A stretch of 64,000 nucleotides of DNA from Onchidella celtica (Eukaryota; Mollusca; Gastropoda; Systellommatophora; Onchidiidae). Both the position numbers and the translations under genes were made by a program. The DNA is taken from contig OZ007575.1 of assembly GCA_963931925.1 (NCBI GenBank), forward strand, positions 39,762,846-39,826,845, given 5' to 3'. Below are positions 1 to 64,000 of this stretch, one piece after another; the stretch's first letter is position 1, and every line of letters begins with the position of its first letter. Below the pieces are notes generated by a model. That model saw nothing but the letters and a program-made list of their open reading frames with translations. It ran no database searches and was not told the DNA's origin.

Positions 1-1887
1 TAAATAGAATGGTGGAAATAAGCAGCTGCATCCTGGAATTTCAAGTCACATCACAGAGAAATAAATAGCCGAAGGAAAAGCCTGTTGGACACACTCAGTT
101 TTGAACTACTTCATTTCTATACTGCACGTTTGACAAGGAAATGGTTTCCTGTTTGCGTGAATATCGGAAACAGACAAAATCAGTGTCCGGTATTTGCTGG
201 TATATTTGTAGGTCCAATACGACCAGTCAAGCAAATCATACCAGCTGACAAAAAAGTCAAGAGTGATATGAAGTGCGAGTTGCGCCACACGGTAAGACCA
301 AGAGGTTGGTGAGTGCGGTTAACGGCGGTCGCACATAGGGCGGGCAGAGAAAGGCGTGTCACATTACACTCCAGCACTTTCGCCAGTTCTTTGACGCTCC
401 TAGTAATAATGGACTATCGTGTTTCTTTTTCTTTCTTTTTTTTTCTGCCTCTCTCTCCCGAGTCCCTGTATTGTTCGAATCGTTACTTACTCATTCAAAG
501 TCTCACACACACACAGTTCATTCCTTCACATGATGAGGCGGTTACATCGGACGATGAGAAAGGACAAGGGGGAGGGGTAACGTCTAGAATACAGTATAGT
601 TTTTAGATAGCATACAGTAGTTTTTAGAGGAAATGAGACACATCGAAATTCGCATCTAGCTCCCTCGTAGGGCAATGCATCACACATCTTTTCCATGCTT
701 CTGTGCCAGAGCTAAATTTCAAGCATTATGATGTTGAGTCGTGGGGTGTGACAGGTGTCTATGTGGTACTAAAAGTAGTTTATTATTAAGAGAAGACGCA
801 ATAGATAAAATCACAGAAAACAGTAGTTTCCGTTTCTGCTTTCGCTTGGTTAACACCGTTCGCTTAACAGAGTTTTTATCGTATGTGAATATAATAGTAA
901 TAATATATTCCGACAACCACAATGAATAAGATACCGGTATAAATAAAGCAGGCACAGTCCAAGAGGAATGACCTCAGAGGGCTGGAATGATTATTGATGT
1001 TATGAAATAAATTAATGTAAGACTTTATGTGAAGCGTGAAGCACAATGCATGTTGGATATACCACAGACAATTACAACGCCACGAGGGACATTAAATTTC
1101 CAGAATGTCGGTCTTCATAGACTGACAGAGCTGCGAAACATGGTGTGAATCATACAATTATCATAATCATGTTCCCTTTTCGGTAACCACATGAATCTCA
1201 CGTCTTGAGCTCACGGCAGATTTCTTCAGGCAAAAATCATAGGGCGGGACTTCTGACTTATAACCGTGTTTCTCAAGCTTTTTTGCCCCACGCCCCACTT
1301 CAATGTTAAAAAAAAGAAAAAACGTGCGCCCTTCAACGCTTGTAGCGAGCGACCAAGAACACATCGGCTAGGCTGCGCATAGCCATTAAAGTAAGGTCGT
1401 GCATCCAGTAAGTTCGATGTTTTAATCCGAGCTAAATAAGGAAACCACCAACATAACATAAACAAACAACAATTTAGCTATAATAGTTTAGTTAAAATGC
1501 ACTAAGATATGAAATTAAGATTTCCACGAAAAATCCTGACGCCCCATTCTGAAGTCTCATGCCCCACCAAAATACTGCCACGCCCCACCGATGGAGCGTG
1601 TATCCCACTTGGAGAAGCACTGGTCGACAATGTGTATCATTTGGAAAGACAAAAGTTTTTGCCAGAGGGGAAGGGTGTGCGACCAAAGATAGTAGATTGA
1701 TAAGATCAGACACTCCCTTCTTCGGGCTTCTTCTTAAGTTGAAATACCGTTTACATCCTGTCACGGGCACCGCCCATTCTCGGCGCGCAGAGCCAGAGCT
1801 TCGCACAATGGATTTGCATAGAAAATAAGACACAACACCTATCGGTTTCACTTCCAGAGGTAGTTTCACCGTCAAAATATTTTTAAA
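1..1887. other. gene-free sequence
   Basis: No exon-like or recognisable coding sequence was found on either strand. Short open frames here lack family motifs. Around 1270-1600 a GCCCCAC-type motif recurs, which suggests an old repeat, but no ends could be defined. Confidence 0.5.
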
Positions 1888-2314
1888 GTATGTAGTTTGC
1901 AATTAATAATTAATTTTTCTACAAAGCAAAGCTAAATAGTAAAAAAGGGAGGGTGAAGGAACGGAAAAGAGAGCGAAACAGATTTTTCACGAGATGGCTC
2001 AGGCGTAGATTTAGATTTAGTCTAGTAATGTGCGTGCGGCTTCCCCGGCCTTTCTCGGGACAAGTCATTTTTAGCCTATCGACAGCGCTTGGGACTCGAC
2101 TGCTCGTATGTAGTTTGGAATTAATAACTAATTTTTGTACAAAGCAAAGCTAAAAAGGGAGGGTGAAGGAACGGAAAAGAGAGAGAAACAGATTTTTCAC
2201 GGGATGGCTCAGGCATAGACCTAATAGTAATAATGTGCGTGCGGCTTCCCCGGCCTTTCTCGGGACAAGTCACTTTTAGCCTATCGACAGCGCTTGGGAC
2301 TCCACTACAGGCGA
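1888..2314. repeat. tandem duplication, two copies of about 210 bp
   Basis: Two adjacent near-identical units run about 1888-2105 and 2106-2314. Each starts with GTATGTAGTTTG, passes through GGGAGGGTGAAGGAACGG and CGGCTTCCCCGGCC, and ends near GCGCTTGGGACTC. They differ by scattered substitutions and a small indel near GCTAAA. No coding content is apparent. Confidence 0.85.
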
Positions 2315-3147
2315 TTGTATTGCGTTGCGTCTCTGATGCAACGGTTGATGTGGTTCTCGACAATGGTGTATTTTTCATGAATTTGGAGAAGAAAAAGGAG
2401 AGAGAAAGAACGAGATGAAGGAAAATCCAAGGTTAGTTTGTCATAATTATATAAGTTCCCGCTATTGTTTACTTTCTTACTTGCATTTGCTGCTGGGAGA
2501 CAGGGCGCGCGAGTTACGTCATGAACGGATGACCCAGCCTCGATCCCATGCTATTGCTATTCTAAAATTAATGTACTAGATCTATGTCGGTATGATGGTA
2601 AATTTAATAAAACGATTGTGACAATGCTACCACATTTAAAAAGAAAAAAAGAAATTAGCCACAGGTTTCCGACAACGAACTACTTTATAATTAAAAAGTA
2701 AGCGACTTCCAGTTCCAGCAAGGTCTAGGGTGAGAGCTGAACACTGAACAAAACTCGGCATTTTCTCTATTCGGCTTTGTAAAAAATGCCGTTTACTTCT
2801 CGCACGCTTATGCCACAAAACCCGTGCATGCGCAAACCCCGAGCTGTCTATCTTATCATTTCTAGTTTCTTGGGTGCAACTCAATACAACAGAATAATCA
2901 AGTGGCGGACAGCATTCACAACATGGATTTGCCTTCCTAAAACAAAGTGCTGCATTATCGTGGGTTTTTCTTTGAGTCTTCCTAACAAAGCGTTGCCTTT
3001 TTTTTTTTTTAGTCCCCATTGATATTTTTTTTAATGGAAGTGCAGCGAACCATATGTCATTGAGTGGATCATAAAGCGATTTTTTGGAGCTATGGGTATT
3101 TTCTCCCGGTTCGACATCTATACTTATTTCCAAACCATTTTATTTTA
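2315..3147. other. gene-free sequence
   Basis: A 165-codon minus-strand open frame (3133 to 2636) covers most of this stretch, but it shows no domain, signal peptide or splice context that I can support. Otherwise nothing is seen. Confidence 0.4.
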
Positions 3148-3577
3148 AAAGTGTATATTTGGGCTGAATACGGCCGAAACAACCCGGTGCTGTGCTATTT
3201 GGGCCAAGTTATTTTAGGCAAGGGGCGGAATACGGTGTCCATTGTCGATTCAAGTGTGCATTGGAATGGTCAGATGGACCTGGGGGCATGAGGGTCTAGT
3301 CAGTTTGTATCAATGGGCGGTAGTCAGATTGACTAATCAGGCGAAAAGGGGCCACCGTAGCGTCAATGGCCACCGGAAAATGCGGTGGCAATTGACTCTA
3401 CCTTTAGGAAATATTGTACGGACACAAATGGTTTTCAAAAAAACAAAACAGAAAAAAAAAAAAAAAACGCCAGAACAGTGCAAACTGCAAACTCGCACTA
3501 CCGGCCCAAATAACCCGGAACCAGGGTTCTGTGCTATTTAGGCCGTATTCGGCCCAAATATACCTAGCCACTTTTAT
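3148..3577. mobile_element. foldback MITE of about 430 bp
   Basis: The ends are imperfect inverted repeats. The left end reads GTATATTTGGGCTGAATACG near 3157 and the right end is its complement near 3550-3566 (CGTATTCGGCCCAAATATAC). Homology extends inward through a GCTATTTGGGCC-type segment. The interior contains a poly-A run near 3452. No coding capacity is seen, and the exact edges and target duplication are unclear. Confidence 0.7.
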
Positions 3578-4908
3578 GTTACTTATACATGTGTCAAGTA
3601 AGTTGCTAAATAATTGAGTATTTGAAAATGGTACTTCCTTACATTGCGGATAATGATGGAACATGCGAATGACACAAAGTAAAAGTCGAAATCACTTCGT
3701 TTTATATCCTAACCCAGGGTACCTAATTTAAGTCTGTGCTGGTTTCCGACCCCGAGAGCATAATGTCGTCCAATAGTATTATTATATTACAGTGCAGCAT
3801 GTAGATCACGATCTAGACAGTCGGCGCTTCGGGTCGTGACCGATTTCGTTCGCGGCTGGTCTATAGTATTCGTTTCTTTATTTTCTGAAAATATTGCTTC
3901 TTGTCACTCAAACATGGATAAAACTTTCTCTTAAATTTGACAAAAATCGATTGATTTCCTAGGTAAACACACTTTTCTTCTCTAAATGGATAAAGACAAA
4001 AAAAAAAAGTGTGTTTTTGTTTTTTATTTAGACATTTCTTGGAATAACTTTGTTGTTTAACGTTCAACTATCGCCCAATTTTGCATGAAAACGGTATGTG
4101 TTTCTTTCTTGAGAGTGTCATGATATAGATCTAGCATTTTGAAGATATCAATTTTCACCCCTTTTTTTTTCACGAATTTTTTGTTGTTGTTGTAAGATTT
4201 TGTATGCTATGGAACTTGTCTACCTGAATTCATACCTGTTGATCAACATGAACAATTTCCACCTGTAAATTATCATATTATTCTTTGCTGTACAAATAGA
4301 TTTCTCTTTTAATTATGTTTTTAAAAAAAGAAGGGAAAAATCTTTCATATTGCAGACTAAGGCAATTCCACGGTTTAGAAGTTCACGATGGAATCACTGA
4401 TTAGTGCTAGTTTTCTCACTGTTTTGGTTTCGTGCAGAAAAAGTGAAGAAACTGATGTGGTGAAACCCTGCTATTCATAGAAAAAATAGATGAAACAAGA
4501 TGAGGGTGCAGTTTCAAGTACATGTAGCTGCACTCAAAGGTCTATCAATGGAAGCCCTTGAGATTTTCGTTGTGGAATGTTCACACATGTTGAGGGGTAC
4601 CTCGATGTTTATAAATGAAAATATTCTGAATTTACTGAATGGGCAATGCCAAGAGTGACCTTGTTGTACAGACCCTTTGCGTCTGCTCCATCACGTGGTG
4701 GCGGAACGTTGAAAATTTTAAAGATGAAAAATTCATCGACTATTAAAGGGAGGGGGTGTAAGAGGTGTCCCACTTCGTACGGAAGAATAAAAAAAAATCA
4801 ATTTTACATGACAGATACATGACCTTCCACTGGATACCGGTATAAAAACGAATAATGTATAAGCTGGCTGCCCTGTGTCACAAATGTATGTACACAAACG
4901 CACCAACT
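3578..4908. other. gene-free AT-rich sequence
   Basis: No conserved coding segment, RNA gene or clear repeat boundary was recognised. Confidence 0.45.
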
Positions 4909-5264
4909 TATTTAACCGATCTTTTGACCCCCTATGTACCACGACGTCTCAGATCATCTGCAGACGCTAAAAAGTTCAACGGGTGAAAAATCCTTTTCTT
5001 TTCAAGGGCCTCAGATTCGGAATTCTCTGCCTCTGTATGTGAGAGAGATTGAAAATTTTATGACTTCTAATAGTTTTAAACACCAGCTGAAGTGTCAGTG
5101 ACTTTTTTACACTCTGAATGTCCATCTTTTTTCCTTCTTGAGTATGCCCGTGTGCCGTGTGTGTGATTTACATAATATGAATGTTGTAAAGTGCTTAGAG
5201 CCTGGCTGTAAACGGGATGAAGCACTAAATAAATGTTATGTCTTGTTATTTTTATTATTATTAT
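4909..5264 (+). mobile_element. LINE 3' fragment (RT C-terminus and tail), decayed
   Basis: Plus-strand translation from 4909 gives YLTDLLTPYVPRRLRSS. After a stop and frame change it gives GPQIRNSLPLYVREIE and SFKHQLK. This is the pattern of the C-terminal end of many metazoan non-LTR reverse transcriptases (a GP-x-x-WN-x-LP-like block followed by FK-x-x-LK). A 3' UTR follows with a conserved-looking TGCTTAGAGCCTGGCTG segment and a TTATTATTA tail ending near 5264. It is strongly 5'-truncated and interrupted by stop codons, so it is a dead copy. Confidence 0.7.
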
Positions 5265-5787
5265 AACGTTTGGGATAAAAATTTGTTGTTGTTTGTTTTT
5301 TCATTGCAATTTTCTCTTTAGTTTAAACAAACAAAGGGAAAAGCCAGTGTGTAATTTTTAATTTTTTTTTTTAAGAAATCAGCCAGCTGGGCACTTTTGG
5401 CCACAAAGGCTACCCTTACTCTTCTAGATTTCTCTTTTCATTGTGCTGAGGAGCGATGTTCATTGCAACTGCAAGATTCACCACAGTTAACGTAAATGTG
5501 AACAAAAGGCCGGGTAATGACGGTAGGGTACCAACACCAAGCAAACCATGCTTTCAGCATCACTATCATGATCAAATCTTTCAATGAGTGACTTTCCAAC
5601 AAATCAAGACGACGCAGGACTGTCTATGGGCTGACTATGAAATCGATTTGCGGGCCTGCATTTAATTCACAATGACGTAATGAAATTTTGAACGACATCG
5701 CCGCCACTGAAATCAAAATGCCCAACCATACACTGCTACCCGCAGGCGGATTCTGTGAAATAAAAACTTCATAATAATAATAATAAT

Positions 5788-6674
5788 AGTTCGTCCATCA
5801 GGTATGATGATGACCTTAACAACACCAGAGGAATAAAGAACAGAAATTGTTGAGAATTTCAACACATGGACAATAAAGAGAAGTAAAGGACACAGAGGAC
5901 AGAATGGAAAGACTGTTCTTTCATGACTTATGGCTTCTCATGTGACTGATAAGTCCTATTTTTGCCCTGAAGACCCTTCCGCATAAGTGACAAGAGTGCT
6001 CCGTTGGTTCAGTACCACTGGGCCTTTTCTTGCGCCGTTCTCTTTTTTTGATAGCCTGCTGGACTCTGTCAGCTTCCCATGCTTTGCTGCCTCTGGTAAG
6101 GGCCGCCCTCCAATTTGCACGATCAAGCGAGAGCTTTTCCCACTCACTCACATCAATGGCAAAGGCCTTCAGTGATTGCTTGAGAGTGTCTTTGTAACGT
6201 CTCTTTGGGGCCCCAACATTCCTCGTTCCATTGGAGAGCTCAGAGAAGAAGATTTGCTTAGGGAGTCTGGAGTCGGGCATTCTGACAACATGTCCTGCCC
6301 AACGTAGCTGAATTTTTTTCAGGTGGCAGAAGATGCTCAATTCCTTGGCACGATTGAGGACCTCAGTGTCTGGAATTTTATCCTGCCATTTGATCCTTAG
6401 GATCTTTCTAAGGCAGGCCAGATGAAAGTGATTTAGTTTTCTGGCATGCGATTGGTACGCTGTCCAGGTTTCAGCCCCATAGAGTAGGGTGGGAAGGACC
6501 ACAGCATTGTACACTTTCAGCTTAGTGTCTGTACGAATGCTGGCAACATCCCACACTCTCTTTCGAAGCCTGCCAAATGCAGAGCTGGCTTTGCTGATTC
6601 TTGAGGGGTCACAGGATACTTGTCGTCTGGAGTAGGCTGATGGAGCACTTCCGTCTTCTTTGTGCTTATTGTGA
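5788..6674 (-). mobile_element. 5'-truncated LINE, copy 1
   Basis: This is a minus-strand non-LTR retrotransposon fragment, nearly identical to the copy at 60322-61405. Its 3' end abuts an (ATT)n tail at 5771-5788. Relative to the other copy it lacks 100 bp (equivalent to 61143-61242), with the join at about 6605. It stops about 270 bp earlier at its 5' end. Both copies share the same 3' terminus, as expected from target-primed reverse transcription. Confidence 0.88.
5921..6556 (-). pseudogene. LINE reverse transcriptase C-terminal region with C2H2 finger
   Basis: A 211-residue open frame covers the RT thumb and downstream region, including LLYGAETWT and RWAGHVVRM, motifs common to many animal LINE polyproteins. 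It ends with a classical C2H2 finger spaced CX2CX12HX3H. The RT catalytic domain is missing. The 100-bp deletion just upstream shifts the frame, so it cannot be functional alone. The clade was not determined; similar C-termini occur in Jockey/I-type and other elements. Confidence 0.85.
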
Positions 6675-9600
6675 AAACGTCATACTATGATACTAATTGC
6701 CCATAAATGAAATAAGTTCTGTCTTTAATGAAGCTGTATGATGAAACAGGTCGGTTTTGCAATTTGATGGGCCTACATCTCTACAAAGTAGAATCCGTGT
6801 GAATTTATGGCCTTGGTGTTCTAGCGTCAGCGTGCTAATTTTCATCTTTGTTACATCTCTTTTCTTCCTGCATATTCAATGCTAGTCAATTTTTTACATT
6901 TTTATCCTCATTATTTCTTTAACTTTTGTTTTCACCAATATCTAAAAAACATACGGTATCGTTTGACCATACCGACCATGCAGCAGACAAATTTAAGGCA
7001 TAGAAAATAGGCACCCAAACTATATGAAACACCTTCTGGCGTGCGGCTTTACCCTTAACGAGACTCTCAGACTGTATCTGACTCTTGCATCAACCCGCTA
7101 TTGCCGTCTGACTCTGAATCGGTCTTTGTTTGCAACAACAACGGCAAAATAATAAAAAGTTCAAAGATACTGTCCACTGGTAATTTCATCAACTCAGATG
7201 TATTTCAGGCAGAGAAGACGGTGAAATTTAAAAATATACATGTAAGGAAAATACTCCACCACTGGATTCATCCTCTTTCTGACAGAGGGATGGAAATCAT
7301 CTCCAACGTGATCCTAGACTCCACGAAAGCGAAATGAACGAAACAATTATTGGAACCAGAACTGCACCACCGAAAAGGAGATCACCGAAAATCCCAATCT
7401 CTGTCTCCGCCTTTGAAATTCAAACCTGCCGTCATAAACTATTTATTGCTGGTATGCGATAGGGGATGATCAGATTATGAATTACTGCATGCAGTACAAC
7501 ATCATTATTTAAGCATTCTGGCCAAAGGCCTCAAAATCACAACAAAGAGAAGAGTCTGGGATACTCTCATCATAGCGGGAAACATGCTGTTTTTGGGCCA
7601 CATGCAACTGTTGTCCGTCCCCTTGTGGTTGCCAACAGTTTCATTTTTAATGTACAGATTTCATAATCATGCAAGAAGCCCGCCATTATTTATATACAAT
7701 AATATATGTTGGTATATGAAATGCAGTGTAACAATAAATGTCATGCACACGTACCATTAGGTACCGTCATTTCGTAATAAAAATTGGACTTCACAGCGTG
7801 ATTTGAACATTGGCGATGTCCTCTAAAAAGGTAGGCTATACAAGTATTACAACTTCCCTCGCATTGTTTTGTCCCTATTATTACGCTAGTGTGAGTCACC
7901 ATGAGGCAGGAGCCTCTCCGACAGTGTCGGTCACGCCACTGCATTCTTTTGCTCAAAGTTAGCCCACTGTGCTTTGCCTATCATACTCATGGAGGACTTC
8001 TAGTTCTGCTTTCTAACCCATCTGGCAGACAATTTACACTAAGCCAACGTAACGACTCCAAACAACCCCAGCGACATCTCAGTTTTCAACCTTTCTCACC
8101 CAACTTCCGGAAGTCACTCAGCTCTGACGCCCATAAAAAATATTCAAACGGCCAAAAAATAATGTAAATTTATTTTTCCTTCGTGAGTTTTACTTGGCTG
8201 TTTTTATCACAGACGGGGACCATGTGCAGTGCAAATTTCGACGGGAGTAAGAAAGCAACGCCCATTTACCTCACTCCAACTCTTATCTGATACGGATGAT
8301 ACATAATATACTCATGCAGTCGACCTAGAACTACATCACAATTCACGTGTATATTTCTGCATAATGGAAAACAAGTGTGAGACTGCGCTCTTTCTGTTGG
8401 ACAACTGCAGTTTGATTGCTTTACTGCATCGCATGTATTTCCAGCTGCCTATGGCACTCTGACAAAATTGGGGCGATGAAAAGCAATATCCTCTCTGAGT
8501 GATGTTTCATTATTTCAGATATAAAAAAAAGGGGAGGGGGCGGGGATTTTTTGTCAGTATCGTTTAGAAGCGTTCTCTTCCACGAAAAGAAACAAACTTT
8601 CGCGACAACAAAAAGCCCTCGCCGTACGGAGGACCTTCTCTTTGGCCTAAAAGTGAGTCCAGAAATTCAAAATCAAAACTGATTATTGAAAACGTCTCCT
8701 GCCACTCTTCTACTGGTGTAGAATACCAAATTAAGCTCAGAAGAAGTACACATAAATACTGATGCAGCAAACAAAATTTCGGTCGAAATAAAACTGCCTT
8801 TATTCTAATATGACTACTGGCAACGGCGAAACAATTATGCGACAAGCTAACGAGAAATGATATTTTCTTCCTGCAGGCCGGTGTTATCCCGTGACAAGGG
8901 CACACTACTAGACATTATCAGCCGATCTCAAGTGCCGCGACCTTGATGAGATATGTTTGCCGAGGTCAATATTAGACTACCACATTCATTGTGCAAGAGA
9001 ACGCAGCATCTGTAGCCTAGTTTACTCCTCCTTCCAAGAAAATCCTCCTTCTCTCTTCTTAACAGCAATTCTTTAAATACCGGTACTTCACTAGTTCCCA
9101 GTCTTTGTTGTTTGTTGCTCGAAAACTTTCTTTTTCGCCATTTGTGATGGAGAGAAGACAAATGATCTCAGTTCTGCGACTAGGAAGTATTACACTACGA
9201 ACCTTGAAATTTGAAACTGGTGTGGAAACAACATTACTAATAGTCTATTGAGCTCGTCAGCTATTGTTAAAAACTCTTGAGTTTGGGTACAAACTCAAAC
9301 AAATGATTACGTGATCTCAGAACAGTATCGCCTCATTATCACTTTGCACCTTCCGTGCAACTGTATATTATAGTATATAATACACACAAACTGCAGACTG
9401 ATAACCAATGGAAAACTCAATAGAACTACAGCATTGACAAGCAGAATAGCCCAGCCTTTGGCCTGTCTTCTCGTCCATCTGCCGTTTTTTTTTCTTTTTT
9501 GCTGTCCTTTTGTTCTAGCCCGTTATACTTCCTTATTTCCTTTCTTTTTAAATTTAGAATCACAGTTCCTTCGCTTTTATATAATAATAAGAGATGTATT

Positions 9601-12550
9601 GAATTGAGCGTTTCCTTGCCCTTTTTTTAATTATTCGGCGATGCTTGTCTTTCCATTGGCCCCGTTCTCTTTCTGCGTCACTTTATTAAATACATGTATA
9701 TCATATTTTTTAATACCCACCATGCGCCTCACCAACAAGCAGGGTTAAAATTCTCTCGACTTTGTTACAATACAATACGCCTAATTTGCACGGTATTGTA
9801 TTGGGTATGCTCCCCCCACGCCACGACCGGCGTTGATCTCGAGCGATGTTTTGCCCTATTGTAATGGCCGCTGGGGCGTCCATGTGCGGTAACATTCCGC
9901 CCACGTGCCATGCACAGACTAGATAGTAGCATGTCCCTGGATATGATGCTTTGGAATAACAATCTGTAACAAAATGTATGTGGCAATCAATTCCAAGAGC
10001 AAAAGCACACGACGCAAACATGGCCTCCGCTAAAATAGGTTCAAATCATTTAACCCCAAATAAATGACAAGTAGGCCTATTCATTTTAGAGAATTTTCAG
10101 ACCAAAGTGACAAGTAGCAATGACACAGTAATTTCATACCAAAGAACCAGTGACAAGTGGTGCATTTGGTCAGTTCACAAAATACCCTCATCTGATGGTG
10201 ATGCAGATATAATGCTCTGATCAGCCTTGTAAAATTTTGCCGAAAGGAAACATAAGAAGATGTATATTTGGGCACATCATCCCTATCTGAGAGACTATGT
10301 ATGGATCCACAGTGCGTATGCTGTTTCAAGACAATTAGAGCTCCATCCAGAGTAGTTTCCGCAGTTTTTTCCGTATGCTTGAAGTCACTTTCACAATCTA
10401 GTATTCGTTGCAAAGCCTTTATTGCATTTGAAAGATACCATCATACCAACTACCGACGATTTGTGAGCGCCGAAGAACGACAGCTCATCTTTCTATGATA
10501 AAGAATACGACTGTAACAAAGTGTTTACACTAACACACTAGAATCGCCACTTTCTTGTTTAATCTGCATGCAAGACCGAGGTGACACGTAGAATGCTGGG
10601 AAAAAAAAAATCAGGAGTGGCATACAAGTGACACATTCTGCACGGAGCTTGTCGCGCCACTCCAGTGCAAACGTTTGTTTTTATAATAATGTTTCTACGT
10701 ATTTGTTTTCAAGCGGAATAGCACGTGCTCTGCCACACTCTACTTGTCGCGTCGGTGTGAAAGCTCATTTAGGGATTCCAGTTTTGCATTGGTACGTTTG
10801 AGCCTGGCCGACAATCCCATGTCAATGTGGCAGTTAAACAGATTGCAAGTTCCATTTCCTGCTCGGCATCAGCGATTACGGTACTAATTATTAAGTGCCT
10901 AGTGTGGTTTCCACAGACCTCTTGAGTTTTTCTTGTTAGTAAAAGTGTACTACATCAGTACATGTAGAAAGACTCGCTCGCACAAATTTGTATTGAAACT
11001 GAGTTCTGAAGCAGAGACTGACTGAACAGTGCGGTTTCCTGATCGATCAAAGTATGTCGAATTCAACCAAACAGCATTTCGCGCGCGTTCTCTCTCTCTA
11101 TTATGAAAATAGACCCAATCCCAGAGATCATACACTGTCAAAACATTATAAAAAAAATCTGTGATGTCGCAGCGAGGCTCGTAGCGAAGTCAATAATATG
11201 GCAAAATTTTTTTTTAGAAAGTGTATGTTGCTACGCCTCGCACTAAGAACACTATGCAATGAAACCTAAAGGAAAGGAAAGACAAATCAAGCTTTCGGCC
11301 ATTAGACCTTCATCTGGCAAAAAATAAATAAAAAATGTAACAGTATCGGAAGAAAATTGTACAGATGCAGAAAAAGTTCTCACAGATCCGGATACTTATT
11401 GTATGCGTGTTCGCGGAACACATCTCGTGCGGCAGAGTATTTTGTCTTTCTTTTTCTTTCGTTTTATTGTGTCGTTTCTGAATTGTTTCTTAGCGAGGTT
11501 TTTCTTACATTGATTCTAGCGTAATTTCCACTTACAAATGGCACTCAAGAGTTTACCTGCGCTTCTGCAAGCCGGCTAATTGTAATCAAGCATGCATCGA
11601 AACAAGGACTGAATTCCATCTACAAGATGTTGGTGATTTTTTAAGAATGCTTTTTTTTTAAACTGACTTCTTTGAAAACAAGCAGGGGTGATCTTTAAAT
11701 CTGGGGCACCACGAACGCATTTGTTTAGTTTTGTTGTTAGTCAAAAAACAACGCTTAGAGAGGATGTACATTATCGTACATGTAATTACCGTATGCGAAT
11801 GCATTAACTAAATGAAAATTAATCATTCCTTGGAAGTCTGAATGTGCTGAGGTTCATCTATCTCACTTATGGGTCCAATTTGCACAATGTCTTTTATTCT
11901 TTTCTTTCCTTGACACATTAATTTATCATAATTATGTGGATAGCTGTATGGAATGTGAGTAAAGTAAAGTGTGCTACAATTATATGAACATAGCACAAAA
12001 TTCTTCCAGCTTCAACTATGCTACAGGATGTTACTTCAGTCGATATAATGCCTCTAGTACTAATTACGTCTGGCTTATCGCAAAGATAACCCACATTCAG
12101 CCATATGGCCATGTCATGACCGTAACAAGGATACTGAAACTCTCAACAATTTATACACATGTATAATTAAAAGGAATTATCATTCCCACTAAGAAAACAG
12201 CACTACAATTTTCCCGATGGTCCATCAGTACAGAGCGAGAGGAAGAGGACATTAACTACATGTGGTTGGGTGCACCTCCTAAAACTGATCTGTTTCCGGG
12301 TAACACAGCCTAATGATTCCTAATTCAGTTGTGCATTGAGCATTTGTGACCCCATAAGCGCGTGTCTTTCTTTGCATGATAGCTGGTGGGCGGCCTGATT
12401 TTTACCACTTACTACAATTCATTCAAAATGACATTTGCATCAGTATAAACCCAAGAAAAAAAATATCCTTATTTCCCCCACTACATCAATACTTTCAAGG
12501 AAACAGATTACAACTGACTTTGCACATTAAGGGAAATCATTCGGACACAA
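6675..12550. other. gene-free sequence
   Basis: About 5.9 kb without a recognisable gene. Open frames of 60-113 codons occur on both strands, but none shows family motifs or convincing splice structure. A 110-codon minus frame at 10413-10081 is Cys- and His-rich but was not recognised. Confidence 0.45.
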
Positions 12551-14934
12551 GAGGGAAAAATTATTTATCAGTTTTATTGAAAGATTGAGTTAACAAACAC
12601 AGTTTTCATTTGTGATTTATGAGTGTGAACAGCTTGTTCAAGATTTTCTAATTACGATAATGCAGACTTCTCTTCTTCACAACTTGAAAAATCAGGACTT
12701 TGTATTTCAACCATGCAAAACCATGTTGAGCCAACATCTGCCACTGAAATCACACTGTCTGAATCTACGATTACACAAAACATCAAATTGTGGTTGCCCT
12801 TCAGTGTTGAAACCTGAGACAGGCTTATGCTGTTTTTTTTCCACCTGTGATTATGTCCTTGCATATTTCCAGCATGTTACACATAAATGTTATTAACCTG
12901 AAAAACTACTGCAATGTTAGAAACAAAGAAAATATTTCTAGCTTTTGGGAAAACAAACTTGTGATTTCTGAAAGACAAGACTTTAGTTACAAAACAAAAT
13001 ACATGTAGCAGTTTATTATTTCAAAGCGAATGTCATTCAAGACTATAATAACATTAGTTGTATTAAGATAAATGCCTAAGCCAGAAATGAGGGATCTTGA
13101 AAAAATGAGAAAAGAACTCTTTTATATTCACATGCCAAGCAATTCTGATAACAGATTATGATGGGTACAACTTATTTACATGATCTATTAAGGATACAGA
13201 ATAATTTTTTTTTAAACCCAATTTGTTCTTTAAAAAGTGACACAGGCAATTTTAATTCCAAACTACATGACTCAGGAATTTATCTTATTAAAAGCAACTG
13301 ATGGTATGCTTGAAGAACTTCAGAGGAGGGTCGAGAACACATGTTGTAAACTTTGCTAAATAACCTATACAAGACCCACTTGCTACTATCAGTGTTCCTT
13401 GACTGATGATTAGCATCTGTAGCTAGTAAAAATATGCCACCAGCTACAACTTAGATCAGAACAAGCATCGATGAAGTTACGATTTAAGTACAAAACTTTG
13501 AGTTATTTACTATGAGGAATTCAGCATGTTGGGTTCATTTTCAAATTTGAAAACATATCAGTGAGGCATCTGATTTTATTATCACTGTTAAATGAAGAAC
13601 CTGTCCAAATTCATTTGACTCCACAGACATAGTGTGGGAATGTACAAAAAAGTTGGTACATGAAGTGTGTGTCAAGACTTAGAAAGTCTATTTCACATGC
13701 ATTATTGCCACTGTTTTCTTGTCTTTGCCAATGTATAATTCACAAGTATTGTCCAATCTCATAATCATCTCAACAGATTCACATTATTCAGAGCAGTTAT
13801 TCTTCAGATGTCACAGGTGTTCTGCCTAACAGCTTCTCAAAGTCACCTCAACTTTTGTTTTTCCATAACTGAAAAATTTTGACAGTCTTCCCTACAATCT
13901 AGGTTTGCAATTTCTTGATAAATTTGATTTGGACCAATGATCTCCATAAAGATAAAGACTAATAGGACATGAAAATTCATATCAGCATTCCCCTTGTAAG
14001 AGTATGCTTGAAATCAATCTCAAACACTGTTCCTGTGAATGCACTACTTCCATTCGTTTTTTAATGGGATACTGACTTTATGTTAATATATGTATTCCTA
14101 GGATTTTTTCCCTGTTTTCCTGATAAGACTTAGTATTTTCATGTGCCATGTGGCGAGAAAATAAAGGTAATAAACAAAAAATCTAATGACATGTAACTCT
14201 CAGGTCAATATGAAACATATTTCACAAAACAGGTTTTACCACATTCAGATCAAATGCATGCAGCTTTCCAGAAAATCTGCTAGGGCAGCAAAATATCTAA
14301 ACAAGGATGTAAACATTAAATCTGAGCTCATATATTTAGACAGCAACGACTGGAACAACATTTAACATTCCTTTCCTTTTGAGAGTACATCTGACATCAT
14401 TATTCAAGCTGCAAATAATCCTGCATACAGCATTAAATAAACTGCACTCAAGGCACAAGTTCCACTTTGGAAATAGAAAGAAATACATGTATTTAAGCCT
14501 GCACAACTGAATGCCCAGCTCTGCAGGTTCAAAACTCATTTCACCACTTACTGATCCCATGTGATACATGATGTTTATGAACTCAATCAGATCACAAATT
14601 TCAGACTGGATGCTGGCACTCCAAAACATACGTGTATGTGTTTCTTCACCATGCACATGACTGAAAAATCAGCTTTGCAAAGCCTGAGTAAAATGGCCTT
14701 GAATGCAGATTATGGTAATAAGACAAACTTGGAAGAAATATGGATTTCAAGGCATATGAAAGACAAAGTAGTAGAGAAAGATATAATCCACCACTTTTTC
14801 TTTTTTTTTTGAAATGCAGAAAGCCTAAAAAAGAAATATAGATCTACACTTTTTTTTTTTCAGTTTCACTCTATAATACAAATAACCAACAAAAACTCAA
14901 AAGAATTAAATCAACCTGTTCAAACTTTGAAACT
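12551..14934 (-). other. probable SLC13 3' UTR and flank
   Basis: This sequence lies directly downstream of the SLC13 stop codon and holds no coding exon. Complements of AATAAA (TTTATT) occur around 13572, 13012 and 12571, so several polyadenylation sites are possible. Which one is used cannot be told from sequence. Confidence 0.4.
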
Positions 14935-15126
14935 TTAACTGCTTACAGTATGATTCACTCCTAAAAACTGTGCAATGGGAACCTCATGCAGAGGATATGC
15001 TGTGGTCAGTCTTTTGTCCATTTCAGGTGGAAGCTGGTCCAGTTGAAGTATGGCAGAAATCCAGGTGTTGGTTGCAATATTGACAATCAGCACACACAGG
15101 ATATTTAAAACAACACCAGCTTTGGC
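14935..15126 (-). CDS. SLC13 exon 14 (last helix, stop)
   Basis: Encodes residues 527-589: [20 protein letters not shown], then TW and a short hydrophilic tail ending in TAA at 14935. This matches the last SLC13 helix ending NTW. Confidence 0.94.
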   Translation of the reverse strand, partial: AKAGVVLNILCVLIVNIATNTWISAILQLDQLPPEMDKRLTTAYPLHEVPIAQFLGVNHTVSS

Positions 15127-18100
15127 CTGAAAATAGCAAGGAGTTGAAATTTTTCTTCAACAACACTTTTTTTGGCCACCTAGTCAATTAATAACCATTA
15201 AAAAGCTATTCAGCATGCATTAAGCTCACTTCTCCAGATGAGATGAAATGCCAAATGAAACATAACTTGAAAACTCCTCATACTATAGTATTTTATTTAT
15301 TTACTACAGTATCTGCGAAAACAAAAGGAAACAACATTTTGCCATGTATGCATTTTGTCTGCCCATTTCATTTTTCTCATAAATATGTATGATAATATGA
15401 ATCATTTGATGAAATGATAAACCTTTTCTCAACACAAGACCATTACAAAATGGTATCATAGTTGTCAATTTCTTTTCCCCCCAGGAACGATCCTATGTAT
15501 GGGGAAGGGCCTGCCAATTTTAGATCTACATCTCGGGACAGCAAAATTTCACTCAACAAGTGACAGCCATCCTCCCCACATATATCATTTCTATTATATG
15601 AGGTCTGAGGTTAATGTCACATTCACTGATATGGAAACAAAAGGCAAAATCTCAAAACTGTCTAATAATCCCCACAAGGTGGATAAAATGCTGATACAAT
15701 GTTACATTACTGCTGAGAGGTCTGAACAGATATTACAAAATTTAAAAATCCATCAGCACCTCTGATGTTGAACCATATAATGGGCACTTCAATCATTTAT
15801 ATAAATTTTAATAGATTTCATTTCCAGACCTAAAACTCCTCAATTTTCAGATTCCACAACAAACACTATTGACAAAATATGGTTTTCAAGCATCATATTT
15901 AAAGATAGGCCATTTCACTTAAGAACAGGTGATTATAGAACATTTTGGTTTACATCATGCTGACAGCATGTAATGGATTTTTAAAAAATATCGTTTAAGA
16001 GCACACGTACCGCTTAACAAAGCACCTTCTCAAAATGTGGCAGTGTAGCTGCACGCCAGCCTTCAAATCATTCTTGGTCTGCCCATATGTAAGCTTAACC
16101 GATTGAGTTGATCAATTATTTGTGCTGGCAGGACTGGTAAATGCCAGGTGTGAACATAAACGTTGTGACACACATGAGGTGCAAGACTGCATGGCGATGA
16201 AATCTTTCCATAATCAAGACAAGGGGAACTAATCCATGAAACAAATTTTGAAGAGGGGAGAGAACATGATGCTTGATCAGCAGATAGCTTGTAGATAATG
16301 GAGGCCAATTTATCAAAGGGTACACGATGTTTTTCATCCTTCATTTGAGGGGTCGAGTTGAAGATGTATTATTAGATCATTTATTCTGCAGTCATTTCTT
16401 GCAGAAGTGATAAATGTGTTCTACTCCTCTGCCATCTCTTTCACGATCATATACAATGTAACACAGTAAAGATGTAGCAGACAAGTGTTGCTCTACTAAA
16501 AAGTTGGACACCATTGAAGCCACTGAGGGAGACTGTAGCAAGATGATAATTGAAATTGCTAGAGATTTCAATTTATCAAGATCTTGTGCAAGCAAGATTT
16601 GGAGATCGAGACAAAATTAGACAGAACGACATGCAACCTAAACCTGGCCGGAAATCTCCAAACAAAAAGCTCCTGATGTTGATGATGCTTGACAGGCATA
16701 ATTAACGCAGAAACTAGCACAGGATGGCCACATCATTTGACCTTGCCTGATAATGTCAGACCCAGCCTTGTAAACTAAGCACATTCTGCTAAGAGGAGTC
16801 AATAGCAGACATATAAAAATATTGTTTGCCATTCTGATCACGATTCTCTAGTACAATATTCATTCCATAATCATTTCGAGTTAAACTGTTATGTTCATAC
16901 CAAGCCCATCAATATGTTGAATGCAGGCAATAGTGGATGCAGTATGTCCATCATACTCACCATGTCCTTCACTTTGACATGACCAGTGGCAAAGACAATG
17001 GCATTTGGAGGGGTGGCCACAGGCAGTATGAATGCTAGAGAACAAGACAACACAGCAGGAAACAGAAGGTACAGTGGATGCACTTGAAGTGAAATAGCCT
17101 GTGAAAAAAGGATATGCCAGAATCTGAGAAATGGTCATGACTCTGAAAATCAAAGAAACTAAAGTGAAAAATGTTAGCAAATGGTAGGAGAGTTTTTATA
17201 AATGTTTATGCCTCCCAAATGAAACACAAGCATTCTCACTAATACGCAGCTTGAAAAAATTCACTGAACTGGTACAAATTAGCCTTCTTACTGAATCTTC
17301 CTGCCAGTTTAATATCACAGTGCCTTCTAAAAATGGTGTGACTATCATTCAGCAAACAAAGGCAGTGCCTCCAGTTTTCAAAGAGCTTGGAATAGCCATA
17401 AAGTTAAGTTATAGTAATTTTCTTTCAATAACGGTAGATGCAACATTCCAAATTACAAATGACTTAAAATCTTTGATCATTTGACAAATGAAGCAGAATG
17501 ACACAATGATGATGACAGTGTAAACCACAAGACATATCCAGGCTCACTCTGGCTGCTGATGAAAAATTAAAGTTTGGCAGTTGATATCATGTACACTGCT
17601 TTCCTTTCACTGATAATTCCACTACTACTCCCTGCATCTGAACATTGTCAGCACAAGACCATTAATGCTGATGCTTTGTTTTTTCTCTCAAATCACTACC
17701 CTACCATAGAAAAAACAAAACCAGTTTCTTTACCCATGCCAGTGAAAAGAATTTTGTAATTTGGAACATTAACAGTCCTTAGATTGACACAGTACACATT
17801 TTGACATCGAAATTTGCCAAAAAGACAGTCAAGTACATAATATTGCAGTAACAAGCACAAGACTCACCATTTCTGCTAGAATAGGGCCAAGAATACTAGC
17901 TGTGGCTGCATTGCTGGTAATCTCTGTCAAGAAGGATATTGTGAGAGAGAGAATCAGTACCATCATCCACGGCTCCATGTTTGAAAACAATGATGAGCGG
18001 GAGCCAATCCAATAAGATAGGCCAGACTCCTGAAAATGGACAATCATAACTGCAAGTCAATTAAATGCATAAATAAAATAAATTTTGTTCAGGTCTCTTT

Positions 18101-21100
18101 TTCAGGTGATTAAAATTTTCTTAGGCTACATCAAGAATACTGATGATTCTAAATGATGTAACACTTCAGTTAAGTGATGATTCTGCACAAGAAACATATT
18201 TGATATGGACAGGAAATAATCAACTTAACAGATGAAGGCAGGCAAAAATTAAACATATTAAAATATTTAATCACTAATTTCACATCAGGCTAATTGACAT
18301 TCCAAGAAATCTGCTTTTGAAGGCAAATATAAAAAAAAAAGAATGGGAAAAATGGCAGGAGGAAAGACAGCCAAAACAAGGCAGAGACCACCAAAGATAA
18401 GTGACAGAAGCAGGTACATGCAGGTATATAATCTGTACTCTTAACTCATTAATGTTTGAGTAATCATCCAATTTTAATTTTTGGAAAATGCTGTTTTCGT
18501 TAAAAGACTCTAGTCTGGGCCCTCTTATATCTGGGTGCTTAGGAGCAACTCAATCTGGGTTTTTGCAGCCTCTCCCTGTGTTCAAATTATCGCATTTACC
18601 ATCATGGATACTGGTAGAGACTGGACTCACCCAATTTTTTATGATAGGTTATGCCACAAAAATCTCAAAAGCTTGGAATAGAGTATGTGAAGAGGAGGTA
18701 GAAAACTGGCATTCGCCTTCACAAGAAGAAAGAACAGTGGTTTTCATGAACTCACTGAAGACATTTCCTGTTTTATCAACGGCATGCATCATGAATTTCG
18801 GTGGTCGGTTCCTGATTCCCAAAACGGATCAACTTTCAGAATTTTTTCCACCTACCGGTATATCATTCCCTTTGGAGTGTCGGGACTGGGAACAGGCCTT
18901 TGGGCCTTTTTTGTTTCATGTGAAGTTTCACAGATGTCAGGTTATAACTTTTTGAGTAATGGCATTAGAAGGGAGATCACCCACACTGGTCTTTCTTGGG
19001 CTGAAAACAACCACAGTGGCATCAAAACGAAAGTGTGAAAGGACCAGTGTCATTTTTATTTGAATGTAAGATGATTCTAGCATATCAGATGTTATGAATA
19101 TGTATCAGGAAGTAGATCTAGAGCTAGATCCCAACTGTGCACCACTGCAGAGATTTTTATTTCAGTCACCAAAAGTAATTATGATCTGAAAAAAAAACAG
19201 GGCAATTTTTAAAAAATCATAAATAAAATACATTTTTATTACTAATTTTTGAAAATTTCATACAGATTGGTTGACTTAAAGTCCCATAGTGATTTTTAAA
19301 AAAAAACCTCAAAATGGCCAGTCTCTGACAGTTGCGGAATGTCAAAAGACACTCAGTATGCAGTCTTCAGTGAGTTAATGCAACCACACCTCCTTTCACA
19401 CAATACAAGAGACTGTCAGGTTGATTCCTTTCTCTTTTTTCTTCAAAGTAATGTCTAGATCTTTACTCTGACCTTCGGCCATGGCATGGAGCCTGCCAGT
19501 GATGTAAAATATTTCGCAATATAGTTTCTAAAGGCCTTATTGCCTGGCCACCTGGTATTTGTTGGGTGGGTTCAGGCCAAGCAGAGGCCAGAGAAAGGTC
19601 ATAGAAAGTATCTTCAAATCTATACTCTTCTTCTTGCATAGATAACTGTGAAGTACACAACATGCCAGGATGATCCCGACCTGTAGAAATCCATCTGTTG
19701 AAATGACAATGTGTCACGAAACTCGTCCAATTGGTTGGTGCGAGAGGAATGCAGTCAGCTAGCTCAGGTCTGCAAGGGTTTTCCATACCCTGCAAATTTT
19801 CTAGTCGCCAAAATCACTGACTGATGGGCGCTTAAGCTAAGTGTATTGTCAAAAGCTGCCTCACCTGACAGACATTGGCCAAAGCATAACCTGCTCCCAG
19901 TAAACACCATGTGCCCCATGGAAAATGTTCCTGAACAGTTTTCCAATCCATCAATGGTGCAACAGTTCTTACGGCTGCTTTCTCTAATGGAGAATGAAAA
20001 ACATTTTATGACACATATGCTGAACAATATCACACATCAATTCGATACTAATGCAAAAAAAACAACACTTCATTTATGGAATTATTTCATCATTTCAAGG
20101 CACTATAAATAATGTGAAACATTTTTTTCTAACTGGAGTAGAACATTATGCCTTCCCATATCACATAATTTTGCACTTTTTACTGTCTCATACCGCATGT
20201 GCTTAGCAGTTTGATCAGTTCTGGGTGACAGCTTTCAGTAAGTTATCTCTAAACTCTAATGATTCCATGAATATTTAAACTATCTGTACCAGTAACTCAC
20301 AATATGTGTGGCGCTCCAGGAAAACTCATCGGATGATGCACAGGGCTGCTTTTGAGATACAGGCCTACAGTCACTTTTCTCAGTTTCTCCTCTTATTACA
20401 CCTGACACTTTAAATGGCCATATCTCAAAAACTATTTGAAATATTGACTTCATATAAAAAGCAAAATACACAGAAAATGTCCCTCTTTCATAATAGTTGT
20501 ATATCTCAAAATGTGAAATTTGACCCATGTGAAGGGTTTTCCTAGAGCACCACACATATGTAATAATGACAACCATTTTAATAGCGTATTGAGAAAATTA
20601 TTTTGGCAAGACAATTAAGCAAATTGTAGAAACTAAACACGTTCACTCATATTTTTCATCCAAGAGAATTCAAATTGTCATTTCACAATTTACAGAGAAA
20701 CTGATGTGTTACATTCATTTAAGGTTCTAAATTTTAAATAGCAGACAATGTCACAAACTACAAATAATAAATGCAATGTAATATACAGCTGAAGGCCAAT
20801 ATTTTCAAAAATCATGATTGATTAAACAACCTCTAAAGAAAAATAGTTTGTTCCAAGGATTAATAAAACCTGTTTATTTTGTTCAAAAGGATTCCAATCA
20901 CAAACTCCTTTTCCTGAAAATATTTAATAAGGAAATGCAAAGAGAGAAAGATCCCAGTGTGTAGGCCGGCAGACAGGGACATACTTCTCTTTAACAGGCT
21001 GCACAGTGGATAGCAAACTCATCACACAGTGACTCTTTGATTATGATCGCCAATACCTTTGTAAGCATGGAGTATCTTTTTTATTGAAGTTTCATTTAAA

Positions 21101-24100
21101 AATGCATTCCAGATTTCAACAAAAATTTGATGCCAGTCTAGAAATTTAGTAACACAATGTTTCCTTTTAAATCTCCATATTCCTAACTGAGACTCTCATC
21201 ATTTGTGCACATGCATGTGAACCTTCAATAATTTTATCTAACTCAACTGAGACATCAGTTATTTAAACTTTAAATTGGTAAGAGCACCAATGCTGATCTG
21301 GGATTACCTGGAAATACATATTGTCTTCTATGAGGGAAGTAATAAGATGCGTATTTGTGAATTACTTGTGGTTTTGTATCCTGGTTCATTTCTATTCCTT
21401 GCTGGTGCATTAAAAATTTTTAAGTCCTTTGATATTGTGAGTTTAAACATGCTGAATCTGCCATTTTGCCCCCCTACTTTGGGTAGTTTAAATGTTGTAC
21501 CCTCTGATTCACTTCCCAGACACACAAGGGGAGATAGGCTGGGAGACAGAGTTAAAGAACAATAATTATATCACAGACATTAAAATTGTGTGGTTAATTT
21601 GGGTACAATTTCAGGAAGCTGGTTACATTCCATTTTATCTTTCCACATTGTCACAATTTTTCAGAGAAGCACACCAAAAGAAGATCTAAGAGCTCTTAAA
21701 AATCACTCTAAATGGGTTAGCCTATTATCCTTCTTGCAAAGTTTGAAATACATTCAGAACTGACCACACTTCTCCCTGGCTGACAAGGATTTAGCAAGAT
21801 TCTGAAAACCTGTGGCTGTTGAGCCAGACAGTTTGGGTTAAATTTCATGTGCTTGAACCACAAAGTCGCATCTGCATATTGCACAGCAGATAGCACTCTG
21901 TAAAGCCATAATAACTGATGAACCCATTTTCACCTGGCAATTCATTTTTTTCCCCTCTCTCTCTCACAGTGGTTCATACGCTGCAGATTTGCAGCCGGTC
22001 ACTTGCAGTGATAGTATCTGTCTATTATCCACTGATATCTCTATGTTCTTCAAATGTTATTGGGATATTGCATTAGATTTATTATCAGTTTCTGTGAAGG
22101 ATAAATTGTACATATAAATGAATATTTCCTGAAATCTTCAAATGTCATACCTTGGCTCTCCGAATTTTTTCTGCAGCGGAAAACTTGAGGTGTTTCACAG
22201 GGAAAAATAAACAATGAAAGTATAACAAGAATACCAGGAGTTGAGTTCTTTACAAAGCTGCAAGAAAAAAGCATCAGGATCTCATTGAAGGCACCACAAC
22301 ACATTTTTCAAGTTAAAAGGAACATTTACAAATGACTGTTACTAGGTAGTCCAAACTGATTTTTACTTTTTATCATAACTCACCAGTTACTCTCTAATCT
22401 CATGGAGCTTGCTTTTTCAAGAATTTTAATGCCAAATTGATTATTCTGGCTTAAATGCTTTGAAAGTTATGGCATTTTCAAAAGTGAAAAAACACCCCAA
22501 ATTTGCTACCTTTTGCAAATTGCATGATAGTCCAACTTTTGACCACCCATAAAATAACAGTTCATTGAGTCACGGCATTGAAAATTCTCAGTTTCCAAGT
22601 CAAGGGGGTGTACATTATGCTCAATTTTTTTTTGAGGGGTACAAATATAATACAAACATTTCATTTTACTTTCTTTAATCATCAAACTTCGTCCAACGTC
22701 ACTTTTTTGTGAACTCTTACGGGGAGACAAAAATAATGTTGTTTGATTTAATTGAAAAGGAGGGCAACCATGTTCTGCCATTGACTTAGCACTGAGTGTA
22801 GGACAAAGCTGACGAAACCAAGCATTGGGTGGGTCTATAAACACAATCGGCGCTTCAAGCAGAAACATGCCTCATGTCTGACCTTGTCATACCCTTATAA
22901 TACACAGGCTGAGGTTCATTTGTGTCTAATTTTGATCCTGATCTACTTAAGTTTCCGCCAATTTCTTGGTTAACAAACTTTTCAACAGATGATTTTTAAA
23001 GGAATTTCAACTCAGAACACAATAAAAAATATATTGAATTAAACCTAATTTTTGAGAGAGTTTTTTTGCAAACACATGCACTACTTTGGCGCCATGCTCT
23101 GCGACCCTTATGTTATGAGGGGGTCAAATAAGTATGCATGGCTCAGGGTGAAAATGGCAAGACAAGGTGGTCTAGAGGCAAGGTGCTCGCCTCTCATGCC
23201 AAGGGTCCTGGGTTCTAAACCCGGCCGATGCAGGCATGTTTGGGATTTTTCTATTTTCGTGTCCCTGATCCTATTGGGGGGTAGAATCGAGTACCTAGTC
23301 TTCTCGGATAAGGATGAAAAAATGCGGAGGGCACATTACGCAATTGGCAATTGGAAATCGAAATGAGCAGGCCGTAAAGGCCACTGCCAGGGCAAAATCA
23401 ACTAAAATTCATTCCTACCACTTCCTCCCCCCCCCCCAAAAACCGCCAACCGGCGCTGCACTGTGGCGACGACATGCCTGCTCCAGTTGTAACTGGGTGC
23501 AATGACACAAAGGCAAATTTCCCAAATGGGATTAAAATACTTTACAAATACAAATACAAATACAAAATACAAATACAAATGTCTTGTTCAAGCAATAAAA
23601 ACACACAGCTACACACATTAAACAATACAAAACATAGTATATTTTGACATAGGAAGAATTGAAATTCATTTTGATGTAGGACGCATGCCATTTTACATAA
23701 ATACACAGCAGCAGTGGCTTGTAATGTTAGCCTGAAATTATGCCAAGATGAGATTTCGCCCCTTTAGCGGTGCAGTTTGGACTACCTACTGTTACTCATA
23801 TATATACAAACAACCATGTGAGAAAACAATCAAATTTAGAGAAATCACTGAAAGTTCTCAGATTGATATGACAAACATTCATGTTTGAGTTCAAATAAAA
23901 ATATAGCCTAATATCATTAGCCCAGTTCTTGCTGCTCACTATATATATAGTTATTGCTTTTGTTTTTCTTACCCGTCACAAAGTTTCAATCTTTTTTTTT
24001 TTTTTTTCAAAATGTTATGATTTTACTGTACAATCCAAAAATAATGTCTTTAACCCATTCTCTACGGAATATTTTACCCCGATTTGACGGAACTAATTTT

Positions 24101-27100
24101 TGCCTCGATGTATGATTTAAAAAGCTCATTTATAAGTTTTTATACCCGCATATTGTGTATGAAAATGTCTGCAACTGAATGAACAATACATATACATATC
24201 AAACAGTACGTTTTTGAAAATGTGATGGGGTAGGTGGGTGAAAGTGTTATGTAATGTTTTTTAAAGCTGTGTAAACAAACATGTAGATTTACTCACCAAG
24301 ACTTATATTCATAATTTATAAATACGATCTGCAAAATGTCCATAAAACCAACGTTTGTCCATTACATTTATCAAAAATAGTTTAGATCTAGACCTACTGT
24401 CACTCTCACTCGCCATAGCACGCTCTTTGTCAAAACTGTAAACACAACACCATATGCTGTCATCGCCTTTGCTGCCCTCAAGCACACATAAAGAAAACAA
24501 ACTTTAGTGTGAGAAACAGTCCCTAACATTTTAGAATAAGTTGGAATGGAGTTAGTACAAAGTTGCTTTGGAAATCATCGGTTAATGGAGCAACTTCACA
24601 CACCACAGACTGGTGTATCGGCAGTTATTATGCAACCACATAATGCAGTCTGCGTTGTATCGTAGTGAATGAGTTAATGAATAGTTGTGTGGGAGTGAAT
24701 CATACCCCTGCTTGAAAAAGTAGCTCCATCCAATCCCACCAGGGAACTTCATTGATAACCAAAGAGAAACAAGTACAAAGAAGTGTCCTATCACGGCTTT
24801 TTCTGCAAATCTGTCAAAGAATGGGATCAAGTCATTGCAAAATAATGAAAAGCCTATATTTACCACAAGAGAATCAGAGACAGCCAGACTTTAATCTTTT
24901 TTTTCACTTGTTCTCATAATTAACTCTGATATGTTTATTAGATAATCAATATGTTAAAGTTTCCTTCTTTGAATCTAGGAACATAACTTGGAGACAAATA
25001 CATAAAATTTTACAAATTTTTTTAATGAATGTCTTGAGACATTTCAAAACTTAAAGCATCCAACGATCTTAACTTGTTTTCATTCCACCTTTTTGATTGT
25101 CAGTATAAGACTGCCACTACTTACGAGAGAGGACCTAATTTTGCTAACTGGGACCTGATAACCTTTTGTGTGGCTGTTGTTTTCTCTTTATCTCCACAGT
25201 CAAATTTCACAAGTTCTCTGCAAGTAAAAATGATGTAAAATTAACCACAGCAAACAAAGCTTGCTCTATACCGTTCCTTCCTTCCTTACACAAGAGGATG
25301 TAAATCTTACTATGTAACGCCAATGATTTTATGTAGTAAACTGAAAAGAGCTATGACTTAAAATCACACATTTAGGGGTCCTAGGTTCAAGTGCTGAAAA
25401 AGTCATCTTCCCTGAAGACGAGTGACAATTACACTGGACACAGCTTTTAATCCTTCAGCTGACTGGAAAATGATAAAATGTTTTTACATCATTTCTGAAA
25501 GTAATACAAACTTGGAATTTTGTATTCACACCAATGCTATCAAGATTTTGTAAATATTAAATACAGCAATCCCAGAAATCCATCTTGGTGGCAAAGTTGT
25601 GGCAAACATGACTCTTGTGTAGTTCCAGTCAAACATTCTATAGCCTTTCCAAAGCCCTCCCAAAAAATTAAAACATCACTTGTACAGAAAAGACATATCA
25701 GCTGTCTAATTGTACCATGTGCATTTATTTCAATCTGATGCTGAAATTAAAATCCAACAATGCTCAACTGTCTGTACAAATACCATATTCACAATTAGAC
25801 TTACATAAGGACTTCTCAATTAATTGTACATATAGGCCTACCTATCACTTATATTGTAAAATCATGTGTTAATCCATATAGACATTAGCAAAGAAAAGTC
25901 TTGACCTACCTAAATCCAAAAAAGTGAAACACCAACCAAAACCAAGATACAATGAAGCATAAAGCAGAACCGGGAAGGCAACAAATGAACCAGTTCAGGA
26001 AGTTAACATTGGACTGCAAGCCATAAGCTTCAAATATCCTATAGTAAAAAAAAAACAAAGCTGTAAAACGTGTCAAAGAAAAGAAAAGAAAAACTGATTT
26101 AGTTTATCATTCACATATTAGCCTTTTCCGCACGCCTTTATATTACCCCCGATCCATATGCCCTGGGTAGTTTTGTAGACATAGTGCTGTATAAAGGAAA
26201 ATACGGGTTTTCGCTGAGCTGTATGTCCTGTGTAGTTTTGTAGACATACAATCCTTACAGTCAGACCATCCATTGTAACTAATCTTATTAGAGACATTTA
26301 GGGTGGCTTTTTCCTTGTATAGTTATTACACATTTGTGTTCAACTAGACACTAATACTTACGGGATAATTTTTTTTAATTGTCAGGTGTCATGGTGGTTT
26401 CTGATTATCCTACCACCATTACTGGCACCAACAGCAACATCAACTGTCATGAACATGCCATATGTATATTTCTCTTTCTTGCAGCCAAGCAACTATTGGG
26501 GCAATAATTGAAGATGATGAGAAAGGAAATGTAAGAAGGAAAAGAGTGTATGGATGGCTATATATGGCATTTTGAGAGCTGATCGTCTTGGTTAGGATGG
26601 AAATTTAGAGCAGTGAGTTTCTTATTTTGAAAAGGAGGTGGGTGGGTAAAATGTTTTATTTCCTTGTGTGGTTGTTATGATGGCCACGTTCTGTTTTTGG
26701 AAGACAGTTTCACAGTTCTAACTCTGTGGGGTTGTCACAAGTAACACCTCTTAGGCTCCTTATAAAGTCTGAGGTCAATCTGAATACTATGCTCCTGGGT
26801 TAGATTCACCTCTTCCTGTCTTTCAATATCATCCCCTTTCCCACGATAAGGTATTCCACAAAATGGATAGTTTGTTTTCGGATCACAGGCTTGCTGAAAG
26901 ACTTTTCGTTCATTGTTTACTGGGTTTTGAAGCTATATAGAGAAAAAAAAAAGGGGACCATCTTCACCTGAATGGAATAAGTTGTTCATCAATAGTGAGA
27001 CACCTTCCTTGCACATAAGGCACTGCCCCAGACATCTCTGAAGGTGCAGAATGCGTCTAGCATCCTGCGGCAGTACCGTTATCTTGAGATTTCAACATGT

Positions 27101-30100
27101 TCCCCAGTGTGCAAAATCTTTGATCTGAAAAAGTAACTCTGAGCAACTGTTTCCTTCAAAGACACCCCATTTATGAGGGTAGTGTGGCTAAAATTATGAT
27201 GCGGGCTGCCCAATACGTCAATCATATACTTTGGGCCCACATTTCGTTATCGGCAGTCTCCACCCATTCCTCCCCCTTCACTAGTTTTACCGTGCTGTTT
27301 GTGTTATCTACTGTGGTCAGCATCATTCGGTCGTCCTAGACCCAAGATAATACAGATGCAAGATCAGCAGCTAGCCCAGTTTGGTGTTCTGTTCTTAGAG
27401 ATTTTCAACAGGTTCTGACCTGAAAAGTGGGCGGAAGCCTATAGTAAAGGAGACTATTCTGCAGGTTATGTTTTCCAATAAACGTGGACAGGAGGGGTGT
27501 AGAAGGTTCCTCTTTACTGCTGGTTGCTGGCGACATTGATTCTGCATGACCATAGAGTGAGCTACTTCTGCAAAGGGCTTCTGAAACCAAGCTGTACCAG
27601 GTTCTGGTTCAGCCCACTGTATAAGAACCAGCTGCATCAGTTCTAGGTTAATATGTGCTTTCTTGATGGTTCTTCATCCTTATCATTCATCACTATCACA
27701 AAAGGTCCTCATCATCATGATCAGCGTTTTGTTCTTCCACCTCAAGTGTTATTTCTTCCTCATATCTCATTTCTCCCTATTCGGTTACGTCATTTGCATT
27801 GCCCTCTCAAATGTCAAATGTTCTGAAACCAGAAAACTACCAAAATCTTGTTCTGAAGGCACTGTCACCATTCAGTCAGAAACCCACCTCAACAGAATCT
27901 CTAAAAACTATAGTCTGAACATCTTTGAACTGCCAGGGATGGACAAGATGACTGAGGAATGTACAAGATCTTATTACCAATACCACAAGTCACGTCCTAC
28001 CACCTGTAACTGATACTTTAATAACACCTTCCCCATCACAGTGAATGGCACTTTGAGATTAGAACATTTGTAAAAGTATAGGGTTACAGATGACAGAGAT
28101 TCATTGACTGTTTATATTTTTACCCAGGGGCTACAGACAGGAATAAATAGTATAAATCCTTATGTGAGAAATGTGTCGACATTTGTACCCAGGACAGTAT
28201 TAAAAAGTAAACATAAATAAACAAAAGAACATTTCCCAGAACAAAATTCTAATGACACCCAGAGATTGCTGGTTTGTAATTTGAGGAATACAGAAAATTT
28301 AAGGGTTGGGGTGTAATTGTATTAATTTTGGCTGAATTTTGTATAACCCTCTGTTTACATTTGTACCCAGAACGTACGGAAAAGGTTAATATCTTAAATT
28401 TAAAAAATCATAGAAAATCTGTAGGGCCTCAGCAGAACTTGGCATAAAGTTAAAATGTGGTAAAAACAAAAAAAGATGTATTTCACAAAGCCCTACATCA
28501 GGAACAAGCAACAATGTTTAAAAAAAATATAAAATGTATGCTGTAAAAGTTCCAATTTTTTCCCCTTCTGAGATTTATTGTATTTGTATAGTTTTTTGTT
28601 GTTTTTTTTAATTATTTGTTCTGAATGCAAGGCACTGCCAAATACAACCTCTTCTTTTTTTACCACATTTTAACACTCACACTCAATAAATAATCTACAG
28701 TATATAATACAGTGTGATTTTTCTAATGATTCATAATATTATCTTTCTTCACAGTAATGTACAGCTTGAAAAATAGTGCATTTTGGTATTTGAGATTTGA
28801 AAATCTGACCATAAATTAAGAAGTTAGGAATTTTTAAACATTTTTTTTTAACAGAAAATTTTTACTGAATTTCAACTTAGCACACAAACCTGTTTTAACC
28901 TAATGGAACATATTGTCGCTGCAGGATTCTAAACGGCTAACTCGGCTTTTGTAAATTTTACAGGAGAGTGAAAAAACTGAAAAGCAAGGCTATTATACAC
29001 ATTTTGGAGCTGGGAATCGGTGCTGATACTAAAAATATTTCCCATTACATATCCAGGGCTTATTTTATTTATAGGATATGTCATGTGATGTCACTCTTAA
29101 TTTCGGAAAAAAAAACAGCACACTGCATTTTCAGAGTTAGCCGTTTAGAATCCTGCAGCGACGATATATCAACTCACACCTGGATTTCTGAAACTGTCCG
29201 TGACAGAGCAGATACAGACAAGAATTTAAGGACTCTTTGGAATCCAAAACAATTTGTTCCAGTTTATTGAAACTGCCAAAAAATACAATTTTCATCCATA
29301 ATTTTTGGCTGACGCGCAGCTGGGAAGCATTTCGAGGCATTCATAAATTGAAAATTTAGGAACAAAAGTACATCGAATAGAACACAATGCATCCCATAGA
29401 GAGACCAGAGGGTGATGTATGTATAGAGAGATGCTACTGTTGGTTGATTTGCACTACGAGACATGAGAGGCACTGTGAACCAGTCGGTGTAGACAGCTAA
29501 AGTAGGTCACTGTGGGAAGCAATGGCACATATTTATGTATGTTTTCAATAGGAGCAAGAGCCTACTTCATAATATAAACAGAGTAAAATGATAGGTTTTC
29601 AGTTTCATTGAACTCCAACATATCGATGGCTCCATGCTGAAACCGGCTATCTGCTTGACATCAAATTTTACAGGAGAGGCAAAAAACTGTTTTCGCGTTA
29701 AGCGGAACGGTATCTGCTGCTCAGATATCACTAATGTTCCTTTGAATTCAATCCTTTATCAGCCTTACTAATGATTATTGCATTTAATTTAGTCTTTTAA
29801 ATGAGATAGCACATGTCCGGTTTGGTCACTGGAAATGGTCAGCTGCGAAACCGGACATCCAACCTGAAACGTGAATGGCCGGTTTCACCGCTGAGGTTTT
29901 CAGTGCTGAAGTCGGCTAAGTGTATTCTGATGGTTAGTGCTTGATGGCTGATACAATTAAACAATTCTAGTTTTGTTCAATATCATCATACTAGTGTTCT
30001 ATATTAGTTCAATCGTCCACTCACCTGCCCATCCCACCCCCTTTCTTTCTCTCCCCCCCCCCCCCACCACACACACAGGTGTAGATAATATACACTGGGG

Positions 30101-33100
30101 AAAACATTTTTTTAAATTACAATTTTATTTGATAACTTCATTGTTATGAATAACACGATGAAAAGCATTAGTTGTAAGTATTATGATGATGTTCAAGTAT
30201 GAATTGAATGAGCTTGTATGGAAAGAAATTAATGCGGAGTTGAGGCTGACATTGTTCATTAACTTACAAAATAGTAATGATAAATGGCATTGTAAATAGT
30301 GTCACAGGTACGATGATGATAGATCGCGATGGTGATGACGATGACTGTGATGATGACCGCTAAGGACAACGATGATGATGGTGGCGATGATGCTTTTAGG
30401 CACAGTTACACTATTTCCATGTCACAAATATAATGTGTTCTAGAAATCTGCATAAGCACTGGAGACTAGACAACTTCAGAAATAAATGGAATGATTATAA
30501 TGGCGTGATGTTGATGATGCAGATAACTGGTGAAAGCAGAAGAGTGGATGGTGACAAGGTAAAGCGAAGTAGTGTTCATGAAACTGATACTGCATTGAAC
30601 AATTTGGATTACAAATCCCATAATAATAGTAATGAAAGTAATAATGATGATGTAGATGACAATGGGGGGCAATACAGATCAGAAACCTGGATGACGATAG
30701 GAATGAGGAAATGAACGAATGGATGGTTATGATATCTAGTGAGGCAAGTTATCAAAGAATGAATAATGGTCCTTAGGGATGACCGACTTCAGTTCTTCAA
30801 GATGATTGTTTCAAATTTTGGAAGTTGCAATCGTGAGGCTGGCGTGATACAGTCATGGAGGTGTTTGCCCATGGCTTTGAACGGCTTTGTCTCCTCTCGG
30901 AATTGGTAACTCCTGCCATTATTCCCCACAATTCAGCTTAAATTCCGCTTTCCTGTCGGGCGTTTACTTCAAGCACCGTATGTCTGTAACTGTGGGATCT
31001 CCGCCTTTCTTTCCAGGACGGATGGTCTTCAGTGTGCTGACATTGGCAAAGTCATGGAAAAATTGGTGGTCGATATACTTGACTCGATAAGGGCGATGTT
31101 TGAAGCGAGCACCCTCAGTGACTCTCAGATGGTCAGCAGGCACCTATATGGGGACGTTTGCCAGGGCTCGTTCTATGAGAGCATGAACAGAGTCCACCTC
31201 CCATGTGGGTGTGTCCCTTTTGTTAAAACGTTTGCACAATTGTGCTGCCATATTGTGCAGCAAAGTCACGCAGGGCGCCAGCCAACACTGCATTCCGATT
31301 TTGGTAGCTGCAACCATCGCTGTACAGAATGACGGTTGTGTAGCTCAGCTTACTTTGCTGGAAATCGACAGTGCAGCTGCTGAACTCGTTTCCAGTAAGT
31401 CCCACTTCAGATTCATGCCAGAGGTAGCATTGAACATCTTTTGTTGCCAAATCAAAAACTGTAAAATTGTGCGTTGCAAGTTTTGTCTTGTAATAGAGAG
31501 CTAAATCGTGCAGACTTGATGCAAGGAGAATGCATTGTAAGTCCATGGTAACGACACAAATGTCACTTGAGTCTGTGGATTTTCTTTTGTCTTCTTTTTC
31601 TGCTTGGGCCTAGTCTTTTCGGTCCCTATGAATTGTCCATTTGTCCATTGCAACTGTATCTGTCTCATATCCAAAGCAGGTATCACATTGGTCCTTTCTG
31701 GGCTTGTACAATGACAAGTTTCGTGTATGAATTTCCTCAGTGAGGACAGTCTTTGACAAAGGCTTCTACCTCTGATCAGAGCAGGCTGCAAAATAGAGGG
31801 GATACAATTCCTCATAACTGCGAATCCTTGGCTCAAGGTACAGTTTGTTCGTGTCTTTGTGGCAGTAATGCGACGCCACTTTCGCTAGCTGGTCCAGGAA
31901 CAGTCTGTAAAAATGATGTCTTCAGAGCTCCTACTGTAGACTGGATTGTCTGGTCTTCTTTGAGCCAAAGTTTGTCCTTGGCTTTGAGGTTCTAATGGAG
32001 CGGCGATGAACCATTTCGTCAAGCCTGTGGTGTTGAGGAACATTGTTTTGCAAACCGAAACCTTCTCACCGTTTCTTTTCAATGAGAATGCTATTTTTCT
32101 TGATTTTGTAGAGTCTTCCGACCTGCGTCGTTTTGGTTCCTTGGTTTCCAGAAGGCTATTCATGAAGGACTTTTTCTCTCCCCAAGACAGATTCTTGTCT
32201 GTCTTCCTCCGTGAAGGTATCGCAGCCTGTCGTCTTTCCTTTGCATGCACAGGATGGCTTCATGGTTTTTGCTGGTGGATCTGAACAGGCCTGCCATGTC
32301 TCTCGTAGACGTTTATTTACATTCCGCTCTCAGCTGGCCTCGTTTCTTCTTCTCTTCCCTGTCGAGGGGTTCAGTTCTTCATCGGTGCCACATGTGGAGA
32401 TGATGTCAGGTTCATTTATCATGTCGGGCACCTCTTCAGCTTCGCAATCTGGCGGATTTTCAGCCACAGTTTTCACAAGAGATTCTGGTGTAGTCCCATC
32501 TTCCACACTTCGATCTAACTGTGGCGGATTGTTAGGTAGGTCGACATCTTCAACGCCAGATTTGAGGATCCTGTCAGACAGAAGTAGTAAGATGGACGCT
32601 GAAGATGTCGCCAAAACAGGGGATGTTGTCCAGGTGGGTTAGGCGTGCATGTTTAATTTAGTTTAAACATCAAAGAATGAAAAGCGGTACATCAAAGGGC
32701 ATTAATACCTCAGCCATCAAATTAATACACAATACCCGACACAAGTGTAGTGGACAGCAATTATGTTTGCCTACGGCCGGATCCGCCACCTTAGGCAACT
32801 GATAAAACCGAACACGCGTCATGTCACCTGGCGAGAGAAGGATTGGCCGGATTCAGCACGGAGATTTTGGGTGTAGTCAATATGGCCGGATTTTTCATTT
32901 GCCTTTTTGAACACTTTCTGGGCCGCTTTTAAGTGTGCCGTTTTAACTGAAGATGTAACTCAGTAAGGACTACAAAATAATTTTTAAAAAAGGGTATTTC
33001 GAAAAAAAATGTCAGATAGCCGGTTTCAGCACGGAGCCATTGATATGGAGAAACCATAGTATCCTCACACTGACTATAATTAAGATGGTCCTTCCCACAA

Positions 33101-36100
33101 GAAATAAACCATGTGATTTCACATTTCCTTGTGAAGTGCTGACTTCAAACCTGTAGGCCTAAAGACAAGACAACATAAAGATCTAGATATAAATTTCTAA
33201 TGGATTGACATTTGGAGTACATGAATCGACATCAACCCACCTAAATCTAAGTCTTCATATTGTCATACTATTCCGTTGTTGGGATTATGCTACAATGAAG
33301 GCTGTTTGCCTGCCTTGTACTTTATCGCTCTCCTGTGAACTTTTGTGCATTGTAGCCCTTGCTCATGCTGATGATAAGAAAAGTAATGAAGACCTGGGTT
33401 TCTCAAGGCCTCAGCCCAAAGCTATTGGCCCTGTGTTGACAAGATCAGTTGTGAAATCGAATATTAAAACAGATTTAAGACAAGGAAGCACTTGTCACAT
33501 GAATTACTGCGTTGGCAGGCCAAGGTAATGCTTTCTGTAGGCTCCATTATCCTACTCAACCCAGAGATGTGAATGCATAGAAGGGTACTGACTCTGGATA
33601 TATTGTTTCAGCTGCGGTCAACAGTCAACACTGCTTGCAGAGTTGCTGACAGTGAACGCAGAGCCCCTTTTTTTGCAGTTGTCGAAGCTTTTCTCTAAAT
33701 TAGTAAAATAGATGCATCGTCACAATCATCCCAAAATTGCCTAACTTATGTTATGGTGTTTTCTGAAAATCAAAGAAAACTGTTTACTTCGAAAATAGTG
33801 GTAGCTGTTGTTAGGGGAGCATAATATTTTACACAAAAAGCTATAGCTGGACAGTGAAAACAACTCAGTATTTTCTCTTTTTGGCTTTGTAACAAGGTTA
33901 CGCTCACCTAATAACAGTTGGATATATTTAGGCGGATATGAGTTTTCGTTCAAAAACTCATAAGTCAATGAAACAAAACAATGTATTACTGTCAAACGGT
34001 GCAACATGACTATCTGATTAAGGTGAGCATTTTGTCTCAAAACACCAAAAATGTTTGAAGAGCTAGGTAAAAAATACTGTCTAATACATATTCCCATTAG
34101 ATTTAATTGTGAATGTGAGTATGACTGCGAGTTTAATTAAAGTCAGTTCAAAAAGTGAAAGTTTTAATGTGAAACTTTTTACCCAGATTATGGCTCCATT
34201 CCTATTAAAATATGGCAATAAACTTATACGGGAAAAGTTTTCTTATTAAAGCTCTAAATCAGCTGAGGTGACACCAAAAAAAAAAATTAAGATGGATTTA
34301 CTGAAGAATTAGTCCAATATGTTGCAGAACAACAGCAATGCAAGTTCTCTGCTCTGCTGCTCATATTTATTGCAATGACCTCCTTTTGGCTCCACTGACC
34401 TAGTTTCACTTTTAAAATGACATGATTCCTCTTTATACAGCCATACTCTCTGGTGAGTTTTTTCTTTAGGCATAGCTCTCCAATAGAAAAAAAAAATACG
34501 GTAATACCCATTTACAAAGATAAGTGATGGCTTACTTTGCACAACAGCTAACATTATATATTACACACAAATGCTATTTACTTAATCCAGCTCATTTGCA
34601 ACACCACAAAGCATACACCCATGTACACCCACAGTAGTGTTCATTTATAATAATATAGTCAACAGTCTTTCAAAATTTTCTACCTAGTTAACAAAGAAGG
34701 AAACAATGAGTTAAGTCATATAAATTTTTATTACAATATACCGACAACGTAAGTTATAGTAACTTATAGTGATGAGTCAAATTTGACTTTATTTGTCCAT
34801 TTTCCTGCACTCTCCTCAGTTTTCTACAACTTCAGATGCACACTTTGTGGAACTGATCAAGAGATAAATCTGATAAATTAGTTAACTGCTTGGGGCTCCA
34901 ACAAATTTCTTCAATTATAGGTGCCTCGTAATTCTCGATTTGACTCACTGACCTACATTAGCATATGAAGTCACCGACTTATATTCCAAAGAACTAGTTC
35001 TCCTCAGACAGTACAGAAAATGGTAACTCACGTGTCTGCTTGCCCTTGCATGACCAGATTGGTGGATGAACCCGTTAGGGAAGCAGTGCCACCGAGTCCT
35101 GCAGCGTAACATACACACAAACTCAAGGCAACACATAAATGTCGAAAATCTTCACTGGGATAGCGCTTGTTGCTCTTATCAGATCTGAAATTTACACAGT
35201 TGCATTCTACTTGATGGGGAACTATATTATCATTCCCTAATTTCCTTTGGCTAATAACCTAAAAATTGAACACCCCCCCCCCCCCCTTCCTCAGCCACAC
35301 CGCAACATAACAAAGAAATCATCAACGATAATCTGGTACTTATAGGACTTTTAAAAGACCTTTGAACTTATCTTGAAAATTTAAGAACTTTTAAAGCCTT
35401 AAAATTAAGGCCCTCTAGGAAATTTAAGGACAGCCTGGAACCCTGCTAAGAGGTGTTTTCCTATAAAAAAAACTGCAGTGGTATTGAGGCCACACAAGTG
35501 CACATGCAATGTCTTTGATGGTAGTGCACACAGCAGGCCTCATTGATCATCTGATTTCAGACAAAATATTATGGGGTAACAAGCCAGCTGGATGATGATG
35601 GATGAAACTAATCATCGGGTGAGAAAGGAGGAAGTATATCACAAAACATCAACAATAACAGTAACACGAGGTAAAATCAAATATTATGTTGCTTCAATTT
35701 AGACAGCATTTTTTTAAGAACGGTTTACATTCCCATAACACTAACCATAAATTATCTACTTCTACAAATGTCAGCATTCTAATTTAGTATTCTGGCACGA
35801 CATACTGCAACAGCTGTTCTCCCTAGTCCCACATGCTGCAATTTTTCAATGAGAGTGGAACAGATGCCTCTCTGTTTGCACATAAATCAGATTAAGCTGA
35901 AACAGATTACTGGACAAAATCTTGGTTTACTCCTTTCTAATTTGCTTCAATGATACTTACATCTTCGCCTCTTGTTTTCCATTATGTAATGCATGTTCAT
36001 GTTTTCCTTTCTCAGTGAGTATCACATCTGAGAAAGTGAATGATTTTAAAAGAGGAAGAAAATTCTAGCAAAGCAACAAAGACAACTCTACAAGACAACT

Positions 36101-39100
36101 GAATTTGAGTTTGGAGAAGTTTGGAGAAATCATATCAACATATATGGGTTCTTGTATGGGTTTTTGTATTCCTAATCTTTTTGGTACAAGTAATTTGTAA
36201 TAAATAAATGCCAGCATCAACTAAGAACACATGTTTTTCTATTGTGTATCCTAAAGAAATTACTAAGAACCCACTATACACACCTACAATAGCCACTCGT
36301 TCCTCTCACATTATATATAAACACGCAGAGTTTCATGACCAATCTACACAGCCATCCCTGCACCTACACAAACCCAAGTTTCTGTTCAGGTTCCTTTCAA
36401 TCTGAAGTGGTGCATTTTAAACATTCCATCAATAATTTTAGATATAGGTAGTTGATCAGGAAAGTTTTATTTTTTTTTAACTTCGTTTGACTATCAGTTT
36501 CGACCATTCACTTTTGTGTCCATCACTGACCTTTACCATCGCTATGCCTTTCAGTCCCATGCATTCAATTTGGTGAACCTTTCCCTGAATGTACATGGGA
36601 AAGTGAATTTGACAGACACTAAATTTGGTGCAATTTCTCTGCCAAGAAAGGAATCTCTTGTACCTAATTTTTTATGCAGATTTCTTTTGCACTAAAGTGA
36701 TGCTTTTTGTTTTTTTACCATTTGCTGAATATAATCATGTGCAATACACCCTCCCTCCCCTAAACTGCACATCATTTTTCAAACATTGTGTCACCACTGT
36801 TTTTATACATGCAAAACATGGTGAATAAGTTACAAATTTAATGGACATAATAACAAATGCATCTGACAGGGCATATTTACAACTACAAGAAGTCCTACAA
36901 ATGACTGTGTTTGTGTTTAAGAGAGGTGAAATGATGAGAAAATTGTTTATTAGCCACTAAAGAATCATTTGAAAATTGAATGCACCACAAAATGAATAGA
37001 ATTAGAATGGCTATAGTCCATAAATCTTGCTTTCCACCAACTTATGGCAGATTTTTATAAAACCTTACTGTTAATATGTTATTTATAATTTTATAAATTT
37101 GCGACACTTACACAATGTTTAGGCACTCGTCTGTAATTGAGAGTACAGTCCCTTGTGCAGACAACCGGAATAAACAGGACACCTTGAAATCTGTTCTACA
37201 CTCTCGTTCATCTACATGTCTAATTAACATGGTGGCAGTCAGTTAAGTACATTCACTGAATGAATGATTGAACCCTACCTCCCGAGTTCGAACTCATCGC
37301 GGAATGAAATTGAGCGAATGTGGAACTGAAATGAACTTTCCTGGACGCCACACGCTCAAACACAAAAAAGCAATCGAAGGGAGACAACTCAAGAATACAT
37401 TCAAGAACCCTCAAGCAAACCACTCTTACCCCCCTTGGCGTGACCTAGTCCAAGTTGAAACCTCAAACTAATTGCAACATAGCATGTGTTGTCATTCATG
37501 AAGATCCAGTAAATGTGCAACAACAAAATTGTATCACCTCGAACTAGTCGCAACAGAATGCAATTGACACAACTCGCAATGAACAATCCACCACTACAAG
37601 TTTGAAAACGTAGCAACAAAACTGAAACATACTCACAGTCACACAGTGGGCCCTGTTACTGTTAGTGCCACTGTTTCTCAAATCTCTTGGTCAATCGGCC
37701 CCGCTAGTGCCCTGTTGATCAAATCTAATAATCAGTCGGCCCTGTTAGTGCCACTGTTATCAGTTCGTCATCATTCACTAAATTTGGAGTGAAACAACCA
37801 TCATGGCTGAGGCAAATTTTCGTCTGCCTCCGTCCTTAGAAATCAATGAAGGCAATGTTGCCGAGAATTTTCGTAAATGGAAACGCCATTTCGACATTTA
37901 CATGACAGCTTCAGGTGTTTCTGAAAAGGATGACATAAGGAAAGCTGCAACTATCCTTCATATTGCTGGTCATACGGCTGTTGAAGTCGTCGACCAACTT
38001 CCTTTTGAGAAAGAAGAAGACAGGCAAAATCCTGGGAAAATCCTCCAAAAGTTAGAAGAATACTGTAACCCCAAAACAAATGAAGTACTACAGTCATATC
38101 GTTTCTGGAACACTCCCATCAGTGTTCCATTTGATTCATTTGTAACAGAATTGAGAGCTCGAGCAAACTCATGCAATTTCAAAGACAAAGACAGGATGTT
38201 GAGAGACAAAATAGTGTTTACTGTTGAGAAAAAGTTGCAGGAACGCCTCTTAAGAGAAGTAGAGTTAGACCTCAACAAGACAATTCAAATTTGTCGAGCA
38301 GTGGAGCAATCAACATTACATGTCCAGGAAATGAACACAACCTCTCAAGAAAGGAAGATTGAGGCTGTTAGCCAGCCACCGAGACAGTCATCATCAAAGC
38401 AAAAACCAATCATGTTGGCAAACTGCAGATATTGTGGCAAAAGCCACCCTAGACAAAAGGAACTATGCCCAGCGTGGGGAAAAACATGCTCAGCCTGCAA
38501 AGGAAGAAATCATTTTCGAGCAAAATGTATCAAAATAAATCTGTGCCTTTCAGAAACCTGTGGAAGTACAGAAACAATGGAGACACAAGAAGAAGAGTCT
38601 ACGAGTACAGCATGGCTTTTTGCAGTAGACAACGATAAATCAAAGAACAACAGGATAACAGCTCAATTCAAGATTAACAACCACAACATTCGTTTCCTTG
38701 TCGACACCGGAGCAGATGTGAACATAATCTGCGAGAAATTTGTCAAAAAAGAACAAATTGAGAAGACAGACCATACTCTGGTCATGTGGAACAACACAAA
38801 GTTGTTGCCAATGGGCAAAGCAGAACTAGAAGTTGAAAACATCAGAACAGGACAAAAGAAGAAACTAGAGTTCACTGTAGTAGAAAACAATCTTATGTGT
38901 TTGTTGGGTACAAAAGCTTGTGAAGAATTCAAGATACTTTCTGTGCACAGAGATAGATTTATCAATGTTACCGAATCACACCCACCTCAACAAACCAGTA
39001 GAAAATTGCAAACCAAAGACAAACCAAAATTGGGAAGCCTGGGCTATGCCAAACTACATGTAGACCAAGATGCCAAACCTGTCGCCCTGCCATGCAGAAA

Positions 39101-42100
39101 CGTGCCTTTTGCTTTAAAGGACAAAGTCAAAGAAGAGCTAAATCAATTAGTGGAAAGAAACATTCTCATTCCAGTGGAGGAACCCAGTGCTTGGGTCAAT
39201 CAGATGGTAGTGGTTGAAAAAGCAGACAAGAAACTCAGAATTTGCATTGACCCACAACCTTTAAATAAGGCGCTCAAAAGAGAACATTACAAACTACCAA
39301 CTTTAGAGGACACTCTGCCTCTTTTTGAAAATGCAAAAGTTTTCTCAAAGCTAGATGTAAAAGATGCATTCTGGCATGTGTGTCTAGATTATGAGTCCAG
39401 CATGCTCACTACAATGATCACCCCGTTTGGACGTTTCAGGTGGGCACGGCTTCCTTTTGGATTAAATGTTTCCACAGAAATATTTCAAAAGAAACTGATG
39501 CAGGCACTGGAAGGCTTGCCTGGCTGCATAAATGTTGCTGATGACATAGTCATTGTTGGCAGAGGATCAACACAAGAAGTGGCCAATGTCGATCATGATG
39601 AAAATTTACACAGGTTGAGAGAGAGGTGCTCTGAGAAAAACATTGTGCTTAACGAAGGCAAATCCCACATCAAGCAAGGGGAAATCACTTTCATGGGACA
39701 CCGCATTGGTGTAGATGGAATCAAACCAGACCCCCAGAAAGTATCTTCAATCACACATATGGCACCCCCAAAAGATGCTCAGGAAGTACGCAGATTCTGC
39801 GGCATGATTCAATACCTAGCAAGATTCCTGCCCAACCTATCCGAGAAACTGGCACCAATAAGAAATTTGGTGAAGAAAAATACTGACTTTCATTGGAGCG
39901 GAGAGTGTCAAGATGCGTTCAATGAAGTCAAAGAACTGATAGTTGATACACCTGTGCTGAAATATTTTGACCCCAAACAAGAACTGCAAGTTCAAGTGGA
40001 CAGTAGCAAATCCGGTCTTGGCTGTGTATTAATGCAAAATGGACAGCCAATCGAATTCGCCTCAAGAGCGCTCACCACCTCAGAACAAAGGTGGGCACAA
40101 ATTGAAAAAGAAATGTTGGCTGTGGTATTTGGACTGGAACGTTTCAACCAATATACTTATGGAAGAGAAGTAACAATAATAAATGACCACAAACCATTGC
40201 TATCCATCATTGACAAACCACTGAATCAAGCTCCGCCACGACTTCAACGGTTGCTTATGAGGAGCAACAAATATCATTTCAAATTTCAATGGCTTCAAGG
40301 AGAAAAGCTCATCCTCGCAGATTTCCTCTCACGACACTACCTCAAAAATGACACTGAGGAAGCGGATGTAAATGATGACATAGCCACAATCTCTTTCATA
40401 ACAGTGCCCATTTCTGACCTAATGCTAGATAGATTTGCTGAAGAGAGCAAGCGAGATAGAACATTGCAAAGACTGAAAACAGCCATCATTGAAGGATGGC
40501 CTGAGTCAAAAAGTGAAGTTCCTTCCGAAATACTCCCATATTTCCAAATAAAGGACTGTCTGTCAGTAGAAAATGATCTAATTCTCAAAGGCAAACAAAT
40601 AATTGTCCCTTTTACTTTGAGACATGAAATGAAAACCAGACTTCATGCAGCTCACCTGGCATATGATAGTATGGTAAGAAGGGCAAGAGATGCAATTTAT
40701 TGGCCTAACATGAACTCTGAAATCAAGCAAATGGCCGAAAACTGTGAAAGCTGCCAAGCAATTAAACCTTCGAACTGCAAGGAAAACCTACAACAGCATG
40801 GAGAAGGAAGTGAACCATGGACCAAAATTGCCAGATTTGTTTGAAATCAAAGGGCGAGTATACCAAGTAGTCACAGACTATTTCTCCAATTTCATCGAGG
40901 TAGACTACCTGCCCACCACAACAACTTCCATGATAGTCACAAAACTGAAAGGCCATTTTGCCAGATATGGAATACCAAAATGTGTTGTTACGGATTCTGG
41001 ACCGCAATATTCCTCTCGTGAGTTCAGTAATTTCGCACAAAGATGGGGTTTTCAACACATCAAATCCGACCCTGGACATCATCAAGCTAACGGGAAGGCG
41101 GAGGCATCAGTAAAAATCATAAAGAAAATGATGTGGAAGGCTGTAGAAGAAGGAGCAGATCAGTATGAGGCATTGCTGGAACTTCGCAACACACCACGTC
41201 AAGGTTTCACAATGAGCCCTGCAAGAATCCTAATGGGAAGAAACATTAGGACAATGATACCCCCAATAGCAGAGAACAAAGAAAAGAACAGAAGAAACCC
41301 AGACGTTGTCGAAGAACTACAGAAGCATAAAATGACAATCAAGAAATGTTTCAATAAAAGAGCTCACGAGCTACCACCCATTTGCACAAACTCCCCAGTG
41401 TACTACCAAAACCCTGAAAGGAAAAAGTGGGAAAGTGGTATAATAACGGCAGCTCCAAAAGACAGTTCCAAATCATACCAGATCACTGGAGAAAATGGAG
41501 GACACTTTGTGAGAAACAGAGTACACATCAGACACAAGAGAACACCATTCTCACCCCAAGTACCAACAGAGGTGTACACAGAACCGAACCCAGACCGAAC
41601 ATCAAATGATACTCCCTCAGTGACACAGACACCATCGGAAAATAACCCAATGGCAATGGAACCTAGAAGGTCAACCAGGGAGCGCTTCAGACCAAATTGG
41701 ATGAAAGACTTTGTTCGCTAAAACTATAACAGTTTCCACCTGCAATGACAAATTTACTTTTGTTCTGTGTTAGTGTTAATTTAAATTACATTGTTGTTTG
41801 TTTTTTTTTTACTAATCTCATCAAAGTATGATGTGAACGACTCTTCATTTCAACACTCATTACATATTACACATTACACATAATTCACAGAATTGTTTAT
41901 CCTGAGAAAAGAAGATGTTAATATGTTATTTATAATTTTATAAATTTGCGACACTTACACAATGTTTAGGCACTCGTCTGTAATTGAGAGTACAGTCCCT
42001 TGTGCAGACAACCGGAATAAACAGGACACCTTGAAATCTGTTCTACACTCTCGTTCATCTACATGTCTAATTAACACTTACTGTTGGATTTCAATGAACT

Positions 42101-45100
42101 TTTGCATGTGCTTTTAATTTGTTACGGACGTTAGCTCGAAAAATATCACAAATAAAAATATTTCTTTCTTTAACCTTTGCCAATTATCAAGATATGGGCC
42201 AAAACAAGCCATGTTAGATTTTACAGCACACAGATGTGGGGTAAATGAGTGTGAAAATTGTCCGAGAGATAAAATAAATGTTGTTCAGGCATCTTGCTCT
42301 CAATACTGTCCATAAATATCCATCCTTTGTCAACTGTAAGGTGTGCGTTTACCCAGGAATTGTCTGGGCAGATATAATATAGTATTCCTGCTGACGTTTT
42401 CTGCAAATTTGTCTGTAGATATTTGGCTCTTGCTGTAATGGGGTGAGGTTTCTCTCATGAAATGTTTCATCCACTGGTTGATTTACTGCAAAGTGAATTC
42501 TATTTCACTCACAGTTCGTCGCTTCCATGACAAACTGTCTTATCGCGCAAAATCTACTTTCGAGCTGGAGCAGTTTAATGTTTCTGTCGAGTCACCTGCA
42601 TGATTCAGCTCACTCTACCTCTCGATATAAACGTGCAAATGCACAGTAATATACATCAATCTAAAGCTTGTTTTCTTGCCTACAAAATGCTACTAAGTTT
42701 GATATTTATTTTTGTTTGCAGTTTTTCTCAAATGTTGTCAATTCATGGCAACCCCTCCGACAGGACAGTTCGTCATAAAACAAACCACTCGGGACTGGGT
42801 CGATAAGACACCTGAGCGAGGTTAGGACAGTTCGTCATGGAGTGAAGTGGCCAGGCTATGGTGGTTGACCAATGGTAAAATTCACTTCAAACAAGCTTTT
42901 TGTTACAGCCCATATTTATTTTCATTAATTTCATTAAATGTTAAGCCTGTTTGTTCGCCATCAGTCGTTTTGCGTTTCATGTGTGTTTACAGATTGATAC
43001 AAAAGCTCATATTAAGAGAGGGATCAAATCGAAACAGAGAAAGAACAATGTTATTGTTCATTGAAAAAGATTTCTATTTCATCTTAAATTTGACATCAAA
43101 ATTTCAAACATAAAAAATTTTCAAAACTTACCCAAAAAAAATCAGTTTCTCTTTTTATCAAGAAAAATATCTCTCTATCTCTCATTCATTCTCGCTCTCC
43201 TTATCTCTTTCTCTCTCTCACTCATTCTTGCTCTCTTTCTCACTCTCTCCCTTTCTCCCCTCTCTCTCATCTTCTCAGTTGTGGTGGGTTGTTTTTTTTT
43301 TGCTGTCCACTCCCTCCCTCCCTCACTCATTCATTCACTAACTCACTCACTCACTCACAAAAACACACTCACGCACACACATACAACGTTTAACATAAAG
43401 GTGGGTACCTAGAAGTACTAAATCATTGTAAAGTATTATAAGCACGAGCACAAACGCACTTTGTAGCCCTTATAGGAGAATGGAAGTTTTATAATTAATG
43501 TCTAAAGGGCTGATTTTGATAGAATGCCTTATGATCTGGGTGAAAATTCACTGGGGTTCTACCTTGACACAGAGTCATTAGATCTCCATACTTCCCCGCT
43601 GAGAGCTTTGGCTGTTCCTTGTAGGCATTAGAAGTACCTGCTCATTGCTTGTTAGCCTTTTATTCATGGTGATGGAACCGCAATCTTGTTCAAGGTGTGA
43701 GTTTTTGAAAGAGATCTTATGTGGTTCAGATTTTAATACCTCAATGTGCATAATATTTGTCCACTTCGTACTGTTCCCATTGTCAGATGGCCTGACGCGC
43801 AGAATTCCCGAAGTTCCAGCCAAAGTCTTCCAGTCAGAGATGTCACTGGTTGCAAGTTCTAGGACTGGGTAGGGTGACTTTTTTCCTGACATTCTGATGA
43901 TGCTCACAAGCTCTGCAGGCATCATAATTTTGGGAATCTTTCTCAGTGTTCATTCAACTACACTATGCATTGAGTCACCTGGGTTTGGCCATGGTTGCTT
44001 TCGAAATAACGATGCGATATTTGTTGCAGGGAAGTTGTCTTGAGGACGTTTCTGAACTTCGATGGCAGAATAGAATTTTCATTTTGTCTCGCACATCCGT
44101 CCGAGAACAACATAACATTGGTCATGCCTCGTGAATCGAGACTTCTTAAAAACTTTTCCATGCACCTGGCAATTTCATTGGCACCATGCGCTGCTTAACC
44201 CTCGTGCCAGAAATAGCAATGATCTTGCTTGTTAGACGTCTCGAAGATAGTGAAGCTATAAGAAGCGAAACGTCGTTTGTAGAAGAGCTCACCCCTCTGC
44301 GATTTGGGCAGATAGGGGACTTTTTCTAAATCAAAACAGCAGTAACCATGTTAGCATTGCTTTCAGACTCTTTGGTGCAAGCTTTTAAGATATTTCGAAC
44401 TTCATCGTTTTCTCCGATATGTTTTGTGTCCTGCCGAATGAATTCCTCGTCTTGAGGATTGTCTTCATACTTTGTTTCACACAAACTGCATGTTTTTTTG
44501 GGCAAATGGAACCGAAGATTCTTCTCTTGGAAAATTTTGTGGTATAAAGAATAACTGACAGGGATGTTGTTTCCATGAACGGCCTTGTAGAGTTCAAAAA
44601 TTTTTGTCACTGTGAGATCTGGGGCTAAATATTCCAGACACGTGGAAGCTCTGCAGTAGTGTGACTCCATTCATGAGAATCTGTTAATGTGCGCTTCCAC
44701 TGCTTTTCTCTTTTGGTTGTCACAGACTTTATTGTTCTGTGTCCTTCCACCTCTTTTCTCACTTTTCAATACACCATACTCATTAATTTTCTTAAAAACT
44801 GACTTAAGAAACAATGTGGAGACTCCAGTGGTGTTTAGGAACATTGTCTGACACACCATAGTGTTCTTGCCTTCATGCGGTAACAAGTAGGTAAATAGTC
44901 TTTTTCCTTTTTTGCGGAGTTCCGTCTTCATGAGCTTCAGAACTGACACACTGGATATGCCGAGCAACCCAGTTCCTTTGCTGGTGAAGATCACCGAGAT
45001 CCAAAAAAGCTGTAAGAATGTTTAGCCTCGTATTGTCAGTGTCCGATTATGATAAGACTGTTTGTCAAACAATGAATAACTAGCCCATCTGGGCGCGGCT

Positions 45101-48100
45101 CGCTGACGAAGAGTCTTATCTGGATAGGACAGTTCGTTATGAAACAAAAGTAACCAAAGTTGCGATAGGACAGTACGGTCATTTTGATTTTTACAAAAAC
45201 TAACATATATTTGACAAAATCCTTTATAGGACATTTAGATCAAAATTCTGCAAAAACCCGAAAATGCTAGTTTTAGCGATAAGACAGTTTGTCATGGAAG
45301 CGACGAGTTTTCCGAAGCATTTGTTTAGATGTGTGCTCATGTATAAAGTTGTGTCTCTCACTTTGATTCTTAGCTTTCTCAGGAATTCTTGCTTTTGAAA
45401 GAATCCCTGGATGATATGATGCAAAATATCTTTGTTAAAACTGTCTAATTTCTTGCTCTTAGCCTTCTTACAGAAATTTTCACCATTTTCGTTCAATCAC
45501 CATGGGACATGTCCTTTGTCATCCCAAGTGCGTGCTAAATCACTTACCACGATTTTGAGTTCTACGATACAGAAAACCATACCTGATCTCTTTGTAAAAA
45601 ACTTCATTAAAATGCAATGCTACATTTTTAGCTCCACAAATTAGCATTTAAGAGACATTTGATTGAACTTAGATCAGAGGTAAAGATAATATTTTTATAC
45701 ATTACAATGATTTTTGCATTTGTATTTTGTGTATTCCTTAATCCTATTTGGGAAATTTTGCCTTAGTGTCATTGCAGCCCAGTTACAACTGTAGCAGGCG
45801 CATTTTGGGGGGGTGGGGATTAGTTTTTTTTAAAAATACTAATAAAGCAGAAGATATCATTATTATGGATACAGCCCAGAAAAAAAACATTTTTTTTCAC
45901 TTGTGCGGGCAAAGACATGAGGTGTAAACAAATTACAACTCGCATGTATAGGTTTAACCAATAGTTAAAAAAAGGACTTTCCATTTTTTTTTTCTGTTTG
46001 CATACTGTAAGTTTACATATGTTTTACTTGAAGAAACTATTGCGTATTTCACTAATCGTAAAAAAGATTTCTAACTGAGTCACTGCCTGATTTGGAAAAA
46101 TATTATTCCTAAAAGACTATGACAATGTAAAAGCTTGTGCAAAATGGAAATCCAACACAGAGTTTTTGTGAAAACTGATAATATTAACCCTCGTCCTGCG
46201 TTGAGTGAACTCGTCCACGTACTCGTCAACTCCAGGACGCAATAACAACAATTATAGTGGTGGATGAATCATAAGGGATCCCTATGGTATTTGGATAAAG
46301 TACTTGTGATGATATGCAGTAGATTTTATTGTGAAATGGAAGGCCCCAAATCAAGAATTTTCTGCATTTACATGCCGTTTAGCATGTTTTATCATGTTCC
46401 CAAGACCTTTGCGCTTTTTCTGTCCCTATGTCAGGCCATTCAGGTGAACAAATTATTTTTTAAGCCATTCGCTTAATTTACTAACCACATGTATCGTGAC
46501 ATTGCCTTCTCCCTCCTCTACTATGTAAAGCGTTCACTTACTTACTTACTATAATGTTAGTTTTAGCGAGAGATTTGATTTCCAGTTCCAGGTCGTAGAG
46601 CACATACATGTACTGAAAAGCGGTTTAATCAAAGGAACACAGTATCTCTCTAATTACCACATCAAATAAAGACAACGACCAACAACAAAGTCGGTCATTT
46701 TCTCCCAGTTTTCCCTGATGAAAAACCTACTGACAGACGCCTTTATGCAGCATGCCCTAACATTACATCGGAATTCATAATTACAGACGTAGAACGGCGT
46801 CTCAAATACGCACATGGCCCCTTTCTTCTCATTTCACATGTAGACGACAACCAGCATCAAAGTAAAAGTTTCCCCAACATTTTCCCCAGTTCAAACTTCA
46901 GACCGTCAGTACTATTACACGAGTATGACGAATAGTTGCATCGTAATAAACGTAATCGGACGATACCATTTTGTTAGATATAGTAGGGGTGACAGGGTAG
47001 ATAAACACGCGAAAATAGTGTGGAAAAAAAAACATGAAAAAACAACGACGACAGCCTTGGCAACCGAATAACCAAAGCGCGAGGCGCACCGTTGCTATAC
47101 AAAAATGTGGCCTCCCGCAGGACCCGCGGTTAAGCGTATCGGACAAAATAACGGCCTCCCGTGTCTCGCGGGGAGGCCAATATAGTGGCCTCCCGCAGGA
47201 CTAGGGTTAACAATGCTGAGCACAGCAATAATTACAGACTTTATATACAAACCAGCGTGGAAGAGAAAAGAGGAAGTGGTATTACACTGCACAGAATAAA
47301 GGAGATACCAGTGAAGAACATCAATGTGGGAGGTCAAGAGCATGAGACTGAGGGTGTCATGGGAATACATCATCATTTATCCCTCAAAACCAATACAAGA
47401 AATACCTCTTTCAGTCAATTTTTGCTGGGATATTTCTATTTCATGTAGCTGATCTAAGACAGCTATTATTACAGGCACCATCATTGCAGTAGCTGACGTG
47501 TTGTTCACCCACATCGACAAGAACCAAGTTGGTAGCATGAAGCCCAACATTAACCTGGCAAATGCAGAAATGGAAACATAAAACACAAACTGAAGATATA
47601 TTATTTTGTCAATATCAGTTTCTGACGATAACTATTTATTATGTGTATAAAAATACACATGAAAGCAAACAGAGAAAGATACAGAAGTCTGTTTTTGCCT
47701 TCTGCAATTTGTCTCAGTAAGACATAATAGTTAATAGCTAGATGCGTGCCATATTTAACTAAGATTCTTTACCCTGCTACTTTATGTAATATGCCTGTTA
47801 TTGAGTTATAATCTATTTATGTAATGATTCATAATCTGTGTACCATGTATGTGCTCTTAAATGCTCTGTAAAAAAGAATTTCCCTCATGAGATAACAAAG
47901 TGACTTATCTTATCTTATTGCAAATTTTGACCATTTTTTGGGGTTAACAGCTTAACAATTATCACTGAAATGTATTCTGTAAACATTTAGAATCTGAGTT
48001 AGTCAGGCTGCCAATACTGTGACAAGATATAAACACACCGCCCCAAATAATCCATGTTTGTATTTGAACAAATAAATATCATATCTAAAATCAAAGATTT

Positions 48101-49636
48101 ACAAATGGAAAGTTTCAGAGAAGAAAACAAGGTTTTATACAGCGCATCATGTGGAAAAGAAAAGTTCAAATGAACAGGTAATATTTGCATAGGAAAGGTA
48201 ATCTACCACTTCGGGCTTGACCCCATGAGGAGTACAGTTCTGAGAGCAATTCTCTTGTGCAGGTTCCATCTTTCAACACAAAGTGCAAATGTTAGGCAGC
48301 AGAAACTGAACATGGTAGCATCCTGTGACAGAGTATGTGTTAAGAGCCAAATTACAGTAACAGATACTGAAAACAATGTTTAGAACCCTGAAAATGAAAA
48401 TGCTGTTATCCACCTAAGGAATTCAAGACAGAGGCAAAACAACAGCACTACTGTAGGATACACATGTTTTGGCACTTTGGTTTAACCATTCCCTCAAGAC
48501 TGGGGCTACTCACAAATATTTTTGAACAAACTGTTCAACAGGACTGATTACTCCTTTCACTCCCTAGATCATATATTTAGAGCCATTTAATTAACATAAT
48601 GGTAAAAAGTGTTACACTAACAGGTTGCTGTGAAAGTCAACACAAGATATAAGGAGATGCAAGGAAAGGAACAATTCTCACCATTTAAGGTGACATGAAG
48701 AAAATCATGTAATATATAAAAATTGTGTAAATAAATACAAATAACCAACTGCAAGTTAGTAAATCATTTTGAGATTGCTTTAATTGATGATTAATTCAAC
48801 TACATATCAGCCACACATGCATTCTCACTTTTATGTAGCTGGATCCAACATCTTTAGCAGGCAGGACTCCTAGAACAGGAAACAAAACCACAGGCAAGAG
48901 TGCAGTCACTGCTATGGGTAAAGCTTCAGTTACCCAGAAGCCTGCCATGAGCACAACACCATACAGACATGCCAGTTCCTGGAAGCAATGTAACAGCTTG
49001 GGGATTCTAAGACAACAAATTCTATATTTCTACACAAACTTGCAAGGTATACCATTCACCTTTATATTTAAATTACAGTTCAAAAGCTTTGAGTTGTGGT
49101 ATTACTAGGATTATAAGGAAATTCAACAGCTCAGATACTCAGGTGGATTTTCACAGGAATTAAATTATACCTAAGTGATATTATATAAGTCTGTGATGTG
49201 AAGTACAAGAGCGGATATCAAATGCCACAAAGTTGAACATTTACATGTAATTGCCAACTTGTCATTTATTTTCAAAAAGTATGAACATCAGTAACCATTA
49301 TGGTGACAATATTATAAATATATTATATCTGCATTTATTTGATGAAAACAAAATATCCTTATTTGATTTCCTTCATCGATATGTTTTGATGTCCTTCATC
49401 AATGTGTTTTGATTTCCTTTGTAACTCACAATTCTGCATATTTGTGTAGTCCACATAAAGTCTGGCTGATAATATTAACTAATTAGATGTCAAAAACTGA
49501 TTTCAATATGACGTATCACATGACACAATAAGCTTACCTTTGACCCATCTATCATCAAGATGGGTGAGGCAACCACTGGAACACACAGCAATACTAGGAT
49601 CTTCCATGCTTTGAGAAGATCTTTCAAAACAGTCAT
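14935..49636 (-). CDS. SLC13-family Na+-coupled di/tricarboxylate or anion transporter, 14 exons, complete
   Basis: The spliced CDS joins 49636-49538, 48978-48829, 48322-48207, 47554-47406, 36027-35961, 35184-35032, 26038-25910, 25217-25125, 24810-24706, 22257-22151, 19974-19865, 18029-17868, 17098-16961 and 15126-14935. It totals 1770 nt, or 589 aa, and every junction is GT-AG and in phase. Family members are usually about 560-620 aa plasma-membrane symporters that move dicarboxylates, citrate or sulfate with Na+. Landmarks are [15 protein letters not shown] (residues 49-63), [12 protein letters not shown], the first Na+ motif as NNT (139-141), [12 protein letters not shown] (225-236), LLGAGYALA (414-422), the second motif as SNA (465-467) and the family signature C499-V515 ([14 protein letters not shown]). 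Several normally conserved residues differ: SNT is NNT, TGTGPN is TGSSTN, LGGGF is LGAGY, and the segment after exon 2 is replaced. This points to a diverged paralogue. Substrate is unknown. The ATG has A at -3, and an AG 12 nt upstream allows a further 5' UTR exon. Confidence 0.93.
15127..16960. other. SLC13 intron 13
   Basis: No repeat ends or coding sequence were recognised in this 1.8-kb intron. Minus open frames of 60-93 codons around 16063-16600 lack motifs. Confidence 0.5.
16961..17098 (-). CDS. SLC13 exon 13 (family signature)
   Basis: Encodes residues 481-526. Residues 499-515 ([17 protein letters not shown]) fit the published Na+:sulfate symporter signature. It continues [17 protein letters not shown] acceptor; GTGAGT donor. 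Confidence 0.96.
17868..18029 (-). CDS. SLC13 exon 12 (second Na+ motif)
   Basis: Encodes residues 427-480, with ESGLSYWIG and [20 protein letters not shown], the second sodium/substrate motif. TTTCAG acceptor; GTGAGT donor; phase 0 on both sides. Confidence 0.95.
18441..19378. mobile_element. possible piggyBac-type non-autonomous element (TTAA ends)
   Basis: Lies in SLC13 intron 11. The left end reads TTAACTCATT and the right end reads complementarily, AGTGAGTTAA, with TTAA at 18441-18444 and 19375-19378. Only about 8-10 bp of terminal repeat can be seen, so the call is moderate. A 155-codon plus-strand open frame inside (18488-18955) has no transposase motif. Confidence 0.5.
19865..19974 (-). 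CDS. SLC13 exon 11
   Basis: Encodes residues 390-426: [19 protein letters not shown], then [12 protein letters not shown]. It matches the family LLDWK...PWGIVLLLGGGFALA block, with GGGF replaced by GAGY. Acceptor AAAGCAG; donor GTGAGG. Confidence 0.92.
20305..20556. mobile_element. 252-bp MITE with TA duplication
   Basis: Terminal inverted repeats of about 22 bp: left TGTGTGGCGCTCCAGGAAAA, right the complement with two changes. TA flanks both ends (20303-20304, 20557-20558). Lies in SLC13 intron 10. A 98-codon minus open frame spanning it is a chance frame. Confidence 0.8.
22151..22257 (-). CDS. SLC13 exon 10
   Basis: Encodes residues 354-389, a membrane helix ([18 protein letters not shown]) at the position of the family VSDATVAI...LLFIVP block. 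TTGCAG acceptor; GTATGA donor. Confidence 0.9.
23161..23580 (+). mobile_element. tRNA-derived SINE
   Basis: Lies in SLC13 intron 9. The head carries RNA polymerase III promoter-like boxes: A box around GGTGGTCTAGAGG (23166) and B box GGGTTCTAAACC (23210-23221). A body with CAGTTGTAACTGGGTGCAAT and a tail of CAAATA repeats (about 23538-23580) follow. A second copy of the 3' half sits inverted at 45711-45802. A functional tRNA is excluded because the cloverleaf is imperfect and the head is fused to the SINE body. Confidence 0.82.
24050..24677. mobile_element. piggyBac-type MITE with TTAA ends
   Basis: Left end TTAACCCATTCTCTACG (24050), right end complement of TTAACTCATTCACTACG (ends 24677). 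These are 17-bp terminal repeats with two mismatches, bounded by the TTAA target typical of piggyBac. No coding capacity. It sits 29 bp downstream of the SLC13 exon 9 boundary. Confidence 0.78.
24706..24810 (-). CDS. SLC13 exon 9
   Basis: Encodes residues 319-353 ([19 protein letters not shown], then KFPGGIGW), matching the family segment with the FAE start and LW core. GACAG acceptor; GTATGA donor. A TTAA-ended MITE begins only 29 bp downstream of the exon. Confidence 0.92.
25125..25217 (-). CDS. SLC13 exon 8
   Basis: Encodes the cytoplasmic loop (residues 288-318), ending QLAKLGPLS, which matches the conserved LGPLSFAE junction. TTGCAG acceptor; GTAAGT donor. Confidence 0.9.
25910..26038 (-). 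CDS. SLC13 exon 7
   Basis: Encodes residues 246-287, a membrane segment with [20 protein letters not shown] matching the family VNFASWFAFAFP block. CTATAG acceptor; GTAGGT donor. Confidence 0.9.
26118..28389 (-). mobile_element. piggyBac-like transposon, decayed, 2.3 kb
   Basis: Lies in SLC13 intron 6. The left end TTAGCCTTTTCCGCACG (26118) matches the complement of the right end, TTAACCTTTTCCGTACG (ends 28389). One TTAA is mutated to TTAG. Subterminal repeats of a TTGTACCCAGG-like motif recur near the right end (about 28120, 28180, 28365), with related CCTGGGTAG and CCTGTGTAG forms near the left (about 26162, 26230). A piggyBac transposase relic lies inside. Confidence 0.8.
26760..27330 (-). 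pseudogene. piggyBac transposase relic
   Basis: Minus-strand translation shows [14 protein letters not shown] at 27017-26970, the conserved TIDEQL-x-PFRGR block of piggyBac transposases, with the following Gly codon changed to TGA. Then come a poly-T tract, YIASKPSK (the YIPSKPAKYG block, frame-shifted) near 26935, and [15 protein letters not shown] further on. Upstream, [14 protein letters not shown] near 27270 fits the N-terminal W-x-D-VT-x-EM block. Stops and frameshifts leave it non-functional. Confidence 0.72.
28914..29163. mobile_element. 250-bp MITE with ATAT duplication, related to the 29624-33042 element
   Basis: Terminal inverted repeats of 30 bp with one mismatch; the right end complement begins CGTCGCTGCAGGATTCTAAA. 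ATAT flanks both ends (28910-28913, 29164-29167). The subterminal AAATTTTACAGGAGAG also occurs just inside the larger element (about 29667), and the CGTCGCT start matches the ends of the element at 42517. It is a likely non-autonomous relative. Confidence 0.85.
29624..33042 (-). mobile_element. 3.4-kb DNA transposon with 4-bp ATAT duplication
   Basis: Lies in SLC13 intron 6. Terminal repeats of about 31 bp: left CGATGGCTCCATGCTGAAAC, right complement differing at two sites. ATAT lies at 29620-29623 and 33043-33046. Subterminal repeats of a GGCCGG(A/T)TT core occur near 29870 on the left and 32774, 32848 and 32881 on the right. It carries a broken transposase gene. The right-hand interior also holds an imperfect GAT-rich tract (30310-30390). 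Confidence 0.85.
30960..32614 (-). pseudogene. DDE-type transposase relic, copy 1 (DUF7869-like)
   Basis: Starts about 32614 with an acidic N-terminus. It continues with [15 protein letters not shown] near 32050, then [19 protein letters not shown] and [15 protein letters not shown] near 31300, and [18 protein letters not shown] followed by [20 protein letters not shown] near 31150-31050. The SDGC-x-x-QN block, and the GHT...D and FF-x-DF blocks after it, are those of an RNase-H-fold transposase family seen widely in invertebrates and annotated as DUF7869 or uncharacterised. At least two frameshifts and one stop (TAG at about 31170) disable it. Confidence 0.7.
33295..33711 (+). CDS. candidate nested two-exon small secreted protein
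   Basis: Speculative. Exon 1 is 33295-33524 and exon 2 is 33612-33711. The intron (GTAATG...TTTCAG, 87 bp) keeps the frame and the product would be 109 aa. Residues 1-25 resemble a signal peptide ([11 protein letters not shown], then [10 protein letters not shown]). The mature part has a Cys pair in [11 protein letters not shown] followed at once by SCG and an amphipathic C-terminus ([14 protein letters not shown]). The ATG has A at -3, but the frame stays open upstream to another ATG at 33205. The intron is far shorter than others here. It lies antisense in SLC13 intron 6, 250 bp right of the transposon edge. The family is not recognised. Confidence 0.25.
33712..35031. other. rest of SLC13 intron 6, left of exon 6
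   Basis: AT-rich. Nothing recognisable on either strand. Confidence 0.5.
35032..35184 (-). CDS. SLC13 exon 6
   Basis: Encodes residues 195-245. [17 protein letters not shown] matches the conserved family block CYAASIGGTATLTG. TTTCAG acceptor; GTGAGT donor. Confidence 0.93.
35961..36027 (-). CDS. SLC13 exon 5
   Basis: A 67-bp exon encoding the variable hydrophilic loop ([20 protein letters not shown]). It is assigned because its 2-nt phases join exons 4 and 6 exactly and its sites are clean (TCTCAG, GTAAGT). The 11.4-kb upstream intron contains the gypsy element. Confidence 0.8.
37069..37229 (+). repeat. 5' LTR of gypsy element
   Basis: 161 bp, TG...CA bounded, with the same sequence as 41916-42076. 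It contains GGAATAAACAGG (37169), a possible polyadenylation signal. Confidence 0.97.
37230..37247 (+). promoter_or_regulatory. primer-binding site
   Basis: TGGTGGCAGTCAGTTAAG follows the 5' LTR directly. The TGG start would pair with a tRNA CCA end. Which tRNA is used was not determined. Confidence 0.7.
37803..40844 (+). CDS. gypsy Gag-Pol polyprotein (gag, PR, RT, RNase H, integrase start)
   Basis: 1013-codon frame with gag and pol fused. Two Cys-His knuckles lie near residue 207 (CRYCGKSHP) and just after ([14 protein letters not shown], a canonical CX2CX4HX4C). The protease motif DTGAD is near residue 300. The RT active site reads VADD near residue 577, as in K02A2.6-type elements. RNase H has VDSSKSGLG near 730 and DHKPLL. 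The integrase H-H-C-C zinc-binding region ends with CESC near 979. The frame then ends early at 40844, where homology continues in the +1 frame. It starts at the first ATG in a good context (ATCATGG). Confidence 0.95.
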   Translation: MAEANFRLPPSLEINEGNVAENFRKWKRHFDIYMTASGVSEKDDIRKAATILHIAGHTAVEVVDQLPFEKEEDRQNPGKILQKLEEYCNPKTNEVLQSYRFWNTPISVPFDSFVTELRARANSCNFKDKDRMLRDKIVFTVEKKLQERLLREVELDLNKTIQICRAVEQSTLHVQEMNTTSQERKIEAVSQPPRQSSSKQKPIMLANCRYCGKSHPRQKELCPAWGKTCSACKGRNHFRAKCIKINLCLSETCGSTETMETQEEESTSTAWLFAVDNDKSKNNRITAQFKINNHNIRFLVDTGADVNIICEKFVKKEQIEKTDHTLVMWNNTKLLPMGKAELEVENIRTGQKKKLEFTVVENNLMCLLGTKACEEFKILSVHRDRFINVTESHPPQQTSRKLQTKDKPKLGSLGYAKLHVDQDAKPVALPCRNVPFALKDKVKEELNQLVERNILIPVEEPSAWVNQMVVVEKADKKLRICIDPQPLNKALKREHYKLPTLEDTLPLFENAKVFSKLDVKDAFWHVCLDYESSMLTTMITPFGRFRWARLPFGLNVSTEIFQKKLMQALEGLPGCINVADDIVIVGRGSTQEVANVDHDENLHRLRERCSEKNIVLNEGKSHIKQGEITFMGHRIGVDGIKPDPQKVSSITHMAPPKDAQEVRRFCGMIQYLARFLPNLSEKLAPIRNLVKKNTDFHWSGECQDAFNEVKELIVDTPVLKYFDPKQELQVQVDSSKSGLGCVLMQNGQPIEFASRALTTSEQRWAQIEKEMLAVVFGLERFNQYTYGREVTIINDHKPLLSIIDKPLNQAPPRLQRLLMRSNKYHFKFQWLQGEKLILADFLSRHYLKNDTEEADVNDDIATISFITVPISDLMLDRFAEESKRDRTLQRLKTAIIEGWPESKSEVPSEILPYFQIKDCLSVENDLILKGKQIIVPFTLRHEMKTRLHAAHLAYDSMVRRARDAIYWPNMNSEIKQMAENCESCQAIKPSNCKENLQQHGEGSEPWTKIARFV
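40744..41721 (+). pseudogene. gypsy integrase core and C-terminus, out of frame with pol
   Basis: Open frame of 325 codons; real homology starts near 40826 with DLFEIKG. The D,D-35-E catalytic triad is visible: D in VTDYFSNF, D in VTDSGPQ and E in GKAEASVK. The region after it is typical of retroviral-type integrase C-termini, and the protein ends in a basic tail at 41721. Since the upstream part lies in another frame, this is probably an inactivating indel, although a recoding event cannot be excluded. Confidence 0.88.
41904..41915 (+). promoter_or_regulatory. polypurine tract
   Basis: GAGAAAAGAAGA abuts the 3' LTR, the expected place for plus-strand priming. Confidence 0.8.
41916..42076 (+). 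repeat. 3' LTR of gypsy element
   Basis: 161 bp. No difference from the 5' LTR was seen on reading both through, which indicates a recent insertion. Confidence 0.97.
42517..45305 (-). mobile_element. 2.8-kb DNA transposon with 4-bp AGTT duplication
   Basis: Lies in SLC13 intron 4. Perfect 30-bp inverted repeats start CGTCGCTTCCATGACAAACT (42517-42546 and 45276-45305). AGTT flanks both ends (42513-42516, 45306-45309). The end-derived motif GGACAGTTCGTCAT recurs inside both ends (about 42761, 42827, 45126). Pyrimidine-rich microsatellite occupies 43155-43380. It carries a broken transposase of the same family as the 29624 element. Confidence 0.9.
43578..44994 (-). pseudogene. DDE-type transposase relic, copy 2 (DUF7869-like)
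   Basis: The frame 44994-44674 ([20 protein letters not shown]) runs straight into 44670-44326 (MESHYCRAS, then [26 protein letters not shown] and [13 protein letters not shown]) with only an in-frame TGA between them. Downstream, [19 protein letters not shown] at about 44120-44064 is the same SDGC-x-x-QN block as in copy 1. Further frameshifts follow. The shared [10 protein letters not shown] and [10 protein letters not shown] blocks show the two copies are one family. Confidence 0.72.
45711..45802 (-). mobile_element. SINE 3' fragment, inverted relative to the 23161 copy
   Basis: The reverse complement reads GCCTGCTACAGTTGTAACTG, then TGCAATGACAC and AAGGCAAAATTTCCCAAAT, matching the 3' half of the SINE at 23161-23580 with few changes. 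Confidence 0.78.
46184..47210. mobile_element. 1.0-kb piggyBac-type non-autonomous element with duplicated right end
   Basis: Left end TTAACCCTCGTCCTGCG and right end complement of TTAACCCTAGTCCTGCG, with TTAA at 46184-46187 and 47207-47210. A second right-end-like block (GTGGCCTCCCGCAGGAC then CGCGGTTAA) lies about 80 bp inward, ending at 47133. A GC hairpin (GGCCTCCC...GGGAGGCC) occupies 47153-47178. No transposase is seen. It lies in SLC13 intron 4. Confidence 0.78.
47406..47554 (-). CDS. SLC13 exon 4 (first Na+ motif)
   Basis: Encodes residues 122-172. [17 protein letters not shown] is the first sodium/substrate motif, carrying NNT in place of the usual SNT. TGCCAG acceptor; GTATTT donor. 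Confidence 0.92.
47770..47925 (+). mobile_element. probable LINE 3' tail
   Basis: AAAGAATTTCCCTCATGAGAT, followed by AACAAAGTGACTTATCTTATCTTA, has the form of the 3' end of CR1/L2-like LINEs with a short tandem tail. No coding part remains. Lies in SLC13 intron 3. Confidence 0.45.
48207..48322 (-). CDS. SLC13 exon 3
   Basis: Encodes residues 84-121. [14 protein letters not shown] matches the family. The preceding [17 protein letters not shown] occupies the place of the usual DTNMLF-x-GGL block and is strikingly different. CACAG acceptor; GTAGAT donor after two bases of the next codon. Confidence 0.88.
48829..48978 (-). CDS. SLC13 exon 2
   Basis: Encodes residues 34-83, including [20 protein letters not shown], one of the best-conserved blocks of the family. 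The exon is phase 0 at both ends (TTCCAG acceptor, GTGAGA donor). Confidence 0.93.
49538..49636 (-). CDS. SLC13 exon 1 (start codon)
   Basis: Encodes residues 1-33, with the first hydrophobic segment [18 protein letters not shown] typical of the family N-terminus. The exon ends in phase 0 before GTAAG. Confidence 0.88.
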
Positions 49637-50821
49637 ATTTGGTGTGTTTACTGAATTAATCAAGTGATCTGGACTTTTCCATAAGATAAAGAATCCAATG
49701 TGTTTGAGATACAGTAGGTTTCAGTTTCTTATTTTGTTAATGAAATAATTTGTTTCTGGTTGAAAAGTATTTATTAAACAAAAATTTTTTATTCATTCGA
49801 ACATCAAAATGTGAAGAAACTTGCTGGCTAATTGAAGGCAGAAACTAAAGTGACATAGATCTACTTTGTATCTCTTGAAAACAATCTACTTTCATGTCTC
49901 ACATTTCCTGTCCTTACAAAACAGTTTGGTAGCTTATATTACAAAGACAGAAGTCACACTGGCAGACTTGGACAACACCTCATGCCTAAAGTGAACAGGA
50001 TCGCCAAACTTATTACCTTGCTTCTAGTTAATGAAATGCAGGGACACATGCATTTCTAATTGGCTGTGCTCTACTTAGAGACCTATCCAGTCTCAGGAAC
50101 AGATGAGGTCATTTAAGAATTACACTGGTCTGGGAGAATGAATGAACTTTGCACTCATATTTGATATGCCCAGAACGCACTGGATTTCATTCATATTTAA
50201 GTCACTTAACAATTGCACACAAGCCCAAAAACACTTTGGAGAGGAAAAATTTTATTCAAATTGAAATCGAAATCTAAACTAAAACACCTCAAATTTGGTG
50301 TTAACAGCAAGACCAACAGATACAAATCACACATCAGGACATGAAAACAATTTTGAAAGCAAAAAATTTCTGTAAAACGTGTCTGGCAGCCCCTTTCAAA
50401 CTACCGTACTGCAAAGTGAAAGAGGTGTCACATGTGAAGGGAAATGTCAAAAAAGCATTAGAAGATCTTGGCACAATATAATCTACGCAGCAAATCATAC
50501 GAAAAGTTTCAAGAGCTTTTAGCACAACAAATCATAATGTTTTTTTTTTTCTGCAGAATGAGGAAGTACTTTATTTTGCAAATTTGACCATCTTTTGGAC
50601 TACTACTTTGAAAACATTAAAAAGCTTTATGGCTATCACATTTTAGCATCTTTCTGAACCATTCCATGGGAAAAATATTGTTTTGTCAATCTCTCACATT
50701 TAATACATGAAGTAAGTTTTCTTAACTGGATACATACAGAATTCACCCAAGATGCATCTGTTTTTCACCTGAAATGTGGTGCAAGCAAACTGTTATACTG
50801 AAAATTTTTTATAGCTTAAGA
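49637..50821. other. intergenic space between the HORMAD-like gene and SLC13
   Basis: Holds the HORMAD-like 3' UTR and the SLC13 promoter or 5' UTR within 1185 bp. No clear core promoter element was recognised. Confidence 0.6.
50251..50256 (-). terminator. possible polyadenylation signal of the HORMAD-like gene
   Basis: AATAAA on the minus strand, about 570 bp after the stop codon. Another lies near 49768. Which is used is unknown. Confidence 0.35.
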
Positions 50822-50914
50822 TTAGAGTGCAATGTCTTTCTGAACAATACTGGCTTTCTTCTTTGCACTTCTGGTGCTAGAGCTCTCCTGGCTGTCAGTC
50901 ACCTCAAATTCCTT
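50822..50914 (-). CDS. HORMAD-like last exon
   Basis: 31 codons including TAA. Ser-rich stretch TDSQESSSTRS, then the basic KKK and SIVQKDIAL terminus. TTGCAG acceptor, phase 0. Confidence 0.72.
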   Translation of the reverse strand, partial: KEFEVTDSQESSSTRSAKKKASIVQKDIAL

Positions 50915-53900
50915 CTGCAAGAATAAAATATAAGAACAAGAAATACTTATAAATTTGTGTGTCTGTCCAGTAGAATATTGTAAAAAAAAAAAAAAAAAAG
51001 CTGAAGAAATATCTGTCTTCCTATGTCCTGGACAAACGTTTTATCATACCACACTGAAAAAATAATACCTTTTGTTTTAATATTTTAACAGATAAAATTT
51101 CCTCCTCTGTCAGTTCTGATGCTTTCCATGTCTGACAATTCATATGTTCTCATTCACAAAAAATATATATTATTATTATTATTTTCAAAGAATCTGTCAT
51201 GCCTGATACAGTTTTCCACCCTGTCCCTATGCTGTTAATTCTTCTCTTCCTCTGTGCAACCTAATATTCCTTCTATTTCTCCATATAGAACACTCTGTGT
51301 CATCTGACAGTTATCTGTCATTTGCCTAATCTCCTTTCTGTCCCTAGTTATTTGTTCTGACCTCTATGACAGGGATTCTCTCCATGTCCAGACTGATACT
51401 TTTACTGTCCATCATGACTAATTCCCTTCTAACTTCATGGTCACAGCTTCCTCTAGATTTGACTAAAATTAATTGTTTGCCCTTACTTATTTACTGCCTG
51501 AACTCCCGCATTCTGCTTCTATTAATGACATAACTGCACCATCTGTCCTTACAATAGTTACTGACACGTTTTGCGATGCAATATCCATCTCTGTCCTTGG
51601 AAACATTCCCCTAAACTCCTGCTCACTTATTGACAATTTCCTTGCCCTTTTTACTGACACAACATCTTTTTTATTCATTGAAACTATTAAAACTGTTGTT
51701 TATTCCAAACAGAAAGAAAACTGGGGAAAAAAAGTCTGGCCAAAAGAAAGAAAACAAATAGCACTAGAATAAGAACGAATAAAGATGAGACCTCCATCTG
51801 ACTTCATGAAAAAATGGCCACAGTGGAATAAAATCTACACTTCGAACGTCTTAATTATGATCAGTAACCAAATTTCATAGGTGTTAAAGGCAAACATTTT
51901 CAAGCAGTCATACCTGCTTTTAACAAAATAGAGGAGAAAGAAAGTAAAATAATGATAACCTATCAGAAAGACCAGTAATTATCACAAAGTATGGCTCCAG
52001 CTGCATATTATAGCTATTTTAGTCATACTCAGTAGTACTTGATGATTGAGCACAGTCAAAGAGTCAAAGACAAGCTGTGGCAAATTTTAAAAATTCTTTG
52101 TCAGTTTCACAAAACATAACAGAGGTGAGAAAGTCAGCAAAAACCAGAACTCGCAGCTCAATGTGAATTAGTCTGAAAGATGTAAGGGTATGCATATTAC
52201 ATATTTATGTTCAAATGTGACTGAACTGTCACTTTTTAAAAAAAAATTGAACAAGATACTTGCCCATCACAAATCATTCCAAAATTTGCATGCAGCATTC
52301 ATAGCATACAAATTAACCACTTTATGACAATAGTGAATCTGTGTCCAATGACAGTTATTCCCTCTCAAATCTAAATGTCACTGACTGTTGAATGCTGATA
52401 ATGTAACAATGACAGGACCAATAGGTATGGTTATATTACATTTAAAGAACATATCTTCTTATCACATCAAAGAGACAACAGGTGACGTATTATATACTAG
52501 ATGACTTACCGGGCATTGCCCGGAAGAATAAACAATCATGTGCACCAAACTGAACACTTGATACGATTAATTTTTATGGCATGCAGGTACTATATATATT
52601 ATGAAACAAGTATGCAAAAATACAAATGTTACATAGCAATAAATATTGTTATTTTTTTAAAATACATGCTTGAAGTAAACAACTTTTAATTAGAGCCATC
52701 ATCTTCCTTATCTCAATTGCCACCTTCCTGCCAAATTTAAGGCCTGAAGAGTGTATAGTTTGGTCAGTTACTCATGCCAAAGGTTGCAAGTTACTGAAAT
52801 ATATAATAGATTTCCATCCAGAATACCACGTAATCCCAACAATGGAAATCCATCAATAATTAATTACTGGCTGCTAGCATTTAATCAGTGCTTTCTGTGT
52901 TTTTTCACTGACGGTACACAAGCAACAAGGTCTGGAGATACTTGACGTAATTGGAATGTCATCATAACTTTTATCTGTGTCTCTTAGTTTTGAATTCCCA
53001 AGCCTCATCTTTCCAATTTAGCTGCACTTTTGTGAATGAGCTCACTCTTTTGTTCACCATACAAAGCCCAATCAAATCCATACTGCCTAATCTATGGAAT
53101 GCAATGCTTTTCTAATATGTGCTGTTTTGGATTTACTTTTGATGGAAATAAGTTCCTAACTGATTAATCACCAATGCTTAAGATGCCTTTAAATGGAATC
53201 CATTCCCTCTTTCTGGATTTGTTCACTGCCTGATGTGTATGTGAGGCTATACTCTTACAACTCATTCAGTCTATTAGATTTGTCCCTTGTAACATATGTT
53301 ATATCAGTTGTTTCTTGCATTGATGTGCATGCTTGTGGCATACCTAACATGGCTAATGTAATTTCCTTGTACACTTTTATGACAGTTATGACAGTTACTT
53401 GATGCAGTGATTTTCCATAAAGGATCTACTATGACTGAGGCATGAATTTGTATTTGTCTAAAATGCTGTCAAGCATTGAGCATATGCTGTACAGCTGATG
53501 AAGGCATTTGTTATGAGATGCAAGTGTACTGCACTGCAAGAAAATGAGCTCATGAAGAAATTTTGTGCTCATGATTATCGCAAGTGCATGAACAACTTAG
53601 AATTTGTTTCTTTCTCCACATGCAGAGAACTATGGCATTGGCAATAGTTTCTGTCAGAATTTGAATCTCCTACTATAAAAAAAATATTGTATACCAGTAA
53701 ATTCTTTGCAAACTGCTTTAAAAGTGAAATAGGCACACAATATTGTCCATGAAATGAACAATCATATAGATTTGAATCATGCAATTCTCACACAGGAAAA
53801 CCAAGGTATTTTCAATTAAATTTAATCCTCACCCTGCGATGGGCGTACCAATAGGGCATCGACTTTCCATGCATTCACTCTGCGCCATCGTACCAATACA

Positions 53901-56900
53901 GCACGGTCAAGCTGACCATGCAGCAAGCAAGCCATATTTCACACGCCAGATCACTGGCCTCTTTGAGACATAACTACCGTCTTATTGCTCACTGTATCTC
54001 TTCTAAATCAAAGGCATTGTGACAAGGACATGTTAACCAGTGAACCACTGGTCGGAATCACAAAGACTAAGCTTTCATAGGCTCTCTCCACCCTATCGAA
54101 AGATGTAACATCGAGCAAAAGATGTAACATCGACATGCGAACTGTTGCTCAACAAATTTGCAATATTATCTCATTTTCTCACAAGCTGACCACCATCAAG
54201 AGTTGTCTGTATCTAAGAACCAATCAGAAACAAGCTCTGAAATAATATTTGCCCCAAATGCCCACATTGGTTTATTAGTATGCGTCAATCAGGATGAAAC
54301 CATTAATTTTTTTTGTTTTGTTTAGGGCTTGGGGGGGGGGGGGGGCATAGCTAGTTATCATGCTTCGTTGTCATGAAAACTACAGCTGCCAGTTTGGTAT
54401 CATAAGTCAGATCATTGGTTGGAGACTGACAGACAAAGGATATGATAAGGATATCAAGCATGATAAGGCATAGTAGAGAATGTTTTCATACCGATCAAAT
54501 ACAAACCGAACCACGTTGACAGCGGTAGTGTAGTTATCGTACATTGGAAAGGTCAGTGACCCAGATAAGATTCTCCGTGAGTAAGGTCACTGACCAGACA
54601 GCGAACTTTAAGCCGCCGCGCGCAGGGTAAGTGTTAAGACAATGAAATATTACATATAAGAACATTTGGTACGGGCATACTTTTTTAAACACACTATACA
54701 TCCACAACCAACAGTGGTAGAAGTCTGATATTTTCCTTGATGGTGTGAATAAATATTTCGAATGAAACTAAAATGCTGTGCTAGTGTTGATCTAAGAGAT
54801 ATTTAGTGGTGAACACTGTGAAATATGAGCCTAATGGGTCAAACTGCTCTCCCAAAGAGAAACCCAGGGTTAACTGAGTTTTGCTGATAGGTAATATATA
54901 GCTGATCAGGTCAAGGCCTGGGTGGAAACTAATTTAGCACTTCTGGGTCTATTTAAGCAGCCACCATAAATAAAAAACAAACAGTAAAATTAACATATTT
55001 AATGGGTTGATGCAATTGAAATTTCCAGGATAAATTCTGATAATTTGATGTCAAGAAATAACTGACAAGGAACGGTGTACAATACTGAGGTTCCACATGT
55101 GATATGGACACTCTAGTATTGACAAAATCCACTTTAATCATATCAGCCAAGTTCACTGTGCATAATTTGAGAGATGTAAGTTCTATGATCAAAGTACTTC
55201 TTTTAGCATCAGAATTCAAATTTTTCTGAAATATCCTCGCACCCAATGCCACAATGCTTTGCCAAGTTAATAACAAAAGTAACTTCTTTCAAAATATATT
55301 TTTTGAGATTCCACCATTCAACTGATGATTTCATTAATACAGTAGTCTCCGTCTAAGAACTCGCCGCCTTAGAACCCGATCCGCCTTAGATCCCGCTGAT
55401 GCCGTGAAACCGAATTTTTTCACTGTAATTTACATGCGTAAGAACCCGCTCTGAAACGAAAAATCCGCCTAAGAACCCGGCATTTGACCGAGAGACGAGC
55501 ACACTTTTACGTAAAATATCCATATTAAACGCAAAATTCTCTTTCAAGTAGACGGGATAGAACCAAACCACACAGTACAGTGAAAGAGAACGGGTGGAGG
55601 GAAGGTAGGGGGAGGCGAACCCTACAAAGGATGGAGCCCAGTTACATCTTTCGTGTGCAAGCAGGCCACTCCTAGACTAAATTAACATAGTCATTACCTA
55701 ACATCTATTGTTGTCTGACTCGAGGGGCAGAATTTTATACGTAATTAAATAATAATAATAATAATAATAATTGATTTATATAGCGCCAAAATCCACTTAA
55801 AGTGCTCGGTGGCGCTTAACAAACACATAGAATACACAGTCTCAAACACTCCAGTATATCACACCTACACACTAACACATCCAAAGATACATTTCAGTAA
55901 CAGTTCTAGTATCATCTATAAATCATACACTTTTTTGAAAAGCAATGTTTTGAGTTTCGATTTGAAGTGCTCTATTGAATTAGTTGTTTTTATATCATAG
56001 TTCAGATTGTTCCAAAGTTTTTGGGCACAGATGGAAAATGCCCTTTCTCCAAGCATTGTTCTGGATCTAGGCATGCAGAGCTGGCTGTCATTTAAGGACC
56101 ATGCGCTTGGTTTGCACGGCACAATCATGTACTTAGGGCTGATTGTGATTATTACAAAGGGTATCACTAGGCCTCGTGTTGTCTAAAATTGGCATCTGTG
56201 ATTCACAACTTGATTGTTCAGTCTGAATCATTCCATTCCATTATCACTGTAAGAAAAAAGCATTCTGCTAGCCATAAGTCGTAACTTTGACCATATCCAC
56301 AAAAAAAAAAAACTAAAGAAAAAAAATGTCCAGCGCATAATTTTCATTATGAGGTCACGACCCAGGTCCGAGCAATCAAGGGGGATAAAGCCATGGACAC
56401 GGGTGGTCATGGGTGGCATCCTTTGGCATCCGCCTAAGTGCCCGGTCCGCCTAAGAACCCGCTTTTTCTGTCTCCCGTTGACCGGGTTCTTAGACGGAGA
56501 CTACTGTATTTCAAAAGAAAAATATTACTCTGGTGAAAAGTGCCAATTAAAATACTTTTACACTTCTGTAAAATTTCTGAAACAGTAGATAGCCTGTTCC
56601 TATACATACTGAAGAACATAACGAGGGAAAAAAATAGGAAAAGAGGGGGAAAAAATGAAATATAGAGTGACTTACGTAATCTGTTTTTGAATATGCTCTT
56701 TTCCTTCCCTTTCTGCCTTGATTTTCCTGGGGGGAAAGCCGGCTTACAGCGTCTGGCTGTAAAAAAATATTTATGCATTCAGTCACACCATCTATTTAAT
56801 GAAAAGAGAATCACAGTACTGAATGAAACAGAAGTAAGTTTATCTATGTGAACCATTCATCAAAAGGCACATGCATTAAAGCATGAAATTTTACAATTAT

Positions 56901-59900
56901 ATGATGAATACCCAAAACGGTTTCCATGGAATGACACACCATGATTTAACATAATAAAATTATTAAAAAAAGGTTACAGCAGAACTGTTTTGCAATAATG
57001 AAATCCACTACTGAAAACACTTACTTGAGCAGGAAAACTCCTTGTAATACGCCTTCCGCCACTGAGACTCATTTTCTTTGTTTTGTCAACCAGAGCACCA
57101 ACATCCTGTTAAGTTTTACATAATCCTATCGTTTGTTAACTTGAAAGATTGGTACATCTTGAAACACAATTCATCAGGAATCTCAGCTAAATTTGTCGGG
57201 TAAACTAACTTGCTTCCAACAGAATCAGTTTCCACAATATCTCACTACGGTATGAAGAAGTGGCCCTGCTGTGTTCGTAAATAAAATCTTCAGAGATGCA
57301 TGTGGCAGTGAAGGGAAAAATCTGTATACCATGATTTAGCTAAAAAAAATTTAAAATACCATCAAATGTTTTAAAGAATATGTGATATGAAACCATTTCA
57401 GTTTACTTCAAAAAAAAAAGAAGAAAGTCTGAACCCAAGTCCCCACTGTACCTTGCTGACAATGTTTCCTTGAACAAGTGATTCTTTTGCCATGGCTTCC
57501 TGCAAGATAAAAAACAGCAGGGAGTACATTTTTGTCATGAAGAATGAATCTTCATCTGAAGAACGATTTGTCTTTGAGCCCTAATTTCAGATGTGTGCTA
57601 TTTACTTCTACCAGATTTCCCTACAAGTGAATCCCATCTTATGCAGTTAATAAAACAGTGCAGATTACAAGTTTGGTGTATCTATATACTAGACACTGCC
57701 TCTGTCCCAAAGCTTTGTAAGCTGGGTGTCTAGAAAACTTCTGCAAATAATTAAATGTGACCCATAATATAATAATGCTAACAAGTTACAACTTTTGGTG
57801 TAGATAGGTCTATATACTAGACAATGCTTCTGTAAGCTGGGTGACTGGAAAACTTCTGCAAATATTAAATGTGACCCACATAATACTGCTATCAAGTTAC
57901 CACTTACCACAAGATTATCTGGCCCTTCTGATTGTTTTGCTTGTTTACATAACTTTGGAGTTTTCAGGTACCGAGGAACAGCTTCTGTGTTTATTTTATC
58001 TTTATTCACAATTTTGCCAAGTCTGAAAATAAATGTTGACATCAGTGAGATTTCTTTTTCAAAATCCATAAATAGCTTGTTCTCTTGGTTATAAGTAACT
58101 TCAAAAATGTTCAAGTAATATAAGCAGACATAATGTCTGTTCAATTTGTTAGATATTGGTATGCATTTTAAGCATCACAGAAATTCAAAACCTATGTATT
58201 AACACTAGGGGGAAAAAAATACCTACGACATCAGTGAATCATTCTCTGGTTTGCTCACTGATCAGATGTTGAAGTGATATGGTGGAAAACACTCAGAAGA
58301 CAGAAAACACATTTTTTTTACTATTACTATTCACTCGCTGCCATAGTCAAATACTTTGTTTTGTGTGTTTTATGACATGTCAAATGTGTCAACCCCTTGA
58401 AAAAGGACACTACACACTGCCATTTCTTGAGTAGCTTCCATATGGTGGAGATAAAAAATACATATATCCAACCTATTTTCATCCAAAAATACTATTATTT
58501 TGTGAAATAAGACATTAAAAATTACAAAAACACTTGAATGAAGTAAATTTGATCCTGTTTTTTGTCATTACACTTCAAACACATCGAGTCGTTGCTATTT
58601 CTGGAATATTTTGATTTACCTTTGACATTCAGTTTAATCAGAGACCTTACAATAGCGAGACAGGTAACTGCCGGGGGCCGCCCCATACGTTTACACTGCA
58701 GTGCAGTTTGACAGGCCCAACGTGACCTAGATATAGATAACGGCGGTCTCACAGTCAGTTGGGAAACTGACAATAGTGGAATAAGAGGCGATGATGGGCT
58801 CTATTTCTTTCAATTTACTGACGTTTAGATAAAGATAATAAATACTTTTATGGGTGTGATAAAAGAAGGAAAGACGATGGATAGGGTTGGGGAAGGAGAG
58901 GGTAGCAGCTATAAAAGAACTGACATTAACTGATTGACTTACTCAGTACAAGTGTGTTATCCTAACGATAAATGATTGTGCTCTTTCAGTTGTTACTTAT
59001 TATCAAAGATTATTGCCTTCCTCTTTGCACACGTTGTCCTGACCTTAGGCTGAATTTGTTCCTGGTTCTTACATTTGATCAAATGATGCGGTCGAATGTT
59101 GACAAAAAGATTAATAATCAGGAATGTCTTGTCACAAGAGTCACACTGGACAGCCTCTTCTGTTTTGTCTCCATATGTTGCCTTTGTAATCTTTCGAATG
59201 ATTGAGCACTGCAACCCTGAAGTGTGAAGGCCGACTGGTGCAACGGTTCGGAATACCTTTTCTGCACATCTTAAAAATTCCTGGAAATTGGATGAAGGGA
59301 ATCGCAAGCCTCCCCCCTGGTACTGGTCAAAATTCTTGGAACATATGAACTGGTGGCTTGGATTGGTGATGTCTTTGTCCACAGATAGCTGGACAATGCA
59401 AAGCTTTTATCAGCTAAAGTCCAGCGGCATGCTCCTTTGGATAAATTAGAAACCCTGATCTGGGTCAAGACAAAGCGGAGGGCATCTTTTGACAAATGCG
59501 TTTTAAGTATTTCTTCCAAAGACCTGCCATCTTCTGTAATTGTTTCACTTGGTGCAGATTCTTCCCGTGACTTCTGAAGCTTTTTCCTGAGGCGCCACAT
59601 CTTTGTTCTCTGCGCTGTAAGCTTTTCTTGCAACAAGTTTTTAATTGTTTCTACCCTTTTATCGGCATCGTCTGTATTAAGTGTATTTGGGGATCCAGGT
59701 TCATTTTGTTGTGATGAGGATGCGGGGAGAGGAGAAGGTTGAATAATGCGAGTAGGCAATGGTCGATTTCCAGTGAGTTTGGGGGGTGGATTTGGCACTT
59801 TGAAAATTGTTGGGACGGCGCCTTTCACCAGCCGTTTTCTGATTGTTGCTGTTGCGCTGAATCAACATGGCTCAAAGTGCTCCGAACACAGAACATTGCT

Positions 59901-62900
59901 CCTGTGCAGTGCTTCAGCTGACTTCTTCTCTAGATCAGCCCTTCGTGTATTCACTACCCACTTCTTGCATCTGAAGAAGGAATTACAACATGCCTTGCCA
60001 CAAAGATGTCATGCTCAATCTAAAGGATAACATCTTCTTTTTCTCCATTGTATAGGCATCCACTATGCTTCCTTTTCAGCCCAACTTGCATAACAGATCC
60101 GAAAGACACTCCAGAATTTTAACCATAGTCATGCATACATTAAAAACCTGCCAATTACAATTAATCTTTCAATCTAACAATAATTTTAAAACAACCAAAG
60201 CGTTACAATTTACAAGAATAAAATAGTTGTTTTTTAAAAGTACATTCAAAGTGATCAAGGGTACCTTAATTTTAAATAGATGCCAATGCATTACAATCCG
60301 TGACCAACACTTGACTTTTTTAATAGTTCGTCCATCAGGTATGATGATGACCTTAACAACACCAGAGGAAAAAGGAACAGAAATTGTTGAGAATTTCAAC
60401 ACATGGACAATAAAGAGAACTAAAGGACACAGAGGACAGAATGGAAAGACTGTTCTTTCATGACTTATGGCTTCTCATGTGACTGATAAGTCCTATTTTT
60501 GCCCTGCAGACCCTTCCGCATAAATGACAAGAGTACTCCGTTGGTTCAGTACCACTGGGCCTTTTCTTGCGCCGTTCTTTTTTTTTGATAGCCTGCTGGA
60601 CTCTGTCAGCTTCCCATGCTTTGCTGCCTCTGGTAAGGGCCGCCCTCCAATTTGCACGATCAAACGAGAGCTTTTCCCACTCACTCACATCAATGGCAAA
60701 GGCCTTCAGTGATTGCTTGAGAGTGTCTTTGTAACATCTCTTTGGGGCCCCAACATTCCTCGTTCCATTGGAGAGCTCAGAGAAGAAGATTTGCTTAGGG
60801 AGTCTGGAGTCGGGCATTCTGACAACATGTCCTGCCCAACGTAGCTGAATTTTTTTCAGGTGGCCGAAGATGCTCAATTCCTTGGCACGATTGAGGACCT
60901 CAGTGTCTGGAATTTTATCCTGCCATTTGATCCTTAGGATCTTTCTAAGGCAGGCCAGATGAAAGTGATTTAGCTTTCTGGCATGCGAGTGGTACACTGT
61001 CCAGGTTTCAGCCCCATAGAGTAGGGTGGGAAGGACCACAGCATTGTACACTTTCAGCTTAGTGTCTGTGCGAATGCCGGCAACATCCCATACTCTCTTT
61101 CGAAGCCTGCCAAATGCAGAGCTGGCTTTGCTGATTCTTGAGAGAATTTCAGTATCAACACGAGCCGCGGAAGACAGTGTACTGCCAAGATAGGTGAAGT
61201 TCTCCGACACCTTCAGAAAACTGTCATGGACTTTGATATTTGGGGTCACAGGATACTTGTCGTCTGGAGTAGGCTGATGGAGCACTTCCGTCTTCTTTGT
61301 GCTTATTGTGAGGCCAAAGTTGTCACAGGCACTAGAGAACTTATCAACACAGTTTTGCATGCTATCCTCATCGTGTGCCAGAAGTGCACAATCATCAAAT
61401 ACTGTCTAAATACTGTTAAACAAGTGTAAACAAATTGTAAACTTGACAATAATATTGTAACAAATTGGACAATAAATGTATGCTGACTAAACACTTTTTC
61501 TTTTAAATAAAAGCCATGTAAACGTTTATTACCTGACTGGGTCTAATGGAAAGGTGAAAAATGATAAATCTGGTCATTTGTTCTTTGAATTAGTACAGTG
61601 TGTGTTCTTAGCGCTCGCCATTGTTACAACTACCGAGAATAAAGACTTGTCTTCTATTACCGCCGTTACATGGATGCCTGATCCAGATATGCAGATTCAG
61701 CCATAGTTACCTGTCTCGTTATATAAGGTCTCTGGTTTTATGGAATGTTTTGACATTAACTGTGTCATGGGTGTCATTTTTAGCCGAAATTGTATTTCAG
61801 AGCAACATTTTTACTTTGGAATCTTGATTACTATATCAATCGGAGTACCAATACACATATCAACTTGTGTACCAAAAAATTTTTATTTAGAATAAAGAAA
61901 AGTTAGACTGATGTTGTGAGTGTCTTTCGTATTGTATTTTTTATGTGTGTGTCTGGTCTTGTTTAAAGTTGTCTCCAATAGAAATCTCAGTCACTATGTT
62001 TTTTTGGTATTTAATCAGTAATATTGATACTGTTTTATGTCAATAATGGTGTTTGTCTGGCATATTACATTGAGCAAATTTTTATTATTTATTAAAATTC
62101 TGCTAAATGTTCTTGAAACATGGAGTGTATTTTCTGTCATTTTCAGGTTTTTTTACTTCACTTTTATGACTTTCATGTGAAGTTTTTCAGGAGAAAAAGG
62201 AGAGATTGTTATGTTTTTGGGGACACTGCTGACACAACTCTCATCTCAGCTGGCACTCCCCCCCCCCCCCCCCCCCCCAGAACTGTAGCTGGGAGTTTGT
62301 ACCTACCAAATCGTGTTCCAATGGACAGCAGGGGCCATTATTTTCTTTTTTATGAACTTTCCATTTCCACAATAAACAGTATAATGTCACTTTTTTCAAC
62401 TATACCTTCTGTATCTTCTTCGCGTTATATAAGTATTTGTTTAGATTTTGTCCATATTTTTCCTTCATTTCACTTTGTCTGGTAAATTTAGACTCCTTTA
62501 GTAGTGATATTGGTTTAAATCTGATGATATATAGCGGCAGTGAGCTTCAGTACTATGTGAAATGCACGTTTTTCTCTATTCTACTTCACTCATCACCTAA
62601 GGCATCACAAGTAAGGGCTTTTTTCAATTTGAAATTTGGTGTTCTGGGAGGTAATCCCTCCTGGCACATTTTTCCCAACAACATAAGAGCCTCCTGATTG
62701 AAGTCATATTTTCAGAAGTCTGAGATAATAAGCTTTAAAATGATATCAAATATATGTATGTTTTAAGCAATTTGAAAAATGCCAAAATCACAGGTTTCAA
62801 AGGAAATCTTTGAAAACCTGGACTGTTTTTCCCCATACCTTTAGTCCACCATTTAACTGTTGCTCATTTTCCCTCAAATACAGAAGTCAGAAAGCACTGC

Positions 62901-63567
62901 ACAAAGCATAACCAAGAAAAATCTATAATACCTACTTCTTGCTCCTGTTTGAGTTGGAAATGAAGCCCTCCTTTTCTAGCCTGTTTATGAGTCCCTGGGC
63001 CACAGTATTTTCTATGCCCAGTCGTCTAGCCAACTGAGGAGCCACTATACGTTTGAACTCTGTGCAGACCATCAGTGTTCTCCTCCACAAACAAGTAGCC
63101 TGAAATGTAGAATATCAGTTTTTATCTTGTCAATCCTGATTTGCACACATACCTACTTAGTACAGCAATGCAGAGGAGCTTTACACAAATAAAATTACAT
63201 TGTGACAAGGAGTGTGACATGAAAACCTCGAACTGATTCATTCAATATACAGCAGTGTTTCACTAATAACTACAGAGTACATCTTAACCCAAAACACAAT
63301 GATATGAAAAGGTACTCTACTTTTGGTGACTAATTACAAAGAATTTTCAATCCAAACCGACTAAGTGTAGCACTATAGTTACAGAGGATACCAACACAAG
63401 TTTTAAGAATATTTGATTGCTTCCTATAAATTTTTTACCACACATTTATTTCACCTGTCATATCAAAAAACAAATTCTAGTAAAACAAGATCTGACCATA
63501 CCTGCACTGCAATAGATGTCAGTCCACAAAGGTACGGATCAGTCGGCTCCAATTTGGCATTGGCTGG
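50822..63567 (-). CDS. HORMAD/Hop1-like meiotic chromosome-axis protein, C-terminal half, 7 exons (5' end outside window)
   Basis: The CDS joins 63567-63502, 63099-62936, 58022-57908, 57499-57452, 57105-57025, 56756-56676 and 50914-50822. It is 648 nt, giving 215 aa plus stop, with all GT-AG junctions in phase. The first two exons encode a winged-helix-like segment: DPYLCGLTSIAVQATCLWRR, IVAPQLARRLGIENTVAQGL and INRLEKEGFI. This resembles the helix-turn-helix part of the PHD-wHTH chromatin-binding region of Hop1-type proteins. The rest is basic and probably disordered. It ends SAKKKASIVQKDIAL, in the position and style of the C-terminal closure motif that HORMA domains bind. HORMAD proteins coat meiotic axes and promote and monitor double-strand-break repair. 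The HORMA domain itself is not in the window, so identity rests on the wHTH and tail; another wHTH nuclear protein is possible. Confidence 0.65.
50915..53821. other. HORMAD-like last intron, left part
   Basis: No coding sequence seen. A poly-A tract lies at 50982-50999. A perfect short palindrome (CCGGGCATTGCCCGG) lies at about 52509-52523, beside ACTAGATGACTTA. A 99-codon plus open frame at 51473 lacks motifs. Confidence 0.45.
53822..54637. mobile_element. 816-bp piggyBac-type MITE with TTAA ends
   Basis: Left TTAATCCTCACCCTGCG, right complement of TTAACACTTACCCTGCG; TTAA lies at 53822-53825 and 54634-54637. The inner ACCCTGCG core is shared. No transposase. Lies in the last intron of the HORMAD-like gene. 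Confidence 0.72.
55340..56506. mobile_element. pogo/Tigger-like MITE (TA duplication) interrupted by a LINE fragment
   Basis: Terminal inverted repeats CAGTAGTCTCCGTCTAAGAA at both ends, with TA at 55338-55339 and 56507-56508. Ends starting CAGT with TA duplication are typical of pogo/Tigger elements. Inside the left end, AGAACCCG-type repeats recur (55366-55480). The centre is occupied by a LINE fragment. Confidence 0.85.
55749..56200 (-). mobile_element. LINE 3' fragment inside the pogo-like MITE
   Basis: The minus frame 56167-55916 contains SRTMLGERAFSICAQKLWNN and SIEHFKSKLKTLLFKKVY, the C-terminal RT pattern of CR1/L2-like LINEs. The 3' UTR with TTTATATAGCGCC (in complement) ends in an (ATT)n tail at 55749-55770. 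The 5' limit is unclear. Confidence 0.78.
56676..56756 (-). CDS. HORMAD-like exon (third-last to last intron side)
   Basis: 27 codons: PDAVSRLSPQENQGRKGRKR, then AYSKTDY. Basic, nuclear-localisation-like. Phase 0 on both sides; TTACAG acceptor, GTAAGT donor. Confidence 0.7.
57025..57105 (-). CDS. HORMAD-like exon
   Basis: 27 codons: DVGALVDKTKKMSLSGGRR, then ITRSFPAQ. Phase 0 on both sides; AACAG acceptor, GTAAGT donor. Confidence 0.72.
57452..57499 (-). CDS. HORMAD-like exon
   Basis: 16 codons: EAMAKESLVQGNIVSK. Phase 0 on both sides; TTGCAG acceptor, GTACAG donor. Confidence 0.65.
57661..57907. repeat. tandem duplication spanning an exon-intron boundary
   Basis: Units at about 57671-57790 and 57795-57907 share TATATACTAGACA, TGTAAGCTGGGTG, AAAACTTCTGCAAATA and AAATGTGACCCA. 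The right unit contains the working donor of the 57908-58022 exon (GTAAGTGGTAACTTGAT). The left unit has the corresponding site decayed. Confidence 0.8.
57908..58022 (-). CDS. HORMAD-like exon
   Basis: 38 codons plus one base: LGKIVNKDKINTEAVPRYLK, then TPKLCKQAKQSE. Its single leading base completes the Lys codon left open by the winged-helix exon. TTTCAG acceptor, GTAAGT donor. The donor region is duplicated just downstream (57661-57905). Confidence 0.75.
58993..60010 (-). pseudogene. P-element-like THAP transposase relic with central deletion
   Basis: The THAP domain C-terminal half is seen at about 59970-59800: KKWVVNTRRADLEKK, NVLCSEHFEP, then an in-frame TGA, then RKRLVKGAVPTIFKV. A coiled-coil-like stretch (LTAQRTKMWRLRKKLQKSR) and LSKDALRFV, CRWTLADKSFALSSYL follow, the start of the P-type transposase domain. 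The sequence then jumps near 59385 to the C-terminal region (GGGLRFPSSNFQEFLRCAEK, then the decayed FVNIRPHHLIK). The catalytic core between them is missing. It is non-functional. Confidence 0.8.
60322..61405 (-). mobile_element. 5'-truncated LINE, copy 2, inside the P-like element
   Basis: Nearly identical to copy 1 (5788-6674) but without its 100-bp deletion and longer at the 5' end. It breaks off at the RT active-site block (FDDCALLAH, the YADD-equivalent) near 61405. Confidence 0.9.
60458..61360 (-). pseudogene. LINE reverse transcriptase C-terminal half with C2H2 finger
   Basis: 300-residue uninterrupted frame running from just after the active-site Asp pair: LTISTKKTEVLHQP, NFTYLGSTLSS, LLYGAETWT, RWAGHVVRM and a terminal C2H2 finger (CX2CX12HX3H). 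The endonuclease and most RT palm are missing, so it is a truncated dead copy. The intact frame indicates recent origin. Confidence 0.88.
61735..62935. other. HORMAD-like intron sequence
   Basis: A poly-C tract lies at about 62258-62278. No coding sequence or repeat end recognised. Confidence 0.45.
62936..63099 (-). CDS. HORMAD-like exon (winged helix core)
   Basis: 54 codons plus two bases. LARRLGIENTVAQGLINRLE is a recognition-helix-like segment, followed by KEGFIS. TTTCAG acceptor, GTAGGT donor. Confidence 0.82.
63502..63567 (-). CDS. HORMAD-like exon (start of winged helix; first exon in window)
   Basis: 22 codons: PANAKLEPTDPYLCGLTSIA, then VQ. AATAG acceptor, GTATGG donor, phase 0. 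Earlier exons lie beyond 64000. Confidence 0.7.
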
Positions 63568-64000
63568 CTATTAGGAGAAAGCCCAAAGATAAAGCTATCA
63601 ATGAACATGAGGTGAAGATGTTGTAGTTTCAAAAATTGTGGTCTTTGTACTCAAACTGTATTTCATGATTATTATCTAATGAGCAAAATACATTAGGGCT
63701 TACAAAAATAAGATTTCCTCAGAAACTTGCTTCACATTATTTTACAGAACAAAAACATATCAAACATTTAATTAACATACACATTCACACACATCAATAA
63801 TCAAGGTAGATTTCTAAATCTAGACACATCTCAATAATGAGCCTTGTTCTTCTCCTGCTGTTTCATTGCATATGGCCATTATCAAGTATGATTTAACACC
63901 TCATTCCCGTGGAAATGATTTTAAAAAATACATTTTCCAGATGATTAATGTTTATTATTAAAAGCTAAATTTCAAAGGCATCACGTGCATTTTCAGTAAT

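Follow-up and report, generated by a model that had tools for sequence, protein, structure and literature searches.

DUF7869-related proteins as predicted transposases of DNA transposons with 4-bp target duplications in the genome of Onchidella celtica

Results

Three elements with inverted repeats in the window

The window, a stretch of 64,000 nucleotides from contig OZ007575.1 of Onchidella celtica, contains three elements (E1, E2 and E3), each bounded by terminal inverted repeats (TIRs) and flanked on both sides by the same 4-mer. The features are as follows.

28910..28913: E1 left target duplication, ATAT (exact 4 bp in 15/20 copies of the family)
28914..29163, plus strand: E1, 250 bp, non-autonomous (MITE), TIR of about 30 bp
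28953..28979, plus strand: E1 left subterminal block AAATTTTACAGGAGAGNNAAAAAACTG
29164..29167: E1 right target duplication, ATAT
29620..29623: E2 left target duplication, ATAT (24/26 in the family)
29624..33042, plus strand: E2, 3419 bp, with a broken minus-strand transposase gene inside
29663..29689, plus strand: E2 left subterminal block, at the same offset as in E1
30739..32314, minus strand: E2 transposase remnant with stops and frame shifts, DUF7869-related (aligned to P0001)
33043..33046: E2 right target duplication, ATAT
42513..42516: E3 left target duplication, AGTT (20/23 in the family)
42517..45305, plus strand: E3, 2789 bp, with a broken minus-strand transposase gene inside
42764-42776 and 42826-42838, plus strand: two E3 subterminal repeats of the TIR core GACAGTTYGTCAT
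43513..44922, minus strand: E3 transposase remnant, DUF7869-related (aligned to P0127)
45128..45140, plus strand: E3 right subterminal repeat of the TIR core, with 1 mismatch
45306..45309: E3 right target duplication, AGTT

The left end matches the reverse complement of the right end at 29 of 30 bp in E1, 28 of 30 in E2 and all 30 in E3. Alignment of the ends and flanking 4-mers returned exactly the coordinates given for the three elements in an earlier note on this DNA. The note also described the ends as starting with CGNNG. This is true of the CGTCG of E1 and E3 and the CGATG of E2, but not of the left end of the window E1 (TGTCG) or the right end of the window E2 (CAATG), each of which carries a single change. 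Because of these changes, E1 and E2 were missed when the whole window was scanned for paired CGNNG ends next to 4-bp repeats, and only E3 was returned.

The proposal that all three elements are related holds to different degrees. E1 and E2 are close, since they have in common a 27-bp subterminal block at offset 40-66 that is identical at 25 of 27 positions, a score reached in none of 2000 shuffles. E3 does not have this block and is connected to the other two through the transposase family and through its first seven bases, which are those of E1, but the ends themselves are unlike: neither E1 versus E3 nor E2 versus E3 showed end similarity above that of shuffles. Matches to the E3 TIR core number five in the window, both TIRs included, versus 0.2 expected.

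Target-site duplications in genome copies

Copies were sampled from the window's own 1.14-Gb genome (G000, 43 contigs). Selected by similarity to the window copy, 28 E2, 30 E3 and 20 E1 loci were taken, the E2 and E3 sets including the window E2 and E3 themselves. For E1, 40 places were scored out of 242 candidates; the window copy is among the 40, and the others are 94-97% identical to it over nearly the full length. Both ends were recognised at 26/28 E2, 23/30 E3 and 20/20 E1 loci, and those without both ends (L002 and L052 for E2; L013, L016, L017, L018, L019, L022 and L023 for E3) were omitted from the duplication count.

Exact 4-bp duplications flank 15/20 E1, 24/26 E2 and 20/23 E3 copies with both ends, that is, 59 of 69 in total, with the remaining 10 lacking an exact duplication. 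The duplications ATAT, ATAT and AGTT reported for the window are thereby borne out. Duplications of another length in other copies had been named as evidence that would speak against the claim; they were looked for, and none of 3, 5, 6, 7 or 8 bp was found in any of the 69 copies, so the claim stands. Matches of 2 bp (7 in E1, 21 in E2 and 1 in E3) are explained by the fact that ATAT repeats AT. Among the five E1 copies without an exact duplication, three differ by one base. Of the three such E3 copies, two (L031 and L032) may be wrongly cut, their right ends being odd.

The exact duplications are AT-rich. In E1 they are ATAT (7), AAAT (4), ATAA (3) and ATTA (1), and in E2 ATAT (21), AAAT/ATTT (2) and ATAA/TTAT (1). 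E3 displays seven types when the strands are collapsed: AAAT (9), AATT (3), AGAT (3), AAGT (2), AACT (1), AATA (1) and ATAT (1). The sequence AWWT, which accounts for 11/15 E1, 23/24 E2 and 13/20 E3 duplications, is a preferred but not strict target. When flanks of different copies were paired, the 4-mers agreed by chance in 76/506 cases for E3, 66/380 for E1 and 465/650 for E2; since ATAT dominates E2 to this extent, only its three non-ATAT copies are informative. ATAT is also its own reverse complement, so that in the window alone the flanks of E1 and E2 could belong to an inverted repeat, which does not apply to the AGTT of E3. Genome copies with non-palindromic 4-mers settle this ambiguity.

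These duplications make it extremely unlikely that we are dealing with a Zator-like element or with a TTAA-type superfamily (Kolobok or piggyBac). The Zator duplication is 3 bp long, and the E1, E2 and E3 families have no 3-bp matches. All of these groups have short duplications and DDE/D transposases in common with our elements, and Kolobok and piggyBac also agree in the 4-bp length, but the latter two are described as TTAA-specific (PMC9587614), whereas TTAA is found in 0/59 exact duplications here.

Transposase gene and its relatives

E2 and E3 both contain the SDGCxxQN motif noticed earlier (SDGCSYQN in E2, SDGCARQN in E3) and, as also noticed, carry the same transposase family on the minus strand, broken by stops and frame shifts. 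The read-through protein of E2 matches 295 proteins (120 listed) and that of E3 matches 34. Among the listed homologs of the two, all those bearing organism names come from animals, and many were already tagged PF25273 (DUF7869). Relatives of the E2 protein among the matches listed include those from the molluscs Plakobranchus, Patella, Gigantopelta and Mytilus, from insects and from a fish. The DUF7869 label proposed for the window proteins fits their relatives: relatives of E2 as well as of E3 match PF25273, 7 of the 13 scanned being above the cut-off of the Pfam model and 6 below it. It does not extend to the read-through proteins of the window E2 and E3, which had no match to the model (0 families). 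In the genome, PF25273 is found above the cut-off at 150 places out of 306 candidates. DUF7869 was not found in the 14 named control genomes, nor did scans with alignment A1 find relatives in viral contigs or prokaryotic genome contigs.

Pieces of the transposase family are present at all E2 (28/28) and E3 (30/30) loci. The earlier note tied this protein family to defined inverted repeats and a 4-bp target site, and held that transposase fragments outside the TIR pair would count against the link. In every copy cut at its ends (26/26 E2, 23/23 E3), the pieces lie inside, and the link is supported both by these genome copies and by a relative with an intact frame.

The latter emerged from a genome search with P0001, which yielded 77 matches from 70 places scored out of 1956 candidates. 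Eleven of the matches score equally and have a frame of 834 aa uninterrupted by stops. In 11 gene-picked copies of this family, the left ends are mutually identical and each is preceded by an AT-only 4-mer; the right-side 91-bp pieces are identical in 10 copies. One copy, C18, extends from 9770600 to 9775421 (4822 bp), is bounded by CGTGGGCGACG repeats and has AAAT on both sides. An inner inverted repeat (GCGACG...) was considered as the right end of the family and rejected: 10/10 other copies continue unchanged beyond it, the true end being further out. Searching with a pattern in which the left 4-mer had to consist of A and T gave 25 left ends. The right 4-mer equals the left one in 20/20 of these pattern-picked copies with the right flank fetched, 3 of them with a 4-mer other than ATAT; they were picked by their left end, and the open frame is confirmed for part of them at most. 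With C18 added, 21 copies have matching 4-bp flanks.

The 834-aa family also has the AAATTTTACAGGAGAGNNAAAAAACTG block at the same distance from the left end as E1 and E2. The 16-bp core of the block is unchanged at 27/28 E2 loci, at 14/20 E1 loci and at L079; at E3 loci it occurs in 2/30, both times outside the element. Since the TIRs differ while the block persists, this suggests that the left subterminal block might be a functional site.

Probable spread of copies with dead genes

Copies of E2 aligned to P0001 have stop codons in common, one of them present in 21/25 copies and another in 18/22. Likewise, one stop is found in 21/23 E3 copies aligned to P0127. The mean pairwise difference is 7.1% for E2, 3.5% for E3 and 4.5% for E1. 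Because the stops are common to many copies, the simplest reading is that E2 and E3 multiplied after the loss of their genes, presumably mobilised by intact relatives, although this picture may be overdrawn, the loci having been chosen by likeness to the window copy. In two longer relatives of E3, L013 and L016, the frames are nearly complete; no right end was found for either within the stretch covered.

Predicted fold and acidic triad

Structural prediction, which had been proposed as a check on the transposase, gave a DDE/D, RNase-H-like fold in models of the relatives. A sequence-profile search of PDB produced four matches, all at chance level, and therefore the link to solved transposases comes through fold comparison only. 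The first two Asp are conserved in 153/153 homologs (154 listed). The third Asp, mostly about 40 residues beyond the second, is kept in all 150 homologs that have no gap there. Two residues ahead of it, Glu is present in 146/150; the other four, all distant members, have Pro or Ser instead. Judging from this conservation of Asp and from the absence of Glu in the four members, Asp is the likelier third acidic residue, which would give a DDD triad with the spacing D-x(73-83)-D-x(about 40)-D as the best reading. The Glu at position 434 of P0020 was considered as the third catalytic residue and rejected, being missing from the four distant members, whereas Asp 436 is without exception.

Discussion

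TIRs, a duplication of fixed length and, between the ends, a putative transposase with a predicted RNase-H-like fold and an acidic triad are the features of a cut-and-paste DDE/D transposon. Given the 59/69 exact duplications, the transposase pieces between the ends and the 834-aa open frame, we are highly confident that E1, E2 and E3 are copies of cut-and-paste DNA transposons with a DUF7869-related transposase. Could the DUF7869-related protein instead be a captured passenger gene, with something else moving the elements? There is a precedent for such capture in the Sola2-Fanzor chimeras (PMC3627910). Yet the same protein family is found inside E2, E3 and the 834-aa family despite their different TIRs, its predicted fold is that of a DDE/D transposase, and the open frames listed for the interiors of E2 and E3 include none above 158 aa. 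Hence we regard capture as very improbable.

As cut-and-paste transposons, E1, E2 and E3 would have moved in the following way. A DUF7869-related transposase with an RNase-H-like catalytic domain would act on the elements, binding their approximately 30-bp ends and possibly the subterminal sites as well. It would excise the element and insert it into an AT-rich target through cuts staggered by 4 bp, which repair would turn into the 4-bp duplication. The target would preferably be ATAT in E2 and the open-frame family and, more loosely, AWWT. E1, E2 and E3 themselves appear to be dead, non-autonomous copies that would have been moved in trans.

In terms of annotation, the genome copies connect proteins entered as 'uncharacterized' or 'DUF7869 domain-containing' for insects, molluscs, fish and echinoderms to elements whose ends and target footprint are defined. 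DUF7869-related proteins are, by their predicted activity, transposases of an ordinary kind of mobile element, so that the gain is one for annotation: annotators may class DUF7869 genes as transposon genes. The open-frame family, with its many copies, is a candidate for a transposition assay.

Comparison with known superfamilies

The Pfam entry PF25273 (DUF7869) gives no function, and it is matched by the relatives but not by the window copies. Tc1/mariner elements (Mos1, SETMAR) differ in their footprint: mariner is described as duplicating TA (PMC10741241), in contrast to the 4 bp observed here, which in E3 include AGAT, AAGT and AACT. Nor did the PDB search provide a credible sequence match.

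By its features, set beside published descriptions, the group probably belongs to Sola, with Sola2 being the nearest. In the part of the literature we draw on, Sola is characterised by a DDD triad, 4-bp duplications, TIRs of 11-1124 bp and sizes mostly of 2-9 kb (PMC10741241), and dictyostelid Sola2 by AWWT duplications such as ATAT, AAAT and ATTT (PMC3627910). The 4-bp duplication of E1-E3 and of the 834-aa family agrees with this description, as do the TIRs of about 30 bp in E1-E3 and the sizes of E2 (3.4 kb), E3 (2.8 kb) and C18 (4.8 kb). The AT-rich AWWT duplications are like those of dictyostelid Sola2. Asp is at the third site in 150/150 homologs and Glu two residues earlier in 146/150, so that the triad leans towards the DDD described for Sola but DDE keeps some probability. 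In a bivalve study that used Sola HMMs, Sola was reported, among its molluscs, in bivalves only (PMC10294476). It may be mentioned, as a slight counterweight to Sola, that our family has members in Patella and Gigantopelta, neither of which is named in the main text of that study.

The other reading to be weighed is an undescribed DDD/E superfamily, resembling Sola merely in duplication length and triad. Our literature search found no paper naming DUF7869, and its matches to the QN motif strings are, by their titles, unrelated to transposases. Furthermore, neither CGNNG ends nor a left subterminal block is mentioned in those descriptions of Sola that we could compare. Nonetheless, the AWWT duplications, TIR length and element size all fit the Sola description as far as it reaches, DDD is favoured, and a family so frequent among named animal proteins would hardly be missing from Repbase. 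We therefore consider an undescribed superfamily unlikely, and less likely than Sola. In the improbable event of a separate superfamily, it would comprise animal DNA transposons that have CGNNG ends, use a 4-bp target with a preference for AWWT and encode an enzyme of the DDD type. To this might be added, as doubtfully, one branch in which the left subterminal block has outlived a change of TIR, and a path from the last strand to the third acidic helix that is free of a large insert. For Sola, which we prefer, the ends defined here open the question to direct testing.

Element variants and further families in the genome

Within the 1.14-Gb O. celtica assembly, 16 of the 30 fetched loci of E3, a window transposon that, like E2, has a broken DUF7869-related transposase gene, belong to an internally deleted subfamily of about 2.6 kb that aligns to E3 positions 1-2015 and 2201-2789 (loci L021, L023-L031 and L033-L038; L023 has a short right-hand part). 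The same genome also holds several more repeated, open-frame DUF7869 families, of 1014, 841, 859, 769 and 491 aa, drawn from the 150 places scored among 306 candidates. In the C18 element (locus L080), a 4822-bp copy from the related 834-aa open-frame family, a 30-mer occurs twice, and an inverted inner copy of the element's own terminal inverted repeat region lies about 164 bp inward from the right end.

Inner repeat features of the C18 element
9774582
9774800
9775257

Other repeats in the window

An 822-bp direct repeat (98% identity) lies close to either window end, at 5784-6605 and 60321-61142, with an extra 70-bp match adjoining each copy. There is also an inverted pair of about 87 bp (87%; 23476-23560 and 45713-45799), one member of which is about 400 bp to the right of E3.

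Between E2 and E3 sits an LTR retrotransposon, whose long open frames are gag-pol-like as judged by eye.

37069-42076, LTR retrotransposon
37782-40844, long open frame
40714-41721, long open frame

Its two 161-bp LTRs (TG...CA) are mutually identical, and its 5-bp duplication is CTTAC; it is a recent insertion.
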